A DNA stretch of 64,000 nt from Styela clava. Its lineage: Eukaryota > Chordata > Ascidiacea > Stolidobranchia > Styelidae. The stretch is from positions 13,731,135 to 13,795,134 of the forward strand of contig NC_135255.1 of the NCBI RefSeq assembly GCF_964204865.1, given 5' to 3'. Shown here piece by piece: positions 1 through 64,000 of this stretch (the first letter of the stretch is position 1; every line of letters begins with the position of its first letter). Position numbers and translations under genes: made by a program. Under the pieces are notes generated by a model. That model did not search any database and was not told the DNA's origin. It saw nothing but the letters and a program-made list of their open reading frames with translations.

Positions 1-3000
1 ACCAGAGACGATACAACAGACAGCTATACAAGTATCATACGCGAACATTATACATCAAGTGACTTGAAATTTCGGAGCTACTACTAATCCTTCGTTAACA
101 CGACACGCATCTTCAAGGCGTTAAAATATTTTCTCCTGGCATATGAATAAATTTCAACAAGATCGTTCAGACTATCGGACCATGCTAATCATGGAGGGCG
201 CTGTTTGTTCACCAAACGCACCTATTATTTATCAGTACTCTTCGGTTGGATTCCTTAAGGGTTGTATTATCATAATCTTCCAAGTGTTCATCTGATCTTT
301 AGTAGGATCGAGACCTTAGCGGGAATGACTGGAGCACTTCGGCTGATCTTTCTCTGTGGGATTTTATTACGCGTAATAATCAGGTGGGCTCTGTCGTGTT
401 CATTTCATAGAACGCTCTTTAAAGATTATTTTACGATTGCGTGAACATTTATGATTTCTCGGTGATAAATACAATGAGTGTGCGGCAAGAATGCACAAAA
501 CTTGAAAATTTTTCGTTTTTGAATATATATATATATACGATTTTAGCGTTTCATCGAACTATTTTATGAAGAAATCTTAAATTGTCAAGATCTACAGCTA
601 CATCTCTGCGCTTATCTTTTAAAACTGAATATATGAAAAAGTTGTTGAAATCAACAATCGATACCTGCTAATTTTCCGCCCATACCGATTGAGATATTAA
701 TTCGATGAAACCACCCAAATTACAGAGCAATATCAAGAATTTCCAGATGCTTTTCAGTTATACAACTATGAAAACACACTCGAGACATATATATATATCA
801 ATATCGAAATTTTTATTGAATCACTAATACATTTTGCATTAGAAATAGAAAAATTGGAATTTCAAAATAAATTAAAATTCAATTTTAGGACTCCTTCAGA
901 AGTTTCAAATTCATGACGTTAGGTATGGAAGCCTTTTGATGTCAACATATTCCCATATTTTATCTCCGTTTGATGGAAGTTATTCGCAAGCATATCTGCA
1001 TGACAGCTCAAACATATCAATGACAATCGCGGTTCCATTGTTCTGCGTTGTTTTATCAGCGTGATTGTTAACACCTTGAATGTTTTCGCTGCGTGCGTGA
1101 CTGGAACCGACATGCGTAGGATTGAACGTGGATGAGAAATCATATCACGCACGCACGTTCACTATTATTGGTCTTATCTTCAACAGACAAACAATGTTAT
1201 TCTTAATGGAAATTATTCAATAAATCACTCAAAATCGGGCAAAATAACGCAAAACTCATATATTTACATTGAATTCTATTATGTACCCCACGAAAAGTTA
1301 CCGTCCACATGTCAAATGCTTTTATGCAACTCAAAATAATCACATATTTCAGAAATATCACATGAATTAATCTATGTGTAATTTGTTCTCTCAGTTGATA
1401 GGGCATCCATTCGCATTTATTATATATATCTGAAAATGACAGTAAATGTGTTCAATAAAATTACCCCAGCATTTCTCTTGCATTTCCAACAGCTGGTCTG
1501 AATATGTATACTCAATATGTCAACTGCAGATACGGTGAAATTAAATAGAATGCCTTTCATGGAAAATAAAGATTGTACCACGGATTGCATAATACAAAAT
1601 TGAGCTACGTATTATACATAATAGTAATGTGGTTTTCGTACACAAAAATCGATTCACAATAATACTAAATTCTCTAACTAAATAGGATGTAGTACGAAAG
1701 TTAAATACTCGCAGAATGTCGGCCCTGTACGTTTTGTGCCAATTTCTGCCTCTAATTGGATCCTTCATAATTACCATTCCTCCACATTTAACACCTTAGA
1801 CGTGTCACAGAACGGCAACTAACTCTCTGGCTCTAAACTAGTCGGTGGCTATAGGACCTCCTTCAACTATATGTTGCTTACTAGTACTATCCTAATAGTA
1901 TGTAATGTATATATCAATTTATGAGAAACACTTCAAAACTATGGAATTATTTAACTTTAAATATTCCACTGTACTGATTCGCTAAAACACTGGTTTAAGT
2001 TCTTTAAAAAAGTAGCTATTGGACAACTGTTTATAAACCTTCCAAATTAGGGGATCATATTGTAATAACAGCTAGACCTAGTTATAATGTTACTGCGTCT
2101 CTTATATTTCACGTAGGCCTACATACAATCTTTCTAAATCTAGATTCTAGAACATCCATCTTTTACTTTAATAATTGTAGAACACACTTTCGGCATTGTC
2201 TAACTGGTTGTAGTATCTATCAGCTAAAACTAATGACAAAATCTTTGAAATTGCTTAATTTTATCTTATTCACAAATACGCATTTGTTATTGGAAGGTTT
2301 TCTCATTTTTTCTATGTTTTAAAAATTACTGCGTACCTGTACAACACCAGACTATGTTTGTAAACTTAAGGTAAAAGCAAATTTAAACACAGACTTGGTT
2401 ACAATGGCAGGTTCAGCAGAGTTTACGTCTGAAAACCCGAATAAACATAGTCCATTGTTTATCTATGCGGGAGACCTGTTTTGCCGTAGACCTGTAACCA
2501 AACAAAAGTGTTTTAGTAGTTGAACAAACGGCTCACAAAAACAAATAAACGATTTCTGTACAGTCACGAGTCGATATTTATTTATTTATAGATATAAATG
2601 TAAATACGCGGACATGTTGACTGCACCTTGCTACAGATCGAAAAATAATATAATATAATATGATATAATGTGCTAATGTCATATTTGTTATTACCAGTTT
2701 AAAGTAGGTCAGTCAAGGCCTAAGCTAAAGCCAATTATAATAAAGCAGATTAATACGCAGAAAAGTTTGATTTAGTTCTTATACTATTTGAGTTGTAGTC
2801 TAGGTAAATTAGGTACTGACCTGTATTTAATCAAATGTAATATATATTAGTATTTGGATTTCGACTTACGACTCGAGAGATATTGGGATATACAACCGAA
2901 ATGCATTCAGACCACTTGTGTATAATTAATTTTTGAATTTACCCAGGTACGTTGAATTGCTTCGAGCAAACAGTATTAGCTAGAGATGAAATTCGGTGCA

Positions 3001-5630
3001 TTTTACTATTTATTGTCAATAGCTTTTGTTTTACTTGAATAGGTTCGCTTGAAATACAATTATAACTCCACGCTTTGTTGACAATTTTTGTTTTCCATTT
3101 GCTCAAATTTGAGTAAATTGTTACTAATTCTGTGCTATGATTTACTAATCAATAGACGTCCGCTGAACTATCTTATCATACTAACATCGAATCTTTTTTT
3201 ATCTAAATTAACTTTAACTGGAAGGAAAGCGGCAATCAACTGTATAACATTACATGATAACGTATAATGACATGCCTAGCATTAGATACCCTATCTCAAA
3301 CATCCTAATTAAAATATTTCAATATCAGTTTATGATTAGATGCGATTTTACGTGAGCGATATTTTTAACCATTAATGTAAATAGCACCTATGTGTGAAAT
3401 ATTGTTCAAATAATTTTACGAGGTTGTTTCTCATTTATTTAATTATTTGTTGATATCATAGAATATTTTAATCATATTGATAGCCTTACACAACAAGCCT
3501 GAAACATATATGGCATGTTCTTATGTTTGATAAGAAACAGGGGCACACACATGGCCAGTTTAATTTGAAAATTGGAAGTACAATTTAGTAAATATATCAG
3601 CGACATGTTAAAATATAACAGTCGCTAAACTTTGATTAGCACTTTATAAACAATATAAGAGGTGTTTGTTTTCTCACAGAAATGAGGGCGATAATACGAA
3701 AGGTGTCATTTTACCAAATTAGCGCGCTTTCTGGATTAAATTTGCTATCGATTTACCTCTTCGGACAATTAACAATAATGTATTTGGAGGACCAGAATTT
3801 ACTTTTCAATTTCTAATATAGTCAATTAAGTTAAGACGAAATCATGACTGGCCACGGCGTATTAACCAAAATGGTTACCGGCGCCACATTCTCATCTATC
3901 GCCCAAACTTGTTCAACTCTAAGGTAATTTACGTTGACGATAGGGAATGGGAATATTACCTGTAAGAAATTACGTATTCTGTTTCAAGTGGGATTTTGGA
4001 ATTACCCTGCTTTTCTAAGTACTGTAATTGTTTCAGAATTACTATATGTTGTAATAAGCAAGGATTACTTCTTTTTAATTTTATGTGAATAAAGGGGCGT
4101 TGGAGTAAAATGAGTTGGTCGATTTCTGCTCCGGTGGGATTATAACACCGGTCAATTATCTTTACAGATAGGTTATTGTGATTATTGTATTGCATATTAA
4201 ACGACCTTGATGTTGCGCATGACATATCGCCCATTTCCTTTGATTGCAACATTAAAGGCGAATGAATATACGATAATCTCAGCATCAGATTGCATGTGGA
4301 TGGCATATTCATGCTTATACTCCGGAAATTGGTCCACCTTGTCCGCTTGCTTCCGCTGCAATATGCGATTTGCATTAAACGATATTGTTGCGATATTACC
4401 GCCATTTGATCGTACCGCGGTTCATGGATTAGTCTCCACTGCAGTGGAACGTTTAGTCTCCACCCTTGGGTAGCGACGTGCTATAATCCCGCGGTCGGAA
4501 TTTTAACACCGCGGTAAAGGTACAGAAACCGTCAGGTATGAACAGATGAATTTTATGAAATGTCACATTGCTATATCCACAAATCCGCCAATTACACCCG
4601 TCTGGCTGCGAAAATGAATCATCGTTTTTATTTGAGTGTTAAATTTTCCTTTTATGGAAATCACGTTGTAATTACGTCATTGAATATTCCACCCGCGTAG
4701 TAAGGTTCATACCGGGTGTTCCCAGTTTTGTGTTATTCTCAACTTGCTTGCCTACCGAGATAAAAACTTTAAGCATGGACTATTCGAGTTTCGCGAAATA
4801 TATTATTCCAGGGTAGGGAATTTTACTAGCCATGCTCAAGAGCCCTCGAATTAACTCTGTCATACAAGGTTACGGAAACCTAAAAGTTTGATTATTTCAA
4901 TTTGGAACATCAATCGAAAGGTTATTTCCGCACTTATTCCAACTATAGTACCGAAATATCTTTTGATAATATCGCTATTAGTTACATCAATGTAATCCCG
5001 GACCTTCATTGAAAGCACATTAAAGATAACATCACCGATCGGTAAACAGGGTTTGTTTGCGCATGCACCCTATCGGCCAGACCAATAAAAATATATCAAG
5101 AACCTGTTCCTGTACGCATGGCCCAACGGAGATATGTCTTGTAGCAAGTTATCTTATGTTATTTTAAGAAATCGTCCTTTTAGTATTTATTAGCAGGTAT
5201 AATGTAGTTAAATTATATTCACTGTGGTCCGTTGAGTGACAAGTTATACCCTCTCATAGCTCAATTGTAATGAGTTCATTAAGTTAGGAAGTTCGTTGAA
5301 TATATTAGATAGTAATAATTACATTAGCAAAAGATATATACTGTATAGAATTGCAAAGGAGTGATATGAATTTTGTATAATGAAAATTGATAAGGTTTGA
5401 CTTCCTACAAGAATTTGGTTTATGCGTACAATGACACAAATTTGCAAAATTAGAGTTGCATATCCGACAATGATACAATCTATTTAGTGATAGATTGTAC
5501 CTGCTCATTAGCAAGTGCACGAGCCATGAAGTCTGATCGAAGCATAATTTAAGAACAATAAAGGCTAAAGACTCGTGTCTTCAGTTAATTAAGGGGCACA
5601 TATTGAATAAAATATGTTGCTTTAAAAATA
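1..5630. other. Intergenic stretch, no gene recognised
   Basis: AT-rich DNA with scattered short AT microsatellites (for example near 525, 790 and 2645). The open frames here, including a 149-codon one on the minus strand near 4.0-4.4 kb, show no recognisable domain, signal peptide or splice-supported continuation. I see no RNA gene and no clear transposon end. Confidence 0.5.
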
Positions 5631-5639
5631 CAGGAAGCA

Positions 5640-6000
5640 CAGCAAAACTATTGAGATAGTGTCGCGCTGCGGGAAACGTAGCGATAACGAACAGACGTTC
5701 GCCTTGCCTCATTATGCGACGCTAAGTTACAAAGCGCCAGAGGGAAAAAAGCATCGATATAATGGTTAATGAAAGAATTAATGACGTCGCGTTTTTCTTT
5801 CTCTCGTTTTGCGTCATATGACGAGTGATATGATTGGTTGAGAGCGTTAGACTCCCGCCATTCTACACGCCGTGCACGCGGCGCGATTGTTCAAATGGTG
5901 TTCACGCTTATTCCAGTCGACTAGCGGCATGTTTTCATGGGTTTATTACGTGTTGGTGACGTCAGATTCAATCATTCGTGCTAAAATGACGTATGGTGTC
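5640..6000 (+). promoter_or_regulatory. Probable wee1 promoter island
   Basis: This is a local GC- and CpG-richer patch in otherwise AT-rich DNA, 0.6-1 kb upstream of the wee1 start codon. It contains a full palindromic CRE (TGACGTCA, 5957-5964), a second CRE-like site (TGACGTCG near 5783), an inverted CCAAT box (ATTGG, 5833-5837) and an E2F-like TCCCGCC near 5852. CCAAT, E2F and CRE boxes are typical of cell-cycle gene promoters. Assignment to wee1 rests only on position and composition, and the transcription start was not located. Confidence 0.4.
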
Positions 6001-6619
6001 ACATTGTACATTACTTAGATCAGAGGAATGTTGCTAACAGTTTATGAAGATTAGAATTATGAGACAAAAAGACCAGTCCTAGCGTATAATTTAAAATCAA
6101 ATCAAGCAGTTTTCAGATACCACAACCGTCGACTCTAACGGCCAGGTTTTCGTACATTCTGGATTATTAAAATGTACAGATAGGACGGGCTCAGTGAAAA
6201 CTAGCCTACAGTTTTATGAGAATGGGTTGCGGTATTAATATGAAAACACAATCGTCTGAAATATAGTCCAGTAGCCAGTGTCTATAGTAACGGTACCGTA
6301 CAACTTTGACTTACGGACTTCAGGACTTATCTCTTTATCATATACTTTTGATAAAGTTTTAAATAAGGTGATATCTAAATGTACATCAATATATTTCAGT
6401 TTAATAATGTTTATTTATATTGTTTAGATCTTATATTACCGTGATATCAGTAAAATCAACTCTTGCGTTACATTTGAACTTTACACACTCTGAGACAAGG
6501 GCAAAAGAATCAAATATCATCGGAATTACTTGCATCGGATTTATAGAACTGCCGTTATGTCTTTTGCACTGCCATGTGCCAGTCCATCAAAGGATTTACC
6601 TGGATCAAATAGTATCAGA

Positions 6620-9322
6620 ATGGCATTGGATTTTAGTGATGATGGATTCATGGATGACGATTCAGGTAATTTGCTATTTCCATATTAGTAGACCAGATTT
6701 ATTGCAAATAACTCTGTATTCAGGTATTTCATAAAAAGCAATTCATTGATCTGTTTGGGAATTTTTTGTTAGTTAGGCCTAACGTTATTACCTACGGTAC
6801 GGTATTCATGTCACAGCAGCTCAGTTCTGCTGTCCACTTTTCAATAATTGGCTATATGATATTACCTCATTGACTAACCCCACGCTTTTTTATTAGGTAT
6901 GCAATTGTCTTTGACACCATCACCTGACTCAATGAAAAATAGCCGCTCAAGAATCAGTTCACCTTCCCCAGCAAAACGTTCTCTTTTCTCTCCTCCTAAA
7001 TCTAAAGTTAGTCGTTGTGAAGGAACACCAATCAGCTCAACAACACATTCTCGAGTTTTACGAAGAATGTTACACAATAATAATGAAGATGATTTGAGGA
7101 AAATTTGTGCTTTGAATGCCATGGAATCAGCCTCTGAAGATGAAGAATTTCATTCACCAGCTTTGAGAAAGCTTCCATTTTCAAGTTATTGCGATCGTAG
7201 AGATTCTGGAAATGTTTCATACGATGAAAATACACCAGCGAGTTCATCCAGCATTCGCACATCAAATGTTCTAGAATTTAACTCTTGTAGTAGTGGTGAT
7301 GATAACAGTGACAGCAGTTTCTCTTCTCCAACCAGACCCAGCAGCAAGCCGCTATGTATTCCATCACCAAAACAATCACCAGCATCATCATCGGGCGTTT
7401 CTGGTTGCTCACCAGGTCGGTCACCTCCAGACACTCCACCACACACAAGAAAACTTCGAGAGCTCACACTCTTTGATTCTCCTTCCACACCAAAAACTCT
7501 TTTACGCAAAATGCGTTCCCGAAAACCAGCTTTACCTAAACCAATAGAATTTTCTTATTCTGAAAACTGTCCCACACCAGTTCCACCACCAAGTCCAACC
7601 AGTGCTTTCAAGTCGAGAAGTCGTCTTCGTATGTTGCGAATGGATGCCGCACATTCAACACCCTCAATGCCAAGAACTTTTAGAATAAGCGCAGATGGAA
7701 CAGACACAACAGATGAAGAATGTGAGATAATTCGGGGTTCAAAGAGCTTACCCAGGTTTAACAAGTTCAAAGAACCCACTACTCCATCTGTAAATGTGAA
7801 CCCATTTACACCCGATAACAGACCAAAAAATTCAAAACGTTCAAGAACTGGAAAACAAAGGAAACATTCTTTTTGTTTGGATGACATAGATGAGGAAGAT
7901 GAAATGAGGCCTGCCAAGGTAAATAGAACATTTTTTCTGTATTTTATATTCATCATGAGTCTCCAGAGTTTAAATAGTTATGTCTAATTGTTGCTGGTAC
8001 TTTTCCATTCCTAAATTGACTTTTTCTATTTTCAGAGAATTCATTTACGTGAAAACAACATCTCTCGTTACCAACAAGAATTTCACGAAATTGGAAAAAT
8101 TGGAGATGGCGAGTTTGGTTCCGTTTTTAAATGTGTCAATCGTCTTGATGGGTGTGTTTACGCAGTAAAAAGATCAAAGAAACCTCTTGCTGGATCTGTT
8201 GACGAGTAAGTTCATCAATGATATTAAAACATCGTATTAGTTTATCTTTTGGTTTACTTTATTAAACATTTGAATTAACTCGAGCAAATACCATACACTG
8301 AGATCTTTTAATTTTGCAATTGCTAACCTTGTGTTTTTTTTACTTGCAGAGCAAATGCTATTCGTGAAGTCTGCGCTCATGCTGTCCTTGGAAAACACAG
8401 ACACGTTGTTCGTTATTATTCAGCTTGGGCAGAAAATGATCATATGCTCATTCAAAATGAATATTGTAATGGCGGAAGCCTGGCTGATGTAGCAGCAAAG
8501 AATCAACAAGAAGGCGAAAAATTCTCTGAAGAAGAAGCAAAAAATCTTTTGCTGCAAGTTTCTAAAGGACTTAAATATATACATTCACAAAATTTGGTTC
8601 ATATGGACATTAAACCAGGAAATATCTTCATTTGTAATGAAAAGCAGAATATTTCACTGGACTCTCATCAGAGTGAATTAGATAGCGAAGACGAAGAAGA
8701 AAAGGTGACAACAACCAAGGAATGCTCTGTTTATAAAATCGGAGATCTTGGTCATGTTACTTCAATTGAAGACCCACAAGTTGAAGAAGGCGATTGTCGT
8801 TACCTGGCTAATGAAGTTCTCCAGGAAGAATATTCACATTTACAGAAAGCTGATGTCTTTGCACTTGGTGTTGCTGTTCATGAACTTGCTAGTGGAAGAA
8901 CGCCTCCCAAAAATGGCAGTTCATGGCACAAAATTCGTAACCAAGGCCTCGAGACACTCACTCACTGCTCAGATGAGTTCAATAAACTTTTGCAAAGCAT
9001 GGTTCACCCCATCGTTGCTCATAGACCAACCGCAGCAAGCCTCACACAACACCCTCTCCTATGCCCTGGTTCTTCAAAATCAAAAGACCAATTGAGAAAA
9101 GAGCTTAACCAAGAAAAATTCAAAAATGAAATACTCGCAAGAGAGTTGGAGGAAGCAAGACAAAGTCAGCAAGAATCACAATTTAACAAAACTCCATTTG
9201 GAGGCCGAAGGGGAATGTCAACTGGATTACGCAAAAATTTCAGCAGTATGCGAGGCGGAAAAACTAATAGACTTTTAGGTAAAAAGACTTGTCGCAGTAT
9301 GAGCATGACTTCAATTTATTAA
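6620..9322 (+). CDS. wee1: Wee1-like inhibitory cyclin-dependent kinase kinase
   Basis: Nuclear kinase of the WEE1 family, which phosphorylates the inhibitory tyrosine of CDK1 to hold cells before mitosis. Exons 6620-6665, 6897-7918, 8036-8205 and 8350-9322, all GT-AG and in frame, give 736 aa. Residues 1-356 are Ser/Pro-rich, with many SP/TP sites (possible CDK or Polo targets) and basic patches. The kinase domain begins near 366 with [10 protein letters not shown]. It has the glycine loop GDGEFGSV (379-386), the ATP-binding lysine in YAVKRSKK (K401), NEYCNGGSL, a catalytic loop HMDIKPGN (D499) and DLG (545-547). HMD for HRD and DLG for DFG are Wee1 hallmarks, as is [14 protein letters not shown] charged tail follows a predicted coiled stretch. 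The start ATG opens an acidic N-terminus. Exon 2 alone encodes almost the whole regulatory region. All key residues are present, so the gene appears functional. Family identity is very secure; splice sites are hand-called. Confidence 0.96.
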
Positions 9323-9750
9323 TTTGTTTCCTATTTCAATTAATTATGTTCTTTCATTTCTGCCCTGCCTAATGTTCTCAAAATTATGTAAATATCCAGT
9401 ATTGCCTTATTTTTTTCTAAAACTTACGTCCTTTATTTTTGTTTAGTTAATGTTTTACATGTCGCGCGGTGTGGTAGATCTATTTTTGTTTTGTTTATTT
9501 TGTGCAGTTGTGACCACCGCCAGGCGACACTATATTGTTTTTTTGTTTCGTTTCTGTTTTCTTTTTTTTTAAATACTAAGTTTCATTATTTACTAACAGA
9601 TAAATGTGTTTTATTTATTTTATACTATCATCATGGTTATGCTGCATGTGCTTTTCCATTTTAGTGCCTCTAGTAAATGTTTTGCTGCCTATTTGAACTT
9701 AATTTGATTTATTTTCATTTCATCTTCATTCATACGATACAATCCTGCCC

Positions 9751-9756
9751 AATAAA
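9751..9756 (+). terminator. Poly(A) signal of wee1
   Basis: A canonical AATAAA lies about 430 bases after the wee1 stop codon, followed within 15 bases by a second AATAAA-like motif. The preceding 3' UTR is T-rich. Confidence 0.6.
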
Positions 9757-9779
9757 AGTAATAAAACCAATCATAAAAA

Positions 9780-10660
9780 ATTGAGGTGACTTTTTTCTTT
9801 TATTTTTCCAAATGTTCCTGAACTTTGTTGTAATGAAGTTTTGCATACGAGCTCTACTGTTTTTAGAGCTTCTGCGCTTCTCCTACTCTCTCATTGTGAA
9901 TGCCCGAATTTGATGCTCCAATCAAAAACTAGCCAACAAAAATAGCTATTGAATGTGCCTATGATTAATCATTGACGATTTTTATATCATTGGCACTGAT
10001 AAAAAAATTTTGATTTTCCGAAATGGTTGAACTAAATCATTGGAAAACGATTTTTATAAACTGATTTTTTTCAATTATGCTTCCTTGTTGTTTCAAATTA
10101 AGCAAAATAACATTTGCAACTTTGCTTAACACAGTGAAAAAAGCGATTTTGTATGAAAATAATGATAAATGTGAGTTTTAAGGTAACTTACTGTTTTATC
10201 AGGTTATCTAAAAATCTTTTAGCAACAGTTTTATTGAAAATGAAGTTATTTAATAATGCTTTTATTAACTATCATTTTCGATATATAGGAACAATATTCA
10301 TGCAATAAAATCAAGTGTTCGGCACTTTCTGAGATTGTTCGTCTTTTATATACTTAGTTATGTGCAGGTATATTCTTATTAGATCTTTACCCCGCCCGAC
10401 CTGTCGCTCATGTATATATACGCATATAGCCGTGCATTGATGATGCGCATGACCAGGTCGGCCGGCTCTGTATGCAATATTTGGCTAATTTGTCCTGCGA
10501 GAACACCAAGTAGCGTATTTGACGTAAATTCCACCTGGCGTATATAATACAGAAATGGCATTACCCCATTTTTCGAAAACAGCCTGTTGCCCTGCCCAAA
10601 GGATAATTTTACGCAGATGGACTTCCGAGAGTATTATTTTATAGAGTTAGCTTTTGCTAG
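9780..10660. other. Intergenic, nothing recognised
   Basis: AT-rich sequence between the wee1 poly(A) signal and the first hAT-like remnant. A GC-richer patch near 10.38-10.55 kb has a short open frame on each strand but no recognisable product. Confidence 0.4.
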
Positions 10661-10662
10661 AG

Positions 10663-10760
10663 CAGTGTTTCTTAATCTGAGTTCGACCGAACCTCTGAAG
10701 TTCGGTGGGGCTGTACCAGGGGTTCGACGAATGTCCTGTAAAATTGTTGTGTATTATGAA
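10663..10760 (+). mobile_element. hAT-like terminal fragment
   Basis: It starts CAGTGTTTCTTAATCTG, followed by a GC-rich GTTCGACC...GGTTCGACG stretch. This is the form of many hAT transposon ends, which begin CAGTG and have GTTCG-rich subterminal repeats. No matching right end was found, so it is probably a truncated copy. Confidence 0.45.
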
Positions 10761-11145
10761 GTATTTCTATTTCCAAGCAAATTAAATATGTAAAAATGAC
10801 TAATTTAAAGCAGATTTCAACATTCAGACCAGTCGCAGAATAGCTTATTTATGTGTAGTATTACGCAGATAAATGTTTTATAGGGGATAGAGAGGACAAT
10901 GAGAGACGTCACGCGCTCGGATGTATGGCCTCATTTTTAGATGCTTTCTGACTTCTAAATATATATCTAAGGTTGTTATTACAAACCACGCGGTTTTGAA
11001 CCTGAATATTTGCGTAAACGACATGTTATTTATAACCTACTAATAAAACGTAGCTCAATCTTACGAACAAGTTGAATATAATAAGAGCGCATGAATGAAT
11101 GAACGAACAAGTCACTACTGGTATCGTCGATGAGTCTGTATAGAC

Positions 11146-12542
11146 CAGTGGTTCCCAACCTTTCTGCACCGGCGGACCGGTAAAACTAAATTAAATGTAC
11201 TCGCGGATCGGCGGACCGGTAAAAAATTGAAATGACTGGAACAGAAAAGAATAACATATATTTGCGTAATACAATACATTGTCGGGCACTCAATATGCAT
11301 CTAGACAAAAACTTAACCTAACACTTAAAAACAGCTCACACGAAGAAAAACTATCAAATGTGGCGGCCAAAAATTGAAATGGGTGAAACATAACATAATA
11401 CCATATTATATTTGCGTAATGAAATGCAGTGATGGGCACTCATTATGCGTAAGAAAGGCACATATATATAAAACATCTCACATAAAAAACATGTACATGC
11501 CAAATCATGTACAAACGCAATTAACTCTAGTGAGAATTTTGCTTCTATTTAGTTTCCAATATAGGATTTCAGACGATGCCTCAAGGAAGTTTCTGCAACA
11601 CGTTTAGCTCTGCAGCGGCGGGCAGCCAATTTCCTCGCTTCGCTTTAATTAAAGCCAGTGATGAAAATATTTTTATATATAATTATTGAAAATATGATTA
11701 ACTCGTTGAAAATACGGACAACAGTTTGATTGCTCGATTACTTAGCGATGGGTATTTGTTATCGAGAGATATATATCCAAAATTGTGACAGTGATTCTTT
11801 TTTTAAATTTGGACTGTAAAGTGGAATCACATTTGAATCAAGCTTTTTCTTTTTCATCTGGTTTATCATATTAATCCCTCTGCAGTTGATCGATACTTCA
11901 AACGAAATGAATTTACATTACAATGGAAAAGTCGTCGGTAACTTGGCACCAGGCTCAAAATCCTACTTTGTCTGCTCAAGATACTGGAAAAGATGTCAGC
12001 GGCTCATGCGTTTTTGCGCGCCTCGTGACCACCTGCCGTATTTTACTGGAGTATTATACTTTTCTTGACTGTTTTCTGGTTTGAACAAAGAAATATGCAT
12101 AACGTTTTATTTGGATGGTCATATTAATCAGGAAAAGCATGCAGAACAGAAAGAGCACGCGTGCCAATTTTCAGGTTTCTGAATCTTGCGAGAATTGATG
12201 GAGCGCATTCACGATTAATCGGAGCCGAAAAATCAAAAAGTGTGATTTCTCGGCGCCAAGATGTCAAGGAAGACGTCGCAATATGACGGCGGAAGAGAAA
12301 TTGCGTAATACACCAAGGCAACCTCGTCTTCGGTAAAGAGATCGGGGCGCATTCGAGATGAATCGGTGCCGAAAAAGCGAAAAGTATGATTACTCGGCGC
12401 CAAGTTGTCGCAATATGACGGCGGAAGAGAAATTGCGTAATAAACCAACGCAACCTCGCCTTCGGTACAGCGATTTAGACGGCATAAAACAACAAAACAC
12501 CGAAATTTCCCGCGGACCGGCACCGGCGGTTGGGAACCAATG
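11146..12542. mobile_element. Non-autonomous hAT transposon with 8-bp target duplication
   Basis: Terminal inverted repeats CAGTGGTTCCCAACC (left) and, read inward from the right, CATTGGTTCCCAACC match at 14 of 15 bases. They are flanked by GTATAGAC (11138-11145) and GTATAGAG (12543-12550), a 7/8 match to the 8-bp target duplication expected for hAT elements. GCGGACCGG motifs repeat near both ends. No transposase frame is evident. Inside, a segment of about 120-135 bp is tandemly duplicated (about 12201-12336 and 12346-12467), both copies carrying CAATATGACGGCGGAAGAG. The element is therefore a deletion derivative with an internal duplication. Confidence 0.85.
12201..12467. repeat. Internal tandem duplication in the hAT element
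   Basis: Two diverged direct copies each run from a CGCATTC...AATCGG segment through CTCGGCGCCAAG and CAATATGACGGCGGAAGAG to CAACCTCG...CTTCGGTA. The first copy has about 14 extra bases. Open frames across this region merely read through the two copies and look similar for that reason. Confidence 0.75.
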
Positions 12543-12559
12543 GTATAGAGTAGACAACC

Positions 12560-13229
12560 GAGTTATATCCCAAACCTTCAAAAAACGTAAATCCAAATCA
12601 GCCTGGTTCTGTGTCGGCGGCATATTAGAGGTTAGCGAAGATTTCATGAACAAAACGGGAGAACGTGGGCTACATTACTTCAGTGAACGTCGGTCCAAAT
12701 TGAGCGGTTGAACTCTTACAGTTCATTTTGTCATTTTCATTTTCTATAAGCCCCACTGTGTTATTCGGAACACAACATTACCGTTTGTTATTTTATTGTG
12801 AGGGTATCCACCAGATTCCTTTATATCAGTAATGGTAGGCCACGTTAGTTAGTCATTTGAGGATCTCCTATGTTATGCGTGTATTTTTGCGCACGGCTAC
12901 CTATATCTGTCGCAACGTATCTTTTACTATACTATTTGTCATGTTTATCTTCCCTTGTATATTCTGCAGAAACTAAAGAAAGAGGTTAACAGGCACATTA
13001 ATTGTAAATACAGATTGTTGACTGTGCGCTTTACGCGAAACACCACGCTGCTCATACACTGTTGTTCGTCAAGTGAAGTAATCGGCAACACGCTGTACGA
13101 CTATTGCTAGGTATATGTCGCAATACCTCGTCGGGGTTATACTCAGACCTGACTAATTTAGTCCGCTGTTGAAGTGATTTGACAGACATCTTTTGGTCGC
13201 TGATAAACTGATACTTAACAGGCTGCAAC
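12560..13229. other. Upstream region of the sulfotransferase-like gene
   Basis: No coding exon was found. The sequence is less AT-rich than the flanks toward its end and presumably holds the promoter and 5' UTR of the gene starting at 13230. I cannot point to a convincing core promoter motif. Confidence 0.35.
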
Positions 13230-15837
13230 ATGAAGGTGATTGTGGCTGGTTACCCCAAAACGGGAACAAAATCTATGAACTGGGCTCTCACCAGATTGGG
13301 TTACAAAGTCTATGATTATCCCGAGAACGTGTACTTGCTGCAGAAGGAATACAAAAAGATATTTACACAAGGCTGGACGACGGAGGATTTCCGAAGAATG
13401 TACGAAAATGTTGACGCAGTCGTTGATATACCAGCGTTCTATTTTTGGGAAGAAATTCATAAAGCTTTTCCCGACGCAAAGGTAGGCCTGGCGATTCGAT
13501 TTATTGAATGCAATTTTTTAAACTAATTTTTGAACTCCTGGAAATCAAAATTGGCAACTGACCTATTCGATTCATACCTAAATTTCGAAATTAAAAACTG
13601 ATAAATAGCTAGCAAACAACGAAAACGAGCTGATTCTCTGCACACCTGCATGGCTGAAAAGTGAAAACCTGTCTAAGTGAACAGTGTCTGAGCGACTGCT
13701 AAATTTTCAGTCGTTGCGTCCTTGTCAACAGTGAATTAAGCAAGAGAGTAGATGCTCAGGTAAACGTTTATTGATAATTCGTCTGGCTAATTTTATTGTT
13801 CTTTGAAGCTGCGGCCTTTATCCAAATCGATTTTCCATTTAGTCAACGGCTGTGAAAGTCCGAACGTTGGCTTTGCATACCAAAATTAATCATTTTCCAA
13901 ATGTATTTATGCTTTCAATACTTGTTTAGATAATCCTGACCCTGAGAGACAGCGAGGAAGAATGGTTTCAAAGCATGAAGAATCTCGTTGACGTTGGGGA
14001 ATCTAATATTGCACTCAGAGCACTTGAGATTTTGTCTCCCACACAAAGAAAGACAATGAGAGATGTTACCAATTATATGGGCAAGTTTGATTCTTTATTA
14101 TTAAGTTTTCATTGCATTATATTCAGAGATTCGCAGGTTTCAGTTGATATAATTGATTCCCAACTATCATTAAAGAGAGTAATATTCACTATTCAAAAAC
14201 ATCTGTTGATGACCTACCAGGAGATAGTAATTCATTATATATTGCTTAACATAACGGGATCTAGCTGAAATCAACTACAGTTGAGCGAGTTTGTCAAAAT
14301 ACTCTTAAAGTTTTTTTTTATCATCAAACTATAGGAATAAATCCCCCCCCCCCATACCCATGCTTTTAATGACAAAGAAGACAATTCAAAATCAATCTGC
14401 AGTGAAAATGCACTATCAGTTTCATTCTTTATCGTAAAGGTCCTACAATAATGGGAATTCAGAATCAGTCAAGTTTGAGACGAAAAGCTCATTTAAATGG
14501 ATCCATGTTGAAATTAAAGTACCGGAACCATAATTCATCCGTACTTCAGGTTGGTGCTATATAATTATTTTGTTTATAGCACAATTTCTTACAATAATAA
14601 TTCTCGTTTTCCCGTGCCCTTTTTGTATTGACATTTGCTGCAAATTTATTTCATATTTTACATTGGTATGATTTTGCTAAAAGTACATTCAAGACCAAAT
14701 AACATTTATAGGACTTGGAATAGAGTAATTAAGTCATCATTTAATACGTACTCATTTTCTATACCTGTGTGGACTGGGGTATGTAATAAACTGGGCACGT
14801 CGATACTACTAAATGATCATTTCAGACCAAGTGAATCCGTCTAGTCTAGGGGTGGGCAAATTACGGCCAGCGGGCCAGATTCGGGTCGCCGAGGTGTTTC
14901 ATCCGGCCCACTTGTGCCTGCTGAAATTACGTATTTATGTTTATTTAGGACCTTCAAAGACTTATTTTGTGTGGCCGCGAAGGCTGCAGCTCATTTCTTT
15001 CTTTCTGCCAGTTCATTAATTTCACTTTCATCCAATTATTCTGTCTATACTCACGACACTTGCTAAATTTTCAATGCTATTCAATACATCTCCTGCGACA
15101 TGTAACTATTTCATTACATCAGTGAAACCAACATGCAGGCAATTGTTTATTCATGTTAGTTACTTGCAAATAAACCGTTTTTCATGCATCTTGAGTTTTG
15201 AACGACCAGCCCAGTAACCAATATTATTATTTGTGAGTGGCCCACTTAGGAAGGTAATTGCCCACCCCCGATCTATGCCGGTACGTTTACCAGCCAATGT
15301 TGGAGCAAATTTGAATCATTGTTTCCTAATTTCAATCTAAATACCAAAATGCCACAAACGTATTTATTTTTGACTTCTGAATTACAATGCATGTTTGTAA
15401 ACTCAATTTTAGGGAATTATTTCGAATCAGGCATTAGGTATAATCTGTAAATGCCCCAATGTTATCTCCATGCCCTGACTGTTTGATTTTCAATGACAAT
15501 GGTGTATCTGTCTGTATTTTAGAGAGCGCCGAAGGATAAACTACTAGTTTACAAGTGTTCCGAAGGCTGGGAGCCTCTGTGTAAATTTCTTGGTGTTCCA
15601 GTTCCAAAAGAACCATTCCCACACAAAAATAAAGCAGGGAATATTGTCGGCGAGGTTTTGGAAACAAACGAAATTTTTTTGCGCATGCAAAGGGAATTAC
15701 TTTTTTCTTCAATAGCTATAATCGCTGGATCCATAACATTAGGGTATTATACATACAAACTTGGGCCTCTTGGTGTCTGTAAAGGGTTGGTAGAATCAGT
15801 CACTGATATGTATGAAAAATTTCCAACATTTTGGTGA
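13230..15837 (+). CDS. P-loop sulfotransferase-like protein, C-terminally membrane-anchored
   Basis: Exons 13230-13481, 13930-14080, 14440-14549 and 15523-15837 give 275 aa, the usual length of the Sulfotransfer_4-type family (often labelled NAD-dependent epimerase or P-loop NTPase in databases). The 5'-phosphosulfate loop is GYPKTGTKSM (7-16). The 3'-phosphate strand is LTLRDSEEEWFQS, with R90. Family motifs LKYRNHNSSVLQ, APKDKLLVYKCSEGWEPLC (W187) and FLGVPVP follow in order. Residues about 230-249 form a hydrophobic segment near the C-terminus, so the enzyme may be tail-anchored. Intron 2 appears to use a GC donor (GG|GCAAGT): the GT alternatives break the frame or the family pattern. The last intron holds a hAT-like relic. 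The substrate is unknown; related proteins are mostly uncharacterised. The ATG sits just before the P-loop strand, as is normal for the family. Confidence 0.88.
14847..15270. mobile_element. hAT-like MITE in the last sulfotransferase intron
   Basis: The left end TAGGGGTGGGCAAATTACGG and the right end, read inward as CGGGGGTGGGCAATTACC, form imperfect inverted repeats followed by CGGGCC-type sequence, as in many hAT elements. The possible flanking duplication GTCTAGTC/ATCTATGC matches at 5 of 8 bases, suggesting an old insertion. Confidence 0.65.
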
Positions 15838-15918
15838 GATTAATAGCATCACCCCGTAGTAAATGAACAAATGTTATTTAAACTTTCATTTTTAATTTGT
15901 GGGTAAATCTGATTTGTG

Positions 15919-15924
15919 AATAAA
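15919..15924 (+). terminator. Poly(A) signal of the sulfotransferase-like gene
   Basis: AATAAA lies about 82 bases after the stop codon, with a second AATAAA about 10 bases on. This is a normal distance for a short 3' UTR. Confidence 0.6.
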
Positions 15925-15956
15925 GTTAATAAAACTCACATTATGGTGCTATATTG

Positions 15957-16218
15957 CAGGGGTGAGCAAGGTTTTTAGACCACGGTCGCCAAGTAGATTG
16001 GCGGACCATGTAAGTGTGACATTTTATGAACAATATTTACAGTGTCACAAAAGAAAAAGTAGAAAACAATGAACCTCGTGCCAAAACTAAATGTAATCGC
16101 AATCCTAACATATTCCTTGAGCTATTTTTCAAATTTGGTTGTGGCAGCATCAGGCGGGCCAAATTGAATTGCCCAACGGGCCTGATTTGGCCCGCGGGCC
16201 GTAGTTTGCCCATGTCAG
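15957..16218. mobile_element. hAT-like MITE, GGGCAAACTACGG family
   Basis: The left end CAGGGGTGAGCAA and the right end, read inward as CATGGGCAAACTACGG then CCCGCGGGCC, belong to the same terminal family as the intronic element 0.7 kb upstream. The target duplication is not recognisable. Open frames on both strands are chance frames in the GC-richer element. Confidence 0.55.
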
Positions 16219-16289
16219 TACTAGAACCACTACAGTTTATTTTTTGTGCCAAGTTTTTGTACAGGACCACAACCGGTTCAAAATAGTGA

Positions 16290-17200
16290 CTATAATACGC
16301 GAATCTGATGGTGGCCCATAAAGTAGAGGATGTAACAGAAAGCAGCAGAAGGGGACCAGTTTAACTGAAAGGTGAATGTTTATGTGAGCAATGTTTATTA
16401 TAAACTAAAAAGCGAATTAGGATCTAACAAAATATTATGAATTTGAACATTTTTCATCAACGTCGATTTGCTGCCCGACGGGATGCAGTCGGAATCAATC
16501 ATACTTGAGTAAGAACAATGACCGGACTGGTTCGTTTCTGATCCGTTTACTTGGACCACAATAAGTAAATTTACACCTACACTAAATATTTCATTAATAT
16601 ATAAGCAGATACTACTCGGGAATGTTTACGTATTTCTTTATTGAATTTCGATAAGTGGGGCTTTTCAACTCATCGAATCCACCTATGCTACTGGAATTAG
16701 AAATATCCAAAGATCATGAATGATACTTCAATCCAAAATACGTTATGTAGCAACTATTTTTCCAAGAATCTTAAACTTCAAACTACTCTCATTCTGAATT
16801 TTGGTATTCATGGTTCGATAACAATAAATAAATGTCACTAAATTTTTACACAAATATCACATCGCAATATCCCACTGTGTGTAGTTGTATTTTTATAATT
16901 AATTGGAGCTGAAACATATACTGTTGAGCTATAAAAGCCAGACGTGTATTAATTTTAAATATTACTAAATGGTAATGATGACATTTATCACAGACGGACT
17001 GCTAAGCATAAACTTTTCTTTACTTAATCTTCTAATCTATTACCTCTACTGTCGCATGGAAAATTGTTCGGAAATTTGAAAGACTTCGTTTTATCTGGAA
17101 AGCGCTTTCAGCATCTGAAGTTTGTTAGACATCGTAATTTAAACATGAGACAAATAGTGTATATGTCTCGAATATTATCGTTGTGCTGTATTTGAATACG
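16290..17200. other. Intergenic, nothing recognised
   Basis: AT-rich DNA between the hAT-like element and the next MITE. No coding exon, RNA gene or further repeat was identified. Confidence 0.4.
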
Positions 17201-17206
17201 ATTTAT

Positions 17207-17376
17207 TGGACACGAAATGGACCTATGGAGCTACTTCTAACCTAATCCATTATGATAATGTGTGTGGTGACATCAGAATTAAAAATAGCGTGTCGTGGTT
17301 CCGTGATCACATCTTAGTGATCTGGTGGTAGGACTGGAACAGATTTGATACTACCTTGTTTTGGCTTTCGTGTCCT
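17207..17376 (+). mobile_element. GGACACGAAA-type MITE, short copy
   Basis: Inverted ends TGGACACGAAA and, read inward from the right, AGGACACGAAA are flanked by TAT on both sides (17204-17206 and 17377-17379), consistent with a 3-bp target duplication. The body resembles the copies near 26.3, 37.0, 52.5, 58.3 and 60.3 kb. Confidence 0.6.
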
Positions 17377-17669
17377 TATATTTGAGCATTGATCTTTTGT
17401 ATTCTTCTTGTGCTATTTTCTATTGATTTTAAAATCCAACATCTGTCAGTATTCGGTAGATGTGTGCTGCTTAAGGTTGCGTTTTTTTGCGGTTTGTAAT
17501 AAGCTCTGCTGCACTTACTATGTTATTCACCGCAATCACAAAAATTTTCTTTCAATTTGTGATTTCGACATATATCTAGTTTATTTTCAATCAAAACCAA
17601 AAAACATTGCAATCTTGTCGAACTAAATTAGGGAAACATATGTAATCTAAAAAGAAAACGCATTGGCAC

Positions 17670-17675
17670 TTTATT
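17670..17675 (-). terminator. Poly(A) signal of the mucin-like gene
   Basis: TTTATT on the plus strand reads AATAAA on the minus strand, about 125 bases after the stop codon of the gene at 17801-19579. Confidence 0.5.
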
Positions 17676-17800
17676 TACACAGATACCGGGCTTTCAAGGA
17701 ACATTAGTTTACACGCAATCATGCATAAAAGGGTTAAAATTCCTATTCATGAGCGTGAAACGAATATGCCTTGAATGTCTGGTGACATTGCCAAAGGTAT

Positions 17801-19579
17801 TTAAATATCAGGCATGTCGTAGCCATTTTGGAAGCCCTCGTTTTCCGCATCTTTTACAATCGATTCTGTTGCCGTGGTTGTGGATTCTTCTGCCTCGGAG
17901 ACATCCGTTGTGGCATCTGCAGTGGTGAAATCTTCGTCAACTGATGTAGTTGCTTCCGCTTCTGTTGTACCGCCGGTGGTTTCTTCTGATAAAGTAGTGG
18001 CCTCCACCCATTCCTCTGTAGAAGTGGTGGTCTCGCCACCTTCAACTCCCTCAGATGTCGTAGTTTCATCATCTACAAAAGTCGTGTCTTCTGTTGCAGT
18101 AGACTCTGTAGTGAAGTCCATTGCCGTGGTCTCTTCGCTTTGTGTCGTTACTTCTTCTTCCTCATATCCATCGGTTTTGCTGCTGCTCACTTCATCGAGA
18201 AATTCTTCCAATGTAGCTTTCAGGTTCTGAAATGTATATTTTATGTCATTCATCACTTAAGTAGGTATTTGCCGTATAGTTTCGCAATTTTGAACGTTTG
18301 AATCAATGTCCACCATTAGGAATCTTTATTATGTCTTGTAAAGCATAGTCATCGATGAGAATTTGATGAGAGTGAAACCTAAACCTTTAAATATTTATTA
18401 AGGCTATTTGGGATTGCGATTTCAATTTGAATTACCTCAAATAAATAGTTTTACGCATGCGCAATAATATGTTTCAGCATAGCTTACAGAAATGTTTAAA
18501 TTACAGATTGAATCGTTCCAGCGTTTAAAATAGCTGGGCTGATGGCCAAGCAAATTTATTGTTTGGTTGAAATAGCAATGGGCGGAAACTTATTATAACA
18601 AAATGGCAGCGTAAATATGATTCAGTGTTTGACTTGTTTATAGTAAATTGAGTTATAGTTAATTGAATAACAAACTCAAATTGAAAACTATCAGACTGTT
18701 ATTGCCAAAATATCGTAAACTTAGTGTTGGCGTTCTTACTCGCAATCTTGGCGATGCCCTGGGGCGTATTATTGGTATTTTTGTGCTGATTGTGTGATAT
18801 GCGTCAGAGGAAATAGACAGCAGTGTTATCATCTTTTCTAGAGAAAGTTTTCTTGGTGTTTTGATTTGATTGTATTTATTGATAGACATTTATAAAGATA
18901 TCTATACGATGACTTCATATTGAAAATGCGGTTTGCTCTAATTGCAAATCCAACGCACATTCAAACTTTATTACAGATGGAAAACATCAAAGAGAATATA
19001 CCAGGAATCTCTAAATACTAAAGTAAACGAAGGAAATTAAAATAATTTCACAAAAACTAATTCAAATATTAACCAATTTAATTCAAATATTCCCCATGCG
19101 AGGATTTTATATATTAACGATACGAATTCAGTATCACAGCAATTTAAATACCGAAACATAATTAAAACCTTAATTAATTTCAATTACTAAACCTAGAAAT
19201 TTTAGCTTACTTCAAACGCCGCAGTTCCATATTGTTCTTCAAAAGCTTTGAAAACCGCGGCCTCATTCTAGAGGAAAAGAAGCAAGAATATGATTCATTC
19301 ATCTGCAACACTAAGCAAAAAATTTAACAATAACAATATACTTGAAGTCCTTAATACAATTCACTCAGAATATAACATAATTGGAACTATCGCGGTGTTT
19401 ACATATTAAAGTAAATTATTAATGAAAAATCATAAGCACATAACATTCATTATGAACAAAAGATGTTGACCGTGGATGTAATCTGAAAATTGTAGTTCAA
19501 AACTTACCCCTTCGAGAAATCGTATTGCTTTTCCGTAGACAGTGGCAATGCATAGAGCAACGATGATGAAGGTCTTCAT
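17801..19579 (-). CDS. Secreted Thr/Glu-rich mucin-like protein
   Basis: Minus-strand exons 19579-19508, 19267-19211 and 18226-17801 join in phase 0 with GT-AG borders to give 184 aa. Residues 1-16 are a classic signal peptide (MKTFIIVALCIATVYG), so the protein should enter the secretory pathway. Residues 17-55 form a short, probably helical segment (FKAFEEQYG, ATLEEFLDEV). From about residue 65 to 170 the chain is repetitive Thr/Ser/Glu-rich sequence with TTT, EETT and TTEST runs, a likely O-glycosylated acidic stalk. The mature part has no cysteine. The C-terminus ends GYDMPDI. It resembles in plan the gene at 49049-51562 but is not clearly alignable. It could be an extracellular matrix, tunic or mucus protein; function is unknown. 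The plus-strand frame over exon 3 is its antisense shadow. Confidence 0.8.
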
Positions 19580-19599
19580 GTTTACTTGTAAGATTTTTT

Positions 19600-21100
19600 A
19601 TTTCTTTTTTGAAAAAACACAATATTTGTTTAACTAAATATAGTTTTTATATTCTTTTCAACGTCTGAAATCATAACAAATATTGTTAAAGAAAAATTAA
19701 GATTAAGAAACCAATCGTTCCTCTGTGGAAATTCAAAACTAAAACGACTGAATCATATTTCTTGCCCGTGGAACTCTCTTGAACAATGTCGCCACACTGT
19801 GAATAACCCAAACGCTGCATCTTTCTACCACCCTAAAAATCGTATGACCCGAGAAAAAATGATGAAATATCATATTTTTATTACATGCGTGGGCGATCGT
19901 TGGCGATATCACGTCATATATATGTAAGAAAAAATAATCTTGATGTTCTTTCAAACTTATTTTTAAATTGGTAACTAGACTCTCAAATTATTATAAAAGT
20001 TTTTTGTTTTTCAAAGCATGTTAAAATTCGTCAAAGTATTATTTGCATTTTAAATCCCGTATTATTCGAAATTATGAAGCCGGCCGCCTGAACGTTGAAG
20101 TAACCTAATCTATACCTTGCGTTTAATATCTTTGCGGTGTGTCACTTTACAAAGCTGATAGATAACGGCATGACAAAAGTTATTTGATGAAATAAAATCT
20201 AAGCCCAAATATAGTTGGACGGACACACAAATCTGTGACGGATTTATTGAAAATTTAGTGATTGCTTCATCACTATCTTATCACTATCTCCATCAATAAA
20301 ACACTCTTTCACATCAGTTTTTGATTGTTTCTGTTGGCTTATTCTTCACTTAATTATTTCACGACATTTCTTCAATTTCAGCTGTTCGAATATTTCTAGA
20401 GCAAAATTACTTTAATCTCTATATATACAAGTAATAAACTTATCTTATATTCTCAAAGTTTCTTTCCATGTGACGAAAATCATGCGCGTCATCGTCTTAA
20501 GATCAATAACAAAAACAGGAAAAGAAGAAGAAAAGTGGTCATGGGATTTTTCATCCTGGAGGAGTAATTTTAGACCAGAATTCCACACGTTTTTGCTATA
20601 TGAAGTCCAATAAATCCCACGGAAAAGATTTCAAATTCTATGTAATTAAACGCCCCGGGCTGGTCATGTGTTTATGACAGCATATCTCGCCTCCTCCGTT
20701 TTTGCGTGTAAAAGTTGAATCATTTACTCACAGGCACTTGAAATGGGTTTGACAATTAGCCATTATAATATAGACAACTTTGAATTTGAATAGTGTAACT
20801 GCAAGTTGAATATAATTTAAACAAAAAGACAAATGGAACAAGGTGCTGGGACTAAAATAGATTTCGTTACTGAACGTAAATAACAATTTACGCTCAATCT
20901 TCAGAAATTTCAAACATGCTAAATTTACTCGAACAAGCAAGTTAGTTTATAATTAAATGAACTCTAAAATAGAAACGCGTCATTTGTACAACGTAATTGA
21001 TTACGTAATCGTTAAATTTATCTCAAAGGTACATCAGTGCGATATGGTTTCATTCGGGAAAAAGTTGAAGAAAACTAACAATTCTTTATACCACTTCATC
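19600..21100. other. Intergenic, nothing recognised
   Basis: Upstream of the mucin-like gene, so its promoter should lie near 19.6 kb. There are otherwise only short AT-rich open frames. Confidence 0.4.
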
Positions 21101-21102
21101 AA

Positions 21103-21440
21103 GCAAAAGCATATTAAGCATTACGTTATAAAGTATATATATTATTTCATTTTTCATCAATTATTTATTTCGAATGATTGTGATGAATACTCTTTCCACA
21201 CATTATTTTTTCTTAACACAAGAATTTTTTCTCACCTTGATATGCAGTGCCAAAAGTACTCCATAGATAGCAAAAGCATATTAAGCATTATGTTATGAAG
21301 TATATATATATTTTTTCATAAACTGAATACTTGAAATAATCGTGATGAATACGCATGTTTATTTTCTACACATCATTCTATTTTTCTTAACACGAGAATT
21401 TTTTGTCGCCTTGATATGCAGTGCCGAATGTAGACCATAA
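21103..21440 (+). repeat. Two-copy direct tandem repeat, period about 167 bp
   Basis: Both copies begin GCAAAAGCATATTAAGCATTA (21103 and 21270), continue through GTGATGAATAC and CTTAACAC.AGAATTTTTT, and end CTTGATATGCAGTGCC. The 113-codon open frame crossing them is explained by chance in AT-rich DNA. Confidence 0.75.
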
Positions 21441-24360
21441 ATGGTAGCTTGCTTCGAATTGTTAAATATTTCGTGTTGTTACATCTCTCGTTGAATAAGC
21501 ACGTAGACACTTTTAAATAACGCCATCAAGTTGACGCCATGCAAGACCATGAACTAAAATTTAGTGAAACTACTGAAAAGTTAGTAGTTGTTGTTGTTCA
21601 TGTAGCTTATTTAATTTACAACATAAATTATCTCAATTGAATATTGTTCATTTTTCATGAAAATAAAACGGTGGTAAAATGTAATAATTTTGGGGAATTT
21701 TCCGCTATTGCACTCATATCGTCAATTAGACCTTGCTAATTGTAGAAATTAGGAACTTGAAAAACATTCTATGATCCTGATTACATTTTATCTTTGCTTG
21801 ATGAAATGCCAATTTTACATCGATGACACGCTCCAAAGTACTAAATTAATTTAATTGGTTTCCGTTTGGAGCCTAAACGCCGCGGGATAAAAAATCACAG
21901 TTCAGTCATCATGATCAACATTCTTCGATGATGATTCTTATATATTCAAAGAATTGCCAACAGAAAAACAAAATTATCAAATGATAAAAGTTATTGTAAT
22001 TTGTATACTTTATTGTACAAGAAATGGACATATTGGTTGAGTTGTTGGATTGTTGTAATTTTTTCTTAATTGTCGCGAAAAATCACATTACTATATATGA
22101 GTAATCAACCAATCCAATCAATTTTAAATTTCCAATACTTAATTAAAGCTAGAAGACTATTACTTTCATTTTCAAATTTCTGTGAGTCATATATATATAC
22201 TTCATCCTGAATTCTGTCGTGTTTTATTTCAGGGGCACACCTTAGGGTGGCATTCGGTACAGTTTATTTTAAGATCTGGATGTAATTTGCTGATATTGTG
22301 ACGGATATCATATTCGTCAATTGACTTCCGGTTCCATATATTGCTCTTGAGCACAGATTGGTATTACAATATACTATTTTTATAATCCACGAGCACACCT
22401 CAATACAGCTTTCATTACATTTCGTTCATATTTGGCAAGAGTTTGCGGATATTGCGGCGGTCATATTCGTATTTTGGTGTCTGTATATTATTCTTAGTCA
22501 TTAATTGGTGTTATACCGAATTCATCAACCCATTTCGTCCTACTTAATGTAAAAGGTAAATATATAACAAAAACTTTCTTACATTTGGTAGTTTCCAAAT
22601 TTTTTATTGTCTGTGATCTTTTGTGTGTGACTAACGTAATTTCGTTCTTATAAGACATATAAAAATGGAAATCCCGTGATTAGAAATATTACTTCCTAAA
22701 TATTGTTGTCGCGTTTAATCATTGGTTTGAAGAAACTGGCCGACTGAATTGAAAATTAACTTGAGTATATTGTCATAGCAATGGCCTTTCTTTTGATATT
22801 CATAATACAAATTGAGTGCGAAAATGAAGCATGGCAAACTTAAAACCAAAAATGTTTCAGAGTATAAATCGGTGTTTTTAATTTTAAAATAAAATAACAT
22901 GAGCTCAATTATTTAGAAACGAAGGTCAAAAGGCTACCACAATGCCCGTAAAATTGCAGCCAAATGTTAAAATAAGTAACAAATGTCATATGAAGATGTA
23001 TAAGACGAAGATATATAAGCTGGCGTAGAATTAATGCAAAATTTGAAAAATAAATACCCTCTAGCGACATCTTCCGTCCGTATTTACTCAAAATTTGATA
23101 TAGATAGATGGCTATAGCAAAGCAACACGAATATTTTTATAACACAAACAATTGCGCCAACGAAGGCAATAGCTTCAATTTTGCAAAACGATTCAAAAAA
23201 TTTTGTCTCACAGTGCCGAAAAAAATTGTCGGCCGCTTTTCTCTACTCTGAAATTTCCAGTGGTTAAAGATTGTAGTTGTCGCTCGAAAGGTATTACTTT
23301 ATATAATATATTTCAAAAATTTCATGAGGGCTCTATAGGATTAGTTTTTCAATTTGAAGTTTTGTGTGATGACGTCATCTCTTGTTTCATAAAACGTTGC
23401 AACAGAGTTGCAGTAACAGTTATCGGATCATTTATGTTGGACTAGAAAAATTGAACTCATAGATAGCGTATTGGCGCAAGATGATCCAAATGGCTCATAG
23501 AGCCGTGTGCAGCTCTAGCGGTTGACATTTGTGTTGCAATACGATGTAATAAAAATAAAACAATGTACATAGTTTATTTCTCATTGCCTATGTTTCAGGT
23601 AATTCGGTCTTTTATGCTGTTCTTCGGAAGTGTATTGTCTTTCAGGTTTCAATAGATAAATGACACGTAGTCAACACAAGACAAAACTTTTGATAAAGTT
23701 TTATTGTCTTCACTCTTCCATTTCATCTTTGTTCTTTGGTATGTCATGGTATTTATAGATATTCTTCTTCAATGATTTTTTCCAATCACCCTGTGTTATC
23801 CTTTGTTCATTTTCATTATATTTTATTTATGACAGAATGGTTTGCGTAGCAGAGGAAAGGGTGGGTGGGTTTATGGCGGTAGGAAGTAGAAGACTTGATT
23901 AAGCCCCAGGTTGAATTATTGCTAAGTAGTAAACTAATGATCCTATTTTAGTAGTGTTAGTGCAAGCAAGTTGGCCCGTGCGCCGTACTCACATTGCTAG
24001 ACAATAGTATTTTTTTTTAACTCTATCCTTTTTAATTGAAGAAAAGTGGTAGCATATTTTGAATCCAATTCCTAGTCGATTTACGCACCTGTTACCGGAT
24101 TCGGCAAATGTTATAGCGTGTATCAAACACTCAATGCGCTGTCTTTGAATGTATGTATCATAATTTACACTTTTCTTTTGAGTAAAGAACTGAGATTGAT
24201 GAGAAAAAACCTGTGAAAAATGTATATATATATTTCTTTACTCACCCGAGTCAGTATTTGCACTATAACTATTACGGTGAACCCAATAGTACTACCATAT
24301 CGCTCAAATGGAATTGGGAATACTTACTCTGTCAAGATTTATAACATCAGAATAAAAAAT
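21441..24360. other. Intergenic; one degenerate MITE-like stretch
   Basis: No gene was found. At about 23.20-23.42 kb the sequence resembles the body of the GGACACGAAA-type MITE (CAGTGGTTAAAGATTGTA, then a GATGACGTCATC box) without recognisable ends. The end of the region should contain the claudin-like A promoter. Confidence 0.4.
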
Positions 24361-24369
24361 ATATATTTC

Positions 24370-24371
24370 AG
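24370..24371 (+). promoter_or_regulatory. Unpaired splice acceptor before claudin-like A
   Basis: A TATATTTCAG acceptor-like site lies 34 bases before the ATG at 24405, with no coding exon upstream. Similar TTTCAG sites precede the two paralogues. They could end a 5' UTR intron or serve as spliced-leader trans-splice sites. Confidence 0.35.
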
Positions 24372-24404
24372 TTTTTATCGAAAAATTTATTAACATAACA
24401 AAAA

Positions 24405-25961
24405 ATGGCAAATACTATAAATGCAGCGGGAACTGTCGGATTTATTATTGCCCTCTGTGGTAGCGGAATTCTCGGAACAAGTATAGCAACAATGTATTGG
24501 CGAACTCCAGAATTTCTTACGGGACAGATACTAGCCACTGTCGTAGAAGTGAACTCTGGCTTATTTCAAACGTGTACGGTTCTTGGATGCACGGACATAA
24601 GTAAGTATATATTCACGAGTACTTGGTTGACAACATGAGCGGAGCCTCACTATTGACGAAATTGAAATTGGCATTCATATATTTTCAGGTTGGAGTACAG
24701 ATTCTGGTTTAACATTGCTTGTGACGAGGTCTATCCTGTTGATTGCATGCTTGCTGATTGCAATTGGATTGATTATCGGTATCGTAGCAATATGCGGGAA
24801 AACCGATATTACCTCTAAAGGAGCTTTGGATATTGTTTCAGGTAAGAGTAGCAATACCATTATTCAACTCCAAAATATATTCTCTCAAGCAAACATAATA
24901 GGAAACCCACAGCACCAACCATCACACGAAACAGAGTTATAAAAATACTCACATTTCTGAACAAAAACACCGCCTGGGTATTTATTCTCTTCGAAACCTA
25001 AAGTCTATTCTCCAATTCTCCTTCAATAAAATTTGCGTTTGCTTCAATCTAACGATTTAATTTGTCGTAGAGTTCTAAGGGATTCAGTTTGTACGACAGT
25101 TATGTTAACGACAAATAGGTTATTTGTTCTGTCTTGTTGCCAGGTTTGTTTATTCTTGCTGCGTGTGGGGCATACACCGGATTGACGATTGGGTTTGATG
25201 AATACCTTCTCGGAGACGTAGGATTCAACGATTTCGGCTGGAGTTTTTATTTATGTTGGGCAGCATCTGCAGTTTTCATTATTGCCGGGGCCTTTGAAGT
25301 GAACGGGAAGCAAAAAGCAACTGGACAAAGACAGGTACAAATAGTATTTAAAAACTGCACACCACTTGGTTGAACAATAATAAACATTTTGACATTTTAA
25401 TCTTACGTTCTTTTATATATATTCTTATTTCATTCAGTAAACAAAAGTTTTGTCAATTGAGTCTATCTCATCCTGAAAATATAAAGCGCCCATATTATAA
25501 CCATAAATTTTATCAGTGTCTCATTCTATTATTTCAATATTACGTATTTGACTTTACAGTATTTAAAGCAACTGTAATATGATTTATTGCATCACAACCA
25601 GAAAATCCGCTGGAGATTGCAAATTATCATACACGTTGTTGTTCCCGAATTTGGATTTTCGTATTTCTAAGTTTGACGAGCGCACATTAAAAAAATTGAA
25701 TTCGTAACCTAAGTGTATTGTTTATAATTTGCTTCTGATAAATTTGTCAATAAAATAATATATGAGCGAAGAAGAAAAACTCCCGACGAACCTCAATGAA
25801 ATATTTTGCTAATAATGTCTAACATTTCACGTAATTTTTTATTTTAGATTCATCCAGCAGCGGACATGCAACAACAAATGATATGGGCAACGAATATGCA
25901 GCACCGTAACGGTACAGTTGTTCAACAAGTTCCCAGGCACCAAGTAGTCCAACTTCAATAA
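24405..25961 (+). CDS. Claudin-like four-pass membrane protein A
   Basis: Exons 24405-24600, 24689-24841, 25144-25334 and 25848-25961 (phases 1, 1, 0) give 217 aa, the usual claudin/PMP22 superfamily length. Four hydrophobic segments are clear: about 10-29, 75-95, 117-135 and 160-178. The first extracellular loop has YW (W32), then NSGLFQTC and a second cysteine, C62. This resembles the claudin W...GLW..C...C signature with F for the last W and unusually close cysteines. The C-terminal tail is Gln-rich and cytoplasmic. Paralogue C (31273-33093) has exons 2 and 3 of identical length (153 and 191), so the two arose by duplication. Claudins build paracellular junctions; this divergent member could do that or act as another small tetraspan. 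There is no PDZ-binding YV end. Confidence 0.82.
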
Positions 25962-25969
25962 CAGTTGAC

Positions 25970-27680
25970 GACCGCATACATGTCTTGAAAGATTCATTTC
26001 ATTGTGAAGTGATATTTCAATAAGCCAATACTATTTAACACCATAGTTACAAACAATTAGCCTGAGCTTTTTTCTGTGTAGATATCGATATTTCAGATGA
26101 AAGTTTGATGATCGATACTTTCATTTTCATAAAATGGTAATAACGGTGTCAACTAACGGTCTAAAGGCGGTATATTTATCTGATGACGTTTAACTACTCA
26201 AGATGATGCCGAGCTCTCCACAACAATATACCTAATCAAAGGTAAATGTGAACTGCAAGGTATTAATTCTTTTTAAAACAGTTGTGTAAATTGCTTATTG
26301 GACACAAAATGGACCTAAGGATCGCTTTGTTATTATGTTGTTAGAATTCTTTTGCTTTGGAATTTACAGCGGTGAAAGATTGTATTTTCTGCTAGAAGGC
26401 TATAACTTTAATTTTTTCAAAAATTTCTGTGGGCTCTCTGGGTTCGTTTTGAATGTACGATGGCGTCATAAAAATTCAAAATTGTGCACTTTGTGGCGTT
26501 AATTTAAAGATCTGATATAATTTAAATTGCTATGATTATTTTATTATGTTTGTTTATACAGTTCTTATGAAGTTTCTCCGCGTTTTTTCAAACGTTCATT
26601 TAAACTTACGGAATATGTTTTTGTATTTCACTAATATCCTATATTAGTTTGAGTTGAATATTTTTCTTTTATTTTTTTTACTTTACTTTATTATATTATT
26701 TGTTAATAAAGGAAAATTGTACATATCAATACTACGTATTGGGAGTGTTTTTGCAGATAGCTCCAAAATGCCCTCTCGCCGCACCTATATGTATTGCGTT
26801 TGTTATAAAACAACATGTCGGAGCTAGTCAACATAGAATGAGTCTACGTTATGAATGTGGCTGTGGAACATGTTTTTTACGATATTCTCACTTGGTTGAT
26901 ACTTAAATGTGACTCAATAAACGAGTGATTAAAATCTGACGTGAATAGAAGTGAAAACAATATCATTTTCAAATGATAGAAAATATTCGTGAATGCGTTT
27001 GAAAAGAATTAGGGGTGAGTGTGTATGATAGTAACTCTTCTTTAAGCACTTACTTTTTAAAACTCGGTTTCTTTGTTCTTATTGAACATCCTAGGTTTTT
27101 TTTTTCTCGCTGCAGGGGTCATATCGAACATTCAATTCATTTTCTATTTTATTGTTTCAGTCTGAAGCCTTTATTTCGATATGTACATATGTAGCACGTA
27201 GCCAATACAACATGAAATTCGACTCCAACACTTTTGTTGTACCTCAGTCGTACTATTTGTTATATCACGTTGGGATTATCAAGCAAGTAAAACTGTAAAG
27301 AAATTGTCAACTCATTCTCGCATTATATATTGATCATGGTTGTATATAATCTTGAAATGTTTTCAATTAAATATGATTAAATATTGCGTAACCTGATATA
27401 AAAGAGAAGTAAGATCAACTAAACATTCCGAGTATCATCATAAGATATTGATTTTTGTACATAACCTTCAATCATGGTTTTCTCATATTCAAGACAAATA
27501 ATACAATCAACAGTTCATAGGCACGGCTCCATATAACCGACTCAAAAAATTTTTGCAATTACAATCGGATTGCACCAATATTCAAAAGACTGACTTATAC
27601 TAGGATGTCATGTCGAATTACCGTAGCCTATTGTAAGGAACATTCTTGAACTATTTTGAAATCATTGTCCAGTTTCGTTG
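25970..27680. other. Intergenic with one degenerate MITE copy
   Basis: From about 26295 the sequence matches the GGACACGAAA-type MITE (TTATTGGACACAAAATGGAC, then GAAAGATTGTATTTTCTGC and TTTCTGTGGGCTCT) to about 26.5 kb, with a lost right end. The rest holds nothing I can name. Confidence 0.45.
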
Positions 27681-27692
27681 AAGTAATTATAT

Positions 27693-27879
27693 GGTTCCAT
27701 TACATTTGAACCCACGTACATTTGAACCCATGGCTATTGCACCTGCATACTATTGCACCTATGGGAATTTTTTTGTTGTACGGATAGTTGAACCCATACT
27801 AACCCTAACCCATGGGTTTCAGCACCCGCATATTGATTGAACCCGCGGATATAGACATGGGTTCAAATGTACGGTCACC
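27693..27879 (+). mobile_element. Mutator-like MITE, copy 1, 9-bp target duplication
   Basis: 187 bp. It begins GGTTCCATTACATTTGAACC and ends in the inverse of GGTGACCGTACATTTGAACC. TAATTATAT flanks both ends exactly (27684-27692 and 27880-27888). The body is built from repeated GGTTCAAATGTAC and TTGCACCTA modules and a CCCTAACCC stretch. It has no coding capacity. Confidence 0.85.
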
Positions 27880-28189
27880 TAATTATATATATCCATCACC
27901 TTTCGCACCACAACACGGAATTTAAAATCTGGTAGCGTCATAAGTTACATTTTGGTTGAAGAAGTGGTCCTGAAGCGTTATTATTATTAAAGTTCCGACG
28001 AGAATCCGACTTCCGGCGAATCCGACGAAAGTGTTGACGAGAATCTATCATCTGCGTTATCGGTTACTGTTTTCGAGATACATTTGTCTAAGATCATGAT
28101 ATTCAACGGTAGATTTTGGCCATGCCTGTAAATCTAGTATTAGTTTGTATTTGTATTAATTTTAATGTAGAACGTGCAAGATTATTTGT

Positions 28190-28379
28190 GCTTTCTGATA
28201 AGACAACTATTGGTCAACTACTTATCCGTCTTCGATGCTTTTGCAACGTTGAATCCGTATGCATATTGTACAAGGGTGCTGTGGCAAGAGTAAAGATGAC
28301 TGTTCATAGTGATTCAAGAGTCTTGCTGCACAGTAACACGATAGCGTATTGCGTTAGTGTGCAACAAGAATCTTGAATC
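28190..28379 (+). repeat. Snap-back repeat, copy 1
   Basis: This segment is homologous to 47107-47344 (shared ATCCGTATGCATAT, GCAAGAGTAAAGAT and GATTCAAGAGTCTTGCTGCA). It ends in an imperfect inverted repeat, 28311-28379, whose arms GATTCAAGA.TCTTG close with only a few unpaired bases. The 86-codon open frame over it is therefore repeat-derived. Confidence 0.65.
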
Positions 28380-28536
28380 AATTTGAATAATGACTCGTAG
28401 CACTATCTAATATAAACTCAAATGTGTCTGAAATCTGGTTATAAAGTAAATAAATTTCAGTTCGAATAGGAATTAATTTATATCAATGTACTTTATAGGT
28501 TTTAAATACTTTGGTTAGATTTAGAATCGGAATATA

Positions 28537-29750
28537 ATGGGCAGTACAATAAATCCAGCAGGAATTTTCGGAATCCCATTTCGATTTTGGCTACTGGAAT
28601 GTTGGCAGCAGGTATGGCAGCTGTTTATTGGAAATCCCCTGTATTTCCCCTCTCGTTCAATAAAACTGACCACACTATAGTGAATGCAGGATTGTTTCAA
28701 ACTTGCACGAATGCACGAATGTTGGTAAGTATCGTTACTTATTTCAGCTTTTTTCTCAGTTACGTCTCTTTGATCGCCAAATCATTATTGAGATATTCTG
28801 TTACCTAATATCGTACCATTTCAATATGTGTTTACTGTTGTGGTTCTTCGGGGAATTGTAATTAGATCTCACATTAACCATCCCATATACTGACAAAATG
28901 GCACTGCTGGAATATATGGGCACTAAGTGGGCTGGAACGAAATAGTATGAAATCTCTTACAGTACTGGTGCCCACCCGATCACCCAGATGTGATCAAGGA
29001 ACCACGGCACGCAATTATAATTTTATTTACTTCATTAAACAAAATTTCGAGATGGAAATAGAATCTATTTTTAAAATAAATAAAGCTTTCTAGCGACAAA
29101 AACAAACTTTAACAACTGGTAATTTCGAAGCAATTGGTCAAGTAGTTGAAGAGAGACGAAAAAGAAAAAAAAGAGAATTTTTTTCCACCAGCAATAACAA
29201 CAAGAATTCTAACAAAAACAACAATAACAACAGCATAATAAGAAAACGATTTGTATGTCTACCTCGTGTTCAAAAATAATATCCGTATTTTATTAATTAG
29301 TGTTTATTATTGTCTCGTTAAATAAGATACTTATATACATATATACAGGATATACATACATCAGGCACTGTCTTCCTTATTGCTGAATCTTTCGAAGTAT
29401 GCGGGGAACGTGAAGCTTCTCAACAAAGACAGGTGGGAAAGAGTTAAACATCGAATGTTCGAATACGTTAATATTTTCGTTCGTGTGAATCCGAGGAAAG
29501 CTTCCACGAATTTATGACCAATACTCCTAAAAATCTGAACTAGCGCAATATACACGAGGATCTCACATAGAATATGGGACCCACAAACATTTACACACTC
29601 AACACTATTTGTATGATCTCTCGAAATATATGTTTTATTTTTTCTAGGAAATTGAGGATTGGATCCACCACCCGTCGTATCATTTAGACACAAGAATAAG
29701 CGGAGGAGAGACTGATTTTGAATACCATCAACTTCAAACTATTTAAGGAC
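28537..29750 (+). pseudogene. Decayed claudin-like copy B
   Basis: The ATG at 28537 opens MGSTINPAGIFG, clearly like A (MANTINAAGTVG). One base is missing near 28573-28581 relative to A, so the rest of exon 1 (VYWKSPVF, NAGLFQTC) is in another frame. The exon ends at a GTAAGT donor, and the second loop cysteine is lost. Exon 2 and most of exon 3 are absent. The end of exon 3 survives at about 29364-29431 (GTVFLIAESFEV...SQQRQ|GTGGG), and a possible last exon follows a TTTTTCTAG acceptor at 29646 in the right phase, open to a TAA near 29743. It is a pseudogene by frameshift plus internal deletion, with inserted sequence (28.9-29.3 kb) resembling an inverted GGACACGAAA-type MITE. Confidence 0.72.
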
Positions 29751-29759
29751 ACTAATATC

Positions 29760-31220
29760 GAGTACGAAAAACAAACGAAACGAAAAAAAATGGCTTGTCT
29801 ATAATTTGCATGATGACGTTTTGTATTCAGCTTCTAATCTTTTAACAATTCTGACATCACGATTTCAAATATTTATTTAATTTTTGTTTACTCCATTTTC
29901 ATTTCACTCAAGTTTGTCGGAATAGTCGGATGCTGTCAATCTCTGATTTCTAGATGCAGATGTTTTTAGTTTGGATTCGAAGTTAATTTTCTATAATCTA
30001 TCTATACGACACCACAGCATCCAACAGTCTCACTGATGAGCACGCAATATCTAAAGACCTCAGAGGATCGTTTCAAGTCGACAATGATGACGAATTAAAA
30101 CCGATATTATAATTTACGGAACAGATACCTCGTAGAGTGGGCCTTTTTTCATTATTGCGCAATGCAAATAGACTACCAGCACAAATATCAACGATCACGG
30201 CCAAACGATCCAACTTTCATCGGCGCCTTCGGATCTAGGATGAAGTATGTTCAGCTATTTTTTTTATTTACTCGTTCTAGTTTGTCTTGATGATTGGGAT
30301 TATAATAATTAAGCCTTGCTTATGTCTAGGATTAACTAATGCTGCCAATATTTGTGACGCGTAATTGAAGCTTTGAATTAGGCAAGCATTTAAAACAGAA
30401 GGAGTTCTGTCAATATGAATGATGACAGATTAATTTTCTTTTATTGAGCTGTCGATATAGTATGTAACGTGACTCTAAACGCTTTGTTTGGGTATCTTTC
30501 TGTCGGACATCCTACCTTTTCTTCATCTTGTGCTCATCAAACTTGGTACACAGATAAAACAAACACGCTAGATTCCTTCCAACCATAGGTCATGTTTAAT
30601 AGTTTTAGGGATACCAGATTTTTCGTCAATAGAACAATTAGAAAGATGTAATCTAATAATACCGTATTAAATAAGTCATGCTTGGAAGATATAGTTGTAC
30701 AATTGGGTTAAGTCACACCTGGCACCAAACATCATATATCTGCTACAAAGTAGTAGTAAGTATGTTCAATCAAGAATTTTTGCTTAATATTTAAAAATAT
30801 CAAAATACAAAAGATGTGATCGATTTGGAAAATCAGCAAATGTCTGATTAAGTTAAAAAGGTTAGATACCTGCAATTGAGAAGTAAAGAATGATTGCTTT
30901 AACAATAACAAAAGTGGTTTAAGAAGTGGAAGCCTTTCTACATAGCTGATTAGGCTCTCAAATTTCGTTTTGTGTGGAAAACGTTTGTTTATTGTTTCTC
31001 TGAGGCATACCTGGAATCAATCACAAACAAAAGACGATTTCGGCAAATTAGTTGTAGCATTTTGTGCCTTGAGAATGTTGCCTATTTCGATTTGAATGTC
31101 GAAAGATATTGTTTTGATAGTATGATGGTTTAAATGTTATGCACATCTGCGAATATTTATGATTTTGGAAACATTACTGTGCATTTTCTACATCTTTCGG
31201 TCAACTGTTCATTACCTTTT
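29760..31220. other. Intergenic, nothing recognised
   Basis: AT-rich sequence between claudin-like B and C. No exon with a claudin pattern and no transposon end was seen. Confidence 0.4.
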
Positions 31221-31272
31221 ATTTTAGAAAAAGTAAAATTTCAGTATCAAAGTTCATTAGGCAAAACCAAAT

Positions 31273-33093
31273 ATGGCAAATAAGGTAAACTATGCTGGGA
31301 TAGCGGGATTTGTCGTTGCTCTTTGTGGAACTGTTCTGTTGGCTCTGAGCATGTCAACGATTTATTGGAGATCTCCGAAGTTTGAATCGGACCGGATATC
31401 TGATGAAACTGAAGTAAATACCGGACTATTTGTTACCTGTACTGTCGAGTCATGCACCAATATCGGTAAGTTCTGGTACAATATCTTCCGCTTCATTGTA
31501 TGCTTATCGATTATAGAAATACTGTATATAAAAAGACTGCGAGAAGCTTGAAAATACGACTCCGGCTCCAAGGAGAACATGCTGAACTCTGGCTCTCGAC
31601 AACACACTTTAGGTCTAAAAACCTTGTTGGGCTGCGGTGAAACTTCAGCTCATTGTCAGTATTGATGCTAAGTACGTTTGAATCTTTTCATACTTGGCAG
31701 AATTCGTATTCTATGGGATTATGGGAAAGTGAATTAAAATTACTTATTCAAATTTGTGAATAAATGCTAGTTAAGGGTTTTGCACACAGAAATGAAACGT
31801 GCTTATCACTTTTCAGGATGGTTAACAAATGCAGGAGCAACTTTAACAACCACACGTGTTCTTCTTTTGGTTGCATGTGTTCTTATCATCATCAGTCTCA
31901 TCATTGGCGTAATAGCTTTGTGTGGACACGCTGACATAGTAACAAAGGGCGCAATGGACATTGTTATTGGTACGTTAACTCTGAATTCATAATAAAAAAA
32001 TCGGGTTATTTGGTTATGTGGGTTCAACTAATACTCCCATTCTTTTATCAGTTGCTAAGCATTATCCATAAACTGAAGGTTGTCGATCAGTATAACGTTC
32101 TCAGTGAACTAATCGAGAGTTACAACTAAATTCCAACTGATAACACACTTTCTCTGCTAGTTAGTGCTAAGAATAACTCGTTTGATTGTGACTACTCTGC
32201 CAGTAACGACATTTATATATTCTATTTTTTCTTGCATGCTATACGATTTTTATTTCTTCGAAAATGTGTTCATATAGACAGCATAGATCAGCATGGATTT
32301 CCTCTGATACGTTTGTTTTTAGGAATCATCATCCTTTCTGCCTGTAGTGCATACACTGGACTGACGATTACACTTGATAGATATCAGGATGGAAAACCAT
32401 CAGCTCGTGACTTTAACTGGGGGTTCTATCTATGCTGGATATCTTGCGCCGTTTTCATCATAGCCGGTGTTTTCGAAGTGAAAGGAGAACAAGAGATTGG
32501 AAAGAAGTCTAAGGTAAATCAAAGGAAAAACAAACTAAATGATGAGGTATTGTGAGAATGTGAAACATTGCAGCATTAAAGATATTCGAAATTATTTGAT
32601 TTTTTTGACAAAAAGGTTTCGTTTATATTGAAAGTTGTTAAATCGGACAATTTAAAACTCACTTGATTTATTTTCCATACGCGATTCTATATTTATCGGA
32701 TGCAATTTCACAGAGAATAAAAATTAAAAAGTAAACAAATATCTAATACTTGATACAATACAAGTAACCATGATTCGATAAACAACAACCTTGAGCCATT
32801 ATATTTGTTGGCATCTGATATTTATATATATATTTAGATGTATTTATCAACATCGAAAAATTCAAGCCTGCAAATTTTATGTATATATATATATATATTA
32901 AAAAGATATATAAATGGCAGGAGTTAATGTTATAAAAGTTAAAAAATTGACATTTTGACAGATTCATCCGGCATCGATTCAGCAACAATTGAAGTGGACA
33001 AGGACAAACCAGCCTTCAAATATTTCAGGCAGCAGTGCATCAGCAGAGCAAACTAGATCAATCCAAGATGACCAAATAATATCAGCGGCTTAA
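31273..33093 (+). CDS. Claudin-like four-pass membrane protein C
   Basis: Exons 31273-31465, 31817-31969, 32323-32513 and 32962-33093 (phases 1, 1, 0) give 222 aa. The layout matches paralogue A: exons 2 and 3 are 153 and 191 bases in both. The protein starts MANKVNYAGIAGFVVALCG, with the first membrane segment. The extracellular loop has IYWRSPKF and TGLFVTC followed by ESC, matching A's cysteine pair. The second segment (TRVLLLVACVLIIISLIIG) is followed by the shared ALCG.ADI..KGAMDIV, then YTGLTI, NWGFYLCW and the last membrane segment ending AGVFEV. The tail is Ser/Gln-rich. Acceptor-like TTTTAG and TTTCAG sites lie 29-46 bases before the ATG. Family placement is by motif and topology only. 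Confidence 0.83.
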
Positions 33094-33230
33094 CAAATAT
33101 ATTTTTTTAATTACCATTTGCTTATTTCTGTTTTGAAGAACACATGCCCGTGACCTCCCGCTCTATCCTCTCGTCTGTGAGCCCGGAGAAGTTTTTGATT
33201 AAATATGCTATGTAGATAAATAATGAGGAG

Positions 33231-33236
33231 AATAAA
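33231..33236 (+). terminator. Poly(A) signal of claudin-like C
   Basis: AATAAA about 138 bases after the stop codon. A run of about 13 G follows 120 bases on, at about 33357. Confidence 0.5.
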
Positions 33237-34259
33237 TGTACGTCGAAAAAGAATGAAATTTGATTTCTGAAGTTCTTGCTTTGGACTATGACGATTGATA
33301 TTGTTTGAGGTGGCATGGTACATATTTATGATTCTTTTGAAACAGCGAGTAAACGAGGGGGGGGGGGGGTAAATATAGCATCGTTTATACTCTACTAAAT
33401 ATGCCTATTGTGAATGACATTTTATTCAACTTATGTTGTCGTGGTTGAGAGCTATTTTAGTCTGATAAATTGAGATTTTACTCTGAAATTACTACGATTG
33501 CTTTAATTCGTGAAGGACTCGAGTCTGCACTACATGTCCTGGGCTCAAATTGTTTTAAAAATTGCCATCTATTATTATGTTATCTTTTCCTGAGTAAGAT
33601 TTATTATGGTGAATCAATTGCGACAGCAATATAATAATAACAAGAGAGCTATGCTACGGTACCGGTAACGGTACAGGGACTGTCCTAGCTTTTACAGGAC
33701 CCGTTACGATGATTCATTCTTCATGCATCAGTTTAAATGTGAATTGAAATACCAACGGATCCGAGTCACTTCTATATTACCAGATCAGGTAACGCAGTCT
33801 ACAGGAGGATTTTGATCATACTCATATGCTATTTTTTGAACATCGAGAAGTTACCATGTAACTGTCTTTAACTACAGCATGGGTGGTAAATATATATATT
33901 GCTTCCGGCAAATTTTCTCCGGCATTCATATTTATTTATAAACAAGGTGAAACTTATGTATATTTTGTTATTTATATCCAGAAAGTCGATTGAAATTTGC
34001 TGATACTGCAAAATGTGCGCGCGACAGTCGATCTTTTTGTATAGTCAGCAATTTTATAATATTGTTTTATTTAGAAGCATTGCACCATCATCACTTCTTC
34101 GTTACAAGGTTGGATGTGTTGCTGAAATTCTTATGTTTATTATCTTACTCATATCTAGAAAATCCATAAAAACTTTCACAGTTGAAATTTGTCAACACTG
34201 CAAAATGTACGCACGACAGTTAATCTCCTTGTTATCAATATTCTAATCTTGTTTCACCT

Positions 34260-34281
34260 AGAAGCATTTAAATAGAGCTAA
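34260..34281 (+). promoter_or_regulatory. Conserved upstream box of the small secreted gene pair
   Basis: AGAAGCATTTAAA, then T, then AGAGCTAA occurs here and, with A for T, at 38367-38388. These lie 219-268 bases before the respective start codons. TTTAAATAG and TTTAAAAAG are TATA-like, so this may be the core promoter, though mere homology of the duplication would also explain it. Confidence 0.35.
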
Positions 34282-34499
34282 CCTTTGTGTGTCAACTTCA
34301 CTTGATTTAAATAACGTTCAGGTGCCGTACATTTCCTTCTCCTCTTCATGTGTGTTCTCTCCTCTTCAATGTACAATAACCCATCATTTATTTTGGTAGT
34401 TTTTTGAAATATGAATGGCATTTTTTTCTATATATGTTTTTAACAATATCTTATAGGCACTATAAAATCTTTTTAATACAATATACAACTTTGAAATTA

Positions 34500-34822
34500 A
34501 TGGTCAAAAGAGTAAAAAAAATCATAATAAATTTATTGATTGTGACATTTTTTATTGCTGCGGTCGCTACATTTGCAATTAACGCTGCTCCTTCAGCAGG
34601 TAATTACATATTTTTTTTTGTTTATTTTGTTTTGTTTATAAAGTTTTGAAAAATGTTTAGAGTTTCAATAGAACACCGTTTATAAGCGTGAACATGCATT
34701 TTTAGTTTTTAGAACAAATTTTAGTTTTGTAATTAGTCTTTCACAATTAAATGTCATTTTCATAATTTTACATTTTAGTGAAAAATTCCGAAAAAGGCGC
34801 GGCAGCAGAAGAAGCAGCTTAA
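34500..34822 (+). CDS. Very small secreted protein (47 aa)
   Basis: Exons 34500-34599 and 34779-34822 join in phase 1 with a GTAATT donor and ATTTTAG acceptor. The basic start (VKRVKK) leads into a hydrophobic signal peptide, about residues 8-28, likely cleaved near INAA|PS. Only about 18 residues follow, Ala/Glu/Lys-rich and ending EEAA, so the product would be a tiny peptide. The exon-1 sequence is homologous to the start of the gene at 38656-39584, including the stretch before that gene's ATG. It may be a shortened, possibly degenerate duplicate or a genuine short peptide gene. An AATAAA lies at 35165. Confidence 0.5.
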
Positions 34823-34829
34823 GTCATAC

Positions 34830-35640
34830 TTTACATGTATTATTATATAATGTCACAATGTGGAACAAAATGTCACTTTTTTGCCAAAGTGTTTTTATTT
34901 GGCATGGCCCATGATGCAAGGCCGAATTGTTCCATTTTAGTTTTAGACCATCAATTCGTGTTCAGAAACCTATTTTATTTCAAATTTTAATCGAATTTGT
35001 CAAGTGGTTGCTAGGTTTGTTACTTTCACAAAGACATATACATATTTATTTTTCTTTACAATAATGTATTTTCAACAATATAGTGGTAGTAGAATTTTTT
35101 GCTAGCATAAATGAGCAAAGTGCAAGCGACTTTTATCGCAAGGGGATTGATTAATAGCATGAACAATAAAAGTGCTCGAGTTGAGCCGTGGAAATAAGAA
35201 CAAGAGTATAAAGATCGATGTTGATTTCGCATTCAGAGCAAATTATTTTACTGCCAGTACCCAGGGGCGGATTATGCCCCTTTGGTGCCCTAAGCACTGA
35301 AGACTTTGGTTCCCCCCTATGTGTAATTTAATTATAAAAAACAATAAACCACATAAGTGTATTATCCATTAAAAATAATCACAACCAACAGTAAATAAAA
35401 TAAATTTTATGAACATTTTTAGATTTTTTAACTGTTATATAGAGCCGATATATATATCGGCCGTTTACTGCCGATATGATATATCGGCAAACACACAACA
35501 TCCGGCCGATATAACGTTTGAGCTCTAATCCTGGAGGAGTGTGACAATAAAGATTCATGCTTCCAGTCTCAACGTGAATCAAAATACCAAAGGATACAAG
35601 TCACAACTGTAGTTTGCAATTTTACCGGTACCTAGTAGTC
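34830..35640. other. Intergenic; possible hAT-like remnant
   Basis: It holds the probable 3' UTR of the 34.5 kb gene. CAGGGGCGGATTATGCCC near 35.27 kb looks like a hAT-style end, and palindromic CGATATATATCGG segments lie at 35.45-35.51 kb. No second end was fixed. Confidence 0.35.
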
Positions 35641-35645
35641 TACCT

Positions 35646-36419
35646 CAGGGTGGTTCAAGGTTGCTAGGTTGAAGGACCGCAAAAACTTGTGAGAAGTTCT
35701 CGCGGGCCGCAAGTCGAAGAAAACCCAAGAGTGATCGAAATATCACGAGTCTACTTATTTTCAATTTAATAAATAACGAGAGTTTACCGTTCTAATCAGA
35801 CCATTATTATGTTGCATGGGTGGCGTTTCTTCAAAGAAGATAATAAAGCCTTCAGTTATTTAAAAAATAATTCCCTAAAATTAACGCTGTATTTTCTGCA
35901 TCTCGTGTTTGATGTGGCTTCAAATTATATTCTTTCGTGACAGATATTACTTGAAATCAAACCAGACACTGTGTGGTGGGCAAGGAAATACGTTTCCGCC
36001 GTGTTTTCCTTATGTCACTTTTCTCGTGGCAATCATTTTATTACGAATTGTCATATTTGAGTAATTTAAAAACTTGCAGCGTGATCAAGCTTAGTGCCAT
36101 CGTCAAATAACCAACAAGTCCGTCTAAGTTGGTATTTCGGGACCTTGCTGAAAAAAAAAAACTGGATTGCGCGGCGTTAAGTCGGGTCTGCGTTTCGTCA
36201 CTACTGTCACATGGCCCACGCTTGAAAACAGAGAGGTGTTTTTACAAAAATAGAGGCACAAAGCGTTAGAAAAAGGGGTTTGAATCTCGGGATTCCGACC
36301 CCAGTTGAATACCTGAAAAAAAAACGCAAAAACGCTCTGCTATTAGATACAAATATACGCTAAAATTGTTCTGTGGGCCGCACGGAATGTATCAGCATGA
36401 CAGGGTTTGGACCACCCTG
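35646..36419. mobile_element. Non-autonomous hAT element, 774 bp
   Basis: The left end CAGGGTGGTTCAAGG and the right end, read inward as CAGGGTGGTCCAAACC, form inverted repeats. They are flanked by GTCTACCT (35638-35645) and GTCCACCT (36420-36427), matching at 7 of 8 bases, as expected for hAT. Subterminal GCGGGCCGCA and GTGGGCCGCAC mirror each other. No transposase frame is present. Confidence 0.8.
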
Positions 36420-36514
36420 GTCCACCTTATCAAAAACTCTCCACTTCGCTGACCACTAGATCGTTAAAATGCGATCGTGCAACCGCCACATAGTGCAAAA
36501 AGTTCATTGGTCCA

Positions 36515-36617
36515 ATTGTTGAAGAGAAAAGAAAATGCAGCAACAATGAGAATAGTAGAAAAAAACAACAACAACAATTTTACAATACGACTCATAGGCC
36601 CATTTCGTGTCCAATAA
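36515..36617 (-). mobile_element. GGACACGAAA-type MITE, truncated inverted copy
   Basis: It ends CCCATTTCGTGTCCAATAA, the inverse of the family end, preceded by the AACAACAACAA tract seen in the complete copy at 58196-58483. The other end is not visible. Confidence 0.5.
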
Positions 36618-37003
36618 ATAAGTTTCAGTGTTTATTTTCGATAAAGAAGGATAATATGATACTTGAAGACAAAAAATAAGCGAACATTTTGAAGTTTGAG
36701 TCGCATGGTGAACTATTAAATTCTGCTATAAAAATTTCTGTGGTGCCCCGAAGCACGTGCTTATATTGTTCAATGGTTAATCCAGATCTGCCAGTACTTC
36801 AAAACATTTGAAAACTCAGAAGATATGTCGTCCATTTCACCCGGTGCTAAAACGATATTAGTTCATTCCGAAATGAATATGGTCAGTACATGTTCAGCAC
36901 AATAATTCAGTCCATATTCAACCGGTCATTTCCTGAACCCTAAAAAGGTATACATATCTGAATATTAATAATATCGCTAACTCGTTTCAGCAAGATTATT
37001 ATT

Positions 37004-37320
37004 ATTGGACACAAAATGGACATATGGATCGTTATTGTGTTCAAAGATTGTGTTTCCTGCTAGACCGCTATTACATTTATTCATTTCAAAACTTTCTGTG
37101 GGCTCTATGGACTTTTTTAGCCTCGAAATAGTTGTGATGCATTCTAGAAAATTAATAAAAAATATTTGTATCGATTTCTTCGACCTCCTTCGTGCTACTT
37201 TTTTGCTATTGCAAAAGCCTGAAGTTTTTTATGGTACTGGTATTGTAAAAGCTAAGTTAGACTACTGCTTTGCGTTGGTCTTTGTGCCCATATATAGCAA
37301 AGTAGTAGCAAAGTGGTAAT
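37004..37320 (+). mobile_element. GGACACGAAA-type MITE, degenerate copy
   Basis: It starts ATTGGACACAAAATGGAC, followed by AAAGATTGTGTTTCCTGCTAG and TTTCTGTGGGCTCTATGG as in the 26.3 kb copy. The right end is not recognisable. The 104-codon open frame across it is repeat-derived. Confidence 0.5.
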
Positions 37321-38655
37321 TGCAGAATGAAATTACCATGTGCTTAGTTTCTGTACCTTGTCGAGGCCTCGGGTCTGCAGTACACATACTAGACTGAGAT
37401 TCTAGGAACTGCTTCAAAAATTTCCGTTTATTATCACGTTATGTGTTTCCTGAGTATGATTTGTTGTGACAGCTGTGAAAATGAAAAGCACGAGTCTCGA
37501 TCAACCCCTATTAAAAGAAGCAACATTTAGGGTCCTGGTGTTATTTGCGTTTTTGTTTCAGTTATTTACCTTCAAGTAATACAGGGTTATCTAACTTAGG
37601 ACAAGTACAGGTCTGAACAAGAGCTTTTGGAAGATGTACATGTGCTCGAGTATTTGCAGAATAAATTAGTTTATGTTACGAAAGTATACACAGCAATTCA
37701 ATGAGTATTGACTAATTGTTACTAAATTTATCTCAAGTAATACAAAGATAAAAACATATATGAAGTTGTTTGGAGGGCATTACTCCTATGAGACGCGATA
37801 TCACATATGATATTCTGCTTTAAATAATATATTATTTTAATGAAACAGTTTTTCCGATGGTGCTTGACCGATTACTTCCCTATATGGACATGGAAAATGC
37901 TGATTAACTATGGCATCGTTTATATTTTCCTAAATGAGCATATTATTTGTGACATATTATTCAACTTGTTATGCCATTTTGTTGTTACGATTGAAGGCTG
38001 TTGCACAGTCACTCCTCAATTTTCGAAACATACGAGCATGATGAAAATCTGCATCGATGACGCAATCAAGAGTTTCGAACAAATTTCTGAGTATGTTGGG
38101 CCAAGTTTGTACTGATATATTTATACATAGCCTTTGGCAATTTTCTTGTGAATCACTATTTCTCTTTACTATAGCTAGACTGAGTCACAGAATTTAATAG
38201 CTTTATTTTTTTTTCGTAATCCAAACTGCGTCATCATATGAACTTGGGCCGACGCCATGAAACTTAAACATGAATCTTCACAAGTGACGTTTGTCTATGC
38301 TGTATAAAATCTACGTACGGCCGTAGAACCCCTTGCCATTGGCAATTTCCCTACCCTGTTTTGTTCAGAAGCATTTAAAAAGAGCTAAAATTTGTTCATT
38401 AACTACACTTGAACGAAGCAGTTGAAATGAATGATTCAGATGCAGCATAGATTTTCCGTCTAATTGCTCTGTGAAACACTTTGGGAGCTCACCAAGTAAT
38501 TTAGGCAGTTTGCTATATTTGTTGGCGGAAGTTATATGCATTCCATAGTGTTTTTATGAGCTCTATTCAATTTTCCAGTTTTAAAACAAGAATTTTTTTT
38601 TTGCAGAAAAAATAACAATACATTATATCTAACGGTGAGACGAGTAAAAATAACA

Positions 38656-39584
38656 ATGAATTTCTTGATTGTGAAATTTGCTATTGCTGCAGTTGTTACA
38701 TGTGCAGTCTACGCTGCTTCCATTCCACTCCAGGTGATTTATTAATTTTCATTTGATGTGCTTTGTTGATAAGGTTTATATGATGTTCACGGCGATAGTT
38801 ATGGAACGTCCAGACACTGACAAAAACTTTATTTTTGTTAGCAGTTTATGGAATTGTGGTATCATGATTAATGTGTAATTTTTATATCTTTCATAATTTA
38901 GAAAGACATACGAATAGAACTGATGGCCGGCGAGGGTATTGTAGTAACAGAACCAGAACAAAAAAATAAAACTGCGTAAGTCTTTACGTTACATGTATTT
39001 ATTTGTGTAATAAATCCTGGCAAAAATGGTTGGTAGAACTTCATTAACATAGTGTTTTCATGTAGCATTGCTTTGAAGCAAAGCATAATTGTCTCAAATT
39101 AGGTTTCAGACCATTTCCCCAAATATTTTGGAGGAAAAACAATTCCTTTTGATGTCAATCAAAATTAAGTAGCAATTCATAGGTTGTCTAAAGCCGCAAA
39201 GAAACCTATATACCTAGTCACAAAGGTTCTGCAATTTATTCATGTTTATGATGTGTTCAAAAATAGTAAGCAATATGTTGAAACCATGTAAATGTTTGGA
39301 GTTTTCCTGATGAAATTGATGCATAAACTAAAGAAATTGTATTGTATGTATTTATTTCCTAATTTGATTTTAGGAATATTCCCGACGATATTATTGCATC
39401 ACTTCAACAAGGCACAGAAGATATTGAAACATTGCTTTCTAATACGGATATCGACAAACTTTCAACAGCGGAAATCCTTCAGCTCCAATATTTGCTTCAA
39501 AAGTGGTCAACGAATATGGGCTTGGTCTCTTCTGCTACGAAAAATATAGCAGAAAGTATCGCAGAACTCCTAAAAAATATATGA
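38656..39584 (+). CDS. Small secreted protein (120 aa), unknown function
   Basis: Exons 38656-38733, 38902-38975 and 39374-39584 (phases 0 then 2) join with GT-AG borders to give 120 aa. The start codon opens a short signal peptide (NFLIVKFAIAAVVTCAVYAAS), cleaved near residue 20. The mature part is cysteine-free. Residues 52-120 are acidic and probably helical (LQQGTEDIETLLS, AEILQLQYLLQKW, then NIAESIAELLKNI), an amphipathic helical bundle or coiled region. A T-run plus GCAG acceptor at 38606 suggests a 5' UTR intron. The upstream region and signal exon are homologous to the gene at 34500. The phase pattern is shared with the genes at 55610 and 59415, hinting at a family. No known domain is recognised. 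Confidence 0.75.
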
Positions 39585-39599
39585 TTGTCGAATTGTAAT

Positions 39600-41070
39600 G
39601 GAGATCTGAATATGAGAATCGGACTGATAAAATCTCTGTTCTTAACTTGTACTTGGTTATGATAGTTATTTAATACACATATATAAAATCAATAATTATT
39701 TTGAAATACAATCAGAACAAATTTAACTTGCTTGTAAACATATTGTGGATATTATGCTTATTTGGGGACATTGTTTAGCAATGCTTACCACATTATTTAG
39801 ATTTAGAAAGTATTATATTTAACCATGTATATCTTTAATTTATTGCTTACTTAGCGACCCTCTCTTATTTATGTTTATTTATCTTTTTTAGGGCTCAATG
39901 ATATAAAAATTAACCTACCCAAGTTCCTATATATATAGGTTTTTTGAGTTATTTAAAAAAGGTATTGTGGGTTGTATATTAATTTTTTGTGTTCGTTTTC
40001 GAAAAATACAATTATATATGCATGTTTTGTTGTTCATAAAATTATATATTGGAAATAGAAGTATTAAAATTTCATTCAGTTACTTGTAGTCATATTACGT
40101 TAACCAGTTGTTTTACGCACTATATAAGGGTGATTAATCGGACAGAGTAAAAGAATGAGTTATCATGGCTGGTAATGACGATACATGTTCTATCAAACCA
40201 GTACATAGACTAATACGCTTACAACAAATTACTTTACATCGTTAAAACTGCTAGAGCTCATCCTTAACTCCCAATAATAGTAATGTAATGAGGTTAGCAT
40301 GTTTTTTTTTTTTCAAATTTCAATGGCAATGTGGTAATATTGAGTTCTCCGTCATTAATTAACTAGGATGTTCTTGTCGTTGTTTCATGATTTATTGCAA
40401 TCGGTACCCCCAATCAACAAGCTGACGCTTTATTTTTCAATTTTAATTTAATTTTGTATGACCTAAATATTAGAAAGTATTTGTGAATGAGCTGCATTCG
40501 ATCTAAATTAAGGAACTTCCTTCACGGATAACCAATTTATGTTCAAATTTCAAGAAGATTAATAAACGAACTATGAATTAGTTTGCTTGTGTGTTATCGT
40601 GATGTTGAAGTGATCGTATTTCGCAACGCCACCGCGGTATATGGTTTTTGAGGCTTATACTTTTATAGATAACAAGTAATAATAATGTCAAGTAGTTGTG
40701 AAAGGTATTATGAACAAACCAAGGAATTTTATCCATCTAACTTATCTTTCAAAAATATTATTTGGACCTCTGCAACAACCCACACCGAATGATCTAGCAG
40801 CATTGATTTCTAATATGGTCTTCCCAAATTTTTCAAGATCATATCAGCCTATCTTCAACAAATACTGAAAAATTTAACAAAGGTCATAGTAGAAAGTACA
40901 TTTGAATTTGGGTTAACATGACATGGAATGAGACATGTTCTTATATATATATATATATAAAGTCATTGGATTTGCTTCCACCCGATTTCCATTAGATTTG
41001 ATTAACTATTAAATACGTGTATATGAGGTCAATAACAAAAATTAAACGTCTATATATTCTGTGATATTGA
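39600..41070. other. Intergenic, nothing recognised
   Basis: AT-rich DNA with a short AT microsatellite near 40.95 kb. No exon or transposon end was identified. Confidence 0.4.
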
Positions 41071-41076
41071 TTAGCA

Positions 41077-41328
41077 TAGTGGTTTTCAACTATTTGGTGG
41101 AGCGGATCCCCAATAGAACATTTCATAGTTCGATTGTTTTGTATTGTCTGAATTGTATAATCTATAAATGAATATAAAAGCAAACCTTGTACTGGAAAAT
41201 GAAAATATCTTTGATATGGTAAGTTCAATAAAACACCTAGTAATATTGACTCTCGAATTTGAATGGAAACATGCGGACTTCCTGGACTTTACTGGCGGAA
41301 CCATAGGGTGCCGCGGTTGAAAACACTG
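41077..41328. mobile_element. hAT-like MITE
   Basis: TAGTGGTTTTCAACT at the left and, read inward from the right, CAGTGTTTTCAACCGCGG form inverted ends of the Charlie-like CAGTGGTTTTCAACC type. The flanks GATTAGCA and GTCCAGCC match at only 4 of 8 positions, so the insertion is old. Confidence 0.6.
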
Positions 41329-41547
41329 GTCCAGCCTATCCTATGTCTACTACTTCTACATTTAATACTGCGCAGGTCAATATAAAAAAAATTTTAACTT
41401 AAAGAAAAATTCTAGTTTGGGACTTTTGCACCCGCCTCGCTGTCCAGGTAGCTTAAGCTTGCGTTGAATCAATATATATACATATGTTATCTATATTATT
41501 CATATATCATATCATATCACATATTTTATCATATATATTATCATATA

Positions 41548-41968
41548 TTGTTCATTTTTAAACATTCAATTCTGATATATTCATCGAAATATGAATCAAT
41601 GTTGCCGTAAACATTCAAACTCATTGTGAAATATTACTACATTCGCCCTGAAGCATGCATTGTTCATCATGCATTGTGGTATATATATATATATATTCAT
41701 TTCATATAATACTGATTTATATCTTGATGCGGGTGTTAAATGTTATGTCAAAAATGTTGTGAAGTATGAGTTCGTGCTAAAGTATTTTGTCGACTCAAAA
41801 ATGTTTATTGTTTTATGATTCGATTTGGGTGAACATTGTCTTCGGGGTATTTGAGATGCAAGTGTTTTCGCAGCTTAGTGGAACTGTAATAATATAATAC
41901 AGCATTGCCTAATATAAATGCATATTTATGAATTTATATAAAATCTTTCAAATTTGTCCTCAATTCGT
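41548..41968 (+). repeat. Duplicated segment, uninterrupted copy
   Basis: About 421 bp running from TTTTTAAACATTCAATTCT through GCATTGTGG, an AT run and TTCATTTCATATAATACTG to TTTGTCCTCAATTC. The same sequence recurs immediately downstream in three pieces: 41985-42069, 42282-42350 and 48148-48428. This copy lacks both inserts and so represents the pre-insertion arrangement. Confidence 0.85.
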
Positions 41969-42069
41969 TTTATTCGAATTTTTGTTTATTTTTAAACATT
42001 CAATTCTAATATATTCATCGAAATATGAATCAATGTTGCCGTAAACATTCAAACTCATTGTTAAATATT

Positions 42070-42272
42070 GGTGACCGTACATTTGAACCCACGTACATTT
42101 GAACCCATGTCTATATCCGCGGGTTCAATCAATATGCGGGTGCTGAAACCCATGGGTTAGGGTTAGGATGGGTTCAACTATCCGTACAACAAAAAAATTT
42201 CCATAGGTGCAATAGTATGCAGGTGCAATTGTCATGGGTTCAAATGTACGTGGGTTCAAATGTAATGGAACC
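42070..42272 (-). mobile_element. Mutator-like MITE, copy 2, 9-bp target duplication
   Basis: 203 bp in the opposite orientation to copy 1, starting GGTGACCGTACATTTGAACC and ending in the inverse of GGTTCCATTACATTTGAACC. TTAAATATT flanks it on both sides (42061-42069 and 42273-42281). The uninterrupted duplicate has a single GAAATATTAC at the same place (about 41629), which confirms the insertion. Confidence 0.9.
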
Positions 42273-42879
42273 TTAAATATTACCACATTTGCCCTGAAGC
42301 ATGCATTGTTCATCATGCATTGTGGTATATATATATATATATATATATATAACTCTATTACGGTAGTTAAACGGACCTGCCATAATTGCAGTACTTAAGC
42401 GGACGTCGTTCCTGTGTCCGTATCAATGTTTTTAAATACGTGCTTGGAGAGCGCGAGAGCCGTTGACAACTACGGAGAAAAAGAGTCAACATAATCCTCT
42501 CGACAACAGATATAAAATTTTTGTCCGCTTAATTCGTCCACTTAATTCAGACCACCAAATGTTTTAGCCTATTTCGGCACTAAGCCGGACCCCTCCTATA
42601 TGTCGCTCTGGATGTCTACATAAATGATGTTGCTTTTATTTTAATACGCATTTTAAAGCGTATGACCTCGCTTCAATTTCCGATGGATTCGAACGATTTA
42701 GCAATATTTATCACAAAAAATAGCATTTCTTTTTCAATGTTCCGTCTTTCGTGCAAGGGAGATGCACTGTGTTTGGTTTTGGAAATATTCTTCTATATCA
42801 AAAAATACTCAAAATGCAACGTGAAGGTAGACAAATCGAAACAAATTGATTCAAACGTAATATATATTTGAAACTGAGA

Positions 42880-45830
42880 AATACACAGAGCATATCACAA
42901 ATGTTCGCCTAATCCAACCCTATGGTGTAACATATAGATTAAACAAATGCTATGTTGTGAGTGTCAAGATATCAATACCAAGTCAAAATTAATGCATTCA
43001 AATAATATTGATAAACATTGCGCAAAATATATCTCAAAAATCCGCATATCTATATGGCTAGTTATTAAGCGTGACATATAATTGAAAAACAAAATTTTGA
43101 AATGCCATACATATTGAGAAACAATACACAAAATATATTTCAAATGTATCACCAATTTGATTGCTAAAGTGTGAAATATTATTTTAAAAAGGAAGTGTGG
43201 TATATAAGAGTAAAATAAAAAATGAAAGTGCTAATATTATTGAGAAACAATAAAAGAAAATTATATATACGCAGAAGGAAACCGCAGAATGAAATTCGGA
43301 AATGCCAATAATATTGAAAAAATATCACAAACTTTATCTCAAATGTCCACCTATCCGGCCTTTTAGGTTATACAAATAATTGTAAATGGGAATTCTGGTA
43401 TGTCATTAATGAAGACAAAAATCACACAAATTCGATTTCAAATGTTCATCTATTCGGTCACTCAAATGTGGCACGTAATTGAAAAATGAACACCAGCCCT
43501 ATTGAGAAACATTACACAAAATATATCTCAAATGTCCACTTATCCGGCATTTAAGTGTGGCATATAACAATTAAAATAAAAATCTGAAATCATATTGAGA
43601 AATATTACACAAAGTATATCTCAAATGTCCACCTATCCGGCCACCTAAGTGTGGCATACAAGAATTGAAATGAAAACTCTGAAATCATATTGAGAAATAT
43701 TACACAAAGTATATCTCATATGTCCACCTATCCGGCCACCTAAGTGTGGCATACAAGAATTAAAATGAAAATTCCGAAATCATATTGAGAAATATCACAC
43801 AAAGTATATCTCAAATGTCCACCTATCCGGCCACATAAGTGTGGCATAAAGCATTAAAATGAAAACTCTGAAATCATATTGAGAAATATTACACAAAGTA
43901 TATCTGAATTGTCCACCTATCCGGCCACTTAAGTGTGGCATAAAGCATTAAAATGAAAATTCTGAAATCCTATTGAGAAATATTACACAAAATATATTTT
44001 GAATGTCCACCTATCCGGCCACCTAAGTGTGGCATACAAGAATTGAAATGAAAATTCTGAAATCATATTGAGAAATATCACAAACTTTATCTCAAATGTC
44101 CACCTATCCGGCCACCTAAGTGTGGCATAAAGCATTAAAATGAAAATTCTGGAATCATATTGAGAAACATTACACGAAGTATATCTCAAATGTCCACCTA
44201 TCCGGCCACCTAAGTGAGACATAAAACAATAAAATGAAAATTCTGGAATCATATTGAGAAACATTACACAAAGTATATCTCAAATGTCCAGCTATCCGGC
44301 CACCTAAGTGTGGCATAAAACATTAAAATGAAAATTCCGAAATCGTAATGAGAAACATTATGCGAAGTATAAATCAAATGTCCACCTATCCGGCCACCTA
44401 AGTGTGGCATACAAGAATTGAAATGAAAATTCTTAAATCATATTGAGAAATATTACACAAAGTATATCTCAAATGTCCACCTATCCGGCCACCTAAGTGT
44501 GGCATACAAGAATTGAAATGAAAATTCTGAAATCATATTGAGAAACATTACACAAAGTATATCTCAAATGTCCACCTATCCGGCCACCTAAGTGTGGCAT
44601 ACAAGAATTGAAATGGAAATTCTGAAATCATATTGAGAAACATTACACAAAGTATATCTCAAATGTCAACCTATCCGGCCACCTAAGTGTGGCATACAAG
44701 AATTGAAATAAAAATCTGAAATCATATTGAGAAACATTACACAAAGTATATCTCAAATGTTCATCTATCCGGCCACCTAAGTGTGGCATGAAACAGTCAC
44801 AATGAAAATTCTGAAATCATATTGAGAAACATTACACAAAGTATATCTCAAATGTCCACCTATCCGGCCACCTAAGTGTGGCATACAAGAATTGAAATGA
44901 AAATTCTGAAATCATATTGAGAAACATTACACAAAGTATATCTCAAATGTCCACCTATCCGGCCACCTAGGTGTGGCATACAAGAATTGAAATAAAAATC
45001 TGAAATCATATTGAGAAACATTACACAAAGTATATCTCAAATGTTCACCTATCCGGCCACCTAAGTGTGGCATAAAACAATCACAATGAAAATTCTGAAA
45101 TCATATTGAGAAACATTACACAAAGTGTATCTCAAATGTCCACCTATCCGGCCACCTAAGTGTGGCATAAAACGATCACAATGAAAATTCTGAAATGATA
45201 TTGAGGAACATTACACAAAATATATATCTCAAATGTCCGAATACCCGACTACCTAAGTGTGGCATACAACTATTGAAACCAATTCCTGAAAACATATTGA
45301 GAAATCTTACACAAAATATATCTCAAATGTCAACTTATTCAACCGCTTTAGTGTGTGAAATATAACTAAAATACGAAATTTCGAATACTAATCATATTTT
45401 GATGTTGTGGAAAATTGCTCAAAATTTATCTCAAATGTTCACCTATCCGATAACTTGAGAGTGACAAATATTATAAATCAAAATTTTGAAACCATATTGA
45501 GGAACAATACAAAAAATATATCACAAATCGTCATCTACTCAGCTACGTAAGTGTGTCATGTAAATGCAAAATGATATTTTGGAATGACAATAATATTAGG
45601 AAGCATTCAAAAAGAATTTCAACCATCCGACCATTTCAGAAGGTATGTAATTAAAACACGAAATTCTCTAAAAAAAATATCGAGAACCATTACACACAAC
45701 ATATCTCAAATGTTCAATTAAGTGACGTTTTCAGTGGGGCCTTTAAATGCGAAATGAAATTTTGCCATGTCAACTAAAATGAGAAACATTACACCAATTA
45801 TAACTCAAATGTCTACCTATCAAGGCGCGC
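42880..45830 (+). repeat. Satellite array, period about 95 bp, about 30 copies
   Basis: The unit contains CATATTGAGAAACATTACAC, AAAGTATATCTCAAATGTCC, ACCTATCCGGCCACCTAAGT and GTGGCATACAAGAATTGAAA. Spacing between successive CTATCCGGCC motifs is 94-96. Central copies (about 43.6-45.2 kb) are nearly identical, while copies at both edges are strongly diverged. Each unit has a small dyad GCCAC-CTAAGT-GTGGC. Variation in the ACAAGAATTG/AAACAATCAC segment marks subtypes. The array lies inside the 5.8 kb insert. Open frames in it are read-throughs of the repeat. Confidence 0.93.
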
Positions 45831-45839
45831 CTAAGTATA

Positions 45840-47100
45840 GCAGTGATTATACAGTCAACTATACAAGCGATCAACATGAAATTATTGAACCCCAATATCA
45901 ATTTAGAATCTTTGCACAATTTATTTAAAATTTCGGAATACAAAAACATGATTGTTATTTTGAATTTATAATTAAATAGTAAAAATGTATGCCAAGTATG
46001 TATACGAATGTGGATATGCCCACTAGATTAAGTTGTTGAGGAGAGACAAAATTATGTGCTCACTGCCGGTTCATCTTTATGAATTATACAGAGATGTCTT
46101 AAAGCTTTACAATAAACTTCTCGCAAAATATACAAATCCGTGCAATTATTTTTCTTTTCGTCGTTTCTTTTCTGGTTCACGTTTATTTAGAAGCTTTTTT
46201 GGAATTGATTTACAGCCCTTTTCTTTTCCGTATATATGATTTTCTTTTAAGTCACTTACATTGCTTATTGAAAGTGATTCTGAAGATGGTGCGGTATAGT
46301 CTGTTGACTAATCTGAAACTTTGGTCAAAAATACATGCATAAGTCACAAAACATCATCACAGTGTTCTAGTCCAATTCAGAATTACGGTACTCTTGATTG
46401 ACCGAACAAACGAAGTGTCTGAAATGGGGAATTGCATTATTACTCAAATAAAACAGTGTTAAACGGTGCACTACAATTATTCGTAGATAGCTGCGCTATT
46501 TGTGATGGGCTACAATTGATATTATGATTTGGTTTATTACCATTCATTGGTATCAATTTGAGATGCCGTATTTAATTAAAAACAAGCATAGCAAACTAAT
46601 TTAATCACCTCCTGGCACAGCGTTCTCCGAATCTCTACCCGCATTTCCGTCTGCCAAGTTCTGAAACGTAGGCCATCTCGTTGGAGAGTCACTTACATGT
46701 GAACAAAAAATACAGCCCAGTAAATAACTAGATGAGGATGGTAAAATACAACCAGGGATATGTGCAAAATCACAAAACAAAATTGCTAGCAATGCAATTC
46801 TTTAAAACTGTTTTCCGAAGATAAAATATTCTAATCTAATATGAAGCGGTGTATTAGATATTTTTATTTATACAAAGCTATACTATATAAAGTGGCGTCA
46901 ACCACTCGCTTCTCGTATCTCCTTCTGTTTCGAGAAAAAATTGAATTCATTGAATTTTCACAATCTTCGTTTGTATTGTCATCTGGATTTAGAAATCCTT
47001 CTGAATTACACACTCTTACAAACGCAAACCCAGTCGTAGCAATATTTTGATGGTCAGGAATAAGTGAAAAATCTCAACAACAAAAATATATGCTAATGAT
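45840..47100. other. Interior of the 5.8 kb insert, no gene confirmed
   Basis: AT-rich sequence with short open frames. One minus-strand candidate exon, 46660-46601, follows a CGTTTCAG acceptor and encodes 19 residues to a stop, but no partner exons were found. Nothing else is recognisable. Confidence 0.35.
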
Positions 47101-47106
47101 TTGGTT

Positions 47107-47344
47107 TCTGCAAGACTAACTACTTATCCTTCTTCTATGCTTTTGTGTCGGCGGATCCGTATGCATATAGTGCAAGGATGCTGTAGCAAGAGTAAAGATA
47201 ACTATCCTAAGTGATTCAAGAGTCTTGCTGCACACTAACACAATTATATTTCTGTAACGTTTCGTCTGACCAAAGTCAGACTTCTTCAGACATACATAGT
47301 AAATGTAATTGTGTTAGTGTGCAGCAAGACTCTTGAATCACTTA
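47107..47344 (+). repeat. Snap-back repeat, copy 2, with perfect 39-bp arms
   Basis: Homologous to 28190-28379. Arms 47208-47246 and 47306-47344 are perfect inverted repeats around GATTCAAGAGTCTTGCTGCA, enclosing a 59-base loop. The loop holds its own hairpin, GTCTGAC-CAAA-GTCAGAC (47264-47281). Read on the minus strand, the loop is CTGAAGAAG, hairpin, GAAACGTTAC, which recalls a hammerhead ribozyme core. Confidence 0.8.
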
Positions 47345-48154
47345 GAACAAAAATATAGTAGCCCTAATATTAAAAATCGTTATGACTAATCACCTCATCC
47401 GATGAGTGATGATTTCCAGCAGCATTCCTCGGTGACGTTGAAAACCTTGTTTCAAGTTATTATGACTCGACTTCAACTCACTGGGTAATTGATAACACCT
47501 GACACAAAAGACTTGGATCGCTTCTCCAAACACAACTGTTCTATTTTATCTAAATTTCTGCAATCACGCACTCATGAAGATCCCGATTCCCTTACGGCGT
47601 CCAGGTTACTCGCGAACAAAACGGCAAACGTGGTAGGTAAAGTTCTCAGCAAACCCGACAGTTTTACTATTGCGACACAAAGCCTCTTTAGTACGGAGTT
47701 GTGAATTGAGGTCCTTTTCAGTTTATTGAGCTTATATTGCAAAAAACAGAACGAACGATCTTCATGTTCTGCCTGGTTATTGTATCAAAATTATCAGTCC
47801 TACTCTCCAAAAATCGTAAAGACATATACCGAAAAATTAAAAGATTTTCGCATAAACAAAATGTCCGCTTAGTGTACGAAAATTATATCCGTTGATTATA
47901 AACCAGCAGAACTACTGTCCCCTTAAAGTTGGCGAAAATATGCAGATATTTTAAAAATATTGAAAGAACATATTATTTTTGATACTGTTTTATCAGAGAA
48001 AAAGAGATTTCAGCAAAAAATCGCAAAACGTTTTAATTATGGAACGTGGAATAATTAAGCGGACAGGAAAATGTCTACCCAATTTTTCCGTCTACATAAC
48101 TGTCGCTTTTTTAGCACGGTATGTCTACTTAACTACCGTATTAGATATATATAT

Positions 48155-48428
48155 ATATTCATTTCATATAATACTGATTTATATCTTGATGCGGGTGTTA
48201 AATGTTATGTCAAAAATGTTGTGAAGTATGAGTTCGTGCTAAAGTATTTTGCCGACTCAAAAATGTTTATTGTTTTATGATTCGATTCGGGTCAACATTG
48301 TCTTCCGGGTATTTGAGATGCAAGTGTTTTCGCAGCTTAGTGGGACTGTAATAATATAATACAGCATTGCCTAATATAAATGCATATTTATGAATTTATA
48401 TAAAATCTTTCAAATTTGTCCTCAATTC
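48155..48428 (+). repeat. Duplicated segment, distal part of the interrupted copy
   Basis: From TTCATTTCATATAATACTG to TTTGTCCTCAATTC it matches 41695-41968 with only a handful of substitutions (for example GTCGACTC versus GCCGACTC). It is the downstream half of the interrupted duplicate. Confidence 0.9.
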
Positions 48429-48429
48429 T

Positions 48430-49040
48430 CTGGAATTTATAAATTAACACACTTTTTTAATATAGTTGAATCTATTGGACCTGTGAATGTATTGTGTGCT
48501 TTAATTTGTTCAGATATTTTTTAATAATTTTCAAATCATTTACATAACAACATTCCTATGTGGTGGTTTTGCTAGTATCTCCATTTTTTCGTCGTTACAA
48601 TCTTACGGTGTTGAATAATAGAGATCAATGAAAGCATATGCGCAAATAACGGAGCGATTCTCAAGCGGGTTAATAAATAAATGCCTTGGAATGATTACGA
48701 AATGTTTTGTTTTTCTATCAACCTGTATTCCTGTCCATCAATTTCAATATACAAAATTGTTAAAATCGATTTTTCAACGATACGCCTCCAGAGAAAAAAG
48801 TTTATTTCCATCAGTTATCAATGAACAACTGACAATCCTTTGGTACACGTTTACATTTATAAAAACGATGAAAAAAAAGAGAAACCCGATTGCAATATAG
48901 AAGATCAAAAGTAAAATAAAGATAATTTTAGATCACGCCGTACGTATTTAATGTTCTGTATAATGTTTCAATTACACCATTTCGTGAGAATGATTGAAAT
49001 AAATAACACAAAACAATAAATCAAACTGGCTTCACATTAT
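48430..49040. other. Intergenic, nothing recognised
   Basis: AT-rich sequence downstream of the minus-strand Thr-rich gene. A 90-codon plus-strand open frame (48628-48900) has no recognisable feature. Confidence 0.4.
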
Positions 49041-49048
49041 TTGGTGAT

Positions 49049-51562
49049 TTACAAAGCTAATATTCCATCATTCTCCGGTACTCCTGTGGTTTCAAAGCTG
49101 TATATATAATCTGAATCTGTAGTAGCTTCTGCTTCCGTCGTGAATGTTTCTGTAGTAAAGAGATTATATTTAAAAAACCTTTTATATAATGGGACAGTTT
49201 ACACAGAACTCATATTTTGCGGCCGACTTTCGTACTGGAAATGTACTCTTATATTACAAAGGTACCCGGTATAAAATCTTTAGCAAAATAACAGAAAAAA
49301 ATTAGATATAAACAAAAATTTTGGTAAATCTTCCTGATATGAAATGGATATGATATACAAGATAAAATGATATGATAGTATGATTAGCATATAGGCCTTA
49401 AATCAAGCATAAAGCGCTTGTTTCATCACAAAAGAAATTATCACACCAAATGAGCCGTAACTAATATTTACCTCCTGTTGTAAACTCAGTTGTGTATTCC
49501 GTAACATCTTCTGTGCCTGTTGTGTATTCATTTGTTGTTACTTCTCCAGTTGTTACAGAATCTGACGTCGTTGTAGAATCTGACGTATCTGACGTCGTAG
49601 GTTCATCAGTGCCCATCTACGTTCAAAATTTTATTTTAAAACATGGTTTATACAATTACATTTTAGTGGATATAATTTGATGATGACATACGCATGCAAT
49701 AAAGTCAATGTTGGGGGTCGATGTTGTTATACGTCTTTCTATTATATTATGGAATATACTATAAATCTGGATGACATTAGTAAACAAGTGTTGCTATACC
49801 ACACGCTGCATTGAAACTGAATCGAATTGAGTTTGATTCAATTTGAGTTTCAAAATATCCGGTAGGCAGGAAGATTGATATTGATATTGCTTTCGAATTT
49901 GTTTAAGTTGCGATTTCACCTTTGTTCTAACAAGAGAGCTAACTGCTGCCTGCGTTGAATCACCTTACTTGATTGCTAAGATTTTTGGTGAGATAAAATA
50001 TAAATATATTTTATACATGTCTTTTTATTTCTTGGAAATTGCGATTTAGATCGAAAGCGAAATTTTCGAACGATAGAATGCCGTTATTGTATTTCAGAAA
50101 ATACCTGATCCATATCATATTCAATAAATCATAAGTTGGCATATTCATAGAATTTATTATTTCATCGCGATGATACATTTTTGTTTAAAAAATGAAAAAT
50201 AAAAGGAAACAAAGGAAAGCGGAAAATTGTTTTGTGTTAGTTTGATTTTTGAGATAACTACTGGTACAAGGCGCCACAACTCTTCAAGCCAGCATACATC
50301 AGAAGCGTATATTTCTGATTATTTGTTAACACATTCGCTACGATAAAATCGACATTTTCCCTGTATATATCCCTCCGGCAGTACATTTATAATTCAAGTA
50401 CAATAAAAAGAATGGGAATGGGCGTATCTCACGCGTCACTTTAAACCAATTTGAACCTCAAATGGGATTTAATTTGCGACAAGAGGTATATTTAAGCACT
50501 GCTTAAAATAATCATCAAAGGAAATATCGCGAGCCTACGTAATTGACATGATTTATCCACACTTCCAACACCTCTTTATGAATTCTAAACTTACCGTAGT
50601 AGGCTGATCAGTAAAAATATATTTTAAGCACGAATTGCGATACTTTATCAAAAAAAGATTTTTTTACAAAATTGATAAAATTGCAAACGGTTTCGATAAC
50701 ATCCATTGAATAATTGTTACGTGAACTATCGTTTACCAGAAATATTTAAAAGTAAAACGCACCAATTAGCCGTCACATAATTGTGAATTTTTTTTTTTTT
50801 AGATTTATTGGCGATTCTAACTCAAGATCAATGCGGATCCTTCTGTAAAAATTCTACCCGCCACAATTCTTCAAAGAAAAGAGTTTTCAGAAGCCGAAGC
50901 AAACCTCCAATTACAATTGTCAGTCGTCACAAGTCATAAGTAATTCTATGATCATCTCTATTTATATACTAATCACACACCTCGGTAGTTTCTTCAGAAA
51001 TGCCAGTTGTCATATATGGAAGTGAATCTGTAGTTGCAAACTTATCATCTGATTGATGAAATTCATGAAAATCTTTTCCTTTATCATTGAAAGTAAGGTC
51101 TTCAAAATTTGCTTCAATATGCTAAAAAAAAACGAAAAAAAAAACGACAAATTTAATTAATCGATTTGTCGAGAAAATATTTTGAATTTTTCCATCGCCT
51201 AAATGTATATATAAATTTTTATAATATGAATAAAACATTAATATAATTTAATAACATACGACGTTATAAATTTTGTTTTAGCAACAATGCTACATAATCT
51301 CGAAGGATTGTAAACGCAGGAAATCGCGATTGTATCGGCAACAAATACATAAACCAAATACACCAATCAGATTAGTTCAAACATAAAAACAACTTTGATG
51401 ATGAAATGTCTAAATAATAAACAATAAAACAAATTTATTTATCTACTTTTACCATATAAAATTAAGGCCTTTAAAGAAAATCAAAACGTACAACTTTACC
51501 TGATATGGATATGCACTCGAATAAGCCAAACAACTCACAAATACTATAATACTAATCTTCAT
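49049..51562 (-). CDS. Secreted Thr-rich mucin-like protein
   Basis: Minus-strand exons 51562-51500, 51121-50981, 49616-49472 and 49149-49049 (phases 0, 0, 1) join with GT-AG borders to give 149 aa. Residues 1-17 form a signal peptide (MKISIIVFVSCLAYSSA). An acidic stretch follows (ANFEDLTFNDKGKDF), then from about residue 58 to 130 a Thr/Ser/Glu-rich segment with TTSD, TTGE, YTTE and FTTG repeats, probably O-glycosylated. There are no cysteines in the mature chain. It ends GILAL. The long intron between exons 2 and 3 (about 1.36 kb) holds nothing recognisable. The architecture parallels the gene at 17801-19579: same strand, signal exon of similar size, acidic spacer, Thr-rich exon. The role is unknown; an extracellular matrix or mucus component is plausible. 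Confidence 0.75.
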
Positions 51563-51569
51563 TTTTATC

Positions 51570-54500
51570 TGTTACTTTTTTATTTTCAAATTTGGTTACT
51601 GATGTTAGCGACTCTTTTGCTTCACAATATTTCAACTTAATGGTGGAAACTTCTGAAACGCGTCGTTTTTTATAACCAAGACACTGAGCTACAATTTTGT
51701 GACGTTTAACGATGGAACTTTCCTCTCTCCGATTACGCGAAGAAAACACCGATGTCTGACGCAAATGGAGGCGTCAAAGATGATAAAGTAGTCCGCATAT
51801 CGCTTTTACCTCATATGGTCTTTGGTGTAATGCTTATTATTTACCTCTCATGGGGTATACATGTACTCTACAATCAAAATACCATTTATCTATGATCCAC
51901 CCATGGTCTTTATCTAGATTCTAGATCATTCCAAAGTTTCTGAGAATTGCCTGGAGCGAAAATCAATATATATGGTAAAATACAGCATTCGAATTCAATA
52001 TGTTCTGCGATCCAATATCATAATTATTCAACACATCATAATAACAATATCTGAAAAGAATGAATTAATCCCACTAATTAGTCTTTTCAAATTAGACGAA
52101 ATCTCTAACGCTAACATACATTAATTAGATACCTGGTAACGAGAAGGTCCCATACAATTATTGATAACGAATCATTTTATTGCATTATACAGACTTGTAG
52201 CTCAGCTATTGTTTCAACAAGTTATAATATTGAATGTACGATAGAAGATTCCATCTACCATTTTACGGTTGTTTCTGAATAACCAAGCCTCTGATTGCTT
52301 ATGACAGATTAATGGGTTAGGTACCACGGTAGTTTTTGTCTTCCGAATGTGTTTTCAATATATGTATATCACAGTTACTTACTAGAATGCTATTTTTCTT
52401 ATTGTTATGAAAGAACCGCTTTTCTCATTAACCCCCAAACCAAATGCTTTGCTTTGAAAGTGGTTGAAGATTGTATTTTTCGTAAGAAGGCTATTACTTT
52501 TGTTCATTTCATAACTTTCTGTGGGCTGTATGGGATTTGCTTTTTGTGTGCGATTACGTCATCAAAATTAAAAATTTGCGCACCTTGTGGCGGTTCCGCC
52601 TTCGCATTAGGGGTCAGGCGAAATTGTGAAGACTATGGTACCGGTAGTCTTCTGTGACAGATTGCATACCCGTACTACTTCGGTTTGGCCTTCCTTGTTT
52701 TTCGGCGCATCTATACCACAGGTGCTATAAAGACTAGCCAATACGAAGAGTTTCTCTGAATATAATCAATTACGATTACGCTTTAAATCTAATTTAGATA
52801 ATTGAGTACCCGGTTTTAAAATAACATTTAATAAGGAAAAGGAAGTTTATTTCGAGCGATTTTTTTACATGGCATATGATTATGAATATAGAATTATAAA
52901 TTAATTGAATGGTAAGCATGTGTAATTATGTAGTACTTTTAATCGACGTTTGGCACAAAAGAAAAGAAAATTCATGACAGGCTAGTTATAAATCCAATTT
53001 ATTTTTATAATTCATTTAGAAAATTAAAACCAACTTCTGAACCACCCAGTATTGCTCTCATTGCTTTGAAATGTTGAAATTAAAGGAAAAATGGTTCATG
53101 AAGCTGACAAAAAAGCAGATACAAAGATATTGACTGAATGCAAGCAAAGATAGAGTGTATTACTAAAGGGCATATCGCCTGGCTTAAAACAAGTAAAACA
53201 AGAATGAATACGACAACGTTCAAAATTATGTAAATTTTTTATTTCAATTTTCTATGTAATACAAAATTATACGCACATTCTATAGCAAAGTGGCTTTTTC
53301 CCGCGCTCAGTCGCACATAAACAATCAATAGTGGAATGTTTTCTTAGTTCGTTATAACAAAGATTTTTACCTACAAAGTTTTTATCTTCAGTGAAGTCCT
53401 ACGGTGTCTAGAGTGATCAAAATTGTTTGATTTCTCACGCCCTTTTTATATCTTCTATCATGCCAGATTTAAGGCTGAAATTTTGATTTTCAGATAAAAT
53501 CCTTTCAGTTGGATACAACAAGAATTTGGAGCGTTCCAATTTATTCATTCTTGTAGATCAGCGCATATCATACACTGTCAAAGGCGATCAACATTGTTCG
53601 CTTGATAACACTGTGTCAACTCTCAGGCCAAAGTTTCGAGTTGCAATTTGGGATTCGAGATTGTTAAATTCGGTAAATTCGTGCCTTCGGAAGTGTGCGC
53701 ACTTACAGCTACCTACCTGCTTTTGCAAAAGTATATAATTAAATGAGTCAATGTCATACATTGAGCAAGTGGATCGACATATGATGACACAAATTACTGA
53801 AATTATGTCAATTGCAGCGATTCAAACTCCTTGCAATATTGGCTTTCTTTACTATTCTTTCATAAATACAACTGCATGTAGCCTACGCGCACCTGATATG
53901 AGTCATTTGAACCAACTTACACAGAACATTTGTGCACTTAACAGATGTCAATTCTACGTGATGGCACTACAGATTTTTGAATTTCAAGGCGTAATTATAA
54001 TATACTACGTGGAGAATTGACTTTACAAAAACGTACTTTCACATTGAACTCTGCGAATACTTATTAAATAACATATATATATGGCTAATGAATAAAATAA
54101 AAAATGTATATGATTTGGCCATTCTTTCAATGTTAACCACACACTCAACTTACTCATGGTATAAGATTAGAAATAAATCCATCGAGATTCTACGTATTTT
54201 CAAATAAACCAAAAGGTGGTCACTTAAATTATACAAAGCCTTGTTTCCACTTCGTGTGGTCAATATGCTTTTTGGGTCATGCAGCCTATATTACAAAATA
54301 CAGTAGAGGCGCATTGTTTAGTACTGAAATGGGATTTAAATTTCATTCGTTATACTAAAAACCAGACTGAAATTCAATATATATCAACGAAAATCTCACA
54401 GTCGCGAGCGAGATATTATTATTACAAGCCAAAAACGGAGTATCTTAGACTTGGAATCTATTTATACGTTATATACTGAAAGAGGTTTTCATAAAATAGC

Positions 54501-55600
54501 ATATCTTATTAAATTAGCAAGTATTAATATTGATTAGTAGAATGTATCTAGATTTCAAATACCTGACTACGTGATATATCTGATTTAAAACCTGCGGTAT
54601 GACGTTACTTTTCTGACACGAATATCGTGATTCTTTATTGCTTTCGTGAACGTCTGAATTTTACATGCTGGTTCAATTAAATTCAACTCACTTACTTAGA
54701 AATATTGCTCGACACAATATGTGGGCCACAGATTAAACTAGGGTTGTCATGGTGCATCTAAGGTTGTATCATACGAAGCATCACGTTGCCAAATCATTAT
54801 GTATTCATGCAGACGAGATTGAGCTCTAAAAGTATCATTACGATATAGGCAGCAATAGGAATTATTTCAGTCGCCAATTAAAATACCAGAAGAGAGGTTA
54901 TTCTAAAACTGATGTTGCATCGTTGAGCTCTGAAAGTAAAAGTAAAATATAGTTTCAAAATTGCTCACCAGAAGTGCAGTAAATTTAATGAATATTTGGG
55001 CCTCCAGAAATGTGTGTACTCATATAGAGGTAACTAATATTGTTCGTCTACTTTACATCAAGTTGTGTAAAGGGACTGGAACCTATGGGTAGGAATATAT
55101 TCATTCGGCTAACACAGACAGTCCCCGAACTCGTAATAGAACTAAAATAAGGAAAATCTGAATAAAATTACGGCCTAACTCTAACCCGATACACACAGTA
55201 CGGTAGTACCATTATTTTATACTCAGCGAGTGTTCCAACAGATAAAATAGTTTTTGTCGTAGGCTATCACTCGCTTATGTTTTTTTTTTAACTTGGAAAC
55301 TTTATCTAAAAACTTCGCTTGAAAATAGTGGCTTTAACTAACTTTCCACGTTTTGCATGTCTAAGACTAGATCAAGTTATGAGGAATTTCAATTTGTTTG
55401 GCTCTATTCCCGGACAGAGTCGTTCGTTGATTAGAAAATGAATTTTTACTTGGTACATTCTCATCGACATTTTGAGGAAAATGGCTTTGTGATATATACT
55501 GTAGTTTCAGGTGTTTCCGAGATTTTGATTACGCTTAAAAAAACGAAAACTTACTAACTCATCATTCAGTTCAGAAAACCTCTTACGTAGAAACTTCTGG
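51570..55600. other. Intergenic with one degenerate MITE copy
   Basis: From about 52.43 to 52.70 kb the sequence follows the GGACACGAAA-type MITE body (GTGGTTGAAGATTGTA, AGAAGGCTATTACTTT, TTTCTGTGGGCTGTATGG, a GATTACGTCATC box, CTTGTGGCGG). The remaining open frames, including those near 53.5-54.0 kb, lack signal peptides or domains and I regard them as chance. Confidence 0.4.
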
Positions 55601-55609
55601 AACAAAACG

Positions 55610-57508
55610 ATGAAAATAGTATTACTAACAGTCATATTATTAATCATTGCTGAATGGGAAGTAGAGAGTTTTACATTATCAAATAAGCAGGTAAGAATAT
55701 TTTATACAACACTGTATGTTAACAGAGTTTGTGAGCTTCAAAAATTAACTTTTTTACACTAATCTTTTAAAAATACATCAATAATTTACAACGGCCTATT
55801 TCCCAAAGCATGTTCTTGAGCAGTAGTTTACTAAAAAAAAGTTCGTTCAATACTTTCAAATTCCAACCTTGAACGGACTACCTTTTTGAAGACCAAAAAA
55901 TGAAATGAATAAAACATTTTGTGTGGAACAAAATCAACAAATTCCGAAAACATAGCTCTGTTATAGTATACACAATATAATAAATAATCGAATAGGATGA
56001 AGTATCATTAACGATGATCTAATGAGGCGTTTCATAACTTCTTCATCAAGAAGGCTATGCATAAAATATTCCTGATACGCAAGGAGTTACCATAGCGCAA
56101 TAACCCCGAATTTGAAAATTTAAAATGCAAGTATCAAATACATGCTAACTCAATTTTCTTGTTTCGTTTTAATTTGCAACTTTACTCAAGCAAGCTGGTT
56201 TTGCAAGACTTTTCTGGTATATTTTTAATATAAAATAAATACCGGTAAGTTACTTTATATATTTCATTCTTTATATGTCAGTGGCAATTATATATTTTAC
56301 ATCTATCGATAGTTATTTTGTTTTCTTCGTATTTACAATACAAATAAACTTTCACGTAATTGAAACTCATAATTTACTTAAATAGGCTCTCCACGATTCA
56401 CCATATTTACTAAGTAGAGTCAAAAGAAAGTTTGGAAATCGTGATACCGGAATAAAAAAGAACACAGACCTAGACGACTCAAATGAGTGAGTAAACTGTG
56501 ATTGTTTGAAATAGATAAATATTATAACATATTTTGATTAGGAACGTTCAACAGGAATAGCCAAAAAATGGTTCCATTACATTTGAACCCACGTACATTT
56601 GAACCCATGACAATTGCACCTGTATGCTATTGCACCTATGGAATTTTTTTTGTTTCACGGATAGTTAAACCCATACTAACCTTAACCCATGGGTTTTAGC
56701 ACCCGCATATAGATTGAACCCGTGGATATACGCATGGGTTCAAATGTACGTGGGTTCAAATGTACGGTCACCGCCAAAAAATATATGATGCTACTTTGGT
56801 CAGCGGTCTCAGCGGTTTGTGATGTCAGTGATTTTAGTTAAGGTTAAGAACTGAATTCTATGATAATCTCCTTATGAGATTGAGATCGCGTTAAGCAAGT
56901 GATATCGCATACTGAAGTGGCACCGAATGTATTTACAGTATATATATGCGTCATATATTTCCATCGATTAAAAAAATGGAATACTTCCAGTTTATGTGAA
57001 CTTGGAAATTTTCAATTTTACATTTGTCTTGTTTTTCTGTAACGTATGATTAACTACATTTCCTAAACTGGTAAATTATTGGAGATTCATTTAATGAAGG
57101 CTACATTCATTATTTAATAAAAAAGTGTTTTATATAAAACAGCGACATTCTAAAATACAGATCAGCTAAACTTTATATTAAATTTGAAACAGAATAGACA
57201 ATGAAGATCGTAAGGAACGCGACGTAAACGATCCATACAGAAAGGACGCTCTATTGCTTATTAGAGATTTGAGAAAGTTATATGGTATGCATCAGGGTAG
57301 CAATGATGAAAAAGATAACGAAATGGAGAATGACAAGTTGAAAAGTGCGATGAAAAGAATTTTACTAACATCTAGCCAATATAGGAGCAACGCAAGATCT
57401 TATACGGACAAACTAACCAACGAATATAAAGGAATGGGATTTGACAATAATCTAGCTGTTGCTCTCGGTAACCTTGAACGCAAGATGTCGCCAAAGAAGG
57501 AGGCATGA
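55610..57508 (+). CDS. Secreted basic/acidic precursor-like protein (165 aa)
   Basis: Exons 55610-55690, 56386-56486 and 57193-57508 (phases 0 then 2) join with GT-AG borders to give 165 aa. A strong signal peptide (KIVLLTVILLIIAEWEVES) is followed by LLSRVKRKFGNRD, with a KRK cluster at 40-42 that could be a proprotein-convertase site. An acidic linker follows (residues about 55-68), then a mostly charged helical region to the end (RKDALLLIRDLRKLYG, NDKLKSAMKRILL), finishing KKEA. No cysteine is present. The exon plan, signal exon and 101-base second exon are the same as in the gene at 59415, and the phases match the gene at 38656. It could be a peptide precursor or a secreted helical protein. 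The intron before exon 3 contains a Mutator-like MITE. The donor at 56487 was chosen because the alternative at 56491 puts a stop in frame. Confidence 0.75.
56570..56772 (+). mobile_element. Mutator-like MITE, copy 3, 10-bp target duplication
   Basis: 203 bp, same ends as copies 1 and 2, flanked on both sides by GCCAAAAAAT (56560-56569 and 56773-56782). It lies in the second intron of the secreted-protein gene at 55610-57508. Confidence 0.9.
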
Positions 57509-57514
57509 ATTCAC

Positions 57515-58190
57515 CAGTCAGACGGATATCAGCGAGTATTTTGCATTGCTTGTCATTAATTACATTCCAAATGTCAACACCTCTAAAATAGTGTGAAGAT
57601 AATTACAGTTTAAATATTGGAAACTTTCAATATTTCCAATCTTTTTTTTATGACCAGCGACAGATTTAAAAGAATGTTTTAATATATTTTAGTATTTGTC
57701 CATTCGAATCATATCATTTAACGCCAAATGCAGATACGAAATATTCAGTAGATCAGACCAGTCTTGCAAGAGGTTTCAAAGTTTAATATCTTTCATTTCA
57801 AATCTAAAATACATGATGAAATATGATATCGTATATCTGGTTTGTCTTAATTCTTGAATATATAAATTTGTTCAAACGATAAATTACTTCTATTAATCTA
57901 CACACATGACTGCATTTGAATCATGTTATCTTTGCATGAGTTGTTGTGGTTTATTTGATCTTATGATTATAATATATCAGAATCAGTTTTTTTTTTGCGA
58001 GTCAACAAAGTTTCAAATATTTTATACTAAAGCTAACGCCTGTCGAATTCATAATTAAATAATCATCATAGGTAACTAGCTTTCGTGTGTTAAGTTACTA
58101 AATTAGAAATAAAAACAGCAGTAGAGAAATTAAATTTAAGAAAACAAAGTCTAATGAGTAATATTTTTGGAACGAGAGAGCGATTCTCAA
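57515..58190. other. Intergenic, nothing recognised
   Basis: AT-rich sequence after the 165-aa secreted-protein gene. It must hold that gene's 3' UTR. No exon, RNA gene or repeat end was recognised. Confidence 0.4.
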
Positions 58191-58195
58191 GTATA

Positions 58196-58483
58196 TGGAC
58201 ACGAAAACTAAAACGAAACAGTACGAGTATGCAATCTGTCCCAGTAGGCTATCGGTACGGCAGTTTTACGAGTAACACGAACTCAGTACCGTCAAAAAGT
58301 GCGCAATTTGGATGACGTCATCGCACAAAGTAATAGCCTTCTGACGAAAAATAAAATATTTGAACCGCTGAAAAGCAATTGGTTCAGTAGTTAATGAGAG
58401 CGATTTTTCTCATGACAATAAAATTCCAACAGCAGCAACAACAACATAACTACAAAACAATTCATATGTACATTTCGTGTCCA
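58196..58483 (-). mobile_element. GGACACGAAA-type MITE, best preserved copy
   Basis: 288 bp with inverted ends TGGACACGAAA (left) and, read inward from the right, TGGACACGAAATG. ATA flanks both ends (58193-58195 and 58484-58486). The body includes GATGACGTCATC, a palindrome also present in other copies, and a CAACAACAACA tract. This copy defines the family found in pieces at about 17.2, 23.2, 26.3, 29.1, 36.6, 37.0, 52.5 and 60.3 kb. Confidence 0.75.
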
Positions 58484-58489
58484 ATAATT

Positions 58490-59410
58490 GATCAAAAAAG
58501 GTTCAGGGTGTTTTATTCTTTATCGATTCATTTTATTTCTTATTTGTTCCTCATATATTAGGAGTTGCAATAAATCGTATCGCGTATCGTTTCTATCTAT
58601 AATTTTTTCTATTAGGATTGGTAATACTTTTTATTATACCAAATGTGTAATCTAATACAAGTCTTCCAATTCCCAATATCGAATATAGATTTTACTGAGC
58701 ATCAGCCTGAGTATGATACTATCTGAGACACGAAAGTTAAGTTGTAGAATTTGTTAAAATTTACCGGTAATTATAGTTACTTTATTATAGTTAGTCAGAG
58801 CCAAAAATGTCCGAGTTCAATAATTTTGGTTTTGTGCAGGTGATTGTTACATGCGCCCAAGGCTATAAAAAACAACATATATATGTTTGGAATAATTTGT
58901 AAATTTGAGAGCAGAGTAAACTTGATGACCTCGCAGTTAATAAATCAAAGATAAGAAAATGCTGAGAAAAGATTACATTAGAATACCGTACTGTATATAA
59001 TTTCTATAACAGAAGTTACCGCACAAATATGGACATTTAAAACGCGTGTGAGATGTTAGAAACAGTTTCAAAAGAGTGAAGTGTATAGACCAAATTTTGC
59101 AAACAGATTTTTAACAAAGAAATATCATATTTTTTGCTTATCTGAATACTGAGAAAATTTGTTATTGTTCGTATACATTTTATGGCGATTATAACATCAG
59201 TGGTCTTTTGCGCTATTGATCAATTCGAAAAAATCCCATACTAACATATTATACAATATTTACAAAAAAATAATTATACAAATGATTCAATTATATTAAG
59301 TAATTAATCCAAAGTATTTCTGCTGGTAGACAAAACAAATTCCATATCAGTTTCTACCAATAGTAAAACATATTCTATCACGAAAGCTTGTTTTCACAAA
59401 TCAATTTCGA
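58490..59410. other. Intergenic, nothing recognised
   Basis: AT-rich region that should contain the promoter of the gene at 59415. No exon or repeat end was recognised. Confidence 0.4.
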
Positions 59411-59414
59411 CAAG

Positions 59415-60605
59415 ATGAAAGCAATTGTGTTGATCAGTATGCTTCTTATTGCATATTTCACAAATATTGCAGAACCGCACGGACAAGTGAGTATTTGAAT
59501 TAAAATTTATTGATTGTGTATTTCATTTTACTCTCATTTCGGGTCTTAGAGCGAATATAGAAAATCACAAGTGTCACAGTCATGATTTAATTATGCTTCT
59601 CGAAGGATATGTGTGGGAAGTTTTTTTTTAGCGAATTCATAAAAAAATAAAAGCAGAACAAAAGCCCGTAAAACGAAACCTTCTGGGGCATCACTTTATT
59701 TTTTTCATTTTATTTTTTCATTTTCATTTGACCAAAACCTGCTGTTGGTAACAAATAAGTGGTTTGTATTTTATAGTGATAGAGAAAAATTCTCTCAAGA
59801 ACCCAACGTCCGAGAAGTTATATCTAAAAATATTCACATTTAAAAAGAATATGTGCAACATTGCACTGTAAATTAAAACAGTGTTAACAATGTTAATATT
59901 AGTAACCCGATATCATAACATTTTCCTTATTGCACAACTGGTTGTACACCAATACATTGGTTTAACTGAATGAAAAAAACGCTTTCTGTTCAACCAATAG
60001 GAATAATCACTTTCAATTTCAAATTCAGGGTAATTCGAGAGCCTCGTTTCTGGACCGCCTGAAAAGAAGTTTGAATTATAAGTCGAAGGATGCAACGCTT
60101 GATTTCATGAGACACGTCAATTCAATAAAGTGAGTTCGCCATTCCTTCGTTGAGCACGAATGAGTACATATCGATCGCTTTGTTATTATGTTGTTGTTCG
60201 TGTTGTTGGTATTTTTGATGCAAAAATCGTTTCCTCCTCAACTACTAACTTCCTCCGGAACTTTCTGTGGTATGCGATGACGTTATTAAAGTTGCGCAGC
60301 GTGTCTTGGTTTCGTGACCACATGTCAGTTATCATCAGTGATGGTCAGACTACCAGTACGATAAAAGATTTGATACTACTTAGTTTCGGCCTCCCTGTCA
60401 ATATATTTGAGCATCGCTCTCTTGTTACTTCATAATTTTGCATTGTCCGTATGCTTTATTTCTAGTAATTTCCAGATTGAAATTATAAAAATGTGTAACG
60501 ATAAATAGGTCACGTGAGAGCCGCAGAAAAAGACAAGCAGCTGTAACAGATGAAGACACAGATGTGGGGCAGTCATACAATCCTAATGATCCTTCGGGTA
60601 ATTAG
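59415..60605 (+). CDS. Small secreted precursor-like protein (89 aa) with basic cleavage sites
   Basis: Exons 59415-59486, 60029-60129 and 60509-60605 (phases 0 then 2) join with GT-AG borders to give 89 aa. The signal peptide (KAIVLISMLLIAYFTNIAEP) is followed by FLDRLKRS, with a KR at 36-37, and later RESRRKRQ, with a furin-type RRKR at 63-66. Cleavage at both would release a basic peptide of about 25-29 residues and an acidic tail beginning QAAVTDEDTD. The design looks like a prohormone or host-defence peptide precursor, but the final peptide lacks an obvious Gly amidation site and cysteines. Exon 2 is exactly 101 bases, as in the gene 3.8 kb upstream, and both have an R-L/V-K-R motif shortly after the signal exon. 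AATAAA occurs at 60809. Confidence 0.72.
60160..60460 (+). mobile_element. GGACACGAAA-type MITE, degenerate intronic copy
   Basis: It runs from TACATATCGATCGCTTTGTTATTATGTTGTTG through TTTCTGTGG and GTTTCGTGACCACATG to AGTTTCGGCCTCCCTGTC, similar to the 17.2 kb copy. It sits in intron 2 of the 59.4 kb gene. The 91-codon open frame is repeat-derived. Confidence 0.5.
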
Positions 60606-60609
60606 AAGA

Positions 60610-62700
60610 CCTTAAGTTACATTAAAATGTGAACGAAAATGATATTTGATATATTCTTCTGCTTTGTATGGGATTTGAGTAAGGTATGATCAGGGGCGAG
60701 CTAAACTTTTCTGTTGTGTTGTGTGGCGAGATTCTGATAATGATGCCCCTATTCCTCACTTCAAAGGTAATTCGGGGGATAAACAAATTCTAGATGTTCT
60801 TATACATAATAAATGAATAAATTAAAGGTCACGTAGACGAGTTCATTGGCAGAAAAGGGAAGTCAGCAATTGCTGAGTGTAAGAAGGATATACGCCGGAT
60901 AGTTTTAGTTATTGTAATAGTGCAAGGATGCCATTTACCGTTGCATTTCAAGTTATGTCGCTAGTTGACCAAATCGATTGTCGAACAAAAGTAATATAAT
61001 CAAAAATAATATAATACAAGAAACTTCAACTTCGTCACGAGTTTTGCAACAAATAGTGAATACTTTAGCATTTTCTGACTTTGGATGTCGACAGTCGTAA
61101 CGGGTAGCGTTGGCTGGGAGGTTGAATATGGATTGATGACTGCAATAGATTGCTACTCTAGGTGGCGGCTTCGGGAATGAATTCTCGTCGCAAATATTCT
61201 ATCACGGATTCTTATATGGTGTGACAAACTACTCCCGTGACTATCTTGAATCACATATTATACCCATTAAATAATAATTAAAAGAAGGAACAGTGGGTGA
61301 ACTCAAAACATGGCATTTATTCATGGAGTCGTCGCGTTCCAGTATATTTAAAAGATAGTGCAAGGAAACAACTGTAACTTTGTTTATGTGTTGCATGTGT
61401 ATCAATATATAAAATTTTACTTTTACAAAGTTCCGTCTCACCTGCAACGAGCTTTACCTACAAAACTATGTGTGGAAAGGTGGTATTGGAGGCGTTAAGA
61501 AGCACTCATGATCATTTGAAAATATCAATACGAGTCCTCCCATGTCATTTCTCATGGCCTGCTTTAATCACCAAAATTGTTATGATTTCTTCAATGGCGT
61601 GTGGTCTTATTTTATAACGTATAAACTAGAAAAAAATTAATAATGCCACTTGAAGGTGGGTACATATAATAAACTACGCACGCGATGTTACATTTATTTA
61701 TTTAAGAATAGTAATAGGTATGAATATGAATTATGCGCTTATGAATAATTTATAACGATCTACAAATTTAGTATGTCCTCATAAAAAGGACAATAGTTTG
61801 TATGATCAGAATGCCCATAATTATGAAGACAATTTTGCTAATAGTTATGGTGACGATAATGACTTCGATAAACTTTAACCAACTCCACGTTACATATCCA
61901 ACAAACCATATAGCGTAAAAAAAATTAATGAATTCTGGCACTACAATATATTATCTAAACTTATTAATAAGTTCCCAGAAAGGGTATTTCTATCAGGTCA
62001 CATTAGTTGTATCGCAGAGCCATGATAAAAAACACTTAGCTACATGCGTTTTTCGAAGCAGCCTCATTACTGGGAATAAAATAGAATTTTTGACTATTCA
62101 CGGTTAGATTTCAAGTATATTTTTATCCGTATAATACAGGTTAAAGTACAGGTGTTCTATACTATTGGAATAATTTTCAGTTGACTGGAGATTAAACAAT
62201 TATAAATTGGCAAGCAGATCAAACAGAACACAAGTGAATTCGTCAAGCTCAAGTATTAAAGAAAATTCTAGATTCCAGTGGCGGTTGCCCCTGATGCCTT
62301 TCTAATGTGAGTGAGCCAAGATCAAATGCAAAGTTTAGTATTTGCCAAAAAGTGAAAGATCATTTAATTACAAAATTAATACTGAGGAGTTGCTTATTTA
62401 CTGATGCTTGAAACTCTGTCTTTACATAACCTTACCTTTCTTTGAACTTCAAATTTCCGTAAGAAGGGTAATATTTGTTCGGATACGAAATACCGCGTCA
62501 AATCATTTTGCAGCTAACAAGTAATGTTGTAAGTTTTTTTCTTAATTAAAGGAGCAATGATTCACTAAAAATATTCTCACGAAATGTGAACAACAAAGGA
62601 AAGATTTACAAAAACAATACCCAATAGAAATTAAGCTATTTAAATATACCAAATATTGGAAGAACAATTTCTCAAAAGAAGCCTTCCACTGAGTTTTTGT
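60610..62700. other. Intergenic; one signal-peptide-like short frame
   Basis: At 61823-61918 a 31-codon frame starts MKTILLIVMVTIMTSINF, like a signal peptide of the secreted genes nearby, but it meets a stop with no convincing donor. It may be a decayed first exon. AATAAA at 60809 and about 60816 probably serves the 59.4 kb gene. Nothing else is recognised. Confidence 0.35.
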
Positions 62701-62716
62701 TTTTCTCCATTCCAAG

Positions 62717-64000
62717 ATGATGGATATGCATTTGCCTGGGACGCCTGTTGCCATAGATATGGATGACGAATTACAGGTATTTTTTTTTGTGATATCGCTG
62801 ATTCTTTCTTTTTAACAATTAATTTTTTAACAATATGTTCATCGGCTATCGGTTGGATCATTCTGGTTTGTCTAATAATCCTAGAATGGGACTAGGTACA
62901 GGAAGAATGGTTGAACCTCGTCTATTAACTATTATATTGTTATAGAAGAGTATGAAATTTATCTCAAGATAGGTAAGCTGATATGACGTCACACTCAAAC
63001 CACGACTAAGTTTATGTTTAGCTGGCCAGTTCTAGTTGAACGTGACTGGAAAGCGCACTTGTCGCATTTTACAACCAACAGTAGTTTGTATATGTTTTGA
63101 GGGGCATTTTCAGAAAATTATTATAATATTCATAACTTAATGAAAGATTTAGGTATACAAATTTGTTCATGTTGATAAACACATCCTACAGATATGAAAC
63201 AAAATAAATTTCTACACTCCGCGAAAGTGTCTTTATTTCTTATTATCGGGATAATGAAGATACTGATTAATTTTAAATACCGAACTAGGAGTGAATCTCA
63301 ATCTTGACAGAACTCCTGCCTTCGTGAATTAAAAAGGACTTATTTGTACCCCACACAGTTATGCCACGGAGTTGCTAATAACAAAACACTTTCGCTATCA
63401 ATAGTTTAATTCCCATCGACGCGAAGAGATCAATTATAGTATATTAACCTATGTTTCCGCAGGAACTGGATGATGAAATTAATCGACCACCGAGTTCACA
63501 CTCGTCTGTATCAATTCCTTCATTACCGTCTGGATCACGACCTTCCACAGGAAAATCTTCACATCCATCGAACAATATGTCACCAAGATCTACGCCGCTG
63601 CCATCTTCTATGTCAAACAAATCGATTCCGAAGTTCCCTAGGTCAACAACCCCGATGTCTGCAGCTGCTTCGAGGCCGCCAAGCAGCCAGATTTCTAAAT
63701 CAGTAAAATCCTCTCAATTTTTGCGACCAATGACAGCAGCGTCAAGCGGGTCTTCTTCGTCTTCGTCTTCTTCTCCGCATGTCACCGATTCTCAGTCAGC
63801 AAGTCCCCGTCCACCAAATACAAAATCTTCTGTATCTCTGCGATCGTTTGCTGATTCACTCTTTCAACTGCCAAAATCTGCGTCACGAGCCGCGTCTCAA
63901 AGACCACCAACCGCTGGTTCTCGTCCAACAACCTCAGAATCGCGAAAATCAAGCACCAAGTCCAATTCCGGATCGAGCACTGGATCCATGGGATCGAGGT
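62717..64000 (+). CDS. Ser/Pro-rich protein, N-terminal part (continues beyond window)
   Basis: Exon 1 62717-62776 (phase 0, GTATTT donor) encodes MMDMHLPGTPVAIDMDDELQ. Exon 2 starts at 63463 after TTTCCGCAG and is open to the end of the window (179 codons). An in-frame stop lies 27 bases upstream of the ATG, so this start is well fixed. The acidic DDELQ.ELDDEIN junction is followed by a long disordered region rich in Ser, Pro and basic residues (SIPSLP, RSTPLPSS, RPPSSQ, a run of eight Ser, SRPTTSESRKS), with many SP/SR motifs suited to phosphorylation. There is no signal peptide and no folded domain yet, so a cytoplasmic, cytoskeletal or nuclear protein is likely. The identity must lie in the part not shown. 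Confidence 0.7.

Follow-up and report, generated by a model that had tools for sequence, protein, structure and literature searches.

Transposons that insert into TA microsatellites have been described in plants. The MuTAnT elements of Medicago truncatula are Mutator-like, insert into (TA)n, have TA on both sides and are mostly non-autonomous; in the published account, 90% of them are 200–300 bp long with GGGG ends and a foldback layout, their empty sites hold about nine TA repeats and their occupied sites are longer, 14 of 218 are inserted outside perfect TA, with 9-nt target duplications, and a putative autonomous MULE partner has been described (PMC4486113). SaTar of guayule and Micron of rice are reported as small non-autonomous MULEs of about 380–1900 bp that target TA microsatellites and form elements joined end to end, and many guayule SaTar families are described as having some members outside microsatellites, with 10-bp target duplications (PMC5907723). 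The Ac-mMITEs of pineapple are presented as short, likely Mutator-derived MITEs with a preference for (TA)n (~74% in TA) and non-nested clusters (PMC8449440). In the literature searched, TA-microsatellite-targeting families came from plants only and were mostly small elements.

The 5.8-kb transposon family described here, from the ascidian Styela clava, is a large animal counterpart of MuTAnT, Micron and SaTar. It resembles MuTAnT, as reported, in its insertion into (TA)n, in the TA on either side, in being mostly non-autonomous and in empty tracts that are shorter than occupied ones, but differs in its animal host, its length of 4–6 kb and its ends, and no partner or non-TA copy was found for it (PMC4486113). 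With SaTar and Micron it shares TA-microsatellite targeting and end-to-end joined elements, and with the Ac-mMITEs the (TA)n preference and non-nested clusters, although all of these are described as small or short (PMC5907723, PMC8449440).

Tandem duplication and its two insertions

We analyzed a stretch of 64,000 nucleotides, the window, in whose coordinates all positions are given (features are on the + strand unless another strand is named; the spacer and the third insertion are unstranded). A 419-bp unit that carries both empty sites (copy A, 41548..41966) is followed by a 15-nt spacer (41967..41981) and by copy B, which lies in three pieces, 41982..42069, 42282..42325 (ending at a TA run) and 48159..48428. 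Self-alignment, the check proposed with the original prediction of a broken second copy, matched copy A to all three pieces in three collinear blocks, at 41982–42069 (96.6% over 88 nt), 42275–42342 (97.1% over 68 nt) and 48142–48428 (97.9% over 287 nt). The repeat, predicted as a segment of about 421 bp repeated directly downstream, is real, and only its end needed correction, from 41968 to 41966. Ungapped alignment of copies A and B, with the TA run excluded, gives 10 differences in 393 sites (2.54%). The spacer was considered as templated filler, and this was rejected, the best matches elsewhere reaching 13/15 and lying far away.

As assembled, the duplicated layout with two insertions in the second copy is confirmed as real. 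An assembly artefact, in which two alleles with and without the insertions were set in a row, is unlikely to explain it. Divergent haplotypes are reported to yield false adjacent duplications (PMC2864568), and at 2.5% the copies diverge by roughly double the 1.1–1.2% heterozygosity given for Ciona (PMC6836712), a level not out of reach for alleles in a diverse animal. However, the sequences just before copy B and just after copy A are unlike the outer flanks, there are no Ns, and no further copy of the unit was found in 379 contigs: a whole-genome search that passes over simple repeats and very common words returned four stretches only, copy A and the three pieces of copy B, all inside the window. 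Other short adjacent duplications in the window, at 12197–12474 and 21102–21439 with 78–82% identity, are too old to be alleles.

The first insertion is a 203-bp MITE (42070..42272) whose ends are GGTGACC...GGAACC and which contains doubled 16-bp motifs; it belongs to a large genomic family (1978 first-look candidates in the genome). As predicted, it has a 9-bp target duplication, TTAAATATT, on either side (42061..42069 and 42273..42281), and the empty site in copy A is clean, a single TGAAATATT at 41627–41635, one base off TTAAATATT. GG ends were present in all four MITE copies for which both ends were found, with target duplications of 9, 9, 10 and 9 bp. The GG ends and the 9-bp duplication here are like those reported for the Merlin superfamily (5'-GG ends, 8–9-bp target duplication), but the 10-bp duplication in one of the four copies is not, and Mutator fits equally (PMC8101967).

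The second insertion, a non-autonomous DNA transposon of 5793 bp (42352..48144), runs from ACTCTATTACGGTAGTTAA to TTAACTACCGTATTAG between TA microsatellites of 26 nt on the left (42326..42351) and 14 nt on the right (48145..48158). Both insertions appear to be later than the duplication, as originally proposed: copy A lacks them, the element in the window has accumulated 10 private changes over 1389 sites (0.72%), under half of the 2.54% by which the two copies of the unit diverge, and one other genomic copy of the element is 100% identical to its right end over 309 nt. This order is supported, and the divergence clock agrees with it without proving it; the clock is loose because the nearest of 17 other sampled element copies is 2.8% away.

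Structure and boundaries of the 5.8-kb element

The inverted ends of the element match at 21 of 28 positions, a level reached by none of 200000 random stretch pairs, and with the TA tracts on both sides they bear out the prediction of a large insert bounded by inverted ends in an AT run. TTAAGCGGAC-like motifs (≤2 mismatches) are present in the left end (42359..42624) at 42367(+), 42395(+), 42523(-), 42536(-) and 42614(-), and in the right end (47863..48140, - strand) at 47863(-), 47917(-), 48055(+), 48090(-) and 48123(-); with ≤1 mismatch, TTAAGCGGAC occurs at nine sites in the window, seven of them within the two 300-bp ends of the element. The interior holds a 95-bp tandem array of 19.5 copies (43500..45338), with degenerate units on either side to ~42880 and ~45820, and the repeat units, degenerate ones included, make up about half of this copy. 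Derivation of the satellite unit from the subterminal motif was rejected for lack of signal, 2175 of 5000 shuffles being equally good. A third insertion (~47089..47345), whose right side holds a hairpin with 45-bp arms, lies between direct repeats AACAAAAATA at 47079–47088 and 47346–47355 and was found in 2 of 18 element copies compared. It is this insertion that is nested; the two that had been called nested transposons are neighbours within the duplicated unit, neither inside the other. No matches came from scanning the window for Rfam families and tRNAs or from searches of viral_contigs and genome_contigs.

The left terminus is at 42352 (ACTCTATTACGG), as predicted, and is also the terminus of the family. 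The right edge is TTAG at 48141–48144, followed by ATAT, and its last few bases may be element or target. The original claim that the empty copy fixes the ends of the 5.8-kb element without outside data did not hold: with a repeat as the target, copy A alone cannot do so, and other copies are needed. The single locus accommodates several boundary sets, among them 5778 bp with an apparent duplication of 5 nt, 5796 bp with one of 10 nt and 5800 bp with one of 8 nt. ACTCT and TTAG were assigned to the element by comparison with other copies of the family.

Element family and its TA tracts

A genome search for the 5.8-kb insert with the same ends, also suggested at the outset, revealed a family whose left end occurs in exact form 52 times in the 376.6-Mb genome; the reversed control gave none. 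With ≤2 mismatches, the left-end pattern occurred at 66 places compared with 14 in the control, and therefore only the 52 exact ends were counted, eight with one mismatch being regarded as likely. The 52 exact left ends and four near ends, one of the latter for a C9 element already counted, formed 45 distinct pairs spanning 3.1–19.2 kb (median ~5.2 kb). TATATA stands immediately before 48 of the 52 exact ends, and the remaining four, individually inspected, have TA tracts with a base change. No family copy outside TA tracts was found among the 52 exact ends (flanks were inspected for 32, the other 20 being assessed by the hexamer only or, for some, by an 11-nt match), and the length of the target duplication is therefore unreadable. 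Left TA runs of at least 10 nt were present in 28 of 30 inspected loci (median 24), against a background of 140 of 57000 window bases in such runs. Among 18 full-length copies (that of the window and 17 from 20 fetched regions, of which L041, L042 and L045 had no clean pair), 15 have TA runs of at least 10 nt on both sides and three have interrupted TA tracts. The sampled loci were chosen by similarity to a query holding 11 nt of TA; the genome-wide pattern counts are free of that bias. An end-to-end pair of elements with one common TA run was found at L043, and another, by coordinates, on C9.

The 5.8-kb element is non-autonomous. Across the 18 copies, the longest open frame ranges from 78 to 160 aa, and 40 open frames beyond the core array, when scanned for transposase remnants, gave a best E of 0.0082, to an unrelated family. 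Matches to DDE_1 (126), MULE (82), Helitron_like_N (25) and hAT (150) included none within 18 kb of 120 family ends. When all DDE_1, MULE and Helitron_like_N (Rep/helicase) matches were checked against these ends, no DDE_1 or Rep/helicase partner and no MULE transposase with the same ends was found, the nearest lying at 18.3, 19.4 and 252 kb, respectively; the nearest of the 150 hAT matches, scored out of 1852 candidates, was at 25.6 kb. The copies of 17.9 and 19.2 kb were rejected as autonomous elements, the first 9.9 kb of each being the same element interrupted by other sequence (the 11.1- and 13.2-kb copies were left out).

A rolling-circle, Helentron/HINE-like element could combine tandem repeats in its centre, inverted repeats close to its ends and simple borders, and we regard this reading as improbable. 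HINE/DINE-1 elements, which are non-autonomous Helentrons, are described as having internal tandem repeats, subterminal inverted repeats and T runs at their borders, and in some HINE copies the tandem repeats reach about half the length, as in the copy here (PMC4067079); the unreadable target duplication also fits. By contrast, the account of HINE/DINE-1 gives rolling-circle transposition, a TT target and an internal 3' inverted repeat (PMC4067079), whereas here the inverted repeats are at both termini and not ~38–60 bp inside the 3' end, a small 3' palindrome is disrupted in some copies, and the nearest of the 25 Helitron_like_N matches in the genome is 252 kb from a family end. The Tetris foldback transposon is likewise reported as non-autonomous with internal tandem repeats, but its repeats lie within the inverted ends and its target duplications are 8–10 bp (PMC4079207).

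Insertion of the family is targeted to TA microsatellites, the tracts being far above chance and a tract being already there in the empty target. The prediction that copy A is the empty site for both insertions was upheld, with TGAAATATT present once and a 17-nt TA run at 41680–41696 that is occupied in copy B as 26 + 14 nt; because the left ends of the family sit on TA tracts, this run is an unoccupied (TA)8 target. Inside L036, a paralogue carries ~10 nt of TA where the element went in, compared with 29 + 69 nt when occupied, and a third, weaker empty site comes from L050 compared with window positions 35262–35771. The empty target tracts span about 10–17 nt of TA, and a close match (97%) is available in only one of the three sites.

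We give little credence to the alternative that the TA runs were brought or made by the element, as a hitch-hiking or seeded microsatellite, without targeting. Left ends are always accompanied by TA, comparison of copies alone cannot tell run from end, and occupied sites have more TA than empty ones (26 + 14 compared with 17 nt). However, a TA tract stands at the insertion point in two sequences that lack the element, copy A and the L036 paralogue, uninterrupted runs vary from 7 to 69 nt among copies, and at L033 and L024 elements adjoin the same host repeat in opposite orientations. A pogo/Tc1-like reading, in which the element begins at CGG (42361) and duplicates a TA target, is very improbable. 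TA or TATTA stands directly beside CGG...CCG at the window locus and the TTAAGCGGAC-type repeats look pogo-like, but CGG ends with a TA/TATTA duplication fit one locus only. In other copies ACTCTATTA and TATTAG do not vary and thus belong to the element and not the target, constant ACTCTAT and TTAG lie outside the putative TA so that no TA duplication is right at the ends, and none of the 126 DDE_1 matches comes closer than 18.3 kb to a family end.

Proposed explanation and its meaning

The duplicated arrangement, the two insertions, a family with constant ends, the TA tracts on either side and the empty tracts are probably best explained by duplication of the 419-bp unit, one copy of which later took the MITE and a 5.8-kb non-autonomous transposon of a family that inserts into TA microsatellites. 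The unit would have doubled in tandem, and one copy would later have received the MITE from a large family making 9–10-bp target duplications. A transposase made elsewhere may bind the element at its TACGGTAGTTAA ends and at its TTAAGCGGAC-like subterminal motifs and paste it into a stretch of (TA)n, where the target duplication would be masked inside the TA run, which might then grow by slippage. The TA tracts left over at the two ends of the element could be landing sites for further copies, which would account for the end-to-end element pairs.

The locus shows a limit of empty-site logic, in that a repeat target conceals the ends of the element, so that a single locus can mislead. The duplicate also gives a before-and-after view of a microsatellite target on the same chromosome, where the usual reading of target duplications fails. 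Only tentatively do we suggest that the family is an animal lineage outside the described superfamilies, one with TA microsatellites as its sole target and a satellite array of its own as cargo, which makes, with its TA tracts, landing sites for its own copies. A strict multi-kilobase family of this kind in an animal would show that the 'safe haven' strategy arose beyond plants too.

A tandem duplication and its two interruptions

The original prediction described a segment repeated directly downstream in broken form, and a repeat finder, local BLAST and base-by-base alignment bore this out. Copy A, the intact half (41548-41966), matched 41982-42069, 42275-42342 and 48142-48428, which make up the interrupted copy B, in the same order and orientation, with a spacer of 15 nt between the copies. 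The two differed at 10 of 393 sites outside the TA run (7 transitions and 3 transversions), and a whole-genome search (376.6 Mb, 379 contigs) found the duplicated unit at no further location. Two other short adjacent tandem duplications, at 12197-12474 and 21102-21439 (periods of about 143 and 167 bp, identities of 82% and 78%), are older than the copy A/B pair and indicate that such duplications recur in the window. The window also contains an open frame with a Wee1-like kinase domain (8327-9319; best PDB matches being Wee1-like kinases), indicative of an animal genome, two pieces, probably exons, matching the two ends of a Sulfotransfer_4 domain (13212-13523 and 15523-15834), and a dispersed repeat (23246-23348, 26295-26498, 37002-37110, 52449-52686 and 58210-58378) with 78-91% identity between pieces.

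The first interruption of copy B is a 203-bp MITE (42070-42272), with GGTGACC at its start and GGAACC at its end. The 9-bp target duplication and empty site predicted for it were confirmed: TTAAATATT flanks the MITE on both sides, whereas TGAAATATT is present once in copy A, at the empty site. The MITE belongs to a large family, with 1978 first-look candidates in the genome search; the 40 scored members were 96-100% identical across the full 203 bases, and all four copies with both ends found in the sequence examined carried perfect 9-10-bp target duplications. The GG ends and 9-bp duplication fit Merlin (PMC8101967) or Mutator.

The second interruption, a 5.8-kb insert (42352-48144), ends in inverted repeats matching at 21 of 28 positions, a score that none of 200000 random pairs attained, and seven of the nine window sites of TTAAGCGGAC (at most one mismatch) fall within its two 300-bp ends. 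The expectation that copy A alone would fix the boundaries did not hold, as several fit the single locus, including CGG...CCG with TATTA duplicated and ACTCT...TTAG(ATA) with duplication of the TA run, which is a plain 17 nt in copy A vs 26 nt + 14 nt in copy B.

The 5.8-kb element family

The proposed genome search for the insert with the same ends recovered a family. The left-end query gave 71 candidates, of which 40 were scored (97-100% identity), all beginning at query position 1-3; the right-end query gave 66, with 40 scored. The exact left-end 19-mer ACTCTATTACGGTAGTTAA occurred 52 times (reversed control, 0), and the right end TCTAATACGGTAGTTAAG 54 times at no more than one mismatch (control, 0); because these ends recur genome-wide, the outer bases are part of the element. 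Allowing up to two mismatches in ACTCTATTACGGTAGTTAA added 8 places at one and 6 at two, with 14 for the reversed control.

Paired end coordinates formed 45 distinct pairs spanning 3.1 to 19.2 kb, the two longest broken by other sequence, and the 18 full-length copies measured 4.1-5.8 kb. A 95-bp tandem array (19.5 units, 43500-45338) is near-uniform in the middle and, with decaying units out to about 42880 and 45820, makes up about half of the window's copy. The longest open frame per copy was 78-160 aa, and none of the 40 open frames scanned matched a transposase. A further insertion at about 47089-47345, between AACAAAAATA repeats, was present in the window's copy and one other full-length copy, L047 (2/18); its site was intact in 15 of the 18 and bore a small deletion in L050. 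The repeat at 47118-47345, part of this nested insertion, has a second copy at 28216-28389 and ends in a long hairpin with 45-bp arms (47207-47345).

Both insertions had been predicted to postdate the duplication. Copy A lacks both, and across the ends of the 18 copies 10 of 1389 sites (0.72%) differed in the window's element alone, less than half of the 2.54% A-B divergence. A copy on contig 4 is 100% identical to the right end of the window's element across 309 nt. The divergence clock agrees with insertions later than the duplication without proving that order: L047, the closest of 17 other copies sampled, is 2.8% different, and the window's element has 41 sites unlike the majority, most of which its subgroup shares.

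TA tracts as the insertion target

TATATA lies immediately 5' of 48 of the 52 exact left ends, and the other four (L002/L031, L043, L051 and L053), read individually, stand on TA tracts that carry a base change; flanks were read for 32 of the 52, and for the others the evidence is either the hexamer or, in some cases, an 11-nt left-end search match. Left TA runs of at least 10 nt were found at 28 of 30 loci (median 24; two of the 30 carry a one-mismatch end), against a background of 140 in 57000 window bases lying within runs of that length. Such runs lay on both sides in 15 of the 18 full-length copies, with interrupted tracts in the other three.

In copy A the TA tract is present and the element absent. 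A second empty site, inside locus L036, an approximately 80% paralogue of the insertion locus, carries a TA stretch of about 10 nt at the point of insertion, compared with 29 + 69 nt at the occupied site. A third, from alignment of the L050 flanks with window 35262-35771, is TA-rich but aligns poorly at the site. The segment 35262-35771 is a host repeat, palindromic and rich in TA in its middle, another genomic copy of which (L050) received the transposon. At L033 and L024, the same host repeat adjoins elements in opposite orientations. From these empty sites and opposite orientations, we conclude that the TA tract is the insertion target; it tends to lengthen after insertion. The published account of the plant family MuTAnT (PMC4486113) likewise gives empty sites averaging nine TA repeats and longer tracts once occupied.

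Copies also cluster. L043 holds two same-orientation elements with one TA run in common, and by coordinates contig 9 has another pair of this kind, separated by about 40 nt. At L042 (C6:3743684-3752083) two elements are fused head to head; both left ends face outward, and both sit on TA tracts. Left ends are again paired outward at C1:15603580-15612872, which might be a mobile composite. End-to-end arrays of SaTar elements and non-nested clusters of pineapple Ac-mMITEs are described in PMC5907723 and PMC8449440, respectively.

Transposase source and known systems

The genome gave 126 DDE_1, 82 MULE and 25 Helitron_like_N protein matches, and 150 scored hAT matches of 1852 candidates. Measured against 120 family ends, every one of these matches was more than 18 kb away: the closest DDE_1 lay at 18.3 kb, MULE at 19.4 kb, Helitron at 252 kb and, among the 150 scored of 1852, hAT at 25.6 kb. 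The family was not filed as Mutator-like, because a test for the transposase link did not find one and the diagnostic target duplication was unreadable. Among the open-licence papers searched, TA-microsatellite-targeting families turned up in plants only; the reference list of PMC4067079 includes a helitron-like element from a moth that disrupts (GAAA)n. The mechanism is most likely cut-and-paste, in which a transposase supplied in trans would strictly prefer TA tracts. The 5.8-kb family works like MuTAnT, Micron and SaTar, the plant transposons that target TA microsatellites.
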